A DNA stretch of 64,000 bases from Bifidobacterium callitrichidarum (lineage in GTDB: Bacteria > Actinomycetota > Actinomycetes > Actinomycetales > Bifidobacteriaceae): contig NZ_QFFM01000007.1 of assembly GCF_003129905.1 (NCBI RefSeq), forward strand, positions 1 through 64,000, written 5' to 3'. The position numbers were made by a program, and so were the translations under genes. Within the stretch, counting starts at the first letter, position 1. The number at the start of each line of letters is the position of its first letter. Positions 1-64,000 of the stretch are shown here, in pieces. The notes beneath the pieces are model-generated. The model did not search any database and had not been told where the DNA came from. It saw only the letters and a program-made list of their open reading frames with translations.

Positions 1-643
1 AAGAGCCAGGCACGGTGGCGCCGGCCTTGGGGAGCTTCTGGAGGCCTGCGCGGATGGCGTTGCGGCTCTGCGGGTCGACGGCCACGGTCGGCTCGTCGAA
101 GAAGATGAGGTCGGGTTTGTGGGCGATACCACAGGCGATGTTGAGACGCCTGAGGAGACCGCCGGAGAGCTTGCCGGGCCGGAATTTGCGGAAGTCCTGC
201 AGTCCGGCGAATTCGATGGCCTCTTCGACCAGGGGCGCGCGTTCGGCCTTCTTCGGCACGTACAGTGAGCAGAAGTAGTCGATGTTCTCGGTGACGGTCA
301 GTTCGTTGAACACGGCCACGTTCTGCGGAACGATGCCGATGCGGCGCTTGAGGTCGTATGACGTGGGCGTCATCGGCTGTCCGAAGACACGGATGGTGCC
401 AGAATCGTAGGTGAGCAGCGCGAGGATGCAGTTGATTGCCGTGGTCTTGCCGGAGCCGTTAGGGCCCAGCAGGCCGAAGATCTCGCCCTGCTTCACGTCG
501 AGGTCGAAGTAGTCGAGCGCCACCATGTCGCCGTACCGCTTGACGAGCTGGCTGACGTGGACTGCCGTGGTCGTCTCCACTTCGTTCGTCTCAGCCGGTG
601 CGGTGGGCCCGGTGTCGGTGTGGGCTGTGATGTCGGTTGCCAT
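1..643 (-). CDS. ABC transporter ATP-binding protein (partial, drug-export type)
   Basis: This is the N-terminal 214 residues of an ABC ATPase; the C-terminus lies beyond the window start. Walker A (GPNGSGKTT), the signature LSGGLLRRLNIA and Walker B LIFFDEPT are all present. The long low-complexity Thr/Ala/Glu N-terminus and the signature resemble DrrA-like ATPases of ABC-2 exporters, which power export of drugs or lipids through a separate membrane permease. The partner permease would be expected downstream, outside the window. The start ATG at 643 follows an AAGGAAGGGAGC ribosome-binding stretch. The substrate cannot be told from the sequence. Confidence 0.9.
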   Translation of the reverse strand, partial: MATDITAHTDTGPTAPAETNEVETTTAVHVSQLVKRYGDMVALDYFDLDVKQGEIFGLLGPNGSGKTTAINCILALLTYDSGTIRVFGQPMTPTSYDLKRRIGIVPQNVAVFNELTVTENIDYFCSLYVPKKAERAPLVEEAIEFAGLQDFRKFRPGKLSGGLLRRLNIACGIAHKPDLIFFDEPTVAVDPQSRNAIRAGLQKLPKAGATVPGS

Positions 644-755
644 GTTCGCTCCCTTCCTTGGATGACTCCATCATCCCAAGCGGGCGCCGCGACTCCCACC
701 CACAAACGTCACGCCGTACGCTCCCGGCGATGACATTTGTCACGATGTTGACTTG

Positions 756-1967
756 CTAAGCAGGCAAACGGCCATTTGTCGGAGAGCCTTGTTCTAGCGG
801 CGTAGGTAGTTCGATCTTCGATACATCGATTGCACCCGACATGAGTTTAGGTAGCAAAGAATCTCGAAGAGCGACAAGATTTTGTATCTTGTTTGAATTT
901 GTCTGTAATAAATTAAATATAGGGATTACTTCTTTATAGAAAGAATCAAGACTCTTCTCGTCAGGAAGAGGAACATCTAATAATTCAAGTTCAGATCGAG
1001 ACAATTCTGTTTGTCCGGTACTTCCTTTTGCCAATGATTCAAACAATGGTTCCGAAGAGAGTGCCCAACATCCAAGGAAAGGCATGAATCGCATGCTACA
1101 AGGACGAACGATTGTCACATGTGAATCGACGGTCATTTCTGTTGGACTAAAAAGTACTTGAGCACAACGGCCTAAAGTTCCAGTACCCGTCGAACAGATT
1201 AAAATATCACCATATTGAAGCTGCTTCTCACTTTTCTTAGGTGGCGTCATCTTCCTGGAAGGCACCAACGATACGGAATGATTCCGAATACATTTCTGAT
1301 TCAACACGGTGTAGGAAGAAGAATCGTCATATTTTGGAGTTACGCCACGAGATACCAGTCTGGTACAAGCCTTCAATGCTGTTTTGGAATCGATGGCACT
1401 AGCCAATTCCTTATACAAGGTCATGGCCAGCTCCAACAAATGGCCGTTTGTCTGAGTGAGGTTATCAATTTGTGCGCTGATACTCCTGACCAAGGCGGTT
1501 AGTTTTAACTGTTTGTCATAGTCTGGTACCTTAATGTCAATAGCTTCTATGGTTGCCTTGGTCAGGGCATTCCTTGTTGCTCCTGAGGAGGCAATCTGTA
1601 GAAGAGAGTTTTTGCGATGCTCTAGAAACATGAGTAAATACAGGCTGTCAAGCTGCCCAGCTCTTGGCCTGATAATGCACACATGTTGATTGACGCGAGC
1701 TTTTTGAATGTTATCTGGGACAATGCAAGTACGTGCAACAGAATCTCCAGTGATGTTAAGTAGTACATCGCCGGGCCTAATCTGAACATTATCGAGTTTG
1801 GATGCTTGCTCGTCGTTGATGAAGGCTAATCCGTTATCGGAGAATTGCCAATCTAGTACATTTTGGCTACGTATAAGTGCGTAGTCTCCGCCTTGATATG
1901 AGTCCTTCCCTCCTTTTGGTGTTGCTCCACTACCGATTTTTGTGCATAGATTTTTAAGACGAGTCAT
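756..1967 (-). CDS. hsdS: Type I restriction specificity subunit HsdS (full-length copy)
   Basis: This 403-aa protein has the two-half layout of HsdS: a target-recognition domain, a conserved helix ending in LTQTNGHLLEL (about residue 175), a second recognition domain, and the conserved C-terminal helix LRDSLLPKLMSGAIDVSKIELP. HsdS selects the DNA sequence bound by the HsdM/HsdR complex. The ATG at 1967 follows AGGAGACTTTACA and lies 11 bp after the Abi_2 gene, so both are probably co-transcribed. Recombination sites sit between the halves (1428-1453) and at the stop end (765-779), so the C-terminal half is a swappable cassette. This copy is 3.7 kb from hsdM. GC content is lower than in the flanking chromosome. 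Confidence 0.92.
   Translation of the reverse strand: MTRLKNLCTKIGSGATPKGGKDSYQGGDYALIRSQNVLDWQFSDNGLAFINDEQASKLDNVQIRPGDVLLNITGDSVARTCIVPDNIQKARVNQHVCIIRPRAGQLDSLYLLMFLEHRKNSLLQIASSGATRNALTKATIEAIDIKVPDYDKQLKLTALVRSISAQIDNLTQTNGHLLELAMTLYKELASAIDSKTALKACTRLVSRGVTPKYDDSSSYTVLNQKCIRNHSVSLVPSRKMTPPKKSEKQLQYGDILICSTGTGTLGRCAQVLFSPTEMTVDSHVTIVRPCSMRFMPFLGCWALSSEPLFESLAKGSTGQTELSRSELELLDVPLPDEKSLDSFYKEVIPIFNLLQTNSNKIQNLVALRDSLLPKLMSGAIDVSKIELPTPLEQGSPTNGRLPA
765..784 (+). repeat. hsdS recombination site A
   Basis: The 15-bp core CAAACGGCCATTTGT at 765-779 is followed by CGGAG, against TGGAG at site C. It overlaps the last codons of the full-length hsdS (TNGRLPA) and is inverted relative to site B, so it bounds the C-terminal cassette of that gene. 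Confidence 0.75.
1428..1453 (-). repeat. hsdS recombination site B
   Basis: This is a 26-bp perfect reverse complement of site C at 4543-4568. It lies in the hinge between the two HsdS halves (TQTNGHLLEL). The adjoining TGAGTGAG extends its match to site D. Confidence 0.85.
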
Positions 1968-1978
1968 TGTAAAGTCTC

Positions 1979-2905
1979 CTAGATTAGGTGCTGGCTGCGA
2001 TCATGGATGCCAATCGCTGTAATAATGCTTTGCGCTTGCCGGGGAATGGTCTCTGTGATGCCGTCGATTAGAGAGAAGAACTTTTGGAAGAATGTGCCAT
2101 AAGATTCTTTGTCCATTAGATATGCCAAATCGCATACCGTTTGGAAAACGGATTCATTGAGGCGATTGTCGTAGTGAGCACAATAACAGCGTTCGTCGTG
2201 GGCGCATAGATTCCTGAAGAATACAAGTCGATTGAATATGCGGTCAAGTTGTTTGATTGTAATCACCCGAGGCTTGGCGTGAGTGTCGGCATATAGTGCA
2301 GTAAAACTCTCCGCAATCGCGAGACGGACCTCTTTTGTCTGTGTCTGGAAAAACCAGACAGTCTGTCCCAGCGATAGGTCATTGGCCAGTACCCAGAACG
2401 GCACCTGACCATCTAAATCTTCCATACAATGTCGAATGTAAGTTTTGCCGCCGTATTCGCCCTTGTTATGCGGGTTGCCATCAAGCTCAAGAATTTTTGT
2501 AAATACTTTGTTGATGAGTGTCATGGCGCTGGAACGACGAGATTGGCTGTAATTGTCTGGGATAAGATATGGATTTACCTCATCGGGATGAAGTTTAGTG
2601 AATTCATGGGCGCAGGCTGCTTTCAGCGATGCTTCCGCTTGAGTAATACCCTCAAACAGTAATCCGCGAAGCTGTCGATCGAATGAAAACAATGCAAATA
2701 GGTCGTCGAAAGTGGTTCCTGGTAAGTAATGATCCTCATTCGTGTGTTTCAAATTTGCGTCGAGGAACAGATTCTTGTAGCCGTTGACGATGGAATAGTA
2801 GCCTTCTCGTCTGAGAGCGTGCACTGCGGAATCATGCACTATCATTCCACGTGACCGGAGAATGGCGATCTGCTCGTCCAGACTTTTGTAGGGCTTGTGC
2901 AGCAT
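1979..2905 (-). CDS. Abi_2-family (AbiD/AbiF-like) abortive-infection protein with HEPN motif
   Basis: The 308-aa protein fits the Abi_2 family: it opens with YKSLDEQIAILRSRGM and has an internal GYYSIVNGYKNLF block typical of AbiD/AbiF. Near residue 230 the motif FRNLCAHDE supplies the R-N-x-x-A-H signature of HEPN ribonucleases, suggesting RNA cleavage that stops phage growth. I chose ATG 2905, which follows GGAGAAAAC, over an upstream in-frame ATG at 2938 with no ribosome-binding site. It sits 11 bp upstream of hsdS, inside the segment bounded by inverted sites B and C. Anti-phage function is inferred from the family. Confidence 0.82.
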   Translation of the reverse strand: MLHKPYKSLDEQIAILRSRGMIVHDSAVHALRREGYYSIVNGYKNLFLDANLKHTNEDHYLPGTTFDDLFALFSFDRQLRGLLFEGITQAEASLKAACAHEFTKLHPDEVNPYLIPDNYSQSRRSSAMTLINKVFTKILELDGNPHNKGEYGGKTYIRHCMEDLDGQVPFWVLANDLSLGQTVWFFQTQTKEVRLAIAESFTALYADTHAKPRVITIKQLDRIFNRLVFFRNLCAHDERCYCAHYDNRLNESVFQTVCDLAYLMDKESYGTFFQKFFSLIDGITETIPRQAQSIITAIGIHDRSQHLI

Positions 2906-2929
2906 GTTTTCTCCTGTCGCTGAAAGCAC

Positions 2930-2961
2930 TGAGGCCATCCCGTTTTGTGGGGATGGCCTCA
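2930..2961 (-). promoter_or_regulatory. Strong hairpin upstream of the Abi_2 gene
   Basis: GAGGCCATCCC pairs perfectly with GGGATGGCCTC around an 8-nt loop, about 25 bp upstream of the Abi_2 start codon. No T-run follows on the minus strand, so it looks less like a simple terminator than a leader hairpin or a weak terminator for the 99-aa gene upstream. Confidence 0.5.
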
Positions 2962-3125
2962 GCGAACTGAACGTAGTCCAGCTTATTTCGCTGTTTCAGA
3001 CTACACCCCTAACCGAGAGAACGCAACAACAAACAACAAGAGTTGGTGTCTATGCTCGTTGTTCTACGTGGCCACTCAGTATTGACGAATGCTCAAAAGC
3101 TTGAGCCTTTATACATTGTTCTTTA

Positions 3126-3425
3126 TCAGTTGCGAGCTATCTTTACTTTCTTGATTGGTTGTAGGAAATGGTTGGCATCGATGTACAGATTTGTAAGTAC
3201 TGGTTTCAGATCGATGTATTCCTCTTCTGGCGCGTTGTTATGCTTGTATTTTGCATCCACGACGAGGTATCCGTTATCCCATTGCTTGACATTGGTATAC
3301 CGTTCCAATGAGTAGGGAGCGCGGAACTGAATACGAGCCTTGCCGTATTCAAACACGGTGAAGCCGTTCTCTGCACTGAGATATGCAGTATTTGCCTGCT
3401 CTGAACGGGTGCACGATGTAGCCAC
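3126..3425 (-). CDS. Small protein of unknown function (99 aa)
   Basis: I do not recognise a family. The start is GTG at 3425, preceded by AAAGGAG at good spacing. The protein has no membrane segment or signal peptide. It looks mostly beta-structured, with alternating hydrophobics in FTVFEYGKARIQFRAP and GYLVVDAKYKHN, and a basic C-terminus (PIKKVKIARN). It lies between the recombinase and the Abi_2 gene, all on the minus strand, within the invertible segment, so an accessory role in defence or in the inversion system is possible but unproven. A 220-bp gap with a hairpin separates it from the Abi_2 gene. Confidence 0.6.
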   Translation of the reverse strand: MATSCTRSEQANTAYLSAENGFTVFEYGKARIQFRAPYSLERYTNVKQWDNGYLVVDAKYKHNNAPEEEYIDLKPVLTNLYIDANHFLQPIKKVKIARN

Positions 3426-3492
3426 AGTGCGTCTCCTTTCGGCTTTACCGGGTTGATTTGTGCTGGTTTCGATTATAGGGGGATAACGCTGA

Positions 3493-4467
3493 TTACCCCA
3501 GATACTTGCGATGCGACGCTTTCACGTTGCTTTGGCTGACCAATGCGTATTGCATGGTGGTGTCTATCTTGACGTGTCCGAGTAGTTTCTGAACCTGTTC
3601 CACTGGCATGCCGCGGTTTATGGCATTGGTGGCCATGGTGCGACGGAACTTATGTGGATGTATGCGGGGGAGTTGCAGCTTTCTGCCGAGAGCTCGGAGC
3701 CTGCTTTCCACGGAACAAATGGCAATGCGTTCGTGGTCACCGCTGAGACTGACGAACAGGGCGGGGTTGGCGTCATCGCGGCCTCGCAGATATTCTTCAA
3801 GATGAAGTTTGGCTCTGGCGTCGAAGTAGGCTTTTCGTTCCTTATTGCCTTTGCCCTGCACGATGCATTCACGCTCGTTGAGGTTGACGCTGTCACGGTT
3901 AAGCTTCACTAATTCGCCGACTCGCATGCCGGTGGAGGAGAGCAAGTCGATCATCGCGAGATCTCGTGGCGTTTCGCAGCCGTCGCGTAGACGCTCCATA
4001 TCCTCATCCGAAATGGTTTCTTTGACTCTAATCGGAGCTTTCACACGGCGTATCTTGCGCGCTGGGCTTTTGACGATATAGTCCTCATCCTCTAACCATG
4101 AGAAGAAAGTGGCAAGAATACGGCGGATGTTGTCTACCGTGACCTTCCCCACAGCATGTGTCGTCTGGTATTCGGCGAGATAGGTTCGAAGTTGGTCGGT
4201 ATCCACTTGAGTTAGGGGAGTGGTGGTTTTTCTGATGTAGTGAGTAAGTGTCGAATCATAGTATTTCAATGTGCGTTCGCTGCATCCTTCAAGTTCCTTG
4301 GCGGTAAGGAAGGAGTTCAGCAGTTCCATTGCTTCGTTGTCATTGCCAGCAAGATTATCTGTGCTGAGATTGGCTGACAGCACGGCTTTGAGCTGTCTGA
4401 GCTGTCGCGCATCCAACGTGTTCTGCATGGATTTCAAGATTGACTCGATGGTGTTGCTTCCTATCAT
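3493..4467 (-). CDS. Tyrosine recombinase (XerC/D-like), probable hsdS invertase
   Basis: The 324-aa protein has a SAM-like N-terminal domain and a catalytic domain with the full tyrosine-recombinase set: Arg in TGMRVGEL, Lys in GKGNKERK, HKFR (H-x-x-R) in HPHKFRRTMAT, His in LLGHVKID, and Tyr in TTMQYALV. Size and motifs match Xer-like enzymes that invert hsdS cassettes in other bacteria. I start it at ATG 4467, with AAAGG six bases upstream; an in-frame ATG at 4548 overlaps recombination site C and lacks a ribosome-binding site. The gene lies between sites B and C and would flip with that segment. Its role as the invertase is inferred from position. Confidence 0.88.
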   Translation of the reverse strand: MIGSNTIESILKSMQNTLDARQLRQLKAVLSANLSTDNLAGNDNEAMELLNSFLTAKELEGCSERTLKYYDSTLTHYIRKTTTPLTQVDTDQLRTYLAEYQTTHAVGKVTVDNIRRILATFFSWLEDEDYIVKSPARKIRRVKAPIRVKETISDEDMERLRDGCETPRDLAMIDLLSSTGMRVGELVKLNRDSVNLNERECIVQGKGNKERKAYFDARAKLHLEEYLRGRDDANPALFVSLSGDHERIAICSVESRLRALGRKLQLPRIHPHKFRRTMATNAINRGMPVEQVQKLLGHVKIDTTMQYALVSQSNVKASHRKYLG

Positions 4468-4542
4468 GTGGAGCCTTTCGCCTCGATGCATGTATGAATA
4501 CATATAGGCATAATGTGAATCGCAGAAAACAACGATGCTGAC

Positions 4543-4568
4543 AGACAAACGGCCATTTGTTGGAGCTG
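4543..4568 (+). repeat. hsdS recombination site C
   Basis: This is the perfect inverted partner of site B over 26 bp. It marks the 5' edge of the silent hsdS cassette and lies about 75 bp upstream of the recombinase start codon, so recombination here also changes the DNA upstream of the recombinase. Confidence 0.85.
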
Positions 4569-5192
4569 TGCATTACCCGGTGGAGAAAGGCTCTTCAAAA
4601 GGGCAAATCCTCGATCTCCTTGGGAGAGATAATTCGGGTTGAAGACAGCAAACGAATTCCTCTTAGTAAGAAAGAACGTGAGAAGAGGAAAGGTAGATAT
4701 CCATATTATGGAGCGGCAAGCGTCATGGATTACGTGAGCAGCTATCTCTTTGACGATGTTCGTTTGCTCATGGGGGAAGACGGTACTGTGACTGATGCAT
4801 TCGGACATCCCTCACTTCAATACGTGTGGGGAAAATATTGGGTGAATAATCATGCGCATGTTCTTGCTGGCACGAAAGGTGTCACTACGGAGCAACTTTA
4901 TGTCGCACTATCTGATTTACGCATTACGGAATATATAACGGGAGCCGTGCAGCCCAAACTTAATCAGAAAAATATGAAGTCGATTCCTGTTGAATGGCCC
5001 GATGCAGCTCCATCATTTGACTATGAATTCCGCCTATACCGGACGAATTGCAGTCAAATATCTCTACTAACAGAATTACGTGATGCCCTGCTGCCCAAAC
5101 TGATGTCTGGCGAGCTTGATGTGTCGAGAATCGAATTGCCTACGCCGCCAACACAAATTCTGATGGGTACAAATGGCCGTTTGTCTGAGTGA
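4543..5192 (+). pseudogene. Silent hsdS C-terminal-half cassette (invertible)
   Basis: The reading frame QTNGHLLELCITRW continues through a recognition domain to the conserved tail LRDALLPKLMSGELDVSRIELP and ends TNGRLSE. This is the second half of an HsdS with no start region of its own; a stop codon lies just before site C. It sits tail to tail with the hsdS N-terminal half that follows hsdM. Inversion between sites C and D would place it in frame behind that half and give an HsdS of about 390 aa. The sequence is intact, so it is better seen as a storage cassette than as a decayed gene. Confidence 0.85.
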
Positions 5193-5712
5193 GAGCACGG
5201 CAAGAATCTTCGATAGAATCAAGCAGAGTCACTGCCTTATCTTGATAATCCCTTGAGGGCACCGGAATAGGAAGAGAAGCAAATGCACGTTCATTGATAT
5301 TTCCCCGTGTACTTCCGCTTATATGTGACGTTACCCAATCTTGGTAGCTCTTGCTCTGACAATAGTATTTTACCCATCGAGGGTTAATCAACGCTTTATC
5401 TAGAGTAAATCCGATAAGGAATCCGGCGAACACAAAATTTCCGTCACGAACATCATATAGATAATTCCGACCGACGCTCGCTCCTGTCCGAGCAAAAACT
5501 ATATCCCCTTCCCGAAGCTCATATTTTTTTGAGTTCGTATCATCGATAGATTTAAGCCCAGACAAATTAAGGGTTCCATTATCGTTAATATCTGTAATAC
5601 GGAGATATGTAGGTAAGTTTGGCGAATAGTCTACCGCCGAAGCCGCAATGCCGTACCGTCCTTTTCCAGTCAAGCACAATTCCGAAAGATTGACCTCAGA
5701 GCCCATACCCAA
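5140..5712 (-). CDS. hsdS: HsdS N-terminal half (truncated in this orientation)
   Basis: The 190-aa product holds the first recognition domain and hinge of HsdS, from the start overlapping hsdM to LTQTNGHL at site D. It then runs ten codons antisense into the neighbouring cassette before stopping. The ATG at 5712 overlaps the hsdM stop by 17 bp, so it is translated with hsdM. Truncated HsdS halves can pair to form a working specificity subunit in some type I systems, so the short form need not be inactive. Inversion of 4543-5186 would restore a full-length gene. Confidence 0.85.
   Translation of the reverse strand: MGMGSEVNLSELCLTGKGRYGIAASAVDYSPNLPTYLRITDINDNGTLNLSGLKSIDDTNSKKYELREGDIVFARTGASVGRNYLYDVRDGNFVFAGFLIGFTLDKALINPRWVKYYCQSKSYQDWVTSHISGSTRGNINERAFASLPIPVPSRDYQDKAVTLLDSIEDSCRALTQTNGHLYPSEFVLAA
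5169..5193 (-). repeat. hsdS recombination site D
   Basis: The 18-bp core is a perfect inverted match to site C. With the flanking TGAGTGAG it matches site B over 25 bp. It encodes LTQTNGHL of the truncated hsdS on the minus strand and TNGRLSE of the silent cassette on the plus strand. Confidence 0.85.
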
Positions 5713-7201
5713 TCGCCTCCAGATTCTTCTTGATTTCGGCTTGTAGTCGGTTGGATTCCTCGAAGCATTTGGCGAGTTCTCCGGTCAGACGCTTCATCTT
5801 CTCATCGAATGGCTCATCGTCCTCTTCTTGCTCAGCAATGCCGACATAGCGGCCGGGAGTAAGAATGTAATCCTGCTTGGCAATGTCTTCGATAGACACT
5901 GCGGCGGAGAAGCCTTTCTCCTCTTCCAGCGTCCCATCACGGAACGTATCAAACGTGGATGCGATCTTCTGAATATCCTCATCAGTGAGCGTACGCTGTG
6001 AGCGACTAATCATCGTGCCCATGTTGCGAGCATCTACGAACAGCGTCTTGGAATCAGCAGGACGCCCTTTGCGCAGGAACCATAGGCACACTGGAATCTG
6101 CGTGGAGAAGAACAACTGCGTCGGCATGGCAACAATACCCTCCACCAGTCCGGCGTTGACGATGTTCTTGCGAATCTCTCCTTCATTGTTCGTCTGCGAC
6201 GACAGCGAGCCATTGGCGAGCACTAAGCCGATACGGCCAGACTGCGACAGGTGGTGAATCATGTGCTGCATCCATGCGAAGTTTGCATTGCCCTCGGGCG
6301 GCACGCCGTATTCCCAGCGTGGATCGTCCTTGAGCTTATCGCCACCCCAATCGGATAGATTGAATGGCGGGTTCGCGAGAATGTAGTCGAATCGCTCGGT
6401 GCGATGCAGATCGTTGAAGAACGTATCGTCGTTCTTTGGGCCAAGATCGGCATCAATGCCACGGATGGCGAGGTTCATCGTGGCCATCTTCCACGTTGTC
6501 GGGTTCGACTCCTGACCATAGACGGAGATGTTATTAATGTTGCCCTGATGGTTACGCACGAACTCGGCCGACTGTACAAACATGCCGCCCGAACCACAAG
6601 CCGGGTCATAGACACGCCCCTTGAACGGCTCAAGCACATTCACCAGAGTCTTCACCACGCATTTCGGCGTGTAGAACTCGCCGGCGTTCTTACCCTCCTG
6701 AGACGCGAACTGCGACAGGCAATACTCATAAGTGCGGCCAAGCAGATCATGGGTGTCTCCGTTCTCAGCCATCTTCACGTTGGTGAACAGGTCGACCACT
6801 TCCCCAAGCCGGCGCTTGTCCAGTTCAGGACGTGCGAAGTTCTTGGGCAGCACGCCCTTGAGTTTCTTGTTCTCCTGCTCGATGAGCCTCATTGATTCAT
6901 CGATGACCTTACCGACTTCAGGAGTGTGTGCAGCCGCGGCCACGACTTCCCAACGGGCTTCTTTCGGCACCCAGAAGATGTTCTCGGACGTGTACTCGTC
7001 ACGGTCTTCCTCGAATCCTTCGCCTTCGGCCACCAATTCGGCGTGTTTGGCCTCGAAGTTATCCGAGATGTACTTGAGAAAAATCAAACCGAGTACAACA
7101 TTTTTGTATTCCGAAGCATCGATGTTGCCACGCAGTTTACAAGCCGCGTCCCAAATCTGCTCCTCAAAGCCCAGGGCTTTGGTGCTTGTCTTTTTCGCCA
7201 T
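5696..7201 (-). CDS. hsdM: Type I restriction system methyltransferase subunit HsdM
   Basis: The 501-aa protein is a type I N6-adenine methyltransferase subunit. It has an N-terminal HsdM helical domain (IWDAACKLRGNIDASEYKNV), the AdoMet-binding motif DPACGSGGMF near residue 200 and the catalytic NPPF motif (ILANPPFNLSDWGG) near residue 280. It methylates the site chosen by HsdS and forms the restriction complex with HsdR. The ATG at 7201 is 3 bp after the hsdR stop, and its 3' end overlaps the truncated hsdS start, so hsdR-hsdM-hsdS form one operon. No key residue is missing. Confidence 0.96.
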   Translation of the reverse strand: MAKKTSTKALGFEEQIWDAACKLRGNIDASEYKNVVLGLIFLKYISDNFEAKHAELVAEGEGFEEDRDEYTSENIFWVPKEARWEVVAAAAHTPEVGKVIDESMRLIEQENKKLKGVLPKNFARPELDKRRLGEVVDLFTNVKMAENGDTHDLLGRTYEYCLSQFASQEGKNAGEFYTPKCVVKTLVNVLEPFKGRVYDPACGSGGMFVQSAEFVRNHQGNINNISVYGQESNPTTWKMATMNLAIRGIDADLGPKNDDTFFNDLHRTERFDYILANPPFNLSDWGGDKLKDDPRWEYGVPPEGNANFAWMQHMIHHLSQSGRIGLVLANGSLSSQTNNEGEIRKNIVNAGLVEGIVAMPTQLFFSTQIPVCLWFLRKGRPADSKTLFVDARNMGTMISRSQRTLTDEDIQKIASTFDTFRDGTLEEEKGFSAAVSIEDIAKQDYILTPGRYVGIAEQEEDDEPFDEKMKRLTGELAKCFEESNRLQAEIKKNLEAIGYGL

Positions 7202-7204
7202 GAA

Positions 7205-10200
7205 TCAGTTTCCCTCTCCGTAGTCAACCCACAACTCGCACTGCTGCATCACCGTCTCGATGGCCTCCGGCACCTCATCCGGCGGGTACTTATGCTTCTT
7301 CAGCAATCGTTTGATTGACTTACGCATGCGAGCGCGGGCATCGTCTTTCTTCTGCCAGTCTATCGTGCGGTTCCTGCGCAACGTGTCAGTCAGCTCTCGG
7401 GTGATAGCAACCAGCTCATCGTTCTCGTAGAAATCCTTGATAGCTTGTGGCTTAGTCAGTGCATCATAAAAGGCAAGCTCTTCATCATCCAGACCAAGCG
7501 TCTTACCTTCCTGCCGCGCGGCCATGATCTCCTTGGCCATATCCAACAGCTGCTGTATGACCTCGGCGTTGGTGAGCATGCCGTTGAGATATGCATTAAC
7601 CGATTGCTGCAGCATCTCGGAGAACTTGCCAGCCATGACCACGCTCTTCTTGCGATATGCCTTGACCTGATCGTCAATCAGCTTGCGCAACAATTCCATC
7701 GCGAGATTCTTCTGCTTCATCTGTGCGACTTCGGCAAGGAAGGATTCATCAAACAGCGAGACCTCAACTGTCCGGTCTTCGAACAGATCGATAACGCCTT
7801 CGTTATGTACGCCTTGCTCCATGATGGCGGCGATTTGCTTGTTGATCTCCTTCAAAGACATGCGCGGATTGCCGGGATTAACGTTCAGCACTTTCAGCAT
7901 CTGCGTGCGCAACACATCGATGTACGCTTCTTCGATCTTCAATTCATCAGCGACCATGCTGCGGCACAAGCCGAATGCTTGGGCCATCTCCTTGGCGCAC
8001 TTGATAAAGTCCTTACGATCTTTCTCCCGCTCGGGATCAAGTAAGTAGTCCGCACCGTCCGCGATGGCTTCAGCCATCTGTTCGGCAGAATTGGTATGGA
8101 TTCGGTTCTGATAATCCAAACCATGTAGAAAGTCTCGGCACGCACTCAGCTTGTCAAGGAACAACGGATATGCGGTGTCGGCCACGTTCATGTCGCCATA
8201 CCGTTCACGATCACGCTTAGTGTAGTCGTGCATCGCGCGTTTCAGGGCACCAGCGATGCCGATGTAATCAACGATCAGGCCGCCTTCCTTGCCCTTGTAC
8301 ACACGATTCACTCGTGCCACAGCCTGCATGAGGTTGTGTCCTTTCATAGGCTTGTAGACGTACATCGTGGATAGCGAAGGTACATCGAAACCAGTCAGCC
8401 ACATATCCACTACGATGGCGATTTTGAACGGACTGTCATCATCCTTGAACTCTTTAGCGAGCTCATCTTTATGGGCTTTATTGCCGATGACCTTATGCCA
8501 TTCCTCCGGGTCCTGATTGGAAGACGTCATGACCACATGCACTTTGTCTTTCCATTGCGGGCGCAGTTCAAGGAACTTCTTGTACATACGCATAGCAATG
8601 GGCCGTGAATAGGCAACGACCAACGCCTTACCCGTCAGCTCGTCCGCGCGATTCTCCTCATAGTGATTCACGATGTCACGGCATAGGGAATCGATGGTCT
8701 CAGGAGCACCCAACACACTGTCCATCGTCGCCAAGTCACGTTTACTGCGATCAATAGCCATCTCATCGGCATCATCCGAGATGTTCTCGTACTGCTTATC
8801 CAATTCGCGGAGTATGTTTTCATCCAGCTTGAGCGAAACCACACGACTCTCATAGAACACCGGACGAGTGGCACCGTCCTCGACCGATTGGGTCATGTCG
8901 TACACGTCCACGTAATCACCGAATATCTCGCGGGTGGATTTATCCTGAGTCTCAATCGGAGTGCCGGTAAATCCTATATAGGAAGCGTTCGGGAGCGCTT
9001 GCCTGACTTTCAACGCATCACCCACTGAATGAGTACCATCCGCATGGAGTTTTATTTCCAGTCCGTACTGACTGCGGTGCGCTTCGTCGGCCATGACCAC
9101 GATGTTGCGGCGTTCTGATAGCGGTTCATCGGATTCACTGAACTTCTGCATCGTCGTGAATACGATGCCGTTCGCCTGCCGATTGTTCAGGAGTTCGACA
9201 AGATTGTCACGGCTGACCGCCTGCTGTGGTTGCTGGCGCAGGAAATCTGCGCACTTGGCGAATTGTCCATATAGCTGCCCATCCAAATCGGTACGGTCAG
9301 TGGTCACCACAATCGTCGGGCTGTTCACCTGTTCAGCCAGCAAATGTGCGTAGAACACCATCGACAATGATTTGCCGGAACCCTGTGTATGCCAGAACAC
9401 GCCGGCTTTGCCATCGCTGTTCATGGCGCGCAAGGTGCTCTCCACAGCCTTATGAACGCCGAAGTACTGATGGTACGCCGCTAGAATCTTTGCGGTTCCG
9501 TCCTCCGACTTGGAGAAGCAGATGAAGTTGCGAAGAATGTCAAGCAGCCGGTCTTTGGGGAACATGCCATCGAGCAGCGTGGTCCATCGGATAACGATCT
9601 TGTTGGCAATCTTCGAGTAATCGCCGTCAGCAGTCTTCCACTGCATGAAGCGATCCTCGCTGGCCGTGATGGTTCCGACACGGGTATCGCTCATATCCGT
9701 CATCACGCAGAATGCGTTATAAGCGAACAGTGACGGAATCACTTTCATATAGTTACGCAACTGCAGGTATGCATCCGATGCGTCGACATTCTCGCGCGAC
9801 GGTGATTTCAGTTCAAACACCACCAATGGCATGCCATTTACGAACACGATTACGTCGGGCCGTTTCTCCTCATACTCAACGTACGTCCATTGGTTTACCA
9901 CGTTGAATACGTTTCGATCAGGATGCTCGAAATCAATGATCCGCACATGGTCGGGAGTCATCTTTTCTCCGTCGAAAAACGATACTTCTACACCTGATTG
10001 CAGGTATTCCATGAACTGAATATTGCGTGTCAGCAGATCGACACCTTCGATATCCGACACCTTTCGGACGGCTTCCGCAAGGGCAGCCGGATGGATTCCC
10101 GGATTGATCCGGCGTAGGCAGTCTTCCAACACGCCAGGCAGCAAAACATCACGATATGACTCATCCGTGCGCTTCACTTCCGGCCCGTACAGCCATTCGT

Positions 10201-10306
10201 AGCCCAGAGATTGCAGACGTTGAATGACTGCATGCTCGAACATTGCCTCGTCAAATACGGAAAACTTCTTGTCGCTTTCCGGCTCGGACAAATGATCGTT
10301 CGCCAT
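7205..10306 (-). CDS. hsdR: Type I restriction endonuclease subunit HsdR
   Basis: The 1033-aa protein carries an N-terminal PD-(D/E)XK nuclease (EEKRPDVIVFVNG followed by VVFELKSP), a Walker A HTQGSGKS, a DEAH-type box (ADEAHRSQ), further SF2 motifs (TGTPIE, VARVNRVYKGK) and a C-terminal helical domain. HsdR uses ATP to translocate and cut DNA lacking the host mark. I start at ATG 10306, with AAAGGAG upstream, not at the in-frame ATG 10360, which has no clear ribosome-binding site. It is first in the minus-strand operon and divergent from the histidine kinase gene; I see no convincing promoter hexamers in the gap. Confidence 0.95.
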   Translation of the reverse strand: MANDHLSEPESDKKFSVFDEAMFEHAVIQRLQSLGYEWLYGPEVKRTDESYRDVLLPGVLEDCLRRINPGIHPAALAEAVRKVSDIEGVDLLTRNIQFMEYLQSGVEVSFFDGEKMTPDHVRIIDFEHPDRNVFNVVNQWTYVEYEEKRPDVIVFVNGMPLVVFELKSPSRENVDASDAYLQLRNYMKVIPSLFAYNAFCVMTDMSDTRVGTITASEDRFMQWKTADGDYSKIANKIVIRWTTLLDGMFPKDRLLDILRNFICFSKSEDGTAKILAAYHQYFGVHKAVESTLRAMNSDGKAGVFWHTQGSGKSLSMVFYAHLLAEQVNSPTIVVTTDRTDLDGQLYGQFAKCADFLRQQPQQAVSRDNLVELLNNRQANGIVFTTMQKFSESDEPLSERRNIVVMADEAHRSQYGLEIKLHADGTHSVGDALKVRQALPNASYIGFTGTPIETQDKSTREIFGDYVDVYDMTQSVEDGATRPVFYESRVVSLKLDENILRELDKQYENISDDADEMAIDRSKRDLATMDSVLGAPETIDSLCRDIVNHYEENRADELTGKALVVAYSRPIAMRMYKKFLELRPQWKDKVHVVMTSSNQDPEEWHKVIGNKAHKDELAKEFKDDDSPFKIAIVVDMWLTGFDVPSLSTMYVYKPMKGHNLMQAVARVNRVYKGKEGGLIVDYIGIAGALKRAMHDYTKRDRERYGDMNVADTAYPLFLDKLSACRDFLHGLDYQNRIHTNSAEQMAEAIADGADYLLDPEREKDRKDFIKCAKEMAQAFGLCRSMVADELKIEEAYIDVLRTQMLKVLNVNPGNPRMSLKEINKQIAAIMEQGVHNEGVIDLFEDRTVEVSLFDESFLAEVAQMKQKNLAMELLRKLIDDQVKAYRKKSVVMAGKFSEMLQQSVNAYLNGMLTNAEVIQQLLDMAKEIMAARQEGKTLGLDDEELAFYDALTKPQAIKDFYENDELVAITRELTDTLRRNRTIDWQKKDDARARMRKSIKRLLKKHKYPPDEVPEAIETVMQQCELWVDYGEGN

Positions 10307-10488
10307 CAGAGTCTCCTTTGCCTCTTCGCACATTGAATAGCTGCTGGGAATACCAATCATGGTACTATCCTGCTCAATAACATGTCAGGTTAGACGCACG
10401 CCTTGGGAAAGCATCCCAGCCCGCAGCCTCTTCCCGACTTTAACGAGTAGGCTTATCCGTAGGGAAGGATTTGTGCCTCGGAGGTCTT

Positions 10489-11877
10489 ATGCGAACGATG
10501 GCGGAGAAGGGGTTGCTGCTGGCGCTCGGCGTGGCGCTGCTGGCGATGCCGTATGCCGTCGGCAGCGAGGGCGCGCAGGATATCTCCGTGATGGGGTATG
10601 CGGGGATGATCGCCGGGCTGCTGGTCGCGGCGTCCGCGACGGGGCTTGCCGAATGGCTGGCGCGTGGGCCCTGGGCCTGGCTGCCGACGTGCGCATATGA
10701 GATGGCCGCCGCGGCGTTGCCTTCATGGACCGTGTTCCTGCCCGTCATCGCCTATGATGCGGCTCGCCTGACATCCTGCGTTCCATCTGTTTCGGCGCGA
10801 ACCGCATCACCCACGACCGCATCCGGCACGATGCCGACCAGTACGACGAATACGTTCGCATCACGCTGGCGGGATGCGCTCCCCTATGTCACGTTGGCCT
10901 CTCGATGGTTGTGGCTGCTTCCGCTGGCGGTATCGACATGCCATATCCTCGTCACCGAAGACAGCTCCCAACCATCCTTCGCAAAAGGCGCGATATCGTT
11001 CATGCTCACTGTGGGAGCCACTGTGCTGGGCTTCGCACTGGGGGCGAGGACCACGCATGAGGACTCATTGCGGCGGCAGTTGCGCGCCTTGCAGGATCGG
11101 TCTCGGCAATCGGCCCGCGCCAATCGCCTGCGGCTCGCGGACGTGGACGAGGAGCGGGCGCAGTCGGTGCGCATGGCCACGCTCGGCGAACGTACGCGCA
11201 TCGCACGCGAGATTCATGACAATGTGGGCCATCTGCTGACCCGAGCCATCATGCAGGCGCAGGCCGGCCGCGCCGTGGCCGATGCGACCGGCGATACCGT
11301 GGCCGCACAAGGTTTCGGCGCGCTTGGCGAGACGCTGAATGACGCGATGACGATGGTGCGCCGGTCCGTGCATGATCTGGAGGATGACGGCACTGATTTC
11401 GCCGCACAGATCGAGGCGGCGGTTCACTCGTTCGAGGGGGTCTCCCCCGGGTTCTCGATCCGGCTTGAGAACGATGTCACCTCGGCCCCGGCACCCGTAT
11501 CCCGCTGTTTCGCCACGGTGATCAGGGAGGCCTTGTCGAATGTGGTGCATCACAGCCAGGCTCGTACCGCACAGGTCACGTTGCGTGATTTCCCCGCGTT
11601 CTGGCAGTTGGTCGTACAGGATGAGGGCCCGGCGAAACCAACGGTTGGCGGAACGTCTCGTACCGGTTCCGTCAACCGGCCTGGCGACAGGCTATCGGCC
11701 AATGAATTGCCTCGCGGCATGGGATTGGCGGACATCGAATCGCGTGTGCGGGCCATAGGCGGTACGGCGTTGTGCGGACCGTACGATGGCGGCTGGCGGG
11801 TGTTCGTTTCGGTACCGAAGCGGGCGTGGAACCATGCAAAAGTGTCGAATGACGGGAAAGCGAAAGGCACTGTATGA
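10489..11877 (+). CDS. Sensor histidine kinase (HisKA_3/NarX type)
   Basis: The protein has several hydrophobic segments in the first 200 residues, then a coiled segment, a HisKA_3 dimerisation motif (TRIAREIHDNVGHLL, phospho-acceptor His near residue 243) and an ATPase domain with a REALSNVVHHS N-box and a GMGLADIESRV lid. It would sense a membrane signal and phosphorylate the regulator that follows. The start at ATG 10489 is preceded by GGAGG at short spacing; TTG 10471 and ATG 10498 are alternatives. The 3' end overlaps the response regulator by ATGA. The G1 box reads DEGPA instead of the usual DNG, so ATP binding may be atypical. Confidence 0.85.
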   Translation: MRTMAEKGLLLALGVALLAMPYAVGSEGAQDISVMGYAGMIAGLLVAASATGLAEWLARGPWAWLPTCAYEMAAAALPSWTVFLPVIAYDAARLTSCVPSVSARTASPTTASGTMPTSTTNTFASRWRDALPYVTLASRWLWLLPLAVSTCHILVTEDSSQPSFAKGAISFMLTVGATVLGFALGARTTHEDSLRRQLRALQDRSRQSARANRLRLADVDEERAQSVRMATLGERTRIAREIHDNVGHLLTRAIMQAQAGRAVADATGDTVAAQGFGALGETLNDAMTMVRRSVHDLEDDGTDFAAQIEAAVHSFEGVSPGFSIRLENDVTSAPAPVSRCFATVIREALSNVVHHSQARTAQVTLRDFPAFWQLVVQDEGPAKPTVGGTSRTGSVNRPGDRLSANELPRGMGLADIESRVRAIGGTALCGPYDGGWRVFVSVPKRAWNHAKVSNDGKAKGTV

Positions 11878-12656
11878 GAATCGCAATCGTGGATGACGAT
11901 CCGATCGTCTGCCAGTCGTTGCAGACCATTCTGACGGCCACCGGCGCGGCGGACGTACTGTGGACCGCGAACGACGGCACGACCGCAGTGGCACGGTATT
12001 TCGAGACCCCGGCCAACCACCCGGATATCCTGCTCATCGACATCCAGATGCCCGGCAAAAGCGGTCTTGACGCGGCCGGCGAGATTCTGAGGAAGGACCC
12101 CGCCGCGCGCATCCTGTTCCTGACCACGTTCGCGGACCGGTCGTACATCGCGCAGGCCATGGCCCTCGGCGCCAAGGGGTATCTCATCAAGCAGGATGTG
12201 ACCGCTGTGGCGCCGGCCCTGCAGGCGGTGATGGCCGGTCAGGTGGTGCTGGGCGCCGAGGTGCTCGGCAAACTCACCGGTTCCGCGGCGGGCAACGGCA
12301 ACCAATCCGCAACCGGCAGCGGCGACATCGTGCACGGAGCGGGCCGGGCCTCCGGACGGACCGGCATCGACGGTATGACGGCATCGGATGGAGACGTCGT
12401 CACGGCATCGTCCAATGCGGCTCAACCGGAATCCCCCGCCGCACTGGCCGCGGACCGACGCGCGCTGGATGCGATGGACGAGCGCAATCGTGACATTGCG
12501 GCGCTGGTGGCGCAGGGATTCGACAACCGTGACATCGCGGCGAAGCTGTTCCTGAGCGAAGGCACCGTGCGCAACCGCATCAGCGCCATGCTGGACAAGC
12601 TGGGACTCACCAACCGCACCCAGCTCGCCATCCTCTGGATCAACTCGCACCGGTGA
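11874..12656 (+). CDS. NarL/LuxR-family response regulator
   Basis: This 260-aa regulator has a receiver domain (acidic DDD near residue 8, phospho-acceptor Asp near 56 in LLIDIQMPGKSG, Lys in YLIKQD) and a C-terminal LuxR-type helix-turn-helix (FDNRDIAAKLFLSEGTVRNR). A linker of about 60 Gly/Ala/Ser/Asn-rich residues between the domains is unusually long. The ATG overlaps the kinase stop codon, so the pair is translationally coupled. Target genes cannot be identified here; no transporter gene follows on this strand. Confidence 0.92.
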   Translation: MRIAIVDDDPIVCQSLQTILTATGAADVLWTANDGTTAVARYFETPANHPDILLIDIQMPGKSGLDAAGEILRKDPAARILFLTTFADRSYIAQAMALGAKGYLIKQDVTAVAPALQAVMAGQVVLGAEVLGKLTGSAAGNGNQSATGSGDIVHGAGRASGRTGIDGMTASDGDVVTASSNAAQPESPAALAADRRALDAMDERNRDIAALVAQGFDNRDIAAKLFLSEGTVRNRISAMLDKLGLTNRTQLAILWINSHR

Positions 12657-12698
12657 GACGGAACAACAATCGATGAGTTTTCTTATTGCTCGGGATCT

Positions 12699-12843
12699 AC
12701 CCCTCAGCCGGCTCCGCCGACAGCTCGTCCTGCAATTAGGGACGGACTCCATCCGCGTTTCATGAGCTCGACTGTCGTCTCGCACATTGCCTGTAAACAG
12801 CTTTGCTGTTTACTTCACGGCAACGTCCTGACAAGGGGGAGCC
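12699..12843 (-). repeat. Intergenic palindromic repeat, long form (copy 1)
   Basis: Read on the minus strand, this starts GGCTCCCCCTTGTCAGGA and ends GCCGGCTGAGGGGT, the two ends of the short repeat seen elsewhere, with about 95 bp between them. The same long form, with a clearly related middle, is at 26015-26158. The middle contains its own hairpin (GTAAACAGC...GCTGTTTAC). It fills most of the gap between a response regulator and the DUF47 gene. Confidence 0.7.
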
Positions 12844-12855
12844 AAGAAAATGACA

Positions 12856-13479
12856 TCAGCTGTTCTTCATGACGATGCCGTCGACCACATTGGCCACGGC
12901 TTCGCAGTTGTCCGCGCACTGTTCGAGGTGGCGGAACACGTCGTGCCAGGCGAACACCTGCAGCGGGTCGGTGCAGGTGGTGTGCAGCGTGCGCATGGCC
13001 TCGATGAACACGTGGTCGGCGTCGGTCTCGATGGTGTTGATGGCGAACACGCGCTCGCGTAACGTCTTGGAGCGCTTGAACTGCGGCAGTTCGCCGACGA
13101 GCCCGGCGATCTGCTCGCAGCCGTGAACCACCATGTCCGTCAGCTGCAGGGCCTCGGGACGCATGTCGGTCACATTGTCGTAGTACATGCGGTCGAGCAC
13201 GCCCTCGATGCTGTCGATCACGTCGTCGAGCACGTAGCTCAGCTGGCCGATGTCCTCGCGGTCGAACGGGGTGATGAAGGCGGTGACGAGCTCGTCCATC
13301 ATCCTGTGACGTACCTTGTCGGCGGCCTGTTCGATGCGGTGCATCTCCTCCATGCTGTCCTTGAGCTGTTCGGAGTCGTAGCCGTGCATGACCTCGGAGA
13401 GCAGGTGCGCGGCCTGGCATGCGTATTCCGCGCTCTCACGGAACCCGTCGAAGTAGAAGGAATCGTTTTTTCTTGCCAT
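12856..13479 (-). CDS. DUF47/PhoU-like phosphate transport accessory protein
   Basis: The 207-aa helical protein matches the DUF47 (PhoU-like) family: FYFDGFRESAEYACQAAHLL at the start, then EEMHRIEQAADKVRHRMMDEL and FITPFDREDIGQLSYVLDDVID. These proteins are commonly encoded with PiT transporters and are thought to control them. The true start is ATG 13479 (MARKNDSFYF), preceded by AAAGGAA, 14 bp after the PiT stop codon; the reading frame stays open upstream but overlaps PiT. It forms an operon with PiT. Confidence 0.92.
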   Translation of the reverse strand: MARKNDSFYFDGFRESAEYACQAAHLLSEVMHGYDSEQLKDSMEEMHRIEQAADKVRHRMMDELVTAFITPFDREDIGQLSYVLDDVIDSIEGVLDRMYYDNVTDMRPEALQLTDMVVHGCEQIAGLVGELPQFKRSKTLRERVFAINTIETDADHVFIEAMRTLHTTCTDPLQVFAWHDVFRHLEQCADNCEAVANVVDGIVMKNS

Positions 13480-13493
13480 TGCGGGGTTCCTTT

Positions 13494-14546
13494 CTAGAAC
13501 ACGAACATGAACAGTTTGGCCATGGCGAAGCTGATGAGGCCGCATCCGGGGAACGTGAAGACCCAGGTGAGCATCATGTCGCGCACTACGCCGAAGTTGA
13601 TGGCGGACAGCCGGCGGACCGCACCCACACCCATGATGGCGCTGGTCTTGGTGTGCGTGGTGGAGACGGGGATGCCGAGCACGGTCATGACGAGCAGGCA
13701 CAGCGCACTGGAAAGATCCGCGGAGAAGCCCTGGTATTTCTCCAGTTTGACCATGTCCATGCCCACGGACTTGATGATCTTCTCGCCGCCCACGCTGGTG
13801 CCCACGCCCATGATGGTGCTGCACAGGATCATGAGCCATACGGGGATCACCACGCCGACGACGCTCGACTGCCCGTTGCAGAACGCCATGCCGAGGAACA
13901 GCACACCGATGAACTTCTGGCCGTCCTGCGCGCCGTGCATGAAGCTGTTGGCCGCGGCGCCCACGATCTGCGCGTAGGTGAAGAAGCCGTTGGTGCGGCG
14001 TCGGTCGAATCCGGCGCAGATCAGGGTGACGATCTTGCACACGAGCCAACCCATGCCGAAGCCGATGATGAGGCTTGCCGCCAGACCGTAGAGCACCTTG
14101 ACCCATTCGCCCATGTTGACGCCGGCGATACCGCCCTGGATGGCGATGGCCGCGCCGGTCAGGCCCGCGATGAGGCTGTGGCTTTCGGAGGTGGGGATGC
14201 CGAGCATGGAGGCGCCCACGCTGTAGACCACGATGGAGAAAAGCGCCGCGCACAGGGCGATGAGGGCCGCATGCGTGTCACCGCCGAAATCCACCATGGT
14301 GGAGATCGTGGAAGCCACCGAGGCGTTGAACTGGGTCATGAGGAAGACGCCCAGGAAGTTGAACACCGCCGCCATGATGACCGCGGAACGTACGCGCATG
14401 CAACGGGTGGTCACGCAGGTGGCGATGGCGTTGGGAGCATCCGTCCATCCGTTGACGAAGATGACGCCGAGCGTCAGCAACGTTGTCACGGCGAGCGCCG
14501 GGTTGGAGAACACCTGTTGGATGAAGTAGGCCAGGGATACGTCCAC
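13494..14546 (-). CDS. pit: PiT-family inorganic phosphate transporter
   Basis: This 350-aa membrane protein has the two PiT signature regions: NGWTDAPNAIAT near residue 32 and PVSTTHTKTSAIMGVGAVRR near residue 290, plus PTSESHSLIAGLTGAAIA. About ten hydrophobic segments are visible. PiT proteins take up phosphate coupled to an ion gradient. The start at 14546 is followed directly by a membrane-inserting segment. It is first in a two-gene operon with the DUF47 protein; a direct repeat lies upstream. Confidence 0.94.
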   Translation of the reverse strand: MDVSLAYFIQQVFSNPALAVTTLLTLGVIFVNGWTDAPNAIATCVTTRCMRVRSAVIMAAVFNFLGVFLMTQFNASVASTISTMVDFGGDTHAALIALCAALFSIVVYSVGASMLGIPTSESHSLIAGLTGAAIAIQGGIAGVNMGEWVKVLYGLAASLIIGFGMGWLVCKIVTLICAGFDRRRTNGFFTYAQIVGAAANSFMHGAQDGQKFIGVLFLGMAFCNGQSSVVGVVIPVWLMILCSTIMGVGTSVGGEKIIKSVGMDMVKLEKYQGFSADLSSALCLLVMTVLGIPVSTTHTKTSAIMGVGAVRRLSAINFGVVRDMMLTWVFTFPGCGLISFAMAKLFMFVF

Positions 14547-14591
14547 GGCTAGTCATCACCTTCTTCTTCGGGGGTGGCGGAAAGTCGTCAC

Positions 14592-14609
14592 ACCGATTGT
14601 AACCGATTG
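14592..14609. promoter_or_regulatory. Direct repeat upstream of the phosphate transporter gene
   Basis: ACCGATTG occurs twice, 10 bp apart start to start (14592 and 14602), within a frame of GTCAC and GTGAC. One-helical-turn spacing is typical of a regulator binding as a tandem dimer. It lies about 45 bp upstream of the pit start. A phosphate-responsive operator is a guess. Confidence 0.35.
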
Positions 14610-14658
14610 GTGACTACGTAGCGGTATTCGTGGCGTTGTGTGTGGCTTCGTTCATAAG

Positions 14659-14683
14659 AAAGCCCCTCACGGGGAGGGGCTTT
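14659..14683 (-). terminator. Rho-independent terminator after cstA/ybdD
   Basis: AAAGCCCCTC pairs with GAGGGGCTTT around a 5-nt loop, with TTTCTT following on the minus strand, just after the YbdD-like gene. Confidence 0.8.
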
Positions 14684-14686
14684 GCG

Positions 14687-14899
14687 TCAGCAGCAACAGC
14701 TGGTGTTGGGGTGGAGCCGGTCGTAGGCTTCGCGGGCGCGGAGGTATTCGACCTCGCTCATCGGGTTTTCGCCGGGGTGTTCGGCGGCGAAGTGCTCAAG
14801 GTAATGGCCGTACCTCGCCTCGCCGCTGATCTCCCGCAGATACCAGACGATGCCTCGCCATGCGTGCGCGAGTCGTTCCGCGATATCCCCCGGCATCAC
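14687..14899 (-). CDS. YbdD/YjiX-family small protein (CstA partner)
   Basis: This 70-aa protein fits the YbdD/YjiX (DUF466) family: a conserved tryptophan and tyrosine stretch (RGIVWYLREISGEARYGHYLEH), then PMSEVEYLRAREAYD, ending in a cysteine triplet (TSCCC). Such genes follow cstA or its paralogues in many bacteria and the proteins are needed for, or modulate, CstA-type pyruvate/peptide uptake. The ATG at 14899 overlaps the cstA stop codon (ATGA), showing translational coupling. A terminator follows. Confidence 0.88.
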   Translation of the reverse strand: MMPGDIAERLAHAWRGIVWYLREISGEARYGHYLEHFAAEHPGENPMSEVEYLRAREAYDRLHPNTSCCC

Positions 14900-17295
14900 G
14901 CGGCCGCCTGCTCGCTTTGGGCGAGTTCATGCAGTTTGGCGCTGTATTCGCGCTGCACCTTCTTTTCCAGCGAGGTGGCGATCAGGCCGGAGGGAGCGAA
15001 CCACTGGGATTCCACGAACGGTTCCTCGGAAGTGGTCTCGGCGCCGAATTTGCCGGCGGCGAACGTACGGGCCACGCATACCACGCCCACGATCACGAAG
15101 ATGCCCATCATGACCAGGAAGAACACGGAGAGCACGCCGTCGAGGTAGGCGTTGTTGAGCGCGGCCTGCGCGTTGGTCAGGGCCTCGCCGCTCAGTTCTC
15201 CGGACGCGATCTGCGCCTGGTACTTGGAGGCGACGGTGAAGTAGCTCAGCGGTCCGAAGATCTTCTGGAAGTCGGCGGTGAAGGTCACGGCGATGTCCCA
15301 CACGAGCGGCAGCACCGGAATCCACAGGTACTTCTTGTATCCCAGCTTGGCCACGCATACGGTCACGAGCACGAAGCAGGCAGCGGCGAGCAGCTGGTTG
15401 GAGATGCCGAAGATCGGCACCATGGCGTTGATGCCGCCGTTCGCGTCGGACACGCCCATCCACAGCAGTCCGCCCCACAAGGCTGTGGCGATCATCGTGG
15501 TGATGATGTTGCCGGGCTTCCACGTGGGGTCGGCGAACTTCCTCAGCTTGCGCACGTTGCCGAGCATTTCGCCGATCTGGTAGCGGGCCACGCGGGTACC
15601 GTTGTCCACGGTGGTGAGGATGAACAGGGCCTCGAACATGATGGCGAAGTGGTACCAGAACGCCATCGAATCATGGCCGCCCAGGTAGGACTTGAGGAAG
15701 TTGGCCATGCCCATGGCGAATGTGGTGGCGCCACCGGTACGGGAGACGATGGTCTTCTCGCCGATGTCCGAGGCGGCCTTTTCCAGCGCTTCGGCGCCTT
15801 CGTAGGTCTTGGCGTCGCCGTTTTCGTCCACGGAATCCCAGGTGACCTTCATCTGGTTGCCCTCGATGTCGCTCACGGTCATCGAATCGACGGCCTTGAC
15901 GGCGGCCTCGGCCTGTTCGCTCGGCGTGGAGGTGGCGGTCACGCTCACGCCGGATGCGGCGGAGATCTGCGCGGCGGACATGTTGGTGGAGAAGTAGACG
16001 CCCTGCGAGATGGTGATCGCGGCGATCAGGGCGATGATGGCGGTGAACGATTCGACGAGCATCGAGCCGTAGCCGATCATGCGGATCTGGTTCTCCTTCT
16101 CGACGGCCTTCGGGGTCAGGCCGGAACTCACCGCGCCGTGGAAGCCGGAGAGGGCGCCGCAGGCGATGGTGATGAACAGGAACGGGAACAGGTTGCCGGA
16201 GAAGGTCGGGCCGGTGGATCCGGAGGCGAGTTCGGTCAGCCCCGGCACCTTGACGGACGGGTTGGCGATGATGATGCCGACCACGAGCAGCACAAGCGTG
16301 CCGATCTTCATCAGGGTGGACAGGTAGTCGCGCGGGGTCACGAGCAGCCAGTGCGGTAGCGCGGCGGCGGCGAACGAGTAGATGACCAGGGCGATGACGA
16401 GCTGCTGGGCGGTCAGCGTGAACACCTCGGCCACGGCCGGGATGGAGGCGATCCAGCCGCCGGCCACGATGTCCAGTACGAGCAGCACGAAGCCGAGCAG
16501 CGTGGTCTCGATCACGCGGCCGGGGCGCAGGAAGCGCTGGTAGCAGCCCATGATGAGGGCGATCGGGATGGTCATGCCGATGGAGAACACGGCCCACGGG
16601 GAGGCAGCCATGGCCTTGATGGCCACGAGCGCCAGGAACGCCATGGCGATGGCGGTCATGACCACCAGGAACACGGATAGGATCATGCCGCCGAACTTGC
16701 CCATCTCGTCGGAGGCCATCTGGCCGAGCGAACGGCCGCGGCGCTTGGCGGAGATCCATAGGACGAGCATGTCCTGCACGGCGCCGGCGAAGATCACGCC
16801 GAGGATGATCCACAGGGTGGAGGGCAGGTAGCCCATCTGGGCGGCCAGGATCGGGCCGACGAGCGGGCCGGCGCCGGAGATACCGGCGAAGTGCTGGCCG
16901 AAGAGCACTCGGCGGTCGGTGCGTTCGAAGTTCGCGCCGTCATGCACGCGCTCGGCCGGGGTGGCGTTCGCGTCGTCGGTGCGCATGATCTTGATCTGGA
17001 TGTAGTACGCATAGAAACGATAGGCGATGGCGTACGAGCTCAACGCCACCACCAGGAACCAGATGGCGGAGATCTGTTCGCCGCGCGAGACGGCCAGGAT
17101 GGCCCAGCCGCAGGCGCATACGATGGCGACGGCGGCCCACAGCAGCGCCTTCTGCCAGGTCCATACCATCTTCGGGCGCACGCCCACGGGCAGGCCCTTC
17201 GAATTGCGGATCACGCGCGCGGCTTCCGCGGGCGTGTAGTCGTCCTTGAATTCCAACTTGCCCGGTGCCGGAACCTGGGCTGTCGCTTCGGTCAT
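14896..17295 (-). CDS. cstA: Carbon starvation protein CstA
   Basis: The 799-aa polytopic membrane protein is a full CstA: it has the conserved FGQHFAGISGAGPLVGPILAAQMG block near residue 135, GALSGFHGAVSSG in the middle, and FEALFILTTVDNGTRVARYQ in the second half, with well over fifteen hydrophobic segments. CstA proteins import pyruvate or peptides under carbon limitation. A hydrophilic insert of roughly 100 residues (about 445-540), rich in Ser, Glu and Asp, interrupts the membrane core and probably lies outside the membrane. The ybdD-like gene overlaps its end. Confidence 0.94.
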   Translation of the reverse strand: MTEATAQVPAPGKLEFKDDYTPAEAARVIRNSKGLPVGVRPKMVWTWQKALLWAAVAIVCACGWAILAVSRGEQISAIWFLVVALSSYAIAYRFYAYYIQIKIMRTDDANATPAERVHDGANFERTDRRVLFGQHFAGISGAGPLVGPILAAQMGYLPSTLWIILGVIFAGAVQDMLVLWISAKRRGRSLGQMASDEMGKFGGMILSVFLVVMTAIAMAFLALVAIKAMAASPWAVFSIGMTIPIALIMGCYQRFLRPGRVIETTLLGFVLLVLDIVAGGWIASIPAVAEVFTLTAQQLVIALVIYSFAAAALPHWLLVTPRDYLSTLMKIGTLVLLVVGIIIANPSVKVPGLTELASGSTGPTFSGNLFPFLFITIACGALSGFHGAVSSGLTPKAVEKENQIRMIGYGSMLVESFTAIIALIAAITISQGVYFSTNMSAAQISAASGVSVTATSTPSEQAEAAVKAVDSMTVSDIEGNQMKVTWDSVDENGDAKTYEGAEALEKAASDIGEKTIVSRTGGATTFAMGMANFLKSYLGGHDSMAFWYHFAIMFEALFILTTVDNGTRVARYQIGEMLGNVRKLRKFADPTWKPGNIITTMIATALWGGLLWMGVSDANGGINAMVPIFGISNQLLAAACFVLVTVCVAKLGYKKYLWIPVLPLVWDIAVTFTADFQKIFGPLSYFTVASKYQAQIASGELSGEALTNAQAALNNAYLDGVLSVFFLVMMGIFVIVGVVCVARTFAAGKFGAETTSEEPFVESQWFAPSGLIATSLEKKVQREYSAKLHELAQSEQAAA

Positions 17296-17609
17296 GATGA
17301 CCCCTCGTATTTCTTCCCGTCATGCCGGATAGCAAACGGCATACGGGCTCTCTTCTTTGAAATTGCTCTTCTTTGCGGCCCTGTGCGGGGATTGCGTCGC
17401 TGCTTGTGGCATTGTTTGGCAACAGTAGCGGGGGTATAGGCCTGTCTTATATTTCGTTCCAGCATGTGGTCTTTTCACCGGTTTTCGCGCGTTCCCCATG
17501 AACCGACACCGCGGAACCACACCCCCGATATGCGCGTTCCCCCGAACTTTCACGTCATTTGTGAGAGAATGGACATAGTGTCAACATACCGGCAGCAGGA
17601 GGTGTTGCG
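17296..17609. other. Divergent promoter region between cstA and the GH13 gene
   Basis: The 314-bp gap separates two divergent genes. GCGCGTTCCCC occurs twice in direct orientation (near 17486 and 17531). The GH13 gene has a clear GGAGGTG ribosome-binding site at its 3' end. I see no gene, no confident promoter hexamers and no repeat element here. Confidence 0.5.
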
Positions 17610-18905
17610 ATGGTCGTGAATACGGACAAGGGCCGCGATCTGCCCGATTGGGTGCGTTACGGCGTGTTCTGGCATGTGTATCCGCTGGGGTTCTGCGGCG
17701 CGGACATCCGCCCGTCGGGCCCGCGCGAATTCCACGACCGCGGCTTGGATTCGATGGTCGACTGGCTGGGTTACGCGCGCGATCTGGGTGCGTCCGGCCT
17801 GCTTTTGGGACCGATCTTCGAGTCGCGCACGCACGGTTACGACACGCTCGACCATATGCGCGTGGACGTGCGGCTGGGCGGCGATGCGGCGTTCGACCGG
17901 CTCGCCGAATCCTGCAGGGACATGGGCCTTCAACTGATCCTGGATGGCGTGTTCAACCATGTGAGCCGTTCGCATCCGGCCGTGCAGGCGGCCCTGGACG
18001 AGGCGTCCGGCGCCCTCGACCCGCACGGCAATCCATGGCACGGACTGGTCAAGGCCCATCTGGACAGTGACGGCAATCCCGCGCTGGACGTGTTCGAGGG
18101 GCATGGCGACCTAGTCGATCTCGACCATGACTCCCCCGAAACCGTGGAATACGTGACCCGCGTGATGAACCATTGGCTCGACCGAGGTGCGGCCGGTTGG
18201 CGTCTGGACGCGGCGTACGCCGTGCCGCCCGCGTTCTGGGCCCGCGTGCTGCCACAGGTCAAGGCCGAGCACCCGTATTCGTGGATCTTCGGCGAGGTGA
18301 TCCACGGCGATTACCCGCGCATCGTCGAGGAATCGACGATGGATTCGGTCACGCAGTACGAATTGTGGAAATCCGTCCAGCATGCGCTGGAGACGGAGAA
18401 CTTCTTCGAGCTCGACTGGAACCTCAAGCGGCACAACGCCTTCCTGGATTCCTTCGTACCGCAGACATTCATCGGCAACCATGACGTCACGCGCATCGCC
18501 TCGCAGATCGGCGCGCCGAAGGCCGCGCTGGCGCTGGCAGTGCTGATGACGGTTGGCGGCGTGCCGAGCATCTACTACGGCGACGAGCAGGGGTATGTGG
18601 GCGTCAAGCAGGAGCGGTTCGGAGGCGACGACGACGTGCGTCCGAAGTTCCCCGACTCCCCCGACCAGCTGTCCCGGCTCGGTGAGCCCGTCTACCGGAT
18701 GCATCAGGCGCTCATCGCCCTGCGCCGGCGCAACCCGTGGCTGCTGGACGCGCGCACCGAGGCCATCACGCTGGAAAACAAGCGGTTCGCATACCGGTCG
18801 GTGAGCGCGGACGGACAGCACTCGCTGACCGTCTCGCTGAGCGTGGAGGGCTCCCCCACGTTCACCATCACCGGCCCCGACGGCACGGTGCTGTATCACT
18901 ACTGA
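17610..18905 (+). CDS. GH13 alpha-amylase-family glycosidase
   Basis: The 431-aa protein is a single-domain (beta/alpha)8 GH13 enzyme with a short C-terminal beta domain. Conserved regions are GVFNHVS, the nucleophile Asp200 in GWRLDAAY, the acid/base Glu229 in IFGEVIHGD and the stabiliser Asp292 in FIGNHDVTRI. There is no signal peptide, so it acts in the cytoplasm on short alpha-glucans or maltodextrins. The ATG at 17610 follows GGAGGTGTTGCG. It stands alone, divergent from cstA. Exact specificity cannot be told; it is shorter than typical oligo-1,6-glucosidases and sucrose phosphorylases. Confidence 0.88.
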   Translation: MVVNTDKGRDLPDWVRYGVFWHVYPLGFCGADIRPSGPREFHDRGLDSMVDWLGYARDLGASGLLLGPIFESRTHGYDTLDHMRVDVRLGGDAAFDRLAESCRDMGLQLILDGVFNHVSRSHPAVQAALDEASGALDPHGNPWHGLVKAHLDSDGNPALDVFEGHGDLVDLDHDSPETVEYVTRVMNHWLDRGAAGWRLDAAYAVPPAFWARVLPQVKAEHPYSWIFGEVIHGDYPRIVEESTMDSVTQYELWKSVQHALETENFFELDWNLKRHNAFLDSFVPQTFIGNHDVTRIASQIGAPKAALALAVLMTVGGVPSIYYGDEQGYVGVKQERFGGDDDVRPKFPDSPDQLSRLGEPVYRMHQALIALRRRNPWLLDARTEAITLENKRFAYRSVSADGQHSLTVSLSVEGSPTFTITGPDGTVLYHY

Positions 18906-18923
18906 TTCGGTCGTATGAGTGTC

Positions 18924-18972
18924 CGGCTCCCCTCAGCCGTCTTCGACGGCAGCTCCCCTCATAGAGGGGAGC
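18924..18972. repeat. Intergenic palindromic repeat, short form
   Basis: CGGCTCCCCTCAGCCGTC is followed by a GACGGC partner and a second hairpin CTCCCCTCATAGAGGGGAG. This is the short form of the dispersed repeat. It lies downstream of the GH13 gene, convergent with the DEAD-box helicase gene. Confidence 0.7.
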
Positions 18973-19018
18973 CAAAAGTAAGCTCCGGCACACCACAATT
19001 GGCGAGGCTCTTATTTCT

Positions 19019-19066
19019 CGGCTCCCCTTGTCAGGGGAGCCGCCGGCGAAGCCGACTGAGGGGTAG
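19019..19066. repeat. Intergenic palindromic repeat, short form (second copy in this gap)
   Basis: CGGCTCCCCTTGTCAGGGGAG forms one hairpin, and CCGCCGGCGAAGCCG with CTGAGGGGTAG follows. The following bases (CCATCGGAGCCGCGCCAATC) match the flank of the long copy near 26165, so the repeat unit extends beyond the palindromes. Confidence 0.7.
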
Positions 19067-19120
19067 TTCCATCGGAGCCGCGCCAATCTTGGCGTACCAG
19101 AGCCAAAAAGCTATGCCGTT

Positions 19121-21262
19121 CTACCTCCGACCGTTGCGGGTGCCGCCCATGCGGAAGGGCGCGCGATGCGTCTTGCCGTGCTTGGAATGGCGGCGCTGCG
19201 GTCCTTCCGTATTGCCGTACTTGGCCATCATGCGACGCTCGTGACGCTTCGCGGCCTCGCCGCGCTCGTCGACGATGATGCGGTTCTCGTCCTTGCGATG
19301 GATGCGCTTGCCGCCGCCTTCGCCGTTGCGTCGCTTGCCCGGCCGCCCGGTTTCGCCACGCTCGATGTCGCGACGGTTCTCGCCATGGCGCCGGCCGTCG
19401 CGCTGACGCTCGTCTTCGCTGCGATCCTTCCTGCGCTTGCCGGTCACGTCCGGTCGGCCCCCGCGACGCTCCTCGGGATGTTCGAACAGATAATCGCGGC
19501 GTTCGGCCTGCGGATCGCTCAGGTGCGCCCGACGTTCGGCGCGGTTCCTGTTCGACTGCGTCTTGCGGGCGCCCCTATCGTCACGCTCATCGCGAGCGGA
19601 GTGCTCGTTATGGCCGTTACGGCGTGAGTCACGGTACTCGCCGTTCTTGTCGAAATCAACGGACTCGCCTTCGACCTGCGCAAGATTCGCTTGGGCGGCA
19701 CGCTCGGCACGTTCGGCCGCACGACGGCGCCTGCGCTCCTTCTTGCGGGCCTTGTCCTCCTGCTCGGCGCGGCGGGCACGCTCGGCCTGCTCGGCGGCAT
19801 CGACCTTGTTCTTCTGCTTGCCCTTGCCTGCACCGGACTGGCTCTGCTTCGCTCCCCCGCCACGGCGCTGACCGCCCACGGGCTGCGACTGGTCCAGGTT
19901 CCATCCGTACACGGCAGGCGCGGTCTCGCCCACGAGTTCGGTCACTTCGGGCAAATCGTGCGTCACGGCCATCGGCTTGACCTTGATGCCGGCGAATTTC
20001 AGCGTGCGGCGTGCATCGCGGCGCTGCTCGGGCAGCACCAGAGTCACCACGTCGCCGGTACGGCCCGCGCGAGCGGTACGGCCGGAGCGGTGCACGAACG
20101 ACTTCGGGTCGTCCGGCGGCTCGACCTGCACCACGAGGTCCACGCCGGACACGTCGATGCCGCGCGCGGCCACGTCGGTGGCCACCAGGACATGCACGTC
20201 GCCGGATTCGAAGGCGGCCAGGTTACGGTCGCGCTGGTTCTGGTTGAGGTTGCCGTGCAGTTCGGCTGCGGGGATGCCGCTCTGCGTCAGGCTCTTGGCC
20301 AGCTTCTTGGCCTGGAACTTGGTGCGCGTGAACAGGATGCGCTGTTCGGTGCCGGAGGCGAGCGCACGCACGATCGCCGGCTTTTCGGCCCTCGTGACCT
20401 CGAACACGTGGTGGGTCATGAGATCGGAGTCCGCGCTGGGCTCGTCCACGCTGTGCACCTTGGGGTCGTGCAGGAAGAGGTTCACCACCTCGTCCACGCC
20501 GTGGTCGAGTGTGGCGGAGAACAGCATGTGCTGGGCGTCGGGGCGGATCTGTTCGAGCAGTCGCTTGACGGGCGGCAGGAAGCCCATGTCCGCCATCTCG
20601 TCGGCCTCGTCGATCACCACGACTTCGACGCTGGAGAGCGTGAGCGCCTTCTGGTGCAGCAGGTCCTCCAGTCGGCCCGGGCAGGCCACCAGGATGTCCG
20701 CGCCGGCGTTGAGGTCGCGGATCTGGCGGGTGTATTTGACGCCGCCGTAGATGGTGGTGGTGGTCATGCCGTACATGCGGGCCAGCGGCAGGAGCACGTC
20801 GTTGATCTGGTTGGCGAGCTCGCGCGTGGGGGCCAGCACCAGACCGCGCGGGTGCGGCAGGAAATCGTCGGACTGGCGTTCCTCGAGACGTGCCTGCTTG
20901 CGACGCTTCATCTCGCGGCGGAACTCGCTCATGGCGATCTCGCCGAGCGAATCATAGGAGCCGAGTCGCGCGACCAGCGGGATGGAGAAGGCGAGCGTCT
21001 TGCCGGAGCCGGTGCGGCCGCGGCCGAGCACGTCGCGGCCGGCGAGCGAATCGGGCAGGGTGTCGGACTGGATGGGGAATGCGGTCTTCTTGCCGTCGGC
21101 GGCGAGCACGCGCACAAGCGGGCCGGGCACGCCAAGTTCGCCGAAGGTGGGGGCGGTGTCCTCGCCGCCGTTCATATCATCAGTATCCGCGTCCGAGTCG
21201 GCATACGTGCCGGTAATGGGCATCATCGGGCTGCGGGAATCATCAACATCGTTATGGGGCAC
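19121..21262 (-). CDS. DEAD-box RNA helicase with long basic C-terminal tail
   Basis: The 713-aa protein has a full DEAD-box core: Q-like motif (TAFPIQSDTLP), motif I GRTGSGKT, PTRELA, DEAD box (VIDEADEM), SAT (LFSATLD), and motif VI HRSGRTARAGRTG. After about residue 450 comes a 250-residue tail almost wholly of Arg, Lys, Glu, Gln, Gly and Asn, likely disordered and RNA-binding. Such proteins unwind RNA in ribosome assembly or mRNA decay. The start is GTG at 21262 with AAAGG upstream. The tail composition explains the long false reading frames on the opposite strand. Confidence 0.93.
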   Translation of the reverse strand: MPHNDVDDSRSPMMPITGTYADSDADTDDMNGGEDTAPTFGELGVPGPLVRVLAADGKKTAFPIQSDTLPDSLAGRDVLGRGRTGSGKTLAFSIPLVARLGSYDSLGEIAMSEFRREMKRRKQARLEERQSDDFLPHPRGLVLAPTRELANQINDVLLPLARMYGMTTTTIYGGVKYTRQIRDLNAGADILVACPGRLEDLLHQKALTLSSVEVVVIDEADEMADMGFLPPVKRLLEQIRPDAQHMLFSATLDHGVDEVVNLFLHDPKVHSVDEPSADSDLMTHHVFEVTRAEKPAIVRALASGTEQRILFTRTKFQAKKLAKSLTQSGIPAAELHGNLNQNQRDRNLAAFESGDVHVLVATDVAARGIDVSGVDLVVQVEPPDDPKSFVHRSGRTARAGRTGDVVTLVLPEQRRDARRTLKFAGIKVKPMAVTHDLPEVTELVGETAPAVYGWNLDQSQPVGGQRRGGGAKQSQSGAGKGKQKNKVDAAEQAERARRAEQEDKARKKERRRRRAAERAERAAQANLAQVEGESVDFDKNGEYRDSRRNGHNEHSARDERDDRGARKTQSNRNRAERRAHLSDPQAERRDYLFEHPEERRGGRPDVTGKRRKDRSEDERQRDGRRHGENRRDIERGETGRPGKRRNGEGGGKRIHRKDENRIIVDERGEAAKRHERRMMAKYGNTEGPQRRHSKHGKTHRAPFRMGGTRNGRR

Positions 21263-21378
21263 AGTGGCCTTTCATGGTACAGGTACGCATAATGATCGCG
21301 TAAGAAATGCAAACCACCCGAGCCTAGCCCAAGCCCCCTACTTTGCGGGATCGCGCCCCAAAGACACAGGCTCCGTTA

Positions 21379-21483
21379 AACCAAGATTGATATGAATTCA
21401 TGTCTGACTACACTTCAGTCGGCTCTGCCGACAGCTCCCCTAACAAGGGGAGCCGAGAATGAAGGCCCATGTCAATCTTGGTT
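21379..21483. repeat. Palindromic repeat framed by a 12-bp inverted repeat
   Basis: AACCAAGATTGA (21379-21390) and TCAATCTTGGTT (21472-21483) are perfect inverted repeats. Between them, at 21413-21458, lies the short palindromic repeat with CAGTCGGC...GCCGACAG and CTCCCCT...AGGGGAG hairpins. The outer inverted repeat resembles the ends of a small transposon-like unit. Confidence 0.65.
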
Positions 21484-21500
21484 TTATGGAGTCAAAACAA

Positions 21501-21536
21501 AGCCCACGGTGCGGACCGGAACCACACCGTGGGCTT
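21501..21536 (-). terminator. Terminator of the uracil permease gene
   Basis: AGCCCACGGTG pairs with CACCGTGGGCT, followed on the minus strand by TTTGTTTTG. It sits about 45 bp beyond the permease stop codon. Confidence 0.85.
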
Positions 21537-21579
21537 ACTTCTCGGGGGTATTGTGATGTGCCCCGTACGGACTGAGTGA

Positions 21580-22869
21580 TTACAGGATGTCCGGATCGTT
21601 CTTCTCGATGGTGCCGGTGGCCTTGCCGATGGCCTTGAGGCCGTGGTAGGCAACCAGGATCACGATGGTGCCGATGGCGATGCCGTTGAACGAGATGCCG
21701 GAGACGGTGAACGCGAACTGGCCGATGGCGATGATCATCGTGATGGCGGCGACCATGATGTTGAGTGGCTTGTCGAAGTTGACCTTGTTCTCCACCCAGA
21801 TGCGGATGCCGATCATGCCGATCATGCCGTAGAGCAGGGTGGTCACGCCGCCGAGCACGCCGGCGGGAATCGTGTTGATGACGGCGCCGAACTTCGGGCA
21901 CAGCGAGAGGATGAGCGCGAACGCGGCGGCGCACCAGTAGGCGGCGGTGGAGTACACCTTGGTGGCGGCCATCACGCCGATGTTCTCACCGTAGGTGGTG
22001 GTGCCGGAACCGCCGCCGAGACCGGCGAGCGTGGTGCCCAGGCCGTCGGCCATGAGGGCGGTGCCGATCTGATTGTCGTAGTCACGGCCGGTCATCTGCG
22101 CCACGGACTTGACGTGGCCCACGTTCTCGGCCACGAGCACGAGCACCACGGGGATGAACATGGGCAGGATGGAGAAGTCGGCCTGCGGCAGATGGAACTT
22201 CGGGAAGCCGATCCAGCCGGCGTCCGCGATGGCGGAGAAGTCGACCTGGCCGCGGATGCAGGCGTAGATGTAGCCGATGAGCACGCCGATGAGGATGTTG
22301 AGTCGGCCGATGAGGCCCTTGAACAGCACGGCCACGAGCAGCACGGCCAGCAGGGTCACCACGGCGGTGTCCGGCGCGGCCTGGAAGTTGGTCCACACGG
22401 AGGGGGCCAGGTTGAAGCCGATGATGGCCACGATGGCGCCGTTGACGACCGGCGGCATGATGATGTCGATCCACTTGGCGCCCGCGTAATGCACGAGCAC
22501 GCCCACGAGGGCCAGCAGAATACCGGTGATCATGATGCCGAAGCTGGCCACGGCGATGCCCTTGTTCGCCGTGGTGACGGCGGTGATCGGCGCGATGAAG
22601 CCGAAGGACGAGCCGAGGTAGCTCGGCAGCACGTTCCTGTTGATGAGCAGGAACAGCGCGGTGGACATGGCCGTGAAGAACAGCGTGGTGGACGGGTCGA
22701 AGCCCGTGAGGATCGGCACCAGGAAGGTGGCGCCGAACATGGCGATCACGTGCTGGGCGCCGATACCCGCCGTGCGCACCCAGGTCAGTCGCTCGTCGGG
22801 CTCGACCACCTCGCCCGGGTGCAGCGTCTTGCCGTCGCCGTGCAACTGCCATTGGAATATGTTGGACAT
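21580..22869 (-). CDS. uraA: Uracil/xanthine permease (NCS2/UraA family)
   Basis: The 429-aa membrane protein belongs to the nucleobase-ascorbate transporter family: the signature ENIGVMAATKVYS fits the family pattern E-N-x-G-x4-T-[K/R], and ALMADGLGTTLAGLGGGSGTTTYG and GSSFGFIAPI are typical of UraA. Twelve or more hydrophobic segments are visible. It probably imports uracil with protons. I start at ATG 22869 (MSNIFQWQL), preceded by GAGGAGAGAAGTA; the frame is open upstream but not protein-like. It is a single-gene unit with its own terminator. Confidence 0.92.
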   Translation of the reverse strand: MSNIFQWQLHGDGKTLHPGEVVEPDERLTWVRTAGIGAQHVIAMFGATFLVPILTGFDPSTTLFFTAMSTALFLLINRNVLPSYLGSSFGFIAPITAVTTANKGIAVASFGIMITGILLALVGVLVHYAGAKWIDIIMPPVVNGAIVAIIGFNLAPSVWTNFQAAPDTAVVTLLAVLLVAVLFKGLIGRLNILIGVLIGYIYACIRGQVDFSAIADAGWIGFPKFHLPQADFSILPMFIPVVLVLVAENVGHVKSVAQMTGRDYDNQIGTALMADGLGTTLAGLGGGSGTTTYGENIGVMAATKVYSTAAYWCAAAFALILSLCPKFGAVINTIPAGVLGGVTTLLYGMIGMIGIRIWVENKVNFDKPLNIMVAAITMIIAIGQFAFTVSGISFNGIAIGTIVILVAYHGLKAIGKATGTIEKNDPDIL

Positions 22870-23012
22870 TACTTCTCTCCTCGCTCTTGGCTTGGGGGCG
22901 CGGCCATACCGCCGGCCGCACGCTGTCCGCCATTCTAGCCTGTTCACGGCTCCTGCACATTTCATCCCGACGAGTCGACGAGTCGGCTGCGTGCCGGTGC
23001 GGCAGATAAGAA

Positions 23013-23063
23013 AAAGACTGTATGTTCGCGCGCCTACGAACCTCGCGCGAACATACAGTCTTT
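23013..23063 (-). terminator. Perfect 20-bp-stem palindrome (first of a tandem pair)
   Basis: AAAGACTGTATGTTCGCGCG at 23013-23032 pairs perfectly with 23044-23063 around an 11-nt loop. On the minus strand it is followed by TTTTTCTTATC, so it can terminate the histidine phosphatase transcript. The same core stem recurs 15 bp further on. Confidence 0.7.
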
Positions 23064-23077
23064 AGGAGCGTCATAAC

Positions 23078-23124
23078 GGACTGTATGTTCGCGGCCTCAT
23101 CGTTGGAACGCGAACATACAGTCC
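23078..23124. repeat. Perfect 16-bp-stem palindrome (second of a tandem pair)
   Basis: GGACTGTATGTTCGCG (23078-23093) pairs perfectly with 23109-23124 around a 15-nt loop. The stem shares GACTGTATGTTCGCG with the first palindrome, while loop and flanks differ. Confidence 0.7.
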
Positions 23125-23198
23125 CCGCCAAGGCAGACTCGTCCTCATCGTCCCATTCCGTTACCGGATGCGGACGCGGGACGCCGTCCGACCGCCCG

Positions 23199-24029
23199 CT
23201 ACTTGCCGTAGTACTCCAGCAGGTGCGGGTCCACGGTGCGCACTACGTCCACCAGGTCGCCGTTGGACAGGTACGGGCGCTTGAATTCGCGCCACGGCTC
23301 CACCTTGACCTCCCAGCGACCGGTCTCCTCGTCCAGCACGGGACGGGCGGTCTGCTCCCAGCGCACGCGCTTGGAGGTGCGGCCGGTCTCCGGGTCGCGG
23401 CGCGTGTAATGCAGGCAGGTGCAGTTGGTGATCTTCCAGTCGTCCGAGTCGGCGCGGTGCAGGAACTCCTCGTCGGAAAGGTCCTCGATGGTCAGCATGA
23501 GGGCCAGCATGAAGTCGCCGTGCGTGACCATCACCACGGATTCGGCGTCGGACTTGCGGCTCAGGGAGGTCAGCACGTTGTGCACGCGGTCCTCGGCCAC
23601 GTCCGCGATCGACTCGCCCGCCGGCGGACGCCAGTAGAGCGGGTCCGTGTTCTTGAACATCCAGTTGCGGGCGTAGTTGTTCTTGAATTCGGCCTTGGTG
23701 ATGGTGTTGATCTCGCCCCAGGAGCGTTCGCGGATCACGCGGTTCTCCTCCCATTTGGCCTTGGGCAGGGCCATGGTGGCGGCCGTCTCGCGCGTGCGCA
23801 CGTAGGGCGAGACCATGTACCGGTCGAACAGCTGCTGCTGGCTCACGATCCAGCGGCCGATGCAGTCGGCCTGCTTGCGGCCGGTGGCGGTGAGTCGCCA
23901 GGAGCGGTCGGGCACGGTCACGTTGTCCTGCGTGTACAGGGATTCGTCGCCCTGCTCGCCCGCCTGGACGATCACGTTCGCCTCGGACTCGCCATGCCGG
24001 ATCACATACAAATCGAGCGGCATGCTCAT
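23199..24029 (-). CDS. Histidine phosphatase (phosphoglycerate mutase-like) family protein
   Basis: The 276-aa protein has the RHG motif at its start (YVIRHGESEANV), a conserved phosphate-pocket Arg (SPYVRTRETA) and the second catalytic His (VVMVTHGDFM). These are the catalytic residues of the histidine phosphatase superfamily. It is longer than cofactor-dependent phosphoglycerate mutases and has an acidic C-terminal extension, so the substrate is uncertain. The start is ATG 24029 after GAGGAACCACC. It is a single gene, divergent from the exonuclease-like gene, and ends at the tandem palindromes. Confidence 0.85.
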   Translation of the reverse strand: MSMPLDLYVIRHGESEANVIVQAGEQGDESLYTQDNVTVPDRSWRLTATGRKQADCIGRWIVSQQQLFDRYMVSPYVRTRETAATMALPKAKWEENRVIRERSWGEINTITKAEFKNNYARNWMFKNTDPLYWRPPAGESIADVAEDRVHNVLTSLSRKSDAESVVMVTHGDFMLALMLTIEDLSDEEFLHRADSDDWKITNCTCLHYTRRDPETGRTSKRVRWEQTARPVLDEETGRWEVKVEPWREFKRPYLSNGDLVDVVRTVDPHLLEYYGK

Positions 24030-24330
24030 GGTGGTTCCTCGTTTCTCTATAACAATTACGATAATTTCCAATGCCACGGCGACGGATTCGCAAGGCCACG
24101 CGCCGTGCGGGCGCGGACCTGTTCCGTACGTCGCCGATTGCCGTCGGCAGGTCTGCCCGCGTGCGAATCCGCCGGAAGCCAATGACCTCCACCCTATCCG
24201 AAACGCGCGGGCGTCGCATGCTTCCGCCCGTAGCCGAACCGAAGAATTCACCGGCCGTTCAGCCTTGGCTCGGCCTCCGGACCGTTCGGCTTGCCGAAGG
24301 CGAAACCGGAACGCACTACGATGGGGAGTC
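24030..24330. other. Divergent intergenic region, no gene seen
   Basis: An AT-rich stretch at 24045-24065 probably holds the promoter of the histidine phosphatase gene. The rest is GC-rich with several short GCCG/CGGC inverted repeats. Open frames crossing it lack start signals and protein-like composition. Confidence 0.45.
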
Positions 24331-25941
24331 ATGGGGAATAACTCAAATATCGACCGTTCGTGGCTGACCTCCGCCAAGGAGAGCATCGGCCAGTGGTCGT
24401 ACATCATGTTGAAGGATGCGGATAACAACGATATCGATTGGGATTGGGTGCGTGCGCTCGATCTCGAACATGGCATCGGCGTGGCGGGCCCCGCGGATTT
24501 GGAGCCGGGCGCCGATTCGAGCGTGCACGACCTGTTGAAGGCGGATCTGGAGATCCGCGACAGGCTTGAGGCGATCATCGCCAAGATGAGCATGGTGTTC
24601 ATGCGTGATTTCGACCGTCACATCAAGACCTACGAACTGCCGCGCGCGCTGGCGTACGCGGACCGTCGTCTCAACGACCAGATCGCGCTGCTGCGCGACC
24701 GTGGCGTGGCCGAAGGGCTGTGGACCGTTGCGGACGAGGATCGGCAGCGTGTCACCGTGCCGGTGCTGACCGCCGCGCGTGACGGCGTGGTCGTGGACGA
24801 CATCCAGGACCGTACCGCCGAGATCGTCAACGCGCGCGCCGAGCAGCGTAAGGCCGACCGTGCGGCCCGCGAGGAGGCCCGTCACCACCGTCAGATGGCG
24901 CTCATCAACGCCGACGAGGTGAAGTACGGCTCCGTGGAGGCCGGTCCCGACGAGTCCGCGCCGGCCGATTCCAGTTCGGACGCCGGCAGCCCGGATTATC
25001 TCATCGAGGGGCAGCCGGTCATCAACGACGACAATCCCGCGGTGCCGGGCGTGGAGCAGGTGGCCACGGACGAGACCGCCGTTGCCGAGCCCCGGTACGC
25101 GCAGTTCCGTCACGCGGCCGCCGAGCATACGGCCGAGCACATGGCCGCGGCTCCGAAGGAGTATTGGCGCGAGGTGTTCCTGCCCGGCCGCGACGTGGAC
25201 AACGTCATGGGCATCGATCTGGAGACCAACGGCACCGAACCGTACCGTGCGTACATCATCGACGTGGGCTTCGAATACATGAACATGAAGTCGCCCCGTC
25301 CGGCGGACGCGCCGAGCGGCTACAGCTACGACAAGGACTATTACCAGGGCGGCGATGCCTACGACCAGCATCGTTTCTCGTTCGGCGTGACGCCCGAGGC
25401 GGCCCGGCACGGCAATGCGTTCATCATCCAGCTGACCGGCATCGATATCAGCCAACGCACGGGCGATGAGTACCCGCTGTTCGATGAGGATCCGGCCGCG
25501 CAGGCCGATCTGCTCAAGCGCCTGACCTCGCAGCCGTTCGTGGCGCATATGGCCACGTTCGAGCACAGCTTCTTCATGCTCAATGTGGCCGGCTACGCGG
25601 AGGCGTACCGCAACGGCCATGTGACCATCATCGATACGCTGCCGATGAGCCGTCTGTGGGATGAGGGGTCGATTCCCTGCGAGGGTCATCCGGACGGCGA
25701 CAACACACTCGATGCCTATGCGAAGCGCCAGGGCGCGCTGCGCGAAGATGATGCGGAACGTCACCTTGGCCTGGAGGACACGCATATCATGCTGCTGGCC
25801 ATGAAGCATCACCTGACGCAGCTCAAGGCCGAGGCGCGCGGACCGTGGGGTCCGGGCGGCAAGGCCGGTGTGGGCGGCAAGCGCATCATCAACCATCGCC
25901 GTCACTATCCACGCGAGCGTCGTACGCCGATCTACGACTGA
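24331..25941 (+). CDS. DEDD-type 3'-5' exonuclease-like protein
   Basis: The 536-aa protein has an unknown N-terminal half with a charged coiled segment (about 165-195: ARAEQRKADRAAREEAR) and a C-terminal half that looks like a DnaQ/RNase T fold: MGIDLETNG (Exo I D-x-E), FVAHMATFEHSFFM (Exo II region) and HLGLEDTHIMLL with an Asp in the Exo III position. The Exo II position reads His-Met-Ala-Thr-Phe-Glu, not the usual H-N-x-x-F-D, so the active site may be altered. The ATG at 24331 follows GGGGAG. It stands alone. An exonuclease role is inferred from motifs only. Confidence 0.7.
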   Translation: MGNNSNIDRSWLTSAKESIGQWSYIMLKDADNNDIDWDWVRALDLEHGIGVAGPADLEPGADSSVHDLLKADLEIRDRLEAIIAKMSMVFMRDFDRHIKTYELPRALAYADRRLNDQIALLRDRGVAEGLWTVADEDRQRVTVPVLTAARDGVVVDDIQDRTAEIVNARAEQRKADRAAREEARHHRQMALINADEVKYGSVEAGPDESAPADSSSDAGSPDYLIEGQPVINDDNPAVPGVEQVATDETAVAEPRYAQFRHAAAEHTAEHMAAAPKEYWREVFLPGRDVDNVMGIDLETNGTEPYRAYIIDVGFEYMNMKSPRPADAPSGYSYDKDYYQGGDAYDQHRFSFGVTPEAARHGNAFIIQLTGIDISQRTGDEYPLFDEDPAAQADLLKRLTSQPFVAHMATFEHSFFMLNVAGYAEAYRNGHVTIIDTLPMSRLWDEGSIPCEGHPDGDNTLDAYAKRQGALREDDAERHLGLEDTHIMLLAMKHHLTQLKAEARGPWGPGGKAGVGGKRIINHRRHYPRERRTPIYD

Positions 25942-26014
25942 CCTTTTTGCAGGATTCCCTGTCCAATGGGGGCCGCCAGCAAATCAGCCAAGATCGATAT
26001 GCCCCCTTACTCTC

Positions 26015-26158
26015 GGCTCCCCTTGTCAGGACATTGCCGTGAAGCAAACGGCAGGACCGTTTGTAGGCAATGTGCGAGGCGACAGCCGAGCCGATGGGCT
26101 GCGAACGGAGTTCGTCGTTGATTGCAGGACGAGCCGGCGGCGAAGCCGACTGAGGGGT
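26015..26158 (+). repeat. Intergenic palindromic repeat, long form (copy 2)
   Basis: It begins GGCTCCCCTTGTCAGGACAT and ends GCCGACTGAGGGGTAA. The 100-bp middle, with GCAATGTGCGAG, GATTGCAGGACGAGC and a CAAACGGC...CGTTTG hairpin, is clearly related to the middle of the copy at 12699-12843 in inverse orientation. Short copies lack this middle. Confidence 0.7.
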
Positions 26159-26204
26159 AATCTCATCGGATTCACGCCAATCCCGGTTTTAGCAGAGCCT
26201 TTTG

Positions 26205-26690
26205 CTAGCCCTTGTGCGGCATATCCGTTTCGGTGTCGACGATGATGGTCACCGGCCCGTCGTTGACCAGGCCGACCCGCATGTGGGCGCCGAAACGGCC
26301 CTCCCTGACCGGCACTCCCCCGGACCGCAGCGCCTCGTTGAACTTGATCCACGTGATGTCCGCGTGTTCGGGCTTGCCGGCCTTGATGAAGCTGGGACGG
26401 TTGCCCTTGTGCACGTCGGCGTACAGCGTGAATTGGGAGATGGAAAGAATCTCGCCGCCGATATCCTGGATCGAGCGGTTCATCTTGCCCTGTTCGTCCT
26501 CAAAGACGCGCAGATTGAGCACCTTGTGCGCAAGCCAGGCGATCTCGGCATCACCGTCGGCATCCGAGACGCCGACCAGGATCATGTAGCCGGGACCGAT
26601 CTGCTGCGGCTCGAACGTGGGGTCAAGGGTTCCCAGATCATTGACGACGTCCACGCTGGCGTGGGACACACGCTGAATCACAATTCGCAT
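26205..26690 (-). CDS. dtd: D-aminoacyl-tRNA deacylase
   Basis: The 161-aa protein matches Dtd: MRIVIQRVSHASVDV at the start, the catalytic SQFTLYADVHKGNRPSF motif, REGRFGAHMRVGLVNDGPVT in place of the GxFGAxMxVxLxNDGPVT consensus, and a Thr/Asp-rich end. Dtd removes D-amino acids mischarged on tRNA. The start ATG 26690 (MRIVIQ) is the family start even though its ribosome-binding site is weak. A family insert lies near residues 20-35 (NDLGTLDPTFEPQQ). Confidence 0.95.
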   Translation of the reverse strand: MRIVIQRVSHASVDVVNDLGTLDPTFEPQQIGPGYMILVGVSDADGDAEIAWLAHKVLNLRVFEDEQGKMNRSIQDIGGEILSISQFTLYADVHKGNRPSFIKAGKPEHADITWIKFNEALRSGGVPVREGRFGAHMRVGLVNDGPVTIIVDTETDMPHKG

Positions 26691-26842
26691 ACGCCCGATT
26701 ATGCCATCTCCAGAGAAGCAAGACATACCCGATTCCCGGCGAGCGCACCGGAAGCGACTGATACGCTTGAATCAGGTGGTTTTCGCAACGTCATCGTCGC
26801 CTCGTTTGCAGTAATCACAGGCGCTCACAGAGAGCAGGAATC

Positions 26843-27505
26843 ATGGCATCGGAGCAGAGCGGCACATCCGCACCAACCAACACCGTCAATCATCGCGATG
26901 CTTCCGGCAACAGCACGGCCGGCTCCAAGAAGGAATGGTCATGGGCTCTCATCTGTGGGCTCTTCAGCCTGGTCGGCGCGATCATGCTGGTGACGATCGC
27001 CTTGCCATCCCTGATCCATGAGGTGCAGCTCCAAAGAGACTGCACCGAGCTGACGGACGGCATCGTAACGCAGCTCGTGTTGAATCCCGCCGATGAGTCC
27101 GATGACGATTCCTCGGATACATGGACGCCGGTGTTCCGGTACAGCGTCAATGGACAGGCGTATGAGCAGAAGGCCTCGGTAGCATCGTCTCCGCCGCGAT
27201 ACAAGGTCGGCCAGGCCGTCACGGTATTGTACGACCCGGCCGATCCGAGCCGTTATATCGTGAAGGGTGATAATGCCGCTTTCGTGCTGTGGTCCCTCTT
27301 AGTGATGATGTGCCTGGGATTCACCGCCGTATTGCCCGTGGCGCTGATGATTCATAAAGCCAATAATCCCGGCCGCCGTAAAGCATCCGGAACTCCGCCT
27401 GCGGGAAAACCAATCGGCCCAGAGCCCTTGTCCAAGCCTTCCCGGAAGGATGCAGGTCCGTCTTTCACACCCAGCGGCAAGGAACCAGATCAGCTACCGT
27501 ACTGA
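26843..27505 (+). CDS. DUF3592-like membrane protein
   Basis: This 220-aa protein has a Ser/Thr/Asn-rich N-terminus, a membrane segment (about 36-58), an extracytoplasmic beta domain and a second membrane segment (about 148-172), then a basic Pro-rich tail. The middle pattern (TPVFRYSVNGQAYEQKASV, PRYKVGQAVTVLYDPADPSRY) is that of DUF3592, found in many bacterial envelope proteins of unknown role. The ATG at 26843 follows GAGCAGGAATC. It is divergent from dtd and convergent with the next gene. Confidence 0.75.
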   Translation: MASEQSGTSAPTNTVNHRDASGNSTAGSKKEWSWALICGLFSLVGAIMLVTIALPSLIHEVQLQRDCTELTDGIVTQLVLNPADESDDDSSDTWTPVFRYSVNGQAYEQKASVASSPPRYKVGQAVTVLYDPADPSRYIVKGDNAAFVLWSLLVMMCLGFTAVLPVALMIHKANNPGRRKASGTPPAGKPIGPEPLSKPSRKDAGPSFTPSGKEPDQLPY

Positions 27506-27516
27506 AATAAAGGCGT

Positions 27517-27894
27517 TCAGTGCGATTGGGAGAGGCTGGCGGTGACCTGCTGTTCCACGCGATCGTAGGCGTGCGACAGGATCATGTTGCCGGGTACGGT
27601 GGTCAGCAGGAACGCCAGGATCGCCACGATGACCGAGGTGATGATGCCCTTGACGATCTTGGCCACAATCTTAAACGCCGCGTACGCCACGACCGCGCCC
27701 ACGACGAGGGTGAGCGCCGTCTGCACGGAGGACGGCAGACCGCCGTACCATAGCGCTACTCGATCCAATGCGGACAAATCCAGGTTCGACAAATCGATAT
27801 TATTCAGATCCACACCCGCGACGATACCGCCCCGGACCATCGGAATCGAGAATACATCACCCGCCATTCGCAGGATTTCTACACCCACCGTCAC
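27517..27894 (-). CDS. Small membrane protein of unknown function
   Basis: The 125-aa product has two hydrophobic segments (about 55-80 and 83-105) after a short Leu/Asn-Asp repeat (LNNIDLSNLDLSALD). No family is recognised. The first candidate start is GTG 27894; ATG 27867 (MAGDVFSIPM) is a reasonable alternative, and neither has a strong ribosome-binding site. It is the last gene of a minus-strand cluster of envelope proteins, 60 bp after the previous stop. Confidence 0.6.
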   Translation of the reverse strand: MTVGVEILRMAGDVFSIPMVRGGIVAGVDLNNIDLSNLDLSALDRVALWYGGLPSSVQTALTLVVGAVVAYAAFKIVAKIVKGIITSVIVAILAFLLTTVPGNMILSHAYDRVEQQVTASLSQSH

Positions 27895-27954
27895 GGATCA
27901 CACCCGACCATACATGCCCACCGCATCCGCATACCGCGTTCATGAATGGTTGCG

Positions 27955-28464
27955 TCAGCCGTTGCCGTGGTCGATTTCGACCCAGGTTTTGCCGTCATCG
28001 TCGAGATAGAGATAGTCGGTCATCGATTGTTCGCCGGCACTCAGCGATGCGTCGCTGCCGTCGCACGTGAAGTCGACGGTGGCGATGAAGATGCGGTCCC
28101 GGCCGTACCGTTTGTAGGCGTCGTAGATGGCCGAGGTGTAGGACGGCGATGCGGCTTTGGCCTGGTCCTCGAGGTCGAGCAGTCCGTCGGCACGGTGTTC
28201 GTCGTAGGAGATCCGCTCGATGGTGCAACCGGTGAATCCCGAGAACACTTCGGCGGTCTTGTGCCCGGCCGCCTTGAGCTGCGCGTCGGTGAACTTGCCG
28301 GATGCGGAGAACGAGTAGTCGATATGCGACGTATCGGCGGGACGGTCGGCGTACCGGTGAAGCCACAACCCGCCGGCAATGGCGGCCAGCGCGATGACGA
28401 TGACCGCCAACGTGACGGCGCATGGCGTTCGGTTTCGATGCGGCATGGACGGACTCGCCGTCAT
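27955..28464 (-). CDS. Membrane-anchored extracytoplasmic protein, unknown function
   Basis: The 169-aa protein has an N-terminal membrane anchor (about 15-36) followed by a soluble domain with two cysteines (GCTIER and FTCDG) that may form a disulfide outside the membrane. No family is recognised. The start ATG overlaps the stop of the upstream gene (ATGA at 28461-28464), so the two are translationally coupled. Confidence 0.7.
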   Translation of the reverse strand: MTASPSMPHRNRTPCAVTLAVIVIALAAIAGGLWLHRYADRPADTSHIDYSFSASGKFTDAQLKAAGHKTAEVFSGFTGCTIERISYDEHRADGLLDLEDQAKAASPSYTSAIYDAYKRYGRDRIFIATVDFTCDGSDASLSAGEQSMTDYLYLDDDGKTWVEIDHGNG

Positions 28465-29099
28465 CGGATCGTCGCGGACGCCGCCGTATCGTCCGCGTAG
28501 GTGCGCACGTACCGGTTGATCGGCGCGTAATCGGGGAACAGCATGGCGAGTTCACTCAGTTGGTCGTCGGTAAGCCGGCCATCCGTGGAACGTCGTTGCA
28601 TGGCTGCCAGTTCGGTGATGATGCGGTCGTTATCGGCGCCGTTCTCGTAGATGTCGAAGAACGCGGCGATCTGCGGGTCGTCCTGCGCGCCGACGCCTTT
28701 GGACCAGGCTGCATAGCATTGCCAGGTCAACGGGGTCAGTGGCACGACGCAGTGATGCCTGCTGGCGGACAGGTCCGCGGTGCGGTTCAGCTGTTCCAAT
28801 GCCGCGGACGGGTCGCGGAACGTGCACAGCAGCGGGTTCGCCTCGCCGTTGACCATGACGGTGCGCGTCCGGTCGACGGCGAACGCCGCATCCGCCGTGG
28901 TGTCGATGCCGCAATGATTGGTCCAACGGTCGGACGACGAGATGGCGGCATCGGCATATGCCGCGCGCACCTGCAACATGCGGCCCAGTGGGATCAGTGC
29001 CAGCAGCGCCGCGACCGCAATGACGATGGTCAGGATGCGTGTGGTCATGCGTGCGAGTCCGCCTGAGCCGATGCCCGGGTTATGCGATGCGCTTCCCAT
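28461..29099 (-). CDS. Membrane-anchored extracytoplasmic protein, unknown function
   Basis: The 212-aa protein has one N-terminal membrane segment (about 20-40) and a soluble domain with three cysteines (NHCGID, LLCTFRD, WQCYAAW) plus HHCVVP. I chose ATG 29099 because GGAAGGCGGGG lies just upstream; the in-frame ATG at 29150 has none. It is coupled to the next gene by an ATGA overlap. Together with the zinc-ribbon/PASTA gene upstream it forms a probable envelope operon. No function can be assigned. Confidence 0.7.
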   Translation of the reverse strand: MGSASHNPGIGSGGLARMTTRILTIVIAVAALLALIPLGRMLQVRAAYADAAISSSDRWTNHCGIDTTADAAFAVDRTRTVMVNGEANPLLCTFRDPSAALEQLNRTADLSASRHHCVVPLTPLTWQCYAAWSKGVGAQDDPQIAAFFDIYENGADNDRIITELAAMQRRSTDGRLTDDQLSELAMLFPDYAPINRYVRTYADDTAASATIR

Positions 29100-29219
29100 G
29101 ATTCCCCGCCTTCCTGCGTCATATGCGCCGATGCCTTGATTATTCGGCATCCATGGCGCTGCCGCAATGCGCGATACAGGAAACCTGTATGGCGCGGCGC
29201 GCGGACGGCATTGGACGAC

Positions 29220-30980
29220 TCATTTGACGTCGGCGTCGGGCAGGGAACTCCAGTCGAGGTCGCCGTCCTGTTCGACTAGGTAATAGACGGTCGCGTCGCT
29301 TGGCGCGGGCTTCATCTTGATCAGATCGCTTTTGTAGCCGTTCCATCGGGTATTGGTCGGTACAAACGGGTCGGGCGTCGTGTAGTCGTCGGCTGAGACC
29401 TCGGTCTTGTCATATTGGCTTGTGTCCCGCAGCAGGATGAACGGGCGGCTCGTATCCACGGCCTTCTGCTTCTTGGCCTTGGCCAGCGAATCGGCATCGA
29501 AGTAGCCGGAATCCTCCAACGCGGACAGGTCGGAGCCGACCGGGAAGTAGACCAGGAAGTCCTTCATTCTGTAGACGGAGCCCGTCGGCCCTTTGTAGTT
29601 GTCGGAACCGCCCGGCGGATCCAGGCTGCCATCCCCGTTCTCGATGGCGTTGTAGTACTTGCCGTCGATGCAGTATTCACCAACCGAACCGGCACCAAAC
29701 ACCTCATCCCCGCAGTTGGGCAGTCCCATGCCCGAATACAATTCGAACATGCCCCAGTCCTTGAGGAGCAGATGGTTCCTCATCGGCAGCTCGTTCTCGG
29801 GCACATTGTCCGCCGGCTCGACCATGGCACCGCTGACATCCTGGGAGAAATTGGTCAGTCCCAACGCATCCATCGGAGTGGAAAGGTCATGGCCCTTGAT
29901 GTGCAGGAACGTGTTGTCCGAACCGGTGTCCCATGGGCCACTCGTCTGTTCAAGGGTGATGCAGTCCTTCGAGGTGTCCGTCACCGTGCTCTTGCAGTAC
30001 ATGCCGATCATCGGGACGGAGTCCATGCTGGCATACCGGACGCCGCCTCCCGTTTTGGTCAGCAGGGTCTCATTGCTGGACTGATCCACACCGTAGTAGA
30101 GCGTCACCGCATCGTCTTTGTCGGGTGTGGAACCGGGTCCCGGGTAGGAGCCGGAGATCTTGCCCACGTACTGCTTGGAAGAATAGTGCGGTTCCAGATC
30201 GACTGTATATCCCTGCGATTCCAGTAAATCCACGGCCTCGTTCCGATTCATGCCCATGATGTCCACGGGAATGCCGTCGCCTTTTGAGGCCACGCCGATG
30301 TAGATGCCGTCGTCCTTGTTCTCGTCCGGCAGGCCCTGGCCCGCGGCTGGATAGGTGACCGCCACCGAACCCTCCGGGGTCTTGGACGGATCCTTGACCG
30401 GCACCTTCTTGTAATGCACCGGCACGTTCATGCCCGCGAATGTATTCACCACGTCCGTTGCCTGTTTGCCGATCGTGTCCTTCGGCACGCCGGGGCCCGC
30501 CGACTCCTGTACCTTGACCGTGGTGCCGGCCTCCACGCGCTGGCCCTGGCTCATGCCGTCGTAGCCCAGGAACGTGCCGCGTTCCTCACCGGAGAATACC
30601 GGCACGGTCTCGGCGTTGAGTCCCTTGATCTTCAACGCCTCGGTGACGTCCTTGGCCTGCACCTTGGCGACCGACGTGCCGGTCCTTGCCGCCACTTGTT
30701 TGGCAATCGTCTCGGTGCTGGGCAGTGTCTTGCCACCCCACATCTCAAGCCGGTAAGTGGCAAACAGCGAAACCGCCGCCACGATCAGCACCACCAGCAA
30801 TGCCGACAACGCGACGATGAGCTTGTTCGGACCGGGCTTGGCCTGCACCACTGTCGCCGTATTGTCCGGCAACGGTACCGGCCCGGGCACCGGATTGGGG
30901 ATTGGCGTCAACGGCGTACCGCATTCCGTGCAGAACCGGCAACCCTGCGGCATCTGAGCATGACAATTCGGACAGATCAT
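29220..30980 (-). CDS. Zinc-ribbon membrane protein with PASTA-like repeats
   Basis: The 586-aa protein starts with a four-cysteine zinc ribbon (C3, C6, C17, C20), then a Pro-rich linker, one membrane segment (about 53-75) and a large outer part. Residues about 115-310 contain PASTA-like units (for example GMNRNEAVDLLESQGYTVDLEP and YPGPGSTPDKDDAVTLYYG). PASTA domains often bind peptidoglycan or muropeptides. The remaining C-terminal 270 residues match no family I know. It is first in a minus-strand cluster with the three envelope genes downstream. A cell-wall role is inferred. Confidence 0.75.
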   Translation of the reverse strand: MICPNCHAQMPQGCRFCTECGTPLTPIPNPVPGPVPLPDNTATVVQAKPGPNKLIVALSALLVVLIVAAVSLFATYRLEMWGGKTLPSTETIAKQVAARTGTSVAKVQAKDVTEALKIKGLNAETVPVFSGEERGTFLGYDGMSQGQRVEAGTTVKVQESAGPGVPKDTIGKQATDVVNTFAGMNVPVHYKKVPVKDPSKTPEGSVAVTYPAAGQGLPDENKDDGIYIGVASKGDGIPVDIMGMNRNEAVDLLESQGYTVDLEPHYSSKQYVGKISGSYPGPGSTPDKDDAVTLYYGVDQSSNETLLTKTGGGVRYASMDSVPMIGMYCKSTVTDTSKDCITLEQTSGPWDTGSDNTFLHIKGHDLSTPMDALGLTNFSQDVSGAMVEPADNVPENELPMRNHLLLKDWGMFELYSGMGLPNCGDEVFGAGSVGEYCIDGKYYNAIENGDGSLDPPGGSDNYKGPTGSVYRMKDFLVYFPVGSDLSALEDSGYFDADSLAKAKKQKAVDTSRPFILLRDTSQYDKTEVSADDYTTPDPFVPTNTRWNGYKSDLIKMKPAPSDATVYYLVEQDGDLDWSSLPDADVK

Positions 30981-31092
30981 CGCGCTTCCCCTCTCCCCCG
31001 CGTCTCTGCCGGGTCTCTTCCCTCTTCAATCCAATTCAAGCACCAAAGCGCCAGACTATCCAGTCACACCGGTAAGCGCATCAGTAATCACA

Positions 31093-31719
31093 TCAGTGTG
31101 ACTCGCGTAGTGCCGCTCTCGATTGGTGTTCGTAGTGGTCCACGAGCGGAAGGAACAGCTCGTCGACCGTGGCGACGATGTCCACTTCGGACAGGGGCCG
31201 CATGTCGCGCAGGATGATCGCGCGTCCGAGCTCCCCCGGCATGCGCAGCAGCGACTCGGGCAGTTCGCAGGTGATGTCGCCGCGTGCCCGTGCGTTTTCG
31301 ATGGCCATCATGATGCTGGGCTGGTCGCTCATCATCGTGCGTTCATACAGTTCGTGTGCGCTGACACCCAGCCAGTTGGCGTAGACGCCGAATTTGGCCA
31401 GCACCATCACCGCGTCGGACTGTTTGCGATTGAGTTGCAGAAGAATGGAGATGACGTCGCCTCTGAGCGTGCCGGTGCGCGGGCGTTCGATGGCGGCGCG
31501 GCCGCGATGCTGCCTCACGGCGGCGACGAACAGTTCCGTACGGTTCGGCCATCGGCGGTACAGCACCGGCTTGCTGGTATGCGCCCTGGCGGCCACGTTG
31601 TCGAAGGTGAACTCTTCGGCACTACATGCATACAACTGTTCCCACGCGGCCTCCAGAATAGCCATCTCCAAGGCCTTGCCCCGACGACGTGTCCGCTTCG
31701 GTTCGGTGTTCGCTTCCAT
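31093..31719 (-). CDS. TetR-family transcriptional regulator
   Basis: This 208-aa regulator has a TetR N-terminal helix-turn-helix (EFTFDNVAARAHTSKPVLYRRWPNRTELF) and a helical ligand domain. It is divergent from an MFS exporter gene, the usual layout for a drug-responsive repressor. I start at ATG 31719 (MEANTEPK), preceded by GGAGATGAACCC; the in-frame ATG 31767 is weaker. Two matching palindromes in the shared promoter region are likely its operators. Confidence 0.9.
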   Translation of the reverse strand: MEANTEPKRTRRRGKALEMAILEAAWEQLYACSAEEFTFDNVAARAHTSKPVLYRRWPNRTELFVAAVRQHRGRAAIERPRTGTLRGDVISILLQLNRKQSDAVMVLAKFGVYANWLGVSAHELYERTMMSDQPSIMMAIENARARGDITCELPESLLRMPGELGRAIILRDMRPLSEVDIVATVDELFLPLVDHYEHQSRAALRESH

Positions 31720-31779
31720 GGGTTCATCTCCATACTGGCATGGCTGTTGTGCCGATAATTGTTTCACACCGCCTTTTAC

Positions 31780-31799
31780 AAGATACCATGGCGTTTCTT
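31780..31799. promoter_or_regulatory. Putative TetR operator 1
   Basis: AAGATAC-N6-GTTTCTT, a near-perfect dyad. It has the same length and arm consensus as operator 2, which is its mirror image about position 31816. Confidence 0.6.
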
Positions 31800-31812
31800 A
31801 TTTATGGATATC

Positions 31813-31818
31813 TATAAT
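31813..31818 (+). promoter_or_regulatory. -10 box of the MFS exporter promoter
   Basis: A perfect TATAAT lies between the two putative TetR operators, about 45 bp upstream of the MFS start codon. The -35 region would overlap operator 1; no good TTGACA match is seen. Confidence 0.5.
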
Positions 31819-31832
31819 CATGTGCGGCTTAT

Positions 31833-31852
31833 AAGAAACTTGTCAGTATCTT
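31833..31852. promoter_or_regulatory. Putative TetR operator 2
   Basis: AAGAAAC-N6-GTATCTT. Both operators fit AAGA(T/A)AC-N6-GT(A/T)TCTT. This copy would cover the transcription start region of the MFS gene. Confidence 0.6.
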
Positions 31853-31863
31853 AAAGGAATCGG

Positions 31864-33384
31864 ATGATGGATGATACGAGAGGAAAGAATCCGAATCTGA
31901 ACCGCTCCCTGATCTGCTTATGCGCGGCCGAGCTGGTGATGATGATCAACACCACCGCATTCAACGTGGCTCTGCCGAATATCGCCGAATCGTTCGGAGC
32001 GGGCATGGCGGAGCAACAGTGGGTCGTCTCCAGTTACAATCTCGTGTTCGCGGCCGTGGTGCTGTTGGCCGGATTCCTGGGCGACAGGCTCGGCCACCTG
32101 AAGACCATGATCGTCGGATTGGGCATGTTCGTCGTCGCATCCGCAATCGGCCTTATGGCAGGAAACGTGCCGATGCTGCTCGTGTCGCGGTCGATTATGG
32201 GCGCCGGTGCCGGCGTGGTCATCCCGATGGGGCAGGCGCTGCTCGGCATCCTGTTCCGCGGCTCCGAGCTGTCCCACGCCATGACCGCATGGGCGATAGC
32301 CGGCACCTTGGGCGTGCCGTTCGGCCCGCTCGTCGGAGGAACGCTCACGGCGACGTTGGGATGGCGTGGCATCTTCGGTTTCGACGGCGTGGTGTTCCTC
32401 GCCGTGATCGTGCTCATCCGGATGAACGTTCCGCCGGCGAGCGCATCGCGCAGATCCCGGTCGTTGCAGGTGCCGTGGATGTCGGTGGCGATGATGTTTG
32501 CCGGATTCACCTTGTTCTCGGCCGGTCTGGTCAATGCCCAGCATGGTGTTCTGGCCGCGAGCGCCTGGATTCCGATGGCGGTCGGCGCCGTGCTGATAGC
32601 GGGATTCGTGTTGCATGATCGCGTGTCCCGCAATCCGCTGATGGAACTCAGGCTCATGAAGGACCCGTCGTTCGCCGCCTGCGCACCGGCGTTGATGATG
32701 CTGAACTTCTCGATGTACGGCATCATCTTCATCATGCCGGCCTATTTGGAGACGGTGCTACGCCACGGCGCACTGGTGGGAGGAATGCTGCTGATGCCGC
32801 TGGTCATCGCATCCATCGTGGGAGCGCGGATGAACGACTGGATCGTCTCCCGAATCGGTTCGCGCGGCACGAGCCTGCTGGCCTTGGGATGTCTGGCCGC
32901 AGGCATGCTGACGATCGGCGCCGCCATGTGGTGGCCCAGCGGAATGATGGAGCAATCGACGGTGATGATCGGGCAGCTTATGGCCGGCCTTGGACTGGGT
33001 GCCGGCCAGCCGGCGATGCTGACCTGGGCCATGGGCCGGGTGCCGATCGAGCAGTCCGGCGCCGGTTCCAGTCTGCTGACCGTGTTCCGTCAATTCGGAT
33101 CCATCATCGGTGTGGGAATCTTCGGCAGCATACAGAGCGGACTGTATATGGCGGAATTCCGCAATCTCGTGCAGCCCGGCGGACTGCACTTGCAATCCGC
33201 CGGTTCCGTGACATTGGACTTCCAGCAGGCGGCCGGATTCGCAGGCCCGGCAGGCGACATGATACGGCAAACTGCTTCCCGCGCCTACGAATCCGCGATG
33301 ATCGGCAGCTTCGCCGCGGCAGCCACAATCATCGTCATCACTCTCGGAATTGTCGCACTCATATCCCGTAAGACGTCACGATGA
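31864..33384 (+). CDS. MFS drug-export permease (DHA2 family, 14 membrane segments)
   Basis: The 506-aa protein has the MFS motif A (GFLGDRLGHLK) near residue 70, motif C-like GAGAGVVIPMGQALLG and GTLGVPFGPLVGG, and about 14 hydrophobic segments, as in DHA2 multidrug exporters. It probably exports toxic compounds using the proton gradient. The start ATG 31864 follows AAAGGAATCGG. It is divergent from the TetR gene and behind a promoter framed by two candidate operators, so induction by its substrate is likely. Confidence 0.9.
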   Translation: MMDDTRGKNPNLNRSLICLCAAELVMMINTTAFNVALPNIAESFGAGMAEQQWVVSSYNLVFAAVVLLAGFLGDRLGHLKTMIVGLGMFVVASAIGLMAGNVPMLLVSRSIMGAGAGVVIPMGQALLGILFRGSELSHAMTAWAIAGTLGVPFGPLVGGTLTATLGWRGIFGFDGVVFLAVIVLIRMNVPPASASRRSRSLQVPWMSVAMMFAGFTLFSAGLVNAQHGVLAASAWIPMAVGAVLIAGFVLHDRVSRNPLMELRLMKDPSFAACAPALMMLNFSMYGIIFIMPAYLETVLRHGALVGGMLLMPLVIASIVGARMNDWIVSRIGSRGTSLLALGCLAAGMLTIGAAMWWPSGMMEQSTVMIGQLMAGLGLGAGQPAMLTWAMGRVPIEQSGAGSSLLTVFRQFGSIIGVGIFGSIQSGLYMAEFRNLVQPGGLHLQSAGSVTLDFQQAAGFAGPAGDMIRQTASRAYESAMIGSFAAAATIIVITLGIVALISRKTSR

Positions 33385-33426
33385 GGATGCCGCCACAATG
33401 CGACCAGCCACCCACCCGTCGTTTTG

Positions 33427-34059
33427 TCAGGCTATGGCCCAGGACGAATTGGCCCGATCGGAGCCGTTGATCGGACGAAGCACACGGCAAGGATTGCCGA
33501 CGGCGACCACGTTCGCGGGAATGTCGCGCGTGACGACCGAACCGGCTCCGATCACCGTGCCATCGCCGATGGTCACGCCGGGCAGCACGATGACGCCTCC
33601 TCCCAGCCAGCAGCCACGCCCGATACGAATCGGCTTGGCGTACGTGTTCCACCGGTAGTGCGCGTCGCCCGGCTTCCAGCCGTCGACGAGACGGTCAGCG
33701 AGCTCGACCGGATGCGTTGCCGTGTACAGCTGTACGTTCGAAGCGATGAGCGTGTCCGATCCGATGTCGATCGTGTTGCAGTCGACGAACGTGCAGTTCA
33801 TGTTGACGGACACGTTCTCGCCAATGCGGATGTTGCGCCCGTAGTCGCAGATGAACGGCAGTCCGACGGACACGTTCTCACCGACTGACCCGAACAATGA
33901 TTCGAGGATCTCCCGTTTGCGCGTCTTCGCGTCGTACGGCAGACGGTTGTATTCGGCGAGCAGCCGACGTGCGGTGTTTTTGTATTCGAGAAAAATCGGA
34001 TCGTGGCAATCGTAGATTTCCCCCGCCATGCACTTGTCCAGCTCGTTCATATCAGTCAT
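33427..34059 (-). CDS. Maltose/galactoside O-acetyltransferase (hexapeptide family)
   Basis: The 210-aa protein has the N-terminal Mac domain (CMAGEIYDCHDPIFLEYKNTARRLL) and the left-handed beta-helix hexapeptide repeats (IRIGENVSV, IDIGSDTLI, VTIGDGTVIGAGSVV). The catalytic His is in LYTATHPVE. It transfers acetyl groups from acetyl-CoA to sugars. ATG 34059 is preceded by GGAGAAGAACGGT; ATGs at 34074 and 34050 are alternatives. The gene is single. Confidence 0.88.
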   Translation of the reverse strand: MTDMNELDKCMAGEIYDCHDPIFLEYKNTARRLLAEYNRLPYDAKTRKREILESLFGSVGENVSVGLPFICDYGRNIRIGENVSVNMNCTFVDCNTIDIGSDTLIASNVQLYTATHPVELADRLVDGWKPGDAHYRWNTYAKPIRIGRGCWLGGGVIVLPGVTIGDGTVIGAGSVVTRDIPANVVAVGNPCRVLRPINGSDRANSSWAIA

Positions 34060-34253
34060 ACCGTTCTTCTCCATTGACTATGGCCTGTGAGCCAACACAA
34101 ACCATACTATCGGCGACGATCCGTTCAGGTCGGAATTCCCGCCGTCTGTGACACGCCATGAACCGCATACGATGCAGGACAGGATGCGTCTCCCCCGTCA
34201 GACTCCGGCCGACGTACGGCCTATGACGGGAAGCCCGCACCAACGGAAAACGA

Positions 34254-34284
34254 GGGTCTTGGAATCACTGGAATTCCAAGACCC
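34254..34284 (-). terminator. Terminator behind ychF-tail copy 1
   Basis: GGGTCTTGGAAT pairs with ATTCCAAGACCC around a 7-nt loop, followed on the minus strand by TCGTTTTCC. It lies directly after the detached ychF tail at 34302 and resembles the hairpin after copy 2, so it was probably the original ychF terminator. Confidence 0.75.
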
Positions 34285-34301
34285 TTGACACTACTCAGCA
34301 A

Positions 34302-34328
34302 TCACTTGCTGACGTTGAACTTGAACTC
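34302..34328 (-). repeat. Detached ychF 3' end, copy 1 (attachment-site remnant)
   Basis: On the minus strand this reads EFKFNVSK followed by a TGA stop, the same eight residues that end YchF at 51164. The core ACGTTGAACTTGAACTC (34312-34328) is identical to that in intact ychF, while other codons differ silently (AGC for TCA, TGA for TAA). Confidence 0.8.
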
Positions 34329-34349
34329 AAGCCATGTCGCTATACGGCA

Positions 34350-34661
34350 TCACGCCGAAACCAGTTCGCCATAAGCGGCGTACTCGTATGAGTGTTCGTA
34401 CAGATACGTGGGAGAGATGTCGATGTCACCGTCACACCAAGTCAGAATCCCGTGATCGATATGGAAGTCCTCGAACGTCTTCTTATCCCGCAGCGGGGCG
34501 AAGGCGGGAACGTCGTCGTACATTTCGGTGAAATCGCACAGGCGCGTCTCGCCCGTGGAGAACGTCACCAGCATGACATGATCATCCGTGACACGAGCCG
34601 ACCGGACTTCCAACTCCCGGGCGGGTTCATCCGCATACAGGATGCCGTTTACCTCGAACAT
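34350..34661 (-). CDS. DUF2442-domain protein
   Basis: The 103-aa protein fits DUF2442: a small beta-rich unit with VRSARVTDDHVMLVTFSTGETRLCDF, then F-A-P-L near the middle and the closing FHIDHGILTWCDGDIDISPTYLYEHS. DUF2442 genes are commonly paired with DUF4160 genes, as here (15-bp gap), in small two-gene modules sometimes proposed as toxin-antitoxin pairs. The start ATG 34661 follows GAGGAAGGGAGC. It is located between ychF-tail copies 1 and 2. Confidence 0.82.
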   Translation of the reverse strand: MFEVNGILYADEPARELEVRSARVTDDHVMLVTFSTGETRLCDFTEMYDDVPAFAPLRDKKTFEDFHIDHGILTWCDGDIDISPTYLYEHSYEYAAYGELVSA

Positions 34662-34676
34662 GACGGGCTCCCTTCC

Positions 34677-34943
34677 TCACGAAAGCGGCTTGATACGGTC
34701 GAACGGACGTCCGGACACGGCCTCGTTCCATGCCTTGTACAGCTCATCCTCATGCAGCACCAGCCATGCGGCCACCAGCTTGTACTGCTTGGCGGGCAGT
34801 GAGCCGGCCAGCAGCTCGCCGTCGATGCCGATGGATGCCTTGAAGTCGCCGTAGTACACATGGACATGCGGCTTGTGATGTTCGCTCTCGTCCTGATACA
34901 TCATGCGGATGATGATTCCGAAGAAACGACTCAACTCCGGCAT
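34677..34943 (-). CDS. DUF4160-domain protein
   Basis: The 88-aa protein matches DUF4160: MPELSRFFGIIIRMMYQDESEHHKPHVHVYYGD, with the conserved HHxPHxHV motif, then A-x-I-x-x-G-E-L-L-A-G-x-L-P. It is likely the partner of the DUF2442 protein. I start at ATG 34943 with GGGAGGTGTGGC upstream; the open frame continues to 35051 without support. Function is unknown; the histidine cluster could bind metal. Confidence 0.85.
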   Translation of the reverse strand: MPELSRFFGIIIRMMYQDESEHHKPHVHVYYGDFKASIGIDGELLAGSLPAKQYKLVAAWLVLHEDELYKAWNEAVSGRPFDRIKPLS

Positions 34944-35118
34944 GCCACACCTCCCATCCGATATCTCATATGAGTTAAAGCTCTGTCTTGAGTATATTCC
35001 CGTAGCAAGAGCGTCATCGCTGGTAATCGACCTGTGCATGGTCATGATCACGCAATAGGGTTCAAGTCAGCAACAGGTTTCGTTGTGCTCCAGCATTGTT
35101 AGAAAAGACCCTCATCCC

Positions 35119-35919
35119 TTAATAAGTTGGTAAGGAAACCCCTACCCCATCTTGCTGGTTGGACGGAGCAACAGTATCAGCGGCAGCTTTGATCCGATCA
35201 TCAGCGTTTGTCATAGCGACGCCCATCCCTGCCGCGCGCAGCAGTGGAACATCGTTGAGCCCATCACCAAAAGCGATAACATTCCTCAAATCAGCGTCCA
35301 AGCTTTTTGCCCAGATTTGTGAAGCATGCGCCTTGTTCGCATTGGCATTTGAGATTTCCATAACACCGCCACTGGAATCGGTAACCGTAAAGTCCCTACC
35401 AATTAGCTCACGGCAACCGTCAATATACTGATCCGCTTTGTAGTCAGGTGTTGCCATGACAAGCTCAAGAACAGGAGCATTTGGAATTGACGACATGCGT
35501 TGAGGATTCGGATCACGCAGTATTCCTCCCTGCGCGTGCAGATCCCAAAATGCTTGATCGCAACCGAATCCTTCCCTGTACTCCCACCCGAATCCAGCCT
35601 GTGGGTATTTATTTTTCAGCATAGCAATAATGTCAACACACTGTCTCTCATCAAGCGGTTCGGAATGAATAACATGGCACGTGGCTGTATCCACAATCTG
35701 TGCGCCGTTAGATACAAGAAAAGCGGAAAATAAAGGCAATACCGGTTCTAGTATCTGCTTTGCTAAGCGGAACGGACGCGCTGACGCCGCGGCAAAAAGA
35801 ACACCAGCATTTTTAGCTCGGTCAAGCATGTTTTGTAACCGAGAAGAGACCTGCTGGCTCTCATTGAGTAACGTGCCATCGAGATCGGTAACAACGAGAA
35901 TCGGCAACTTAAGACTCAT
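35119..35919 (-). CDS. HAD-superfamily (Cof-like, IIB) phosphatase
   Basis: The 266-aa protein has HAD motif I (VVTDLDGTLLNE), motif II (AAASARPF) and motif IV (IAFGDGLNDVPLLRAAG), with a C2 cap domain between, as in Cof-type sugar-phosphate or cofactor phosphatases. ATG 35919 follows GGGGGCCGTT. It lies alone inside the segment between ychF-tail copies 1 and 2 and has lower GC than the chromosomal genes, suggesting it arrived with accessory DNA. Confidence 0.88.
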   Translation of the reverse strand: MSLKLPILVVTDLDGTLLNESQQVSSRLQNMLDRAKNAGVLFAAASARPFRLAKQILEPVLPLFSAFLVSNGAQIVDTATCHVIHSEPLDERQCVDIIAMLKNKYPQAGFGWEYREGFGCDQAFWDLHAQGGILRDPNPQRMSSIPNAPVLELVMATPDYKADQYIDGCRELIGRDFTVTDSSGGVMEISNANANKAHASQIWAKSLDADLRNVIAFGDGLNDVPLLRAAGMGVAMTNADDRIKAAADTVAPSNQQDGVGVSLPTY

Positions 35920-35995
35920 AACGGCCCCCGTTCGTGCATTACAGCGATGCACATAATCGTGTCCGGCAAAAAGAGCAATTATAACAGGAATAACC

Positions 35996-36030
35996 GAGGG
36001 CCTTGGAATCGTTTGGATTCCAAGGCCCTC
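35996..36030 (-). terminator. Terminator-like hairpin behind ychF-tail copy 2
   Basis: GAGGGCCTTGGAATC pairs perfectly (15 bp) with GATTCCAAGGCCCTC around a 5-nt loop. It shares the CTTGGAAT stem with the hairpin behind copy 1, so each detached tail carries its own terminator. Confidence 0.7.
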
Positions 36031-36057
36031 GAGGCTATACGGCGAACGCTACTGCAA

Positions 36058-36084
36058 TTACTTGGACACGTTAAACTTGAACTC
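36058..36084 (-). repeat. Detached ychF 3' end, copy 2 (left attachment site)
   Basis: The minus strand reads EFKFNVSK-TAA. The core at 36068-36084 differs from the intact ychF copy by one base. It is 104 bp upstream of the integrase start and is the likely left end of the 15-kb element. Confidence 0.82.
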
Positions 36085-36154
36085 TTTGTGATTATTAGTT
36101 TTTATGTAGATTTTCCTACTATTCCAACACTTTGCTAAGATTGATGCAATGACC

Positions 36155-36174
36155 TTTGACAACAAAATGTCAAA
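36155..36174. promoter_or_regulatory. TTTGACA dyad upstream of the integrase gene
   Basis: TTTGACA-N6-TGTCAAA lies just before the integrase ribosome-binding site. The same motif recurs near the right attachment site, so it may be an integrase arm site, an autoregulatory operator, or both. Confidence 0.5.
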
Positions 36175-36187
36175 ATGAAGGAGCAGC

Positions 36188-38188
36188 ATGACGAGCGGCA
36201 AGAAACCTGTTAGGAAGAATCGCAAGGCAATCTCGATACTGAATGGCCGTGCCTCCATGACTGCGCCTACCGCCGCATCACCATACTGGAGACCTCGATG
36301 GCGCGATCCGAAAACGGGGAAAATGCGGACTACGAACTGCACGACTCAGGACGCAGCCATCGAGGCAGCCCGCAGGGGGCTCGGCGATGTCACGCAGACA
36401 CGGGCAAACATCCAACCTCCAACGTTTGAAGAGATGTTCTACGAAATGTCCACCGTGAAAGGAAGCAACTGGTCAGACGGCACTCGAGCGGGAATGATTT
36501 CCCTGTATAAGAAGCATCTTGCGCCGGTGCTTGGCAGCAAACCAGTGACACGTATCACGCAATCGGACATTCGCGACATCACGTTACCTACGTTGAACAA
36601 CGAGCGTCAGCGTAAGATTAAGAGCCTTATCAAAGGAACTATGGCACAAGCTGAACGGTGGACCGGAAACGATGCAACATTTTATTCTTCACAACTCATA
36701 ATCACGGGGAAAGCATACAAGGGCCGCACCAAGCCCGTTGACGAGCGCGACATTCCCAGTGGTAAATACATTGCCGACATCATCACTGCCGCGTACAGCA
36801 CCATGAGCATTACGCCACTGGATGATGCAATGCCCGGACAGCGTAGAGGGAAATCAACCCTTATAGACCCTATGACGGGGAAAAAGACCAGCAGCGCACG
36901 AGAGGTTACGCGCATGTTCAATGAGTCACCTGACGCCTTCGATGGCATCATGGACATTACCCCGCTTGACGCTCGTATTCGTTTGGGCCTCCCTGTCGAT
37001 GAGGAAGATGCTCAAACACGATCGGCAAACATGCCGAAAAAACAGACGAAGCACATTCCCGTGTATGCCGGTGACATCCGACGCAGCATACCAAGGCACC
37101 TACATCATCAGAATGAACGCAAAGCAGCAGAGGTGGTAGCTTGTGGCGAACGCTTTCGACTCATCGGCCTTGCGTTTGCTTTGAGTGCAGCCGGCGGTCT
37201 CCGCGTAGGGGAAATGCTACCGCTGCGTGTCAGGCATTTCCTGACCCGCGAACAGGCAGCGCGCATGTTCGTTTCCAGCCTCGCCATTCATAACGATACT
37301 CGAACTGTTACTATCGAGGGCAAGGCGGTTCCCGCCAGCACCGATGTCTACGCCGTTCGTCGGAGCCAAAGCAAGACAGGGACGTTTCCCGTCTGGGACA
37401 GCCGTGCGGATTACAACGGGCGGATCAGCATCGAAGAACAGATAACACAGGCGGGAACGAAGTACCTTATTCAGCCGCCGAAAATGGGTATCGGCAGAGA
37501 ACGTGTAGCGCACTTGCCGTATTTCCTTCCTAATTGGGAATACATAGCAAATCGAACGCACGTCAGCCAGCGCGAGGCAATTGGCAACATCGTCGCACGT
37601 TTCAAGCAGCAGCCGGAGTCACAGAACAACGTGTCATTCTGGACATGCACTGACGAAGAAGCCGGCCTGCTGTGGACCAAGGGGTATGTGCCTATAGGAT
37701 GGATGCTTCTCGAACGTTTCCGCGAACTGTGGAACTCGCCAGCCCTCGCCGACATACCGCCGAATAAGCGTATAGACGAGTTCCGTGAAATGCTCCTATT
37801 CCCGGCACGTTCCAATCCACGTATGACCAAGGACGGTCTGCCGGCCATACGCCCCATACCTGGATGGACGAACAACACCGCCATAGTGCCTGGTACCTGC
37901 GGATACATGACCGAAGCTAACTTTGTTGAAAGAAGTCTCAATCCGATTTTTGATTACGTATCCGCCAACACTGGTGAATACCCGCTTCACCGTAAAAACT
38001 CAATACACAACAGAAAAGGCTGGACCTATCATGGGTTACGTCATTTCGCGGCATCCAGCCGCATACAAGCAGGCGTGCCCATTCCACAGGTAGCGGCGGA
38101 GCTCGGGCATAAGAACGCTTCGTTTACTCTTGATCGTTATGCGCATATGGTCAAGGAAGCCATACCTCCAACTGGATTTGAGTACTGA
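36188..38188 (+). CDS. Tyrosine-type site-specific integrase of the element
   Basis: The 666-aa protein is a tyrosine recombinase with catalytic residues Arg339 (GGLRVGEM), His615-x-x-Arg618 (HGLRHF), His641 (LGHKN) and Tyr651 (DRYAHM). An arm/core-binding N-terminal region with WRDPKTGKMRTTNCTTQDAA resembles phage-type integrases. It is about 250 residues longer than usual because of large inserts, including a long one between Arg339 and His615. The ATG follows AAGGAGCAGC. Its position beside ychF-tail copy 2 implies that it recombines at the 3' end of ychF. Confidence 0.9.
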   Translation: MTSGKKPVRKNRKAISILNGRASMTAPTAASPYWRPRWRDPKTGKMRTTNCTTQDAAIEAARRGLGDVTQTRANIQPPTFEEMFYEMSTVKGSNWSDGTRAGMISLYKKHLAPVLGSKPVTRITQSDIRDITLPTLNNERQRKIKSLIKGTMAQAERWTGNDATFYSSQLIITGKAYKGRTKPVDERDIPSGKYIADIITAAYSTMSITPLDDAMPGQRRGKSTLIDPMTGKKTSSAREVTRMFNESPDAFDGIMDITPLDARIRLGLPVDEEDAQTRSANMPKKQTKHIPVYAGDIRRSIPRHLHHQNERKAAEVVACGERFRLIGLAFALSAAGGLRVGEMLPLRVRHFLTREQAARMFVSSLAIHNDTRTVTIEGKAVPASTDVYAVRRSQSKTGTFPVWDSRADYNGRISIEEQITQAGTKYLIQPPKMGIGRERVAHLPYFLPNWEYIANRTHVSQREAIGNIVARFKQQPESQNNVSFWTCTDEEAGLLWTKGYVPIGWMLLERFRELWNSPALADIPPNKRIDEFREMLLFPARSNPRMTKDGLPAIRPIPGWTNNTAIVPGTCGYMTEANFVERSLNPIFDYVSANTGEYPLHRKNSIHNRKGWTYHGLRHFAASSRIQAGVPIPQVAAELGHKNASFTLDRYAHMVKEAIPPTGFEY

Positions 38189-38222
38189 CAAACAGTAACC
38201 ATACATTCCCAGTCGCCATTGA

Positions 38223-38284
38223 ACCTTAAGCACAACGTGCACGCATATTTATCCAAGAAAACGCGAACAAGTTGTGCTTAAGGT
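38223..38284. repeat. 14-bp inverted repeat after the integrase gene
   Basis: ACCTTAAGCACAAC (38223-38236) and GTTGTGCTTAAGGT (38271-38284) are perfect inverted repeats with a 34-nt spacer, between the convergent ends of the integrase gene and a small gene. There is no T-run; it may still act as a bidirectional terminator or as a protein-binding site. Confidence 0.5.
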
Positions 38285-38296
38285 ATACGTCTCGCA

Positions 38297-38485
38297 TTAT
38301 TTTTTTCTCAGCGGATGTGGTTTCGTGATGTCGATACCGGCCGATGCATAAACGGAGATGATTTGCGCTTCATTGAGTTCGCTCATCCGATGATGTGCCA
38401 ATATGCACTTGTTGGGATTGACGCAGAACTCGGCTTCTTCGGGGCTGACGATATGGATTATCGCGGGGTCTTTGACGCTTGGCAT
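38297..38485 (-). CDS. Small protein of unknown function (62 aa)
   Basis: No family is recognised. The ATG at 38485 follows GGAGCAGCC at good spacing, and the composition is protein-like (PAIIHIVSPEEAEFCVNPNKCILAHHR), with a Cys pair 7 residues apart. It is transcribed opposite to the integrase and the replication genes. It could be a small regulator of the element; this is a guess. Confidence 0.5.
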   Translation of the reverse strand: MPSVKDPAIIHIVSPEEAEFCVNPNKCILAHHRMSELNEAQIISVYASAGIDITKPHPLRKK

Positions 38486-38958
38486 GGCTGCTCCTTTCCG
38501 GAGAAATGTTGTCAAGGACATATCGTCGAAAAAAAGAAAAAGTCGCTCGCGCTTTTGCCCCGCCGCCGCGCTTCATTACTGCCGCATCGCCTACCGGCAT
38601 TTCGGCGGGGTCGTTCTCCCGGTCCAGCGTGCTCTAAGCGTATGCGGCGACAAAGAGCTGGCCCATATATCTCAGACCACGACGGCTCTCCAATGAAATG
38701 ACCATGCCCCGACGCCGGAAGTGTACTACCTGCTTTTCTGCCGTTCTTATTGTCTTTCTGACGGCGGTTATGCGTGATTTGCTCACCGACGTGGTTATGG
38801 CGATAATCCCGTTCCACCGGCGTTATCGACGTCAGGCGGTTTCCGGCCTCATCGAACGCGGTATCTAATGCGCGTTCTGCGATATTGACTGGCAAGTCGT
38901 CATACATCGTATCTGACGACTTCATACCATCATCCGTACTTAGGGGAAGGACACCGAA
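38486..38958. other. Region with at most a doubtful small gene
   Basis: A minus-strand frame (ATG 38925 to 38512, 137 aa) starts with a plausible stretch (PVNIAERALDTAFDEAGNRL) but becomes Arg-rich and ends in a Phe run, with a weak GGATG ribosome-binding site. It may be a decayed or short real gene. Otherwise the region holds an A-rich tract near 38530 and no clear repeat. Confidence 0.35.
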
Positions 38959-39903
38959 ATGACCAGCACCTTGCGCCCAACCAAAGGCGATCGGAGGACA
39001 TTGGAAGCATTGGTGAGGTTCCGTTGCCTTAGCATTCTGAGTGCCGTCCGGTTTTCCGGACTTGCGTTGTCAAGTCGCTATAGGGTCAGCCGTCGTCTTC
39101 GCGCCTATGCGGAACGCGGTTATGTGCGCGTCATCACCGGCCCGAGTGCGCACGTCGTGTTCACGCCGACGCCCAAACTGATTCCGTTGTTGGGATTGGA
39201 AACACCGCCGTTGAGAGCTACAGATGCTTCGGCACACGCGCTGGCAGTATCGAGCATCGCATCACAACTGGCACATGGCGATAACGTGCTGCGTTTGCCC
39301 GTCGATGAATGGGAAAACATTCGCGTGCAGATGGAGGATTATGAAGCAGGTCTGGTTTGTGAAGCAGACCTGCGCATGGCCGAAAGCCGGCTACGCCAGT
39401 CTGGTAAACGAGACCAGGCCGTGGCGCAGATGTTGCATCTGATGGATACGCAACGTGATGATGTCGCATACAGGGCATGGGCTGGAGGGAATCCATATCA
39501 ATCGTGGCCGTGGATTGTCATGGCACACGGCGAGGCATGGAGCATGCGCGAGCAACGCATGGTCAGTAACGTGTATGCCGAATCAGACAGCGCTGTTATC
39601 TCACTGACCGACCATCGACCCGACTTGGTTCTTGCCCGACCATTCCATCAATCCATCGCCATCGAGGTCGAGCTGACGCGCAAACCCGTGAACGATTACA
39701 TCGCCACGATGGCCGGATACTCCACTCGGCAGAGCCGCGACGCTTACGCACTGGTCGTTTGGATTGCGACCAACGAGGCTATCGCTCATGCGATTCGTCG
39801 TGGTATCGCGGCGACCGGCACCGAACAGCTGGCACATGTTGTGATGGCCGATTCCAACGGTGGACCGTTGTGGGGCGGCGTCGATTTGACGACCAGAGTA
39901 TGA
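38959..39903 (+). CDS. Replication-relaxation family protein
   Basis: The 314-aa protein has an N-terminal winged-helix-like region (FRCLSILSAVRFSGLALSSRYRVSRRLRAYAERGYV) and a C-terminal part with HRPDLVLAR then IAIEVELTRKPVNDYIATMAGY, the pattern of the replication-relaxation family of actinobacterial and firmicute mobile elements, which resembles a PD-(D/E)XK core. Such proteins are encoded beside mobile-element replication or transfer genes. The ATG follows GGGGAAGGA. It lies upstream of the helicase-Rep gene on the same strand. Confidence 0.75.
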   Translation: MTSTLRPTKGDRRTLEALVRFRCLSILSAVRFSGLALSSRYRVSRRLRAYAERGYVRVITGPSAHVVFTPTPKLIPLLGLETPPLRATDASAHALAVSSIASQLAHGDNVLRLPVDEWENIRVQMEDYEAGLVCEADLRMAESRLRQSGKRDQAVAQMLHLMDTQRDDVAYRAWAGGNPYQSWPWIVMAHGEAWSMREQRMVSNVYAESDSAVISLTDHRPDLVLARPFHQSIAIEVELTRKPVNDYIATMAGYSTRQSRDAYALVVWIATNEAIAHAIRRGIAATGTEQLAHVVMADSNGGPLWGGVDLTTRV

Positions 39904-40013
39904 CGGATGTGCAAACACATTCCGACGGTATCATCCGGCATGGCATGCATCACTTTGTACGTGCCGCGGCAATAGCAGCCGGAACAGGACTCTCTATATT
40001 CCCTTAAAACCAA

Positions 40014-40048
40014 ACGTCGGCCGCCACCATAATGGCATCGGCCGACGT
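40014..40048. promoter_or_regulatory. Hairpin upstream of the helicase-Rep gene (candidate origin or terminator)
   Basis: ACGTCGGCCG (40014-40023) pairs perfectly with CGGCCGACGT (40039-40048) around a 15-nt loop that itself contains a partial CCA...TGG dyad. It lies about 65 bp upstream of the Rep gene start, a common place for a rolling-circle nick site, but no pC194-type nick sequence is seen. Confidence 0.4.
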
Positions 40049-40111
40049 AAGAGCAACTGACGATAACACGGGCTTCCCTCCCGCGGAACTGAAACATGGA
40101 GGTGTTTCGTA

Positions 40112-43012
40112 ATGTCCTCAACAGCAATATCTACCGCGCAACGGCTCACACTCGCCAAAGATGAGCGTCAACTTGAACGCGCGCATCGTAATAGCGTTTT
40201 GCAAAAGCGAATCCATGACGGCGAACTGGAAATGTCCCGCTGGCAGCTGCTGGCAGCGAGGAACACAGACCATCTATTGCGCATCGTCGCGTCGGCCGGA
40301 GCCGGTAAGACCCGGACACTCGCCAACGCAATCGCGGCCGCAGCCACGCTTCACGACGCGAAACACATCGCCGTTATCACGTTCACTCGCAAGGCGACGC
40401 GCGTCATCGATGGTGCACTCACACGCAATGGCGTGTACGGCGCCAGCGTGAGCACACTCGATTCACTCGCTCTGCGGATACTAAAAGCTGCTGGCATACA
40501 TATCAACGCTATCACCGACGCTGACAAGAGAGCAATCCTCACCGATATCCGAAAAACCTGCATGGAAGAACAGCCGCACGAACGCATCACGCTGAAACAA
40601 ATGATGCATGACACGACGTATTATGCCATGCATCCTGACGAACAGCCCGAATCCGAATACCTCAAAGCCATCCTGAAGGAATATACCAAACAATGCAAGG
40701 ATATTTACAGCGCCGAATGGCCGACCATCGAGTTACTCGCCGCGCAGCACTACCCAAAATCTGGCCTCCAGTTTGAGATACTAGGCGTGGATGAAGCCCA
40801 GGACCTTAATCCTACGCAAATACAACTGGTAGAAAGCATCACCGCCACGACGATGCAGACCATCATCGCCGGTGATTGGCGGCAAGGCATCATGACCTTT
40901 CAAGGTGCGACGCCCGACTGGTTTCGTGACGGCACAAACTTCGACCAGACATTAGAGCTTCCTATCAATCACCGATGCGCACCGAAAATAGTCAATGTCG
41001 CAAATCGCATCTTCGGGGACCACATCAAGGCCTCCAGTAATGCCACGACCGGCATGGTACCACAGCTGATACGAGCGAACAATGAACAGGACGAAGCAGA
41101 AAAAATCGCCGACATTATTGAAGGCCTGTTGTCCGATGGGCATACTGCGGCGAGCAACATCAAGTTCCTTGCGTGGCGTCGCAGCCAGTTCCGAGAACTG
41201 AAACGAACGCTTGCAGAACGCGGCATGCCAATAAACGAGGATGCCTTCCGCACCATCCATTCATACAAAGGTGATGAGGCAAACATCGTCGTTCTGGTGG
41301 GCGTGAGTCGAGCCGTATGGGGCGATCGCAGCGATGAAGCGGACATGTTGCTATATGTGGGAATGACACGAGCGAGACTGGGGCTCATCATCTCCTATCC
41401 CGACCAAACGATTCTCCCCGGCGGCCGCACTTCCACAGTCTACGGCCCATATCTCACACTTGAAGACTGCGCCTTGCAAGAGTCATCCGATTCAGAGACG
41501 ATTCTCGGCAAGCTCCACCGCGACATCAGTAGTCGTCACCTGTTGGAAGATGTCATCGAGGACAACAGGACCGCACAGAACATCGCCATCCAGAAAAAGC
41601 AGCAGAGTCGTGTCGTCGCGAGCTACCAACGCCTAGGCAACGTAAAGGTGGCAGCGAAGCTGACGGATTGCGCGGATAAGCTAACGTTCGAGACCATGAC
41701 CGACGGAAGTGTTCGACGCAGCCTGTTGGCGCACGCATGGTTCTGCAACCAGAAGACCTGCAATATTTGTATGGGAAGACGGGCCGTGCGCAACCAACTG
41801 CGCGTTGGCGCGGCACTCGATTGTTTGTTTAACCCCAAATGCTACCAGGATTTACTGCCTGATGAACTGTATGAGCGTATTGCCAGGATGCGGTTTGCGA
41901 CACCTGCCTTCTTCACGGCGACTATGCCCAACTTCGATGACCTTGCGCTCGGTATCCGCGTGCTCAATCTCGCCGTCCGTAAGCTCACTCACACGAATAC
42001 CGGCCGTATTATGAGCGAACGCGAACGAGTGTTCACGCAAGGCATCGTCGGCACCACGCGCAGCGACGAAGCGACCAATCGGTACATCAACGCAGGACTG
42101 CACGAACTGGAATACCAGCTACAGCAACACGAATCTATGCACGACTTGACCGACACACAACTAAATGAACTTCGCCAGAAGATAACCGACATTCGGGCGG
42201 GCGGCGAATGGCACGTACACGCCCACATGATTTTCGCGACGTTGGGAACCTATTACCATGACCAGCTTCATAGCAACGACATTAAGAATGGACACGACTA
42301 CAAAGGTGACATCGTAGAGGCCAATCACTTATACAAAGACCGTCTGTGGTGGAAGTTGGAGTGGACCAGCGCCGTCCAGAAAGCCGTGAACTCCGTCATC
42401 AGGCAGGACCGGGCAAAAGGGATAGCACACGATGATTTCCAGACTGGCCGTTGGAAACGGTTTCTGAGCATGCGCCGCACCGATGTGGAACAAACCATTG
42501 AGCAAGCCCAGGCTCAAGTTGAACAATGCGAGCCGGGTACAGTCGCCTATGATGCCGCTCGGGAAGCTGAAAAGCAGGCTTGGGCCAACGGAGCGGTAAT
42601 TGATATCGAAGCTATCAGCATCAAGGGAAAAAATATGACGTCGGAACAAAAAAGGAAACTTAACAGGCATCCCGAACTGCTGAAATCCGCTATACAAGAA
42701 ACCTGCAAATATGCCTTCAAGCCGGATGAACTTTTCGTAAAAACCAGCAAGGACGAGCTCGACCAAATCCTGCCACAAATAGACGCCACATCAGGCGCGC
42801 GTCTCATCTCTCGCACCGGCATCATCGCTCAAGTGCTTCAAGATGCTGATGAGCGACGGCTCTGCGATCGTTACTTGCAACGTGCGCGAACCGGTAACGT
42901 GGACTGGACGCTGGAGCAGTCCGTCACATTCAATTGGCTGACCGACCTCCGCCAATATGTTCAATACGAAACCGTTAACGCGGATGACGGCGAAGCCGAT
43001 TTTCGGTCATAA
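40112..43012 (+). CDS. SF1 (UvrD-like) helicase fused to a Rep_1/HUH rolling-circle initiator
   Basis: The 966-aa protein has two parts. Residues 1-440 form a UvrD/Rep-type SF1A helicase: Walker A ASAGAGKTRT (about 60-69), DEAQD (228-231), INHRCAP, HSYKGDEANIVVL and YVGMTRAR. Residues about 520-960 match Rep_1 (pC194/pUB110 type) initiators: a Cys-rich start (HAWFCNQKTCNICMGRRA), FFTATMP, the metal-binding HVHAH (His701, 703, 705) and the catalytic ETCKY motif (Glu863, Tyr867; the same E-x-x-K-Y spacing as in pC194 RepA). It would nick an origin and unwind DNA in one polypeptide. The ATG follows GGAGGTG. I know of no described protein with this pairing and order. Confidence 0.82.
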   Translation: MSSTAISTAQRLTLAKDERQLERAHRNSVLQKRIHDGELEMSRWQLLAARNTDHLLRIVASAGAGKTRTLANAIAAAATLHDAKHIAVITFTRKATRVIDGALTRNGVYGASVSTLDSLALRILKAAGIHINAITDADKRAILTDIRKTCMEEQPHERITLKQMMHDTTYYAMHPDEQPESEYLKAILKEYTKQCKDIYSAEWPTIELLAAQHYPKSGLQFEILGVDEAQDLNPTQIQLVESITATTMQTIIAGDWRQGIMTFQGATPDWFRDGTNFDQTLELPINHRCAPKIVNVANRIFGDHIKASSNATTGMVPQLIRANNEQDEAEKIADIIEGLLSDGHTAASNIKFLAWRRSQFRELKRTLAERGMPINEDAFRTIHSYKGDEANIVVLVGVSRAVWGDRSDEADMLLYVGMTRARLGLIISYPDQTILPGGRTSTVYGPYLTLEDCALQESSDSETILGKLHRDISSRHLLEDVIEDNRTAQNIAIQKKQQSRVVASYQRLGNVKVAAKLTDCADKLTFETMTDGSVRRSLLAHAWFCNQKTCNICMGRRAVRNQLRVGAALDCLFNPKCYQDLLPDELYERIARMRFATPAFFTATMPNFDDLALGIRVLNLAVRKLTHTNTGRIMSERERVFTQGIVGTTRSDEATNRYINAGLHELEYQLQQHESMHDLTDTQLNELRQKITDIRAGGEWHVHAHMIFATLGTYYHDQLHSNDIKNGHDYKGDIVEANHLYKDRLWWKLEWTSAVQKAVNSVIRQDRAKGIAHDDFQTGRWKRFLSMRRTDVEQTIEQAQAQVEQCEPGTVAYDAAREAEKQAWANGAVIDIEAISIKGKNMTSEQKRKLNRHPELLKSAIQETCKYAFKPDELFVKTSKDELDQILPQIDATSGARLISRTGIIAQVLQDADERRLCDRYLQRARTGNVDWTLEQSVTFNWLTDLRQYVQYETVNADDGEADFRS

Positions 43013-43016
43013 TCTC

Positions 43017-43081
43017 AACTGGCACGTAGTGGTGGGGCCCCCGAACAATCAGTTCGGCGGCCCCACCACTACGTGCCAGTT
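43017..43081. terminator. 65-nt near-perfect hairpin after the helicase-Rep gene
   Basis: Arms of 23 nt (43017-43039 and 43059-43081) pair perfectly, followed by one C-C mismatch and six more pairs (CCGAAC/GTTCGG) around a 5-nt AATCA loop. It starts 4 bp after the stop codon and is followed by GTTTCTATAT. It could be a terminator, or a single-strand or double-strand origin of the rolling-circle element. Confidence 0.65.
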
Positions 43082-43181
43082 GTTTCTATATAACAATCAA
43101 TACAGCCGTTGCCAGCTGTTTGGCTTGTATGAACGAGAAGAAGTCGCATGAACGTTCCGACGATCGCGGCCTGACAGGCAG

Positions 43182-43739
43182 TCATTGCCGCCTCAATACA
43201 GGCGGCAGGAACCGTTCGGCTTCGCCTTCGTTGAAGGTCTGCTCTTCTTCTTTCTTTAACGCATGTTGCGCTTCCTGATACGCTTTCTCAGATGTTCGCG
43301 GCGTCGTTGCGTAGATGTTCGCTACGGTCTTAGTCAAGTTGTCACGCTTCTCACGAATCTCGTCATCCCTCAGCTCGTTAAAATCTGTAAGTAGTGCCTC
43401 ATATTCCTCACGTACTATCCATAGGCGATCGGCCGCCTTCTGATGTTCCTCAGCTTTCGCCGCCGGATTAAAATTCTTTGTTGCGGCATTTACAATCACG
43501 AGAGCAACGGCAAAAACCGCCCCAATAGCTTTAGCCCATGTAGGGAATACAGTCACCAAAAAACCACCCGCAGTTATTGCTGAGAGGATGAGTTGGCACC
43601 ACCGGAGTCTACGGTCTTCCGCCCTTAACCGGTGCGCGTCTTTTTCATGCGCGGTGAATGTGTACACCACTTTTCCGTACCGCGTTACCAGCTCAGACCG
43701 AAGCCGCTCACGATAATCTGGCTTTAAATTGGTCACCAT
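43182..43739 (-). CDS. SLATT-domain two-transmembrane protein (CBASS-type effector)
   Basis: The 185-aa protein has a basic N-terminus, two adjacent membrane segments (about 50-67 and 70-88) and a long charged C-terminal helix region (EEHQKAADRLWIVREEYEALLTDFNELRDDEI), the layout of SLATT proteins. These pair with CD-NTases and are predicted to form membrane pores when the nucleotide signal is made, killing the infected cell. ATG 43739 (GGAAG upstream) overlaps the end of the nucleotidyltransferase gene by 32 bp, so the two are coupled; ATG 43757 is an alternative. Confidence 0.82.
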   Translation of the reverse strand: MVTNLKPDYRERLRSELVTRYGKVVYTFTAHEKDAHRLRAEDRRLRWCQLILSAITAGGFLVTVFPTWAKAIGAVFAVALVIVNAATKNFNPAAKAEEHQKAADRLWIVREEYEALLTDFNELRDDEIREKRDNLTKTVANIYATTPRTSEKAYQEAQHALKKEEEQTFNEGEAERFLPPVLRRQ

Positions 43740-44604
43740 ATATAGACTTCCATTCATCTTCTGCTAATGAATCAATACCAAGGTCTACGTCATATTGAGC
43801 CTCTTTAGCATGCTCATATGCAATATTTGCTTTTGCTGTAACATCTACGGAAAAGTCTATAGTTGAAAGACTTCCCGGAGCAAATAAGCTGGAATCGTTG
43901 CCATGTTTTACAAGGTACGCGAAGAAATCGCGAGTCATCTCCCCATATTTGGAATAGTTTTTGTACTTTTCAATTGGTACATCATTAAGCAAGAAAAAGT
44001 CATAAGCTAACGCATCGATTGCGATGCCGGAAATGTTGACATTATTGGCATTTCTCCATGCACGAAGCATGCGACATAAATCTTTGGGCGAATGCTCATA
44101 GTATGATGAAAGACTATTCAGCGCATTGATTTCATCCTTGGGATTTGTTACTTGCCATGAACCTCCGTTATGTGTGTCCGGGTAGTAATATGCATTACCA
44201 GAATCTTGGGAGAATGCAGGAACAATCTCGAAGCGAATTCCATCAGACCATTCAATAACGATAACTTGTCCATCACCTCGTAAATGCGAGTTTGAATATT
44301 TAGTTTGTATTACAGTCTTTACTTCTTGTAATAAAGCAGATTGACCATTACTGGCATAATGGTTATAACGATGGAATGTTTCAGGCGGCAGTTCTACTAG
44401 AATATCGATGTCACTGGTCGAGATTTCAGTCCCTCTGCCATAAGAACCGACGTATAAACCATGGAGCGACTCACTGGAAATGTCCCAGTAAAAAATATTT
44501 ATCAGCTTGACAATGCTATGGTATCTCAAACTAATGGTATCTGTTATATCTTCATCCATGAGTAAGGATGAACAAAAGCCTTGAAATGTGGAACTTACTC
44601 CCAT
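43708..44604 (-). CDS. CD-NTase (SMODS-type nucleotidyltransferase), CBASS signal synthase
   Basis: The 298-aa protein is a cGAS/DncV-like nucleotidyltransferase: GSYGRGT at 53-59, the metal-binding Asp65-x-Asp67 in TSDIDILVE and the third acidic residue Glu126 in IRFEIVPAF. Such enzymes make cyclic oligonucleotides on phage infection. The SLATT gene follows at once; the pair matches a minimal (type I) CBASS. ATG 44604 is preceded by GAGAAAA. Base composition is clearly AT-richer than its neighbours, a sign of separate origin. It is 48 bp behind the type III res gene on the same strand. Confidence 0.87.
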   Translation of the reverse strand: MGVSSTFQGFCSSLLMDEDITDTISLRYHSIVKLINIFYWDISSESLHGLYVGSYGRGTEISTSDIDILVELPPETFHRYNHYASNGQSALLQEVKTVIQTKYSNSHLRGDGQVIVIEWSDGIRFEIVPAFSQDSGNAYYYPDTHNGGSWQVTNPKDEINALNSLSSYYEHSPKDLCRMLRAWRNANNVNISGIAIDALAYDFFLLNDVPIEKYKNYSKYGEMTRDFFAYLVKHGNDSSLFAPGSLSTIDFSVDVTAKANIAYEHAKEAQYDVDLGIDSLAEDEWKSIYGDQFKARLS

Positions 44605-44652
44605 TTTTCTCTTTCTCGCGCTCGTTGCATTAGATGATGGTTTTCCATCGAT

Positions 44653-47334
44653 TTACAAGTGGTTCAGGAAGTCGGTCTTGAACGTGGCAAACGAATATGC
44701 GCCATCAATGTCCATCGGGCTATTACCAAACACCATGAAATACTGATAGTTTGGTCCGGCATCGCTGGCCCACTGGTTTCCGAGTCTGAGTTTGTCACGG
44801 CTGTCGTCATTCTTCAGCTGTTCCCCCTTGGTTTCGATGACGAACAAGCGACCGCCGCGTGTCATCGCCAAAAAGTCCGGGTAGTGGTTGATGAATCCGT
44901 TGATGTAGAACTCGCCCTTGCGCCGTTCCACAACGCGATGCCACCAGATGATACCTTCGCAGTTGGCCAAAGCGTCAGCCATCTGAAGTTCCAGCTCGTT
45001 CATACCACCGTCTTCAGCTTCGTACAGCGTGCGATCGAGCGTAGTCAATGGATTGGGAAGGTACGCCGAGGATGGGAATGCGTAATCAGGCGTAATGGTG
45101 ATGTCGCCACGACGGCGCTCCACATCGAACTCCCTAACGCGGAATGCATCTGCCTTGTCCTTGATTGCATGACTGATTATGGCCGCATAAGCGGATGCGT
45201 TGTCCACGTATCCTTCAAGTTCATCATCACTCATTTGGTCCACAACGCGGTTAATAAATGATTTCAAGCCGTGCGCGCCGTACAGTTTCTGCACTTGCGG
45301 GCTCATGAGGTTGGGCAGGTCCAGTTTGGCGCTCCGGCGACGGCCTTCGTTGCTGTCGCGCGCGAAAAGCTCCTTCATGCCTCGACGCTGTACATCAGAT
45401 AGATTACGAACTTTGAGCTCGGAATCACTCGAGATGTCGATTTGCTTGGCGTCAGCAACATGCATAGCATCCAGTCTGATGTCTTCCGTGCCGATTTTGG
45501 CAAGCATGAAATGCTCAAGCAGGGAGTCGCGATCGAATAGTTCACCTTCAGCGTCATCCAAGTCTGAGAACAGACCGGCTTGCCGTTCGAGGCGATAACG
45601 GGGAATCCTTAGATTACGTACGGTGTCGGCCACCGTATCCCTTATGCGGAACGTGTTCATATCGTCTCCCATTCCAGTAGTGCCGCCGGCAAGGGTTTCC
45701 GCGTCATCCTTAGCGCTCTTCGCGCATTCGGCTTCGGCGGCTTCGGATGTACGAATCATTGCGTCAATGGAGACATGGCGAGTGTCCGGGACTTCCTGCG
45801 AAGACTCCGGCAGCTTCGCATTTTCATCCGGCAGGGAAATCGCCAAGTCATTGAAATCGTCAGGCTCGTCTTCGGAGCCTGTCTCGTCTTCAGTGCCCTG
45901 ATGCTGCATCAACTCGTCAATTAGCCCCTGGACAGGCACCGGACCCGATGCGACACCTTCGGCTGTATCCGTCGTATCCGCCAACACGTCGCGCTTGGAG
46001 AAGCCGGCTCCATTGAGTCCGGCCACCACCTGGTCTATCGTCGCGTTGAAATCAGCGGACGAGGTCAGCACATATGACGTGTTCAATGCGCCCGACTTGG
46101 CATGCTGCGCATACGGCTGGCGCAGCACGCGGCCGACAAGCTGTTCAACGCTGGTACGCGATGTTTTATTGGCGACCGTGGCGAGCACGTAGGCAAATGG
46201 GCAATCCCAGCCTTCCGAGAGCGCTTCGACGGTTATCACGTAGCGAATCGGACATCCGCGTGCCTGGAGGTCCGTGCCTCCCAGTTCGTCCACGTCACCG
46301 GTGCGGATGGCGATATGCTCTTCGGGAATGCCTGCATCCACAAGCTTTTCCTTGAGTTTGCGGAATGTCGCAGCATTATCCGCGCCTTTGCGTTCCGCCT
46401 GAAGCAAGGCTATTGGGCGGATGTGATGCCCGGTCTTCTCCTCATTGATCGCGGCGATTTGCTCCAATCGCCTGCGCAGCATGATGGCATCCTGGATGGT
46501 TTCGGTCTTGCCGTCCCTGCGGTAGACGATGACCGGCAGCTTCACCATTTCCTCTGCCTTGAGCTCCTGTGCGGATACTCGTGCGATGACGTTGGATTTG
46601 TTGGATGGGGTGGCAGTCAACTCCAAAATGAAACAGGGATTCAAGTTGCGCAGCATCTCAATGGACAGGTTGGACTTCGCGTGGTGGGATTCATCCACCA
46701 CGACAATCGGATGCATGCCCGCCAGTGCAGTGATGAGAGCCGTATCATCAGCCCCATCGACTTCCACTGCATCGCCTTGGGATTTCTGATAATTGGTCAA
46801 TGCGACCAATGACGAATTCTCTGCATACGCACGTCGTCCATCCTTGTTCTTGAATGAATCATAGGAGAGTACGAAAACCGTCAACTGGTCTTCCACTGCC
46901 GGGCCATTGAGGCCACGTCCGGCAAGGCCATCCTCTTTATCAAGCACTTCGACGCGATGGGAGAAATCGCGGTCTATCGCCATACGCAGCGGATGCGACG
47001 GGTCACGCAACTGGCGAAGCGTCTGACGAAGAATCTCATTGCGTGGCACCAGCCACACCACCGCCCGCGTCTTCACGTCGAGCTCTTCGGTCAGCACATG
47101 CAGCGCGTTCGCCGCGATATAGGTCTTGCCGCCGCCTGTAGGCACCTTCACACAGACCTTCGGCGCACCGTTTACATCATCGACATACCATCTGATGTCA
47201 CCATGGCCGGAAAACAGCCCGTCCTGTGCAAGCAGCTGGTCGTAGGCGGCGGCACCAGTGCCGAGCGCCACGGTCAAACGCGCATACTCGCGGATGGTAT
47301 TGAGGACTTTACGCTGGTATTTCTTCAATTCCAT
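44653..47334 (-). CDS. Type III restriction endonuclease subunit Res
   Basis: The 893-aa protein has an SF2 helicase core (PTGGGKTYIAA near residue 70, VVDESHHAK, ELTATPSNK, SEGWDCPFAYVLATV, VGRVLRQPYA) and a C-terminal nuclease (YPDFLAMTRGG, then FVIETKGEQ: PD...E-x-K). With Mod it cuts DNA having unmodified sites. An acidic Ser/Glu-rich linker lies near 470-550. I start at ATG 47334, with GAGGG at good spacing, 5 bp after the mod stop; GTG 47343 is possible. It is transcribed in series with mod and the CBASS-like genes. Confidence 0.93.
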   Translation of the reverse strand: MELKKYQRKVLNTIREYARLTVALGTGAAAYDQLLAQDGLFSGHGDIRWYVDDVNGAPKVCVKVPTGGGKTYIAANALHVLTEELDVKTRAVVWLVPRNEILRQTLRQLRDPSHPLRMAIDRDFSHRVEVLDKEDGLAGRGLNGPAVEDQLTVFVLSYDSFKNKDGRRAYAENSSLVALTNYQKSQGDAVEVDGADDTALITALAGMHPIVVVDESHHAKSNLSIEMLRNLNPCFILELTATPSNKSNVIARVSAQELKAEEMVKLPVIVYRRDGKTETIQDAIMLRRRLEQIAAINEEKTGHHIRPIALLQAERKGADNAATFRKLKEKLVDAGIPEEHIAIRTGDVDELGGTDLQARGCPIRYVITVEALSEGWDCPFAYVLATVANKTSRTSVEQLVGRVLRQPYAQHAKSGALNTSYVLTSSADFNATIDQVVAGLNGAGFSKRDVLADTTDTAEGVASGPVPVQGLIDELMQHQGTEDETGSEDEPDDFNDLAISLPDENAKLPESSQEVPDTRHVSIDAMIRTSEAAEAECAKSAKDDAETLAGGTTGMGDDMNTFRIRDTVADTVRNLRIPRYRLERQAGLFSDLDDAEGELFDRDSLLEHFMLAKIGTEDIRLDAMHVADAKQIDISSDSELKVRNLSDVQRRGMKELFARDSNEGRRRSAKLDLPNLMSPQVQKLYGAHGLKSFINRVVDQMSDDELEGYVDNASAYAAIISHAIKDKADAFRVREFDVERRRGDITITPDYAFPSSAYLPNPLTTLDRTLYEAEDGGMNELELQMADALANCEGIIWWHRVVERRKGEFYINGFINHYPDFLAMTRGGRLFVIETKGEQLKNDDSRDKLRLGNQWASDAGPNYQYFMVFGNSPMDIDGAYSFATFKTDFLNHL

Positions 47335-47339
47335 ACTAA

Positions 47340-49271
47340 TCACACCCTCGCAATCTGACGGGGAATCTGCTTAAAGACGATATTCAGGGCGTCAAGCCGG
47401 TCCTGCGGCAGTACGCATCGATCGGCATAGATGACGGTGGTCGAGCCACGACGCGGCAACGTGCGCAGCAGGTCATAGCCGAGCACGCTTTCATCTGCAC
47501 CGTCGTAGGCAAGGTAATACACGGTGTCCGCCAACTCTCCGAGTAGATACGGGTGCTCATCGGTCAGGTTCTGGTATTCAGCCTTGGTTTCCGTGTACCA
47601 GACGTAGTGGAACAGCTCCTGACGCGGCACCTTGGGATTGAGCATTCCGTCCGGTTCAAACAGTACCGGACCGAGTTCGTAGTAGGAGAAGCCGGAATCG
47701 ATGCCTGGTACTGTCTCTCCCTTGCTGGTCTCGCCAATTACGGTAAGTGTGTTGTCTATCAGCCTGGGATTGCCGACTTTGTCGTATTCGCCGGCTTCAA
47801 TGGCCTGCTGTTGAGCGGCTTTCGCCTCTTCTATGTATTTCGCTGCGTTCTTCAGATTCGCTGCCGTCAGCTTCTTCTCATATACGGTCCGGGCGAATTT
47901 GGCCGACGTCTCGAACCCTTGTATGATTTTGCGGGCGCGTTCGGCGGTGATGTGATCGGCATAATCGCACATCTCCACAAGGATGAATCGCCGGTGTCCG
48001 CCATCGGCCTTGTTCGCTTCAAGCACGGCTTGGGCGGTGGTGCCGGAGCCGGCAAACGAGTCAAGGACGATGGAGTCCTTCGATGTGGCGATGTCGATGA
48101 TGCGGCGAATCAGGCGGGTCGGCTTCGGTGTGTCGAACGCTGCACGCCCTTCGAACATGGCCTTGATCTCCTTGGACGCCTCATCGGTGTGACCGACCTC
48201 AGCATAGGGCCACAGGTTGGTGACGAGACGACCGCCGACGCTGTCGAGATAGGTCTTGCGGGCGATGCCGCCCTGACCGTTTCTGGTGAAGAAGAATCGA
48301 GGCCACGGGCCGCGTTCCAGTACGATGGCGGACTTCTTCTTGGATTCCTCCATTGATTCCTTCAGCATGATAGCCGGCACGTCGGGTCGAACATCGTCTG
48401 TCGCCACGCCGCATACATGGGCGCGCTTCTCCTCATCGTGAAGATTGCGCAGCTCGTAGGGGCACCAGCCGTTCATGATGTCAAGCATCACATCCTGCTG
48501 GTAGCGCCAGCAGGACCCGTTTGCGGGATACAGCAGCTCACCTGTGAACGGGTGCTGTATGGCGTACACCATTCCCTGATGCGTTGCTGCGCCGGGAGCG
48601 AATGCGTTATCCGTACGCCATGCGGATGCATCGCCATCGGGGTTCCCGTATTTGGCGTTCATCTCGGCGGTGCGTTCCAGCTTGTTGGGGTTCCAGTCGG
48701 GGTATCGGCTGTAGACGAGGATGTGCTCGACCTCGTTGACGATGCCTTTGGAATCGTTTCGGGTCGAGTAGGTGCGCTGCCATGCGATGTTCGACACGAA
48801 GCAGCTGCGGCCGAAAATCTCGTCGCATACGCTCTTGAGGACGGCCTCCTCGTTGTCGTCGATGCTGATGAAGATGACGCCAGTGTTGCTCAGCAGCAGG
48901 CGCAGCATCTGGAGACGCGGGTACATCATGCACAGCCATTTGTCATGCCGCGAGAAGTCTTCGCCTTCCTTGCCGACGACCTCGCCCAGCCAGCGGCGGA
49001 TGCGCGGGTCGTTGACGTTGTCGTTGTACACCCAGCCCTCGTTGCCTGTGTTGTACGGCGGATCGATGTAGATGCAATCGACCTTACCCTCGTACTCGGG
49101 CAACAACGATTTCAACGCCTCCAGATTATCGCCGTGGATGACCTTGTTGCCATGATCGGTGCCATCAGAGGCAAGCACGCCCTTGTCTGGGACCTGGTCA
49201 AGTACACGGTACGGAACCTGGCGATGGTATCCGATGACCTTATCCTTGCCCATCCATTCCAGTGCCGGCAT
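47340..49271 (-). CDS. Type III DNA methyltransferase subunit Mod
   Basis: The 643-aa protein is a beta-class adenine methyltransferase: the catalytic motif DPPYNTG at residues 70-76 and the AdoMet motif DSFAGSGTTAQAVLE near 420, with a long recognition region between. It acts alone as a methylase and gives sequence specificity to Res. The ATG at 49271 follows AAAGGA. It is the first gene of a minus-strand run mod-res-CD-NTase-SLATT. No simple sequence repeat of the kind used for mod phase variation is seen. Confidence 0.94.
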   Translation of the reverse strand: MPALEWMGKDKVIGYHRQVPYRVLDQVPDKGVLASDGTDHGNKVIHGDNLEALKSLLPEYEGKVDCIYIDPPYNTGNEGWVYNDNVNDPRIRRWLGEVVGKEGEDFSRHDKWLCMMYPRLQMLRLLLSNTGVIFISIDDNEEAVLKSVCDEIFGRSCFVSNIAWQRTYSTRNDSKGIVNEVEHILVYSRYPDWNPNKLERTAEMNAKYGNPDGDASAWRTDNAFAPGAATHQGMVYAIQHPFTGELLYPANGSCWRYQQDVMLDIMNGWCPYELRNLHDEEKRAHVCGVATDDVRPDVPAIMLKESMEESKKKSAIVLERGPWPRFFFTRNGQGGIARKTYLDSVGGRLVTNLWPYAEVGHTDEASKEIKAMFEGRAAFDTPKPTRLIRRIIDIATSKDSIVLDSFAGSGTTAQAVLEANKADGGHRRFILVEMCDYADHITAERARKIIQGFETSAKFARTVYEKKLTAANLKNAAKYIEEAKAAQQQAIEAGEYDKVGNPRLIDNTLTVIGETSKGETVPGIDSGFSYYELGPVLFEPDGMLNPKVPRQELFHYVWYTETKAEYQNLTDEHPYLLGELADTVYYLAYDGADESVLGYDLLRTLPRRGSTTVIYADRCVLPQDRLDALNIVFKQIPRQIARV

Positions 49272-49439
49272 GCTGCATTCCTTTCCCAGCGTTACTTGAC
49301 AGCACTATTGTCTCATGCGTATGGCCCATCTGCGGACTCGCCGCACATATCGCGCATCATCACCTTCTGCACATCTGTTACGGTTAAACTGTCGCGGCAG
49401 TCGATACTGACTGTGTTTAAGGTGAGACTTGGAGCGCCC

Positions 49440-51008
49440 ATGAAGATGTTCTTTCCGAAACTTGGTCTGGATATGGCCTTTCCCCACAGGGACAAAGGGC
49501 AGCAGTCTTTAATTCGTGGACGGCATCGTGTGTCCACCACAGCGGCGACTCTTCCGTCAGGCAAGACGGCACGACTTGTGCTGATGTGGATAAGTACCAG
49601 TCTCATTCAGCAGGATGGATGCGTTGATGCCAGAACAGGACGTATAAGTCGTTCTGGCTTGCGGGAGTTTATGGCCCGGGCGGGCGTTAGCGTTGGCGGT
49701 CGGCAATACGATCGCGTAGAACGCCAGCTCTCATTACTGCTTAGCTGCCGATACTCCGAACACGACGGCCAGCGTTGGCGGTCGTTATCAGTCTCACGTC
49801 AAAACAAGCAGGGAGAAGTCGTGTTGACGCGACAGTTCATGCATCGCCTGGCCCATGTCATTAGCGTGGATTCCTCGATAGTACGGCAACTGCGGTCATC
49901 CATGTCTGTAGACCTGTACCTTATCGCACGGCGACAGCCTGCCGGAGCATCTGTTAGTTATGACGACTTGTACGCCATAACTGGTAATGGTGGGCGCAAT
50001 CGTTTCAGGCAGACGGTAACCGCAGCGGCCCAAGAGCTTGAAAAGACAACAATCGGTGCTATCCGTATAGCCGCTAATGGCTTTACCGTGTTAAACGACC
50101 TCACTCCGGTGCAAGACACTGAGATGGAATGGGACGATTCGTTACCCGCACGCTGTCTCTGGCATCACGAAAATGGGCTGCGGCTATACCTGGGGGATGC
50201 AAAAGCAGTTATGAGCGAATTCCCCGCGCGAAGCATTGATTGCGTTGTCACGTCCCCGCCCTATTTCAATCAGCGAAACTACAGCGGTGGCCGTAGGGAA
50301 ATAGGCCGCGAGGATACGAGCGACGCATATATTAAGAATCTCGTCGGCGTATTCCATGAGGTAAAGCGCATACTGGCGGATGACGGTACTCTGTGGCTGA
50401 ATATTGATGATTGCTATTCGACAGGAGATGCACGCGACCCCGCTCCTGCGCACTCTCTGATGGGACTTCCTTGGCGGATGGCTCTCGCTATGATGCAGGA
50501 TGGATGGCTGTTGCGTAACGAAGTCATCTGGCATAAAACACGAGTGCTTCCCGGCGCGTCAGGCAATCGATTGAACCATAATCATGAACAGATTTTCCTG
50601 TTCACCAAGACCGCTGAGAACGTTTACAACATAGATGATGTGCGCGTTCCTTTGACCGACGTTTCCAAGAAGAGACTCCAGTACACTAATCTTGCCGGTT
50701 CCGATCGCGGCAGCGGCGGAACCAAAACCATCAAAGCGGTCGGCGACATTGAAGTCGGTCGGAATCTAAGAGATGTCTGGCCAATATGTCCGGCTTATTC
50801 GCATGATGCTCATTTTGCCGTCTTCCCAATAGAAATACCCGAACGATGCATCAGGGCGGGATGCAAACGTAATGGCGTCGTGCTGGACCCATTCAGCGGA
50901 AGCGGCACAACCGGACTCGCAGCGCGATCGCTTGGCCGTAAGTACGTGGGCATTGACCTCAATGAGGATTACCTAATGCAATCAAAGCGAAAGATAGTGG
51001 GCAACTGA
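49440..51008 (+). CDS. RepA-like initiator domain fused to a DNA methyltransferase
   Basis: The 522-aa protein has two parts. Residues about 20-220 resemble plasmid RepA (RPA-type winged-helix initiator): LPSGKTARLVLMWISTSLIQ, SGLREFMARAGVSVGGRQYD, VDLYLIARRQ, VSYDDLYAITG and RFRQTVTAAAQELEK. Residues about 235-522 are a beta-class methyltransferase with TSPPY at 271-275 (SPPY is common in N4-cytosine enzymes) and DPFSGSGTTGLAARSLGRKY at 483-502. The ATG 49440 has GGAG five bases upstream; the frame is open further upstream but overlaps mod antisense. It is divergent from mod and the last gene before ychF. It may mark the element's origin or protect it from restriction; this is inference. Confidence 0.78.
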   Translation: MKMFFPKLGLDMAFPHRDKGQQSLIRGRHRVSTTAATLPSGKTARLVLMWISTSLIQQDGCVDARTGRISRSGLREFMARAGVSVGGRQYDRVERQLSLLLSCRYSEHDGQRWRSLSVSRQNKQGEVVLTRQFMHRLAHVISVDSSIVRQLRSSMSVDLYLIARRQPAGASVSYDDLYAITGNGGRNRFRQTVTAAAQELEKTTIGAIRIAANGFTVLNDLTPVQDTEMEWDDSLPARCLWHHENGLRLYLGDAKAVMSEFPARSIDCVVTSPPYFNQRNYSGGRREIGREDTSDAYIKNLVGVFHEVKRILADDGTLWLNIDDCYSTGDARDPAPAHSLMGLPWRMALAMMQDGWLLRNEVIWHKTRVLPGASGNRLNHNHEQIFLFTKTAENVYNIDDVRVPLTDVSKKRLQYTNLAGSDRGSGGTKTIKAVGDIEVGRNLRDVWPICPAYSHDAHFAVFPIEIPERCIRAGCKRNGVVLDPFSGSGTTGLAARSLGRKYVGIDLNEDYLMQSKRKIVGN

Positions 51009-51033
51009 CCAGAACCCATACGATAGGCCAACA

Positions 51034-51075
51034 AGATGGGGCGGCATCGAACGTGGATTCGATGCCGCCCCATCT
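51034..51075. terminator. 18-bp-stem bidirectional hairpin
   Basis: AGATGGGGCGGCATCGAA pairs perfectly with 51058-51075 around the 6-nt loop CGTGGA, between the convergent methyltransferase and ychF genes. There is no T-run on either side. Confidence 0.6.
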
Positions 51076-51083
51076 ATGTCCGG

Positions 51084-51144
51084 CTTGTCAAAACTTGTAC
51101 AAAAACATGCCGACACGCCGTGGTTTTTGACAAATTTTGACAAG
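51084..51144. repeat. TTTTGACAA repeat cluster near the right attachment site
   Basis: CTTGTCAAAA (51084-51093) is inverted relative to TTTTGACAAG (51135-51144), and TTTTGACAA also occurs at 51125-51133. The TTTGACA core matches the dyad at 36155-36174 beside the other end of the element. Confidence 0.55.
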
Positions 51145-51163
51145 CGAAAATCGTTGGAATTAC

Positions 51164-52258
<1,095 letters not shown>

Positions 52259-52329
52259 GATTCCTTAGCTTAGCCGCGACACCGCCCAACCCGGCGGCGA
52301 CCGAGCGGTCTCAGCGCGTGTGGCAGGAA

Positions 52330-52379
52330 CTCCCCTCGGCCGTCGTCGATGAAGGCTCCCCTCGGGGGAAGGGAGCCGA
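52330..52379. repeat. Intergenic palindromic repeat, short form
   Basis: CTCCCCTCGGCCGTCGTCGA is followed by GGCTCCCCTCG and GGGAGCC, between proC and ychF. It belongs to the dispersed GGCTCCCCT family but is less regular. Confidence 0.6.
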
Positions 52380-52390
52380 TCACACGGAGG

Positions 52391-53209
52391 TTAGCCGACG
52401 ATGGCGTCCACGGCGTCGATCACCGCGCCGCGGAACCCGTCCTTCTCCAACCGGGCCACGCCCTTGATGGTGGTGCCGCCGGGTGAGCAGACCGCATCCT
52501 TCATGGCACCCGGGTGCGTGCCGGTTGCCATGTAGAGCGCACCCACGCCTTCGACCATCTTGGCGGCGAGACGGTACGCGGTCGCGCGCTGCAGGCCGTA
52601 CTGCACGCCGGCGTCGCCCAGCGCCTCGATGTACATGTCCGTGAATGCGGGCGCGCAGCCGGCCACCACCATAGCGATGTTCATGTGCGCGGAATCCACG
52701 CGCTCGATGAGGCTGATCGGCTCGAACAGCTTCTCGAAGATGCGGGTCTCCTCGTCGGTCAGCGTGTTGTCCGTTTCGGTCACGAGCACGCCCTTGCCCA
52801 CGGCCATCGGGGTGTTCGGAATGGTGCACTGGATATGGATGTCCGTGGGGGCCGCGTCCTCGCCGTCCTCACCGGCGAACAACAACTGGTACTTCTTGAG
52901 ATCCCAACCGGCCGCGATGGAGACCACGATCTTGCCGGGGCGGGCGAGTTCCCCGGCCAACGGCTTAATCACGGTTTCAATCTGGTAGGGCTTGATGGCG
53001 ATAACCACCACGTCGGCGGCGGCCACCACTTCGATGGGGTTGTGCAACGGCCGGGCACCCACTTCGGCGCAGGTCCGTTCCAGTTTGTCGTAGTGGGCGG
53101 CGCAAGCCACGATCTGCCCGCCGTTGACCACGCCGGCGTCGACCAGCCCCCTGGCGATGGCCTGGGCCATGTTGCCGTATCCGATGAATCCGATGGTGAG
53201 ATTGCTCAT
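52391..53209 (-). CDS. proC: Pyrroline-5-carboxylate reductase
   Basis: The 272-aa protein has the N-terminal NAD(P)-binding fold (IGFIGYGNMAQAIARGL), VVVIAIKPYQI, the conserved IPNTPMAVGKGV and the C-terminal dimer region with SPGGTTIKGVARLEKDGFRGAV. It makes the last step of proline synthesis, reducing pyrroline-5-carboxylate. The insert GEDGEDAAPTD near residue 113 is longer than in most homologues. It lies downstream of the S33 peptidase gene on the same strand. Confidence 0.95.
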   Translation of the reverse strand: MSNLTIGFIGYGNMAQAIARGLVDAGVVNGGQIVACAAHYDKLERTCAEVGARPLHNPIEVVAAADVVVIAIKPYQIETVIKPLAGELARPGKIVVSIAAGWDLKKYQLLFAGEDGEDAAPTDIHIQCTIPNTPMAVGKGVLVTETDNTLTDEETRIFEKLFEPISLIERVDSAHMNIAMVVAGCAPAFTDMYIEALGDAGVQYGLQRATAYRLAAKMVEGVGALYMATGTHPGAMKDAVCSPGGTTIKGVARLEKDGFRGAVIDAVDAIVG

Positions 53210-53254
53210 ACAATGCCTTCTTTCATACGGTCTTTCATGCGGGTTTCCGCGGAA

Positions 53255-54712
53255 TCAGAAGAGTTCCTCGAGGTCGCCGCGATTCAAAGCCTCGTTCCAC
53301 AGATGCTTGAACACCAGCGAACCGTGCAGTCCGTCATGCTCGAATTCGTTGGTCACCCAGGCGTGGCTGTTGCCCACGCGGCTCAGCGTGTCGAGCTGCA
53401 TGCCGGAGTCCACGTACATGTCGTCGAAGTAGACGGCGGCCTGCAGCGGCACTTCGTTGCGGGCCAGCTGATCCTCGTCGTAGATCACGCCGAATCGCGT
53501 GTCCTCCATGAGCACGTCCATAGCGGGCTTGAACGGGCGCAGCGCACTCTCTTGCTCGAACATCCACGGGAACATCGCCTCGCCGGTGAAGTTGAGCGGG
53601 CGCACATCGGTGCCGAACTCGGGCCGGCTGTCGCGCACGCGCTGCGCGGCCCAGCGGATGGGTTCGTCCAGCTCGCCGTTGGCGTAGATGAACTCCTGCA
53701 GCGGCCAGTACAGCGGGCGGGAGGAGGTGGCGTTCATCACCTTGGCCAGGAACTCGTCGGAAAGATCGGCGTCCGCACAGGACGAACCGTCACCGGTCAG
53801 GAAGGCGTCGTCGAGAATCCAATGCACCCGTTCGAAGCTCGGCTTCATGCCGAAATCGGAACCAAGGCACTGCAGCCGTTCCACGGTCAACGGATCGCCG
53901 TTCGGCAGCAGCGGGAATCCATGGGCGGCCATGCCGGCGATCAACCCCAACCGGTGGTCGACGTCGGTTTCGGCCATGGAGCCAAGCACCGAATCGTTCA
54001 GCTTCGCGGTGAATTTGGCAACGTCCTCCACGGTCGGCAGCTTGTCCGCCAGGGTTTCCACGCGCTCCACGTCCTGCGGGTAGCGCGCATAGAACTGCGC
54101 TGTCTTACAGGCCATGCGCGGGAACGTGTGCTCGTACACTTCGGTGGCGTCGGCCGGCACGTGCGGGATGCCGCCGGTGGTGAAGCTGGCGATTACGCCG
54201 GCCGGGAACAGTGACAGGTAGGTGAGCGTCAGGAATCCGCCGTAGCTCTGGCCCATCGTGACCCACTTGCGTCCGCCGAATTCGGCCAGGCGCAGGTGTT
54301 CGAAGTCACGCACGATGGAGTCGGCCAGGAACTTCTTCAAGTAGTCGGCCTGTGCACGGGCGTCCGCACCGGTGGCGGACAGGCGGGCCATGGTGTGCGT
54401 GTCCACGCGGGAGGAACGTCCGGTGCCGCGCTGGTCAGGCAGGATCACGCGGAAATGTTTGGTGGCCTCCTCGATCCAGCCGTCGCTGGTCGGGCTGTTG
54501 AGTCGTGGACCTGCGCCGCCGGGGCCGCCCTGCAGGAAGACGAGCAGCGGCAGGTCGTCGTGCACGTGTTCGGGCGTGGTGACCACCCGGTAGAACAGTT
54601 TGATGGTTTCGCCGTCGAATGCCTGACCGGGTTCATGGCCGGTCCAGTCCAGCGGCACATCGATGGAGTGGTCCTCGATGGCGAGGCCGGGTACATAGTA
54701 TTTGCTCAGCAT
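53255..54712 (-). CDS. Alpha/beta-hydrolase peptidase (S33, prolyl aminopeptidase-like)
   Basis: The 485-aa protein is an S33-family hydrolase: the oxyanion region LVFLQGGPGGAGPR, DQRGTGRS, and the nucleophile Ser in GQSYGGFLTLTYL; the His near the end (EFEHDGLHG) is a candidate catalytic residue. It matches the larger proline iminopeptidase type that removes N-terminal Pro or other residues from peptides. I start at ATG 54712 (MLSKYYVPG), with AAGG eight bases upstream. It precedes proC on the same strand, consistent with proline metabolism. Confidence 0.88.
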   Translation of the reverse strand: MLSKYYVPGLAIEDHSIDVPLDWTGHEPGQAFDGETIKLFYRVVTTPEHVHDDLPLLVFLQGGPGGAGPRLNSPTSDGWIEEATKHFRVILPDQRGTGRSSRVDTHTMARLSATGADARAQADYLKKFLADSIVRDFEHLRLAEFGGRKWVTMGQSYGGFLTLTYLSLFPAGVIASFTTGGIPHVPADATEVYEHTFPRMACKTAQFYARYPQDVERVETLADKLPTVEDVAKFTAKLNDSVLGSMAETDVDHRLGLIAGMAAHGFPLLPNGDPLTVERLQCLGSDFGMKPSFERVHWILDDAFLTGDGSSCADADLSDEFLAKVMNATSSRPLYWPLQEFIYANGELDEPIRWAAQRVRDSRPEFGTDVRPLNFTGEAMFPWMFEQESALRPFKPAMDVLMEDTRFGVIYDEDQLARNEVPLQAAVYFDDMYVDSGMQLDTLSRVGNSHAWVTNEFEHDGLHGSLVFKHLWNEALNRGDLEELF

Positions 54713-54793
54713 GGTCATGTCCTTGACTCTAGCCCACAAATCAATCCTGCGGGTGATACCGGCTGGCTTGCGGACGGGTTAGCCTTGGGGACT

Positions 54794-57334
54794 ATGGAAA
54801 CTCTGGGGTGGTTTGCGCGCGCCCGCGCCTGGTTCGCCGGTAAGTCGGGCCGCACGCTGGTATTCGATGCGCTGCTGGGCGTGATCTTCGTCGGTCTGTC
54901 CGTGCCGATAATCTCCAGCACGGCTTCGGAGACCAATCCCGGTCTGCTGTTCTCCTCATCCACGCTTTCGATGATGCTTTGGGAACTGCCGATCGTGGTG
55001 CCCATGACGTTGCGCCGAGTACGTCCCGAACTTGCCGCGTGGTTGTACGTGGGGTTGACCGCCGTCCATCTGTTGGCCGGTCCGGCAGCGGTGTACAGCG
55101 ACTTTCTGGCCCCGGTGCTGTTGTATTCGGTGCTCGTGTACGGCAGAACGCGGCATACGATGCGATTCGTGGTGGCGGCGTTCACGATGAGCCTGCTGAC
55201 CGGAGCGGTGTGGTCGGCTGCGTTCAATCTGGGCCCGCTGTTCGGTACCGGTGACGCCGGCACCATCGCCTGGACCGGCTGGCTGCCCACCGCCACAACC
55301 CTGCCGGTATGTCCGGGGATTTCCTCGATCGATGCCGTCAGTTCCACGTCCGGTTCCTGCGGTGTAAAAATACTGGAGGACGCCGCCGTACTGGCCGCGA
55401 TAATCGGCGTCAGCATGCTCAGTGTGACCGTGATGGCGTTCTGGCAGCGGGCCCGACGGGCCACGGTGGAGGCCATGCGGGAGCGTAATGCCTCGATTAT
55501 CGCGCGAGAGGCCGAGGAGACGCGCATCGCCGCGCTGGCGGAACGCGCGCGCATCGCCCGCGACATGCATGACGTGGTGGCGCATACGTTGTCCACGATT
55601 ATCGTGCAGTCGGACGGCGGACGATATGCGGGTGCCGCCGATCTTGAGGTCGCGCGGAAGACCATGGGTACGATCCGGCATGAGGCCGAACGCGCGCAGC
55701 ATGACATGCAGCGGCTGTTCTCCGTGTTCGGCACGCATGCCGGCAACGGATATCAGGACATCCCCTCGCTGCTCGACGGGTCCGTGGCCGTCTCCCGCAG
55801 CGTGTCCGGGCAGGTCAGCCCGGACCGTCTCGGCGCGAAGGCGAGCGAGGCCGTGTTCCGTCTAGTACAGGAGTCGTTGACGAACACGCGCAAGCACGCG
55901 GGTCCCGGTGCCCGTGCCGTGATTGATGAAATCTGGTCGGACGACATGTTGTCCATTACGATTGCGGACAACGGTCGCGGGGCCGCTTCGGCCGTGGACG
56001 GGCATACGCCGGGCTACGGGCTGATCGGCATGCGCGAGCGCATCGGATCGGTGGGCGGCAGCGTCACGGCCGGACCGGGACCGAACGGCGGGTTCATCGT
56101 GACGGCGACCATTCCGCTCTCCCCCGCGGTTGGCACCGAAGGCAACGCCGTCCCCCGGGACGCCTCCAAGGGCGTCGAATCGAACGGACACCGCTGCGGC
56201 AGCCATTCCAACGGTGATGGACAATCCGGCACGGCGCCCGGCAGCGACGAGGCCCATACGCGGACGAGCGTCATGTCCTTCACGCCGTTCTCCCACGCCT
56301 GGGCGCGGCTATGGTCCGGAATGCGAACGTTCGCCCGGAAGCTCAAGTCCAAGCCGCTCGATCAGGGCGACGGATATGGACTGAATTGGATCGGACGGCT
56401 GTCCCAATGGACCGAACGCCACTATCTGCTGGTGGATTCGGCATGCGCCGTGGTGCTGATGATGCTGTTCGATTCGGCCACGTTCGGCGATCTGCACTGG
56501 CAGACGGCCTATGGATCGGGGCTTCCGCACCCGGTGGCCACGGCGATGACCGTCATCCTGCTGGCACCGCTGGCGTTCCGCCGCCGTTTCCCGGAGGCCA
56601 GCGCGCTGGCCGTGGCAATCATGGGGTTCCTGCAGCTGCTGGTCGTGCCTACCGTACTCACCATCGACATGTTCGCGTTGGTGTTCGTGTATTCGGCGGT
56701 GTTGTACGGCCGGGAACGGGCGTGGCGCTGGGTGGGCGCGGCGCTGGTGATCGATGCGTGGATGTTCGGCGTCAAGGTGATGACCGGATGGAATGGCGAG
56801 AATTCGTTGGCCCGATTCGTGCTGTCCTCCGACTACGGAACGCTGAACAAGTGGGGTATCGTGCTTTCCGGACTGCTGCCGGGTGGCATGGTGATGCTAG
56901 CCGGGTTTGCGTGCATCGCGGCCGCCCGGTGGATCCGTTCGCGTGGGTCGAACGCGCTGGTGCTACAGCAGCGCGAGGATGCGTTGCGTGCCGAGCGGGA
57001 GCGGCAGAAGGTGTTGGCGGCGAACTTGGAACGCGAACGCATCGGTGCCGCCATGCAGGCCGAAGTGATGGCCACGTTGGAATCGGTGATTGTCCAGGCC
57101 GATGAGGGCCTGACCATGCTGAACGCCTCCCCTGCCCCTGACGGCACACAAATCGCGGCTTCGTTCGCGGCGATCGGCGCGCGTGGCCGTGCAGCGCTGG
57201 CCCATATGCGCGGATTGTTGAAGGTGCTGCGCGAGACCGGCTTCAGCGACGAGGCGCATGCGGGCGTGCAGCCGTCGATGCAGCTTGCGCCGGCGGCGTC
57301 GCTGGACAGTCAGCTGCATGCGGCCGCGCACTGA
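54794..57334 (+). CDS. Sensor histidine kinase fused to a second, degenerate kinase half
   Basis: The 846-aa protein has a membrane domain of several segments (1-220), a HisKA_3 region with His259 in RARIARDMHDVVAHTL, and an ATPase domain (ESLTNTRKHAG, ADNGRGAA, GYGLIGMRERI). After a linker near 440-510 comes a second set of membrane segments (about 545-720), then a HisKA_3-like helix (RERIGAAMQAEVMATLESVIVQ) in which the His is replaced by Gln755, with no ATPase domain after it. The second half could act as a sensor or dimerisation partner. The ATG follows GGGGACT. Its regulator lies downstream. Confidence 0.85.
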   Translation: METLGWFARARAWFAGKSGRTLVFDALLGVIFVGLSVPIISSTASETNPGLLFSSSTLSMMLWELPIVVPMTLRRVRPELAAWLYVGLTAVHLLAGPAAVYSDFLAPVLLYSVLVYGRTRHTMRFVVAAFTMSLLTGAVWSAAFNLGPLFGTGDAGTIAWTGWLPTATTLPVCPGISSIDAVSSTSGSCGVKILEDAAVLAAIIGVSMLSVTVMAFWQRARRATVEAMRERNASIIAREAEETRIAALAERARIARDMHDVVAHTLSTIIVQSDGGRYAGAADLEVARKTMGTIRHEAERAQHDMQRLFSVFGTHAGNGYQDIPSLLDGSVAVSRSVSGQVSPDRLGAKASEAVFRLVQESLTNTRKHAGPGARAVIDEIWSDDMLSITIADNGRGAASAVDGHTPGYGLIGMRERIGSVGGSVTAGPGPNGGFIVTATIPLSPAVGTEGNAVPRDASKGVESNGHRCGSHSNGDGQSGTAPGSDEAHTRTSVMSFTPFSHAWARLWSGMRTFARKLKSKPLDQGDGYGLNWIGRLSQWTERHYLLVDSACAVVLMMLFDSATFGDLHWQTAYGSGLPHPVATAMTVILLAPLAFRRRFPEASALAVAIMGFLQLLVVPTVLTIDMFALVFVYSAVLYGRERAWRWVGAALVIDAWMFGVKVMTGWNGENSLARFVLSSDYGTLNKWGIVLSGLLPGGMVMLAGFACIAAARWIRSRGSNALVLQQREDALRAERERQKVLAANLERERIGAAMQAEVMATLESVIVQADEGLTMLNASPAPDGTQIAASFAAIGARGRAALAHMRGLLKVLRETGFSDEAHAGVQPSMQLAPAASLDSQLHAAAH

Positions 57335-57530
57335 CCGCGATTCCCGAAAAGCAAAGCTCCGTTAAGACCAAGAACAGCGCGATCCCTGCCGCTCGGACTT
57401 GTGGCCGAAAGAGCTATCGGCGGAGTCATCCGAGAGATCGCCTGCTTGGTCACATATCAATCAATATTCAGGGAATAATCAGGGTGGCTGCAAACCGTCG
57501 TCCGCAGGAGGAATGGATAGAGTGGAAGGC

Positions 57531-58328
57531 ATGAACGAAAGCAACAGCATTCGCGTGGTCATCGCGGACGATCAGGAACTGGTCCGCGCCGGATTCGCCA
57601 TGGTGATCGGCTCGCAGCCGGATATGGACGTGGTCGGACAGGCCGGCGACGGCGGCGAAGCCGTGACGCTGGCCGAAGCGCTGCACCCGGATGTGGTGCT
57701 GATGGATGTGCGCATGCCCGGCATGGACGGGATCGAGGCCACAAGGCGCATCACCGCGCTGACGTCCGATGATGCGCTCCCCCGCTCCACGCGCGTGATC
57801 ATCCTGACCACGTTCGATTTGGACGAATATGTGATGGCGGCAATCAACGCCGGCGCATCCGGATTCCTGTTGAAGGACACGGAGCCGGAAACGCTGCTCA
57901 ATTCGATTCGCACGGTGTTCAACGGCAATGCGATCATCGCGCCGTCCGCCACGAAGCGGCTTATCGAGAAGATGATGCAGGACGGCTATGCCACGGGAAA
58001 TGCACCGGATCATGCAGCGAATGCCGGCATTCCTGGGGCCGGCACCGGCACCGGAAGCTCCCCTACCGCCGGAAACCCGTCAGTGGGTGCCGCGGTCGCG
58101 AACGACCCCCACCCGGTCTACACCGACCCGGAGCTGGAGCTGCTCACCGACCGCGAACGCGAGGTGCTGGTGGAGATCGCCCACGGATTGAGCAATCAGG
58201 AGATCGCGGACAAACTGTTCATCTCCCTGCCTACGGTCAAAACCCATGTGGCGCATATCCTGGCCAAAATCAACGCCCGCGACCGCGTCCAGGCCGTCGT
58301 CTTCGCCTACGACAACCGGCTGGTATAG
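57531..58328 (+). CDS. NarL/LuxR-family response regulator
   Basis: The 265-aa regulator has a receiver domain (DD near residue 14, Asp59 in VLMDVRMPGMDG, Lys in FLLKDTEP) and a C-terminal LuxR helix-turn-helix (LTDREREVLVEIAHGLSNQEIADKLFISLPTVKTH), joined by a Gly/Ala/Pro-rich linker of about 40 residues. It is the partner of the fused kinase upstream (196-bp gap) and may control the ABC exporter encoded convergently next door. ATG 57513, behind AGGAGG at very short spacing, is an alternative start. Confidence 0.9.
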   Translation: MNESNSIRVVIADDQELVRAGFAMVIGSQPDMDVVGQAGDGGEAVTLAEALHPDVVLMDVRMPGMDGIEATRRITALTSDDALPRSTRVIILTTFDLDEYVMAAINAGASGFLLKDTEPETLLNSIRTVFNGNAIIAPSATKRLIEKMMQDGYATGNAPDHAANAGIPGAGTGTGSSPTAGNPSVGAAVANDPHPVYTDPELELLTDREREVLVEIAHGLSNQEIADKLFISLPTVKTHVAHILAKINARDRVQAVVFAYDNRLV

Positions 58329-58337
58329 AGCTTTTTC

Positions 58338-58388
58338 TGGCTCCCCTCTCTGAGGGGAGCTGTCGTCGTAGACGACTGAGGGGAGCCA
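58338..58388. repeat. Intergenic palindromic repeat, short form (regular copy)
   Basis: TGGCTCCCCTCTCTGAGGGGAG forms one hairpin and CGTCGTAGACGACTGAGGGGAGCCA closes an outer TGGCTCCCCT stem, giving a clover-like double hairpin. It may also terminate transcription of the response regulator gene. Confidence 0.75.
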
Positions 58389-58400
58389 GATTTTGCATCT

Positions 58401-58426
58401 GTCAGGCTTCGGCTAGAGCCTCCACC
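58401..58426 (-). repeat. Duplicated 3' end of the permease gene
   Basis: A 26-bp perfect direct repeat of 58521-58546, which encodes the last residues (VEALAEA) and stop of the FtsX-type permease. It lies exactly 120 bp beyond the real gene end. The 94 bp between the copies contain a CGGGAAGTCC-AGT-GGACTTCCCG hairpin (58442-58464). Confidence 0.75.
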
Positions 58427-58521
58427 AGCTGAGCCGTGAAGCGGGAAGTCCAGTGGACTTCCCGTAGGCGAAGTGAGCGGCTATGCCGCGAAGGCCGCCG
58501 GTGGAGCGGCGGCCGATGCCG

Positions 58522-61260
58522 TCAGGCTTCGGCTAGAGCCTCCACCGGCGGCACCTTGACCGCCCGACGGGCAGGGGCCACGCTGGCGAGCAGGGCGGCG
58601 AGCGCGGCGACGCCGAGCATCACGCCGTTGCCGACCCAATCGAACAGGAAGGCCACGTTGCCGTACAGGCTGAACACCATGTAGGATCCCAGCCAGCCGA
58701 AGCCCGTGCCGAGCAGCACACCCACCACGCCCGAGACGAGCGAGAGCAGCAGTGCCTCCACGGCGAGCGAACGGCGCAGTTGCCCGCGCGTCATGCCGAT
58801 GGCGCGCAATGTGGCGGATTCGCGAGTGCGTTCGATCACGGACAGGGAGAGCGTGTTCGCCACGCCAACCAGCGCGATGAGCACGGCCACGGCGATCAGG
58901 CCCACGAGCAGTGCCATCATGCCGTTGATCATGCTCTCCGCCATCGAGCGTTCGGCCACCGGACCGGATACGGTGACGCCGGCGGATGCGGAGAACGCCT
59001 GCTGTACGTTGGTGAGCACATCGTTCAGCGTGACGCCGGCGGCCTTGGCGTCCACGCGCATGAGCAGCATATGCCCGGAGGTCTCAAGGCTTCCATCGGT
59101 GAAGTGGCTTTCGTTGACGAACGCCACGGCATGGTAATCCGAGGAGACACGGCGGAAGTCGGCCTGCTGCGGGGTGAGCGTAATGGATTTCCCGGCAGCG
59201 GCATTCGACCCGGCAGTATCCGAACCACCACTGCCGTTGCCGTCACCGTCGCCGATCTCCATCCCATCCGGGTTCGCCTGGAAGATCATGGATTTGCCGA
59301 ACGTAATGGCCTTGCCACTCAGCGAGTCGTATTTCGGCAACAGCACGTTGTCTCCATCGATGGTGACGCCACCAAGGTCGGCCTTCATCACCTTGGCCAG
59401 TTCGGCCGTGTCCTTGACGCCCACGAGCAGCACGGTCAGGTCCGTGCCGTTGGCGGACGTGGCGTACATCATCGTGGTCGGTGCGTAGACGGAGGCGCTG
59501 ACGCCCTTGGTTTCGGCGGCCATGGTCGCCTGCTTGTCGGTCATGTCGCCGGATGCGATCATGTCCACGCTGTACCGCTGGTCCATGGCCTCGCCCATGG
59601 TCTGCTTGGCGCTGGCCGCACCGGTGGCGATGGTGGCCACGAGCGTGACGCCGATGAGCAGCGCGGCGCCGGTGGCGGCCACACGCCGCGGGTTCTTCTG
59701 GATGTTCGCGTGTGCGATGGTCGCGCTGGGGCCGCCCAATGCCACCAGCGCTCCCACGCCGCGCATGAGCAGCGGCAGCCAGAACACGGCGGAGAGCACC
59801 GATCCGAGGAAGAGGATCGCGCAGCCGGCGATGGCGGCCAGCAGGATCGCGGGGTAATGGTCCTTGACCAGCGACTCATGCCCGCCGATCGACTCATGCA
59901 TCTGCCAGATGGCGAATCCCGCGAGCGCGATGCCGCCCGCCACCAGGATCGCGGAGCAGACGGCGCGCATGACACCGCCCCGACGTGTGACGGTCAATTC
60001 GACGGGACGCAGCGCCTCCAATGGGGTCACGGAGGTGGCGGATCGTGCGGAGCCGAACGAGGCGATCACGGTCATCACCATGCCGAACGCGACGGGTACG
60101 GCTACCGCCTGCCAGCTCACGATCAGTCGCGCATCCAGTCCGGTGGAGGCCATGATGCCGGACGCGCACAGGGCCGCCATCAATCCGGTGCCGAGCGTCA
60201 CGCCGAGCAGGGAAGCGATGAGGCCGAGCACGCCGGCTTCGAACAGCACGGAGGCGTACAGCTGGCTTTTCTTCGTGCCGATGGTGCGCAGCAGGGCCAG
60301 CGTGCGACGGCGTTGCGCCACCAGCACCTGGAACGTGTTGGCGATTACGAGGGCCGCCACGAACATGGCCAACACGCCGAAGCTCAGTAGGAACACGGTG
60401 GTGATGCTGGTGCCTCCGTTCACGCTCAGTGCTTTGAGGGATTCCTCGTTGGCGGTGGCGCGGTCCATGACGGTGTAGTACTTCGGTAGCAGCGCTTTGA
60501 CGTGTTCGGCCGTGGTGCGCGCCTTGGCGTCACCGTTCCTACCCTGGCCGGCTCCGGCGAGGTCGAGGTACAGGCCGGACGTGAGTACGTCGTTGAAATC
60601 GTTCGCACCGCTCATGGCGGCGATCACGTTGTCGGAGAGCACGGATGCGCCGCCGTAGTAGGCGTATGCACCGTTCGGGTCTTCGGTCAGGCCCACCACA
60701 CGCGCCTTCACGCCGGTATCGCCGCCGTTTGCGGCCATGGCTTGGGCCTGCTGGGAGTCCACGGTCACGGTGTCGCCGATGCGTACGCCGAGCTGGTCGG
60801 CCACGGATTTCGGCAAGGCGATTTCGCCGTTGTCGATGGGTTGGTTGCCATCCGCGATGGAGACCGGCAACAGCTTGGAGTCCTTGGCGGTGCCCACGGC
60901 GATGCCGGTGACGTTGTGCTTGCCATGGCTCACGATCAACCCGCCCACGGTCACGTCGGCGCGCACGTCGTTCACACCTTCGGTGGCACGCATCCGGTCG
61001 AGGTGGAAGTCGTCCACGGTGGTGTTGTAGACGTCGGATTGCGTCTGCTGTGAGGCGCCGTCGAGCGCGTCGGAGTCGACGGTCACCAGATAGTTCGCCT
61101 CACCGTACATGGCGGTCCGCTGGCGTGCCAGCGAATCGTTCATCGTGTTGGAGAACAGGAATGTGGAGGCGATGAACGCGGTGCCGATGAGGATGGCGAT
61201 GCCGGCCGGGATGAGCATCCTGGCGCTTTTCTTCATGAGTTTCAGGGTGATGGAGAACAT
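58522..61260 (-). CDS. ABC transporter permease with two FtsX domains
   Basis: The 912-aa membrane protein has an N-terminal membrane segment, a large MacB-type periplasm-facing domain, an FtsX domain (about 290-430, ending [15 protein letters not shown]), a second extracellular domain and a C-terminal FtsX domain ([16 protein letters not shown]). This fits exporters of antimicrobial peptides or lipoprotein-related substrates. ATG 61260 follows GAGGAG; the frame is open for 20 more codons upstream. The ATPase gene lies 19 bp upstream on the same strand. It is convergent with the kinase/regulator pair, a common sensing-and-export layout. Confidence 0.9.
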
Positions 61261-61279
61261 GTCGGTCACACTCCTCGGC

Positions 61280-62254
<975 letters not shown>

Positions 62255-62405
62255 CTCTTCCTGAAATTCCGGACCCTGTGCCCGGATGATGATTCCAACC
62301 TACGGCCCCGCGTCCGCGCACCCCATCGTGCGCCGGGCTGAATCATTCCGCCTCGAATCCCGCCACATCATCCCCGAGGATGAGACGATGCCGACGACGA
62401 AATAA

Positions 62406-62443
62406 GGGAAGCCCGCACTGCATGACGTCAGTGCGGGCTTCCC
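62406..62443. terminator. Terminator of the O-acetylhomoserine sulfhydrylase gene
   Basis: GGGAAGCCCGCACTG pairs perfectly (15 bp) with CAGTGCGGGCTTCCC around an 8-nt loop; TTATTT follows on the minus strand and TGTTTCC on the plus strand. It occupies the 307-bp gap between the sulfhydrylase gene and the ABC ATPase gene, where I see no further gene. Confidence 0.8.
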
Positions 62444-62561
62444 TGTTTCCTTGAGTCAAGTAATGGCTTCGGAAGGTTCCCCATACGGCGGCGGCCCCAT
62501 CGCGACGCACCCCATAAGCGTCGCTCCCCTTCGGGTCCGCCGGCCAGCCTTCCGGACGGTG

Positions 62562-63875
62562 TTACTTGGCCAGGCCGGAGGCGCGGACGGCCTCGAAGCC
62601 GCCCTTGAGGTCATCGAGGATGTCCTCGATGTTCTCGGTGCCGATGGACAGGCGGATGGTGCCCGGGTGGATGCCCTGATCCTCGAGCTCCTCCGGGGTC
62701 TCCTGGGAGTGCGTGGTGGAGGCCGGGTGGATGACGAGGGACTTCACGTCGGCCACGTTGGCCAGCAGCGAGAACAGGTGCAGGTTGTCGATGAAGACGC
62801 GGGCCGCGTCCTTACCGCCCTTGATGTCGAAGGTGAAGATGGAGCCGGCGCCGTTCGGGAAGTACTTCTTGTACAGCTCGTGGTCGCGGCGGCCTTCGAT
62901 GGCCGGGTGGGAGACGGACTCGACTTCCGGTACGGTCTGCAGGTACTCGACGACCTTCAGCGCGTTCTGGACGTGGCGCTCGACGCGCAGGGACAGGGTC
63001 TCGGTGCCCTGCAGCAGCAGGAAGGCGGCGAACGGGGACAGGGTGGCGCCGGTGTCGCGCAGCAGGATGGCGCGGATGCGGGTCACGAAGGCGGCACCGC
63101 CGAGGGCCTCGTAGAAGTTCAGGCCGTGGTAGGACGGGTCGGCCTCAGTCAGGGTCGGGAACTTGCCCGGCACCTCGGCCCAGTTGAAGTTGCCGCCCTC
63201 AACGATCACGCCGCCGAGCGTGGTGCCGTGGCCGCCGATGAACTTGGTGGCGGACTCGACCACCACGTCCGCGCCGTGCTCCAGCGGACGGAACAGGTAC
63301 GGGGTGGCGAAGGTGTTGTCCACGATCACCGGCAGATGATGCTTATGGGCGATGGCGGAGATGGCCTCGAAGTCCGGCAGGTCGGCGTTCGGGTTGCCGA
63401 AGGTCTCGAAGTAGACGAGCTTGGTGTTCTCCTGGATGGCGTCCTCGAAGTTCTGCGGAGCCTCCGGGTCGACGAAGGTGGTGGTGATGCCATCGCGCGG
63501 CAGGGTGTGCTTGAGCAGGTTGAAGGTGCCGCCGTAGATGTTCTTGGAGGAGACGATGTGGTCACCGGACTGGGTGATGTTGCGCACGGCGTATTCCACG
63601 GCGGCCGCACCGGAGGCGACGGCCAGGCCGGCGGTGCCGCCTTCGAGGGCGGCGATGCGGTTCTCGAACACTCCCTGGGTGGAGTTGGTCAGACGGCCGT
63701 AGATGTTGCCGGGGTCGGCGAGGCCGAAGCGGGCCTCGGCGTGGTCGAAGTTGTGGAAGACGTAGGAAGTGGTGGCGTAGATCGGCACCGCACGGGAGTC
63801 GGTGGCCGGGTCGGCCTGCTCCTGGCCCACGTGCAGCTGCAGGGTTTCAAAACGGTACTTCTTGTTCTCGGCCAT
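62562..63875 (-). CDS. O-acetylhomoserine sulfhydrylase (PLP-dependent)
   Basis: The 437-aa protein is a Cys/Met-metabolism PLP enzyme of the MetY type: [26 protein letters not shown] at the start, PLP-phosphate region [24 protein letters not shown], and the PLP-binding Lys in [13 protein letters not shown]. It makes homocysteine or cysteine from O-acetylhomoserine or O-acetylserine and sulfide; length (over 420 aa) and start favour MetY over cystathionine enzymes. ATG 63875 follows AAGGAG; the frame is open 17 codons further. Upstream DNA to the window end shows no clear riboswitch. Confidence 0.93.
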
Positions 63876-64000
63876 TGGTGTGCTCCTTGCTGTTGTGCTT
63901 GGTCGCGAGGTTCTTTTCCTCGTCACCCGCCTGCCGTGTTCGGCGGTTGGCGAGGTGTTGGTTATGAAGGTACGCGCGCCGCACCGCCTGAGGCAAGCCG

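Follow-up and report, generated by a model that had tools for sequence, protein, structure and literature searches.

A protein that joins a helicase to a rolling-circle nickase in one chain is encoded on a 15.1-kb integrative element within the Bifidobacterium callitrichidarum DNA that we analysed (the window, 64,000 nucleotides; features are listed in Table 1). By its motifs and profile matches, the N-terminal half of this fusion is a UvrD/PcrA-type SF1A helicase without the 2B subdomain, and the alignments assign residues ~490–920 by sequence to the Rep_1 (pC194-type) HUH nickases, with the four motifs of the family present. We consider it probable, at roughly 0.7, that the fusion acts as the rolling-circle replication initiator of the excised 15-kb element and brings an SF1A helicase of its own.

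Table 1. Features of the element and its target site, in window coordinates.
Feature	Coordinates	Strand	Basis or remark
attL core AACTTGAACTC	36074..36084	.	inside displaced second copy of ychF 3' end
Tyrosine recombinase / integrase, 666 aa	36188..38188	+	PF00589 7.5e-10; phrog_1 integrase 3e-18
Small divergent ORF, 62 aa, backbone start	38297..38485	-	read from sequence; between-element similarity begins at 38304
Conserved non-coding block, candidate regulatory or origin region	38519..38735	.	cross-species alignment
MobC/replication-relaxation-like protein, 314 aa	38959..39903	+	NCBIfam NF041423, weak
Hairpin, candidate double-strand origin	40014..40048	.	10-bp outer stem; invariant blocks on both sides
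Fusion gene, 966 aa	40112..43012	+	helicase N-terminal, Rep_1 HUH nickase C-terminal
Helicase half, residues 1-430	40112..41401	+	motifs and Pfam; 2B subdomain absent
Linker and Rep_1 half, residues 431-966	41402..43009	+	Pfam, tblastn, HMM, profile-profile
C-x4-C-x2-C motif (C545, C550, C553)	41744..41770	+	joint alignment with Rep_1 family
HUH motif HVHAH (701-705)	42212..42226	+	sequence and joint alignment
Catalytic motif ETCKY 863-867 (E863, Y867)	42698..42712	+	spacing as in pC194-type E-x-x-K-Y
Hairpin 3' of fusion gene, 24-bp stem	43016..43082	.	covariation
SLATT_4 two-TM effector	43182..43757	-	PF18186 2.3e-53; PADLOC Effector/2TM 5.3e-61
SMODS (CD-NTase) oligonucleotide cyclase	43708..44604	-	PF18144 5.3e-41; PADLOC Cyclase 2.8e-103
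Type III restriction enzyme (Res)	44653..47343	-	Pfam ResIII 1.8e-19; PADLOC REase_III 5.4e-78
Type III methyltransferase (Mod)	47340..49271	-	PADLOC MTase_III 3.1e-172
Second N6/N4 DNA methyltransferase	49383..51008	+	PF01555 3.6e-53
ychF, chromosomal target gene	51164..52258	-	Pfam PF06071 2.6e-38
attR core	51180..51190	.	inside 3' end of ychF

Within the helicase half, Pfam matched UvrD-helicase at residues 45–271 (7.8e-26, 91.8 bits; cut-off 23), UvrD_C at residues 282–375 (1.2e-14) and UvrD_C_2 at residues 381–427 (1.2e-6). The SF1A motif set was complete, comprising Walker A GAGKT (63–67), DEAQD (227–231), GDWRQ (254–258), R288, TIHSYKG (381–387) and MTRAR (418–422). The phmmer alignment with PcrA (1pjr) paired query residues 42–374 with 13–378 and residues 379–432 with 561–622; the ~180 residues of the 2B subdomain (PcrA 378–561) are thus shrunk to about five in the query (374–379), and residues 329–539 of the Rep helicase correspond to query residues 334–367. 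The NCBIfam PcrA/Rep/UvrD equivalogs matched only below their full-length cut-offs. No close relative of the fused helicase was found in the tree of bifidobacterial SF1 helicases, where the branches of the fused helicases were too long for placement.

The nickase half was matched by Pfam Rep_1 at residues 828–949 (5.7e-9, 36.2 bits; cut-off 33.2), with 37.9 bits for the C-terminal half alone; on six-frame DNA a single stretch alone scored 26.4, under the cut-off. Because the Pfam alignment spans only the last third of the protein, the assignment was put to independent tests. Comparison of residues 431–966 with plasmids by tblastn led to genes annotated ‘protein rep’ on small Bacillota rolling-circle plasmids, the best match (H92, E 5e-6) running through approximately residues 470–665, a stretch other than that aligned by Pfam. 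An HMM built from five Bacillota Reps (those of pPS1, pLTK2, pCD034-1, pTA1040 and a Lactococcus plasmid) matched the fusion at 1.8e-16 and 57.8 bits, other actinobacterial Rep_1 proteins scoring at most 37.6 bits; the C-terminal half alone scored 54.5 bits, and the best of 200 shuffles 5.7. Profile-profile comparison covered residues 494–917 (probability 98.3, E 1.1e-14), and in the joint alignment C545-x4-C550-x2-C553, FFTATMPN, HVHAH and ETCKY took the places of the family Cys, FLTLT, HUH and E-x-x-K-Y motifs. In the tree, the nickase half grouped with the Bacillota plasmid Reps (support 97/95) and stood apart from other actinobacterial Rep_1 (100/98). AlphaFold, with four close sequences only as input, gave a mean pLDDT of 35 for the C-terminal half and 33 for the full protein, too low for a usable model, and a search by sequence found no PDB relative of a Rep_1 profile.

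These results agree with the domain assignments of an earlier note made from the letters of this DNA, which had described an N-terminal SF1A helicase and a C-terminal Rep_1 domain with the two-motif signature and its E-x-x-K-Y spacing: Walker A, DEAQD, MTRAR, HVHAH and ETCKY lie at the residues it gave, and the order of helicase then nickase is that of the Pfam matches (45–427, then 828–949). The note had staked its reading on a significant Rep_1 match in the C-terminal part, and both the Pfam and the profile-profile comparison supplied one at the sequence level. Likenesses to the Rep_1 family beyond those it listed are the Zn-type Cys motif, C-x4-C-x2-C (545/550/553), which is exact in the fusion and lies N-terminal of HUH, and a degenerate FxTxT motif.

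The element extends from 36074 to ~51179, and its insertion site is the 3' end of ychF. It is flanked by an exact repeat of 11 bp (36074–36084 = 51180–51190); the corresponding repeat is 18 bp in B. ramosum and 17 bp in B. catulorum. At the left end a second, displaced copy of the ychF 3' end (GAGTTCAAGTTTAACGTGTCCAAGTAA, compared with GAGTTCAAGTTCAACGTCTCAAAGTAA) encodes, in reverse complement, ...EFKFNVSK and a stop, and beyond it, outward, lies the displaced ychF terminator hairpin, GGGCCTTGGAATC...GATTCCAAGGCCC. Several bifidobacteria lack the element here (empty sites), and in them such a hairpin directly follows ychF; the element has thus separated the gene from its terminator and rebuilt the end of the gene. 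The integrase, the flanking direct repeats and the empty sites mark this as an integrative element, as the earlier note had supposed in placing the gene on mobile DNA; a free-circle copy was not seen. The copy in B. ramosum is identical over 36074–51202 except for five bases in ~15 kb, whereas 9.6% of sites differ between the two in the remainder of ychF, and the element has therefore moved recently between species.

Related elements of B. scaligerum (18.1 kb, with a 19-bp repeat) and B. colobi lie at tRNA-Ser(GGA); their integrase is a different one, and their cargo (DUF499/HEPN) also differs. The window shares with them only 38304–43143, and the MobC-like gene, the fusion and the flanking non-coding DNA are therefore taken as the mobile backbone; the fusion and its neighbour gene recur in elements that differ in integrase, site and cargo. 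The 314-aa neighbour matched NF041423 at 3.1e-6 and 26.7 bits, far under the cut-off of 200, and had no Pfam match even at E 10. Homologues 89–100% identical to it precede the fusion in B. ramosum, B. scaligerum and B. colobi, an ORF for it is present in B. catulorum also, and in every case the gene lies immediately in front of the fusion gene.

Three non-coding segments of the backbone were compared. In the conserved block upstream of the MobC-like gene, 24–28 of 30 columns are invariant in four species, above the level of the genes, and indels break any frame; the block folded no better than shuffles and had no Rfam match. The hairpin preceding the fusion gene had 90% of cells paired with 1 compensatory pair, which is weak covariation, and that following it had 94.7% of cells paired with 5 compensatory pairs, a level reached by 1 of 500 shuffles. 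The latter is most simply read as a terminator, or it could represent another functional hairpin. The consensus TCTTGATA, taken as the pC194-like nick sequence, was absent from the element.

In the mechanism that we propose, the integrase would excise the element as a circle, and the C-terminal HUH domain would bind a double-strand origin on it, probably near its own gene. Y867 would nick one strand and become linked covalently to the 5' end. Kept at the nick, the fused helicase would unwind the DNA, and host DNA polymerase would then extend the 3' end. Since both activities are in one chain, the helicase would reach the nick by tethering. E863 and Y867 would end the round of replication in the way described for pC194. 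Nicking, covalent linkage, unwinding and replication of the excised circle are what we infer from the protein families. Against the initiator reading speak the absence of the pC194-like nick sequence, the degenerate motif 1 and the long insertions in the Rep half, the lack of any copy seen as a free circle, and the confinement of the architecture to Bifidobacteriaceae in the collections searched. To call the protein a ‘self-sufficient replisome starter’, as the earlier note did, goes beyond this evidence, for the host would still have to supply polymerase, SSB and primase. Nicking of this kind could also set off mobilisation with a conjugative element as helper, and the fusion is possibly the mobilisation relaxase of the element as well; Rep_1 proteins can act in both maintenance and mobilisation (PMC5704250), which makes such a double role plausible.

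The protein might instead be mainly a mobilisation relaxase that nicks an oriT for helper-driven single-strand transfer, with replication of the excised element secondary or absent. The MobC/replication-relaxation-like partner upstream and the recent crossing between species are consistent with this, as is the use of initiator-type relaxases, including Rep_2 with an RNA_helicase domain, by most streptococcal integrative mobilisable elements (PMC5704250, PMC5357655). However, the ORFs of the element included no recognisable coupling protein or further gene for transfer; the Rep_1 fusion and the weak MobC-like match are the only mobilisation gene candidates on it, and we regard a role confined largely to transfer as rather unlikely.

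Initiation of replication by the fusion is supported by its conservation. The single open frame has no internal stops, and the search for homologues that the earlier note had proposed found full-length copies, with both parts fused, in B. ramosum (100% identity to the query), B. scaligerum and B. colobi (both 85%) and B. catulorum (83%). The five motifs listed by the earlier note and all catalytic residues showed no variation across four species, over which dN/dS was 0.09–0.12 for the helicase half and 0.10–0.16 for the nickase half; both halves are under purifying selection. Given the full-length copies in other species and the dN/dS of ~0.1 in both halves, the fusion is no artefact and is not in decay. 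A sixth genome, G069, encodes on a 7.3-kb contig a 1367-aa protein that is very divergent but has the same domain order (Pfam UvrD_C 1.5e-18, UvrD-helicase 2.3e-12, Rep_1 6.8e-12 with 45.8 bits); its Rep half is only ~22% identical to that of the fusion. In the best tree, the nickase halves of the two fusion types did not come out as a single clade, although a single clade was rejected only marginally (p-AU 0.0447) with long branches; two separate origins of the fusion within Bifidobacteriaceae are possible. When checked as a circular plasmid, the 7.3-kb contig had no terminal overlap, and a similar plasmid was not found. That the Rep half has degenerated to a DNA-binding remnant without catalytic activity, in a protein that only loads or positions the helicase, might be supposed from the alteration of motif 1 (FFTATMPN, 600–607, against FLTLT in the family) and the long insertions separating the motifs, but it is improbable: HUH, E863, K866 and Y867 are invariant and in the joint alignment are matched in the G069 protein too, and dN/dS in the Rep half is ~0.13.

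The helicase-Rep_1 architecture was found only in Bifidobacteriaceae among the genome, plasmid, phage and viral-contig collections searched. It was not found outside the family in a sample of the class (395 genomes) or of the phylum (396), and 72,556 plasmids and 50,697 phage records held just separate helicases or short Reps. There were no relatives among 2.9 million viral contigs, and small ‘Bacteriophage sp.’ scaffolds with UvrD matches were without a Rep domain.

Downstream of the fusion lie the cargo genes: a CBASS-like SMODS-SLATT pair, the Res and Mod genes of a type III restriction-modification system, and a second methyltransferase, for which the listed start (48417) gives an overlap with Mod and is probably set too far upstream. 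In PADLOC the helicase half was matched best by GajB (Gabija) models, at 1.7e-39, and together with the CBASS-like and type III restriction-modification genes these matches raise the reading that the fusion is a defence protein, a helicase-nuclease attacking phage DNA within a defence-gene island. We rejected this on genomic context and hold it to be very improbable: the nuclease half belongs to the plasmid Rep_1 proteins and is no GajA partner, no GajA nuclease was found among the genes of the element that were searched, and the fusion belongs to a backbone common to elements of differing cargo, adjoining the MobC-like gene. Moreover, generic SF1A helicases have no background model in PADLOC, and P0001 matched PcrA and Rep also. 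An assembly or frame error joining two genes, for which nothing but the unusual architecture speaks, is refuted by the uninterrupted frame of identical layout in five independently assembled genomes, and its likelihood is negligible.

The 2B subdomain is autoinhibitory in Rep and UvrD; speculatively, its loss might leave the tethered helicase of the fusion constitutively active. Among rolling-circle plasmids, pT181 Rep recruits and loads host PcrA, and in E. coli pC194 requires UvrD; activation of PcrA by Rep is thought to restrict plasmid host range (PMC5703833). The filamentous phages CTXphi and Pf are also reported to need host UvrD (PMC4439123, PMC4863604). Because related plasmids borrow their helicase from the host, the element may depend less on the cell than they do, and one may speculate that it is independent of host PcrA/UvrD. 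A tentative extension, which we hold with somewhat less than even confidence, is that the fusion represents a new class of initiator, in which a 2B-less SF1A helicase tethered before a Rep_1 nickase frees the element from PcrA/UvrD compatibility and widens its host range. A natural fusion of both partners makes the PcrA/UvrD host-range idea directly testable, can be used for studying the hand-over of DNA from nickase to SF1A helicase, and is a possible base for bifidobacterial vectors.

By sequence, the nickase half is a member of Rep_1 and the helicase half an SF1A helicase without 2B. By HMM and tree, the nickase half stands closest to the pC194-type Reps: the Rep_1 (PF01446) initiators of pC194/pUB110-type rolling-circle plasmids (pPS1, pLTK2, pCD034-1, pTA1040) have the same four motifs in the same order, but are stand-alone proteins of about 320–340 aa, whereas the fusion has 966 aa, a helicase in front and motifs spread by insertions. 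The helicase half has all its motifs in common with UvrD, PcrA and Rep helicases and differs in the missing 2B and the joined nickase. GajB, its best PADLOC match, has solved chains of 493–499 aa, and Gabija, unlike the fusion, has no Rep domain as part of the system. A description of a Rep_1 + SF1A helicase protein was not found in the open-access papers searched, consistent with the earlier note, which knew of none with this order and pairing. In the streptococcal Rep_2 + RNA_helicase proteins, the nickase family and the helicase (PF00910, of SF3 type) are both unlike the Rep_1 and SF1A of the fusion. These proteins (PF01719 + PF00910) resemble it in combining an initiator-type HUH nickase with a helicase on an integrative element (PMC5357655). 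Helitron RepHel, TraI-type relaxases and CRESS-DNA virus Reps, like the fusion, carry HUH and helicase in one chain. TraI-type relaxases and CRESS-DNA virus Reps place HUH first and have SF1B (Pif1/RecD-like) or SF3 helicases. Helitrons are likewise a HUH-first fusion, with a Pif1 helicase (PMC6213432). None of these nearest known parallels pairs Rep_1 with an SF1A helicase or puts the helicase first, and in evolutionary terms the helicase-first HUH fusion of the bifidobacterial element reverses the order of Helitrons, relaxases and CRESS-DNA viruses.

The 3' end of ychF is used as an integration site (window and ychF loci L091, L094, L097, L115 and L116); the native ychF terminator has been displaced and now lies 15 kb from its gene. 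Sequence comparison of the entire element (window 36074-51202) with B. ramosum (L040/L041) revealed 5 base differences across about 15 kb, beside a divergence of 9.6% in ychF between the two species; the element has therefore moved horizontally between species very recently.

The defence cargo comprises an SMODS cyclase with its SLATT_4 effector, a type III restriction-modification system and a second methyltransferase, and its order is identical in B. catulorum (L057). The same backbone carries different cargo in B. scaligerum and B. colobi, namely an HEPN_Swt1/DUF499 protein next to very large proteins; this cargo may be another defence system. The second methyltransferase ORF, as listed, overlaps the Mod gene on the opposite strand by 855 bases (window 48417-49271); translation probably begins further in, near 49383.

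Coordinates of the element's features and of related loci
Feature	Locus	Coordinates
MobC-like gene (314 aa)	window	38959-39903
Defence cargo	window	43182-51008
Second methyltransferase ORF, as listed	window	48417-51008 (+)
ychF	window	51164-52258
B. scaligerum cargo	L042	16587-19973
B. colobi cargo	L043	62-6439
Divergent helicase-Rep_1 gene (1367 aa)	L046 (G069:C33)	953-5056
Longer MobC-like relative	L119	1763-3817
Longer MobC-like relative	L120	7368-9419
Longer MobC-like relative	L121	8847-11084

The divergent helicase-Rep_1 gene lies on a 7.3-kb contig, which may be a plasmid or an element, and is followed there by lipoprotein-like ORFs. Another contig, of 7.4 kb (L047, G054:C17), has a terminal overlap of 127 bp and is probably a circular Rep_1 plasmid; it also contains an ORF with an FtsK/TraB-like ATP-binding motif.

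Longer relatives of the MobC-like protein, of 680-750 aa, were found elsewhere in bifidobacteria; one of these loci is a ychF-bearing contig end (G047). The sequence HRPDLVLAR..IAIEVELT has the look of a PD-(D/E)XK-type motif.

Follow-up and report, generated by a model that had tools for sequence, protein, structure and literature searches.

A RepA-type initiator domain fused to a beta-class DNA methyltransferase in an integrated defence element of Bifidobacterium callitrichidarum

The RepA replication initiators (PF04796) of Bifidobacterium iteron plasmids belong to the RepE54/pi fold class with its two winged helices, and iteron-type Rep proteins repress their own promoters. Beta-class N4/N6 amino-methyltransferases, such as M.PvuII, TTHA0409 and the solitary methylases of phages and plasmids, are a separate group of enzymes and have no RepA-type domain. 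Two described systems come closer to a joining of these functions. According to the paper on RctB of Vibrio chromosome 2 (PMC6090056), this initiator represses its own promoter and binds its origin in a methylation-dependent manner, with the methylase, Dam, as a separate protein. According to the papers on M.SsoII and M.Ecl18kI (PMC3978073, PMC3695355), these are C5 enzymes with an adjoining endonuclease, and expression is regulated by a short part at their N-terminus (in M.SsoII, residues 1-71).

The gene considered here lies in a 64-kb window (the whole stretch of 64,000 nucleotides of B. callitrichidarum DNA that was analysed; Table 1) and joins a RepA-type domain to a complete methyltransferase. 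With plasmid RepA it shares both winged helices and the RepE54-like predicted fold; unlike plasmid RepA, its domain is shorter, has no iterons nearby, lacks the N-terminal stretch, and has the methyltransferase in place of the C-terminal tail. With the beta-class enzymes it shares the full PF01555 domain, motif IV ahead of motif I, and TSPPY. The likeness to the M.SsoII type consists in an N-terminal DNA-binding extension, here a predicted one, on a DNA methyltransferase; the fusion differs in that the extension comprises two winged helices of initiator origin, the enzyme is an amino-methyltransferase (PF01555) and not a C5 enzyme, and no endonuclease is evident. RctB has its initiator fold class in common with the model of the N-terminal domain. 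What we consider new is the combination of RepA and methyltransferase, its parts and methyltransferases with an added DNA-binding domain being already known. No such fusion was found in the literature by a search confined to open-licence papers, so one may exist in print.

Table 1. Coordinates of the fusion gene, its parts and the integrated element that carries it
Feature	Position	Strand	Basis or remark
Left repeat of ychF 3' end, left element boundary	36058..36084		24/27 identical to 51164-51190
Tyrosine integrase, 666 aa	36188..38188	+	PF00589 E 7.5e-10; phrog_1 E 3e-18
UvrD helicase fused to Rep_1-type rolling-circle initiator	40112..43012	+	PF00580 E 7.8e-26; PF01446 E 5.7e-9
CBASS 2TM effector (SLATT_4)	43182..43757	-	PF18186 E 2.3e-53
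CBASS CD-NTase (SMODS)	43708..44604	-	PF18144 E 5.3e-41
Type III Res	44653..47343	-	PADLOC REase_III E 5.4e-78
Type III Mod	47340..49271	-	PADLOC MTase_III E 3.1e-172
Region between divergent mod and fusion gene, 168 bp	49272..49439		
Candidate operator arms TCACCTT-N3-CACA / TGTG-N3-AAGGTGA	49360-49373, 49412-49425		Inverted repeat
RepA-methyltransferase fusion gene	49440..51008	+	522 aa; open frame, stop-ended
RepA-type (PF04796) two-winged-helix domain, residues 1-224	49440..50111	+	hhalign, AF2, RepE54 match, dN/dS
Beta-class amino-methyltransferase domain, residues 236-522	50145..51005	+	PF01555, structure matches
Motif IV TSPPY, residues 271-275	50250..50264	+	Translation; invariant in 18 aligned homologues
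Variable segment, probable target-recognition region, residues 391-440	50610..50759	+	Divergence from B. catulorum
Motif I FSGSGTT, residues 485-491	50892..50912	+	Translation
Perfect 18-bp inverted repeat, terminator-like, 3' of fusion gene	51034..51075		
Right repeat, 3' end of ychF	51164..51190		ychF 51164-52258, minus strand

The first-pass annotation had seen the pattern of a RepA-type winged-helix initiator in the N-terminal half, and comparison with relatives bears this out. Searched with the window sequence alone, Pfam returns no family for this half at E <= 1. Nevertheless, tblastn within the genus finds stand-alone RepA proteins (residues 4-113, E 3.7e-11; residues 4-185, E 2.5e-10) at loci that carry PF04796 in their own right, and a profile of the three fused N-termini aligns by hhalign with nine stand-alone RepA proteins over 197 columns (99.5%, E 3.5e-23, a value for a single comparison). 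The B. catulorum orthologue matches PF04796 directly at E 6.5e-4 and 20.4 bits, under the 26-bit cut-off. The alignment spans both winged helices at 21-26% identity; about 40 loop residues are absent from the fused domain, as are the N-terminal stretch and C-terminal tail of the stand-alone proteins, and the basic residues that open the last helix survive in part. No solved structure matched the RepA alignment by sequence at E <= 10. With three RepA rows in the input alignment, the best of five AlphaFold2 models of the domain reached pLDDT 80 and pTM 0.80 (pLDDT 72 to 45 for the other four); in a full-length model built without these rows, residues 143-229 fall below pLDDT 50. Over residues 1-220 the model matches RepE54-DNA complexes (Foldseek E 3.1e-4; Z 13.2, 180 aligned, rmsd 3.1), followed by RctB (domains 2-3) and pi. 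Judged by these alignments, residues ~1-222 are homologous to plasmid RepA across both winged helices, and both its descent and its predicted fold make the domain an initiator. The earlier annotation had named an N-terminus resembling an ordinary methylase recognition domain and unlike RepA as what would speak against it; the homology together with the RepE54-like predicted fold decides that test in favour of RepA.

The assignment of the C-terminal half to the beta-class methyltransferases stands as well. PF01555 covers residues 266-516 (E 3.2e-53, 181.4 bits, cut-off 26.7), TSPPY (IV) precedes FSGSGTT (I) in the beta order, and the predicted fold matches M.BceJIV (Z 27.6, 237 aligned, rmsd 2.2) and M.PvuII (Z 25.7, 228 aligned, rmsd 2.1). 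We take the TSPPY motif type to be a sign of an N4-methylcytosine product, and by this motif type N4-methylcytosine is probably what the enzyme makes; M.BceJIV, the best structural match, is an N6-adenine enzyme. The half is ~36-47% identical to phage and plasmid enzymes, and it appears solitary, its neighbours being type III mod/res and ychF with no evident partner endonuclease. In a comparison of the protein with its B. catulorum orthologue, residues 391-440 agree at 28/50 positions, the rest of the methyltransferase at 220/237 and the RepA part at 193/225; the segment thus looks like an exchanged or fast-evolving recognition segment within the methyltransferase.

That the two halves form one selected protein, as had been supposed, is well founded in the open 522-residue frame and the substitution pattern. 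Compared with B. catulorum, the whole gene has a dN/dS of 0.11; residues 1-225 give 0.140, the short linker 0.279 and residues 246-522 0.087, so that purifying selection acts on both halves. A ribosome-binding-site-like GGAG lies 5 bases 5' of the ATG at 49440. The frame is also open further upstream (863 aa, antisense to mod), and because the 29-bp block directly 5' of the ATG is unchanged in B. catulorum, translation could begin several codons earlier, at an in-frame GTG at ~49413. A codon-usage caller marks the RepA part as atypical, which we take as foreign composition.

The fusion looks rare, and among the collections searched it was found only in Bifidobacteriaceae. A profile of the N-domain matches in 21/189 genomes of the family, with fusions in four (the window genome, B. 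ramosum, B. catulorum and B. olomucense); the other matches listed are shorter, stand-alone frames. Of even draws of 396 genomes each from the order and the phylum, 3/396 and 1/396 matched, the former all Bifidobacteriaceae and the latter being the window genome. None of the matching phage (586) and plasmid (401) records covers 80% of the fusion protein, nor do any of 288 plasmid records when the B. olomucense fusion is the query. Among viral loci, 80/80 kept out of 109 confirmed match only from residue 228 or a later one onwards, the frames of three (L106, L136, L150) being cut at the N-terminal end; neither of two viral frames with extensions of more than 100 residues contains a RepA family, and a viral-contig scan gave 34 pattern matches and no relative of the N-domain. 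One of 16 genome loci, L060, has a 202-residue N-terminal extension and was left out of the Pfam scan. A RepA gene beside a methylase gene on a plasmid was considered as the source of the fusion and set aside: four methylase-bearing plasmid regions (Xanthomonas, Klebsiella, Salmonella, Lactococcus) have no directly adjoining RepA gene, the methylase neighbours being recombinase, XcyI-family endonuclease, antitoxin or hypothetical genes.

B. olomucense encodes both a fused and an unfused enzyme, 100 kb apart on the same contig, which share 75% identity across 287 residues. A tree of the methyltransferases makes the two sisters (100/100) and places the pair inside a bifidobacterial clade (100/99); the RepA parts of the three fused proteins form one group (98/99, on long branches), and 5' of the unfused gene no RepA remnant is found at a meaningful E-value. 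A single fusion followed by a single loss of the RepA part fits these trees best. Because the unfused sister nests inside the fused clade, the RepA part should be dispensable for catalysis. The B. olomucense fusion gene lies ~3.7 kb from a DUF5906/helicase gene and is convergent with a 604-aa gene (L165, 18001-19815) which has no Pfam, PHROG or PDB match.

The genomic setting is that of a mobile element. Repeats of the ychF 3' end, the integrase, the points at which similarity to related elements starts (36057 for B. ramosum, 99.9%; 36059 for B. catulorum, 84%) and an empty site in another genome (G023, L186), where ychF directly adjoins sequence equal to window 36084-35997, show an integrated element of 15.1 kb, at the right end of which the fusion is the last gene. 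The fusion gene is thus cargo of a ychF-integrating defence element with CBASS and type III restriction-modification. An identity to B. ramosum of 99.1% across 12.8 kb, ychF included and ending at 52264, suggests a recent move of the element from one species to another. The separate rolling-circle initiator reported in the element is indeed present, in a protein that couples UvrD to Rep_1 with an HVHAH motif.

Several further features of the region deserve mention. The UvrD-Rep_1 protein has a KYAF tyrosine motif in addition to HVHAH, an unusual helicase-initiator fusion, and the integrase has ~470 residues between its N-terminal SAM-like domain (79-130) and its catalytic end (610-655). A third copy of the ychF 3' end occurs at 34311-34328, separated from 36058 by a HAD-hydrolase gene; 34305-36084 is perhaps a second, older insertion at the ychF site. 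Within the type III mod gene, 47708-48844 has no similarity in the B. catulorum element, the remainder being 83-85% identical, which looks like an exchange of the recognition part. An imperfect 30-bp inverted repeat (51083-51145) in the gap that separates the fusion gene from ychF contains TTTTGACAA twice and possibly provides integrase binding sites. A second low-G+C stretch covers 1001-10000 (0.44-0.56 vs 0.59-0.68 further right). An obligate link of the fusion to type III restriction-modification was also considered; against it, the B. olomucense genome, which has the fused gene, contains no Mod homologue at E <= 1e-30, and relatives of the fusion at E <= 0.001 are absent from 5/5 tested Mod-bearing genomes, drawn from eight besides the window genome and B. 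ramosum.

An initiator domain raises the question of an origin, and the first-pass annotation had proposed that methylation might be aimed at the element's own. Upstream of stand-alone RepA genes, within 400-500 bases, 12-mers are repeated in 5-9 copies at 5/7 genes, against at most 3 in shuffles (30 for each gene); at 3/3 fused genes there are 2-3 copies, like the shuffles, that is, no iterons. Nor does the whole 15-kb element contain a family of at least three repeats spaced within 300 bases, and the iteron patterns of relatives find no match within the 64-kb window, even at 2-3 mismatches. These results speak against an origin at the fusion gene, and with iterons at 0/3 fused as compared to 5/7 stand-alone genes, methylation of the element's own origin is left unsupported. 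Since two stand-alone RepA genes (L028, L030) are likewise without iterons, a lack of them does not strictly prove that the origin function is gone. Considering that the additional residues found at both ends of stand-alone RepA are missing along with the iterons, the fusion seems to have abandoned the role of an initiator.

What, then, might the selected domain do? The reading we favour, tentatively and with a little less than even confidence, is that a solitary methyltransferase has acquired the initiator fold for a new use, as an auxiliary module that binds DNA and probably serves autoregulation. The enzyme would pick its sites through its own segment, residues 391-440, and the full two-winged-helix RepA domain ahead of it would be an accessory module. 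Let us suppose that this module binds close to the gene that encodes it, in the 168 bp shared with the divergent type III mod. Such binding would repress or tune expression of the fusion gene, and it would at the same time tether the enzyme locally. By analogy with self-repressing initiators and with the N-terminal region of the M.SsoII type as precedent on a DNA methyltransferase, autoregulation combined with local tethering would be the likeliest remaining role of a selected DNA-binding domain. The divergent arrangement with mod and an inverted repeat placed alike in two species are consistent with this scenario. The 168-bp region has a single inverted repeat of at least 11/14, whose position is shared by B. 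catulorum, where the region is 83% identical; a repeat of that grade also arises in 35/300 shuffles of the region and is not significant alone. One arm may overlap the coding start, and the unchanged 29-bp block could be partly coding. Against autoregulation via the shared region speaks the fact that the divergent mod is not conserved with the fusion, being absent in B. olomucense.

Among other explanations, the one that survives best, which we nonetheless regard as unlikely, is that the RepA part is still replicative, binding an origin in the excised element or in another replicon, with the methyltransferase gating re-initiation or copy number. Both winged helices are kept and under selection, replication-type genes lie nearby in both contexts (the HUH initiator here, DUF5906/helicase in B. 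olomucense), and the RctB paper (PMC6090056) offers an instance of methylation-dependent binding by an initiator whose domains 2-3 match our model. The lack of iterons at all fused genes and in the element, the lack of relatives' patterns in the window, the loss of both terminal stretches of stand-alone RepA and the presence of another initiator in the element all weigh against it. A rather improbable alternative would have the RepA part target incoming RepA plasmids, or serve as a decoy on their iterons or origins, which would be marked or blocked so that the plasmid is excluded. The element is dense in defence genes, RepA_C is present in 14/112 genomes of the genus, eight plasmid records encode a RepA 60-80% identical to one genus RepA, and the basic residues partly retained in the last helix would suit such binding. 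However, the window has no iteron-like site, methylation itself does not destroy plasmids, and because the N-domain is just 21-26% identical to stand-alone RepA, an iteron specificity common to both is doubtful.

Quite improbable, too, is an initiator that reads and writes at once, in which RepA would bind origin-type DNA and the fused methyltransferase would mark the same or an adjacent site, altering further initiator binding, so that replication of the element itself is gated or rival RepA plasmids are silenced. A single polypeptide would then do the job that RctB and Dam do as two; the positive support for it amounts to the neighbouring replication genes. That the RepA domain serves as the target-recognition domain, or as a needed extension of one, is suggested by the mere position of a DNA-binding fold on a methyltransferase, and we consider it very unlikely. 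Small enzymes that are complete in themselves, such as M.PvuII, align with the entire methyltransferase, and relatives without the fusion are common, as the viral loci and the B. olomucense sister attest. Given the strongly diverged segment inside the methyltransferase itself and a 75%-identical enzyme that has no RepA domain, the RepA part, as far as sequence comparison tells, is not the main recognition domain, and the earlier suggestion to that effect is not upheld. A neutral relic of an accidental fusion, with the RepA part having no role, would suit the rarity of the fusion and the apparent loss of the domain in one B. olomucense copy, and is made very improbable by the dN/dS of the RepA part and by the grouping of three fused N-termini across great divergence.

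Returning to the auxiliary, probably autoregulatory module, its effect on expression, replication or the choice of sites is open to direct measurement, since B. olomucense carries fused and unfused enzymes with a 75%-identical catalytic part. Should the reading-and-writing initiator be true instead, replication control and its methylation switch would be joined in a single molecule. If the initiator fold has indeed been reused on a DNA-modifying enzyme, as we tentatively propose, this would make plasmid replication proteins raw material for new epigenetic regulators.
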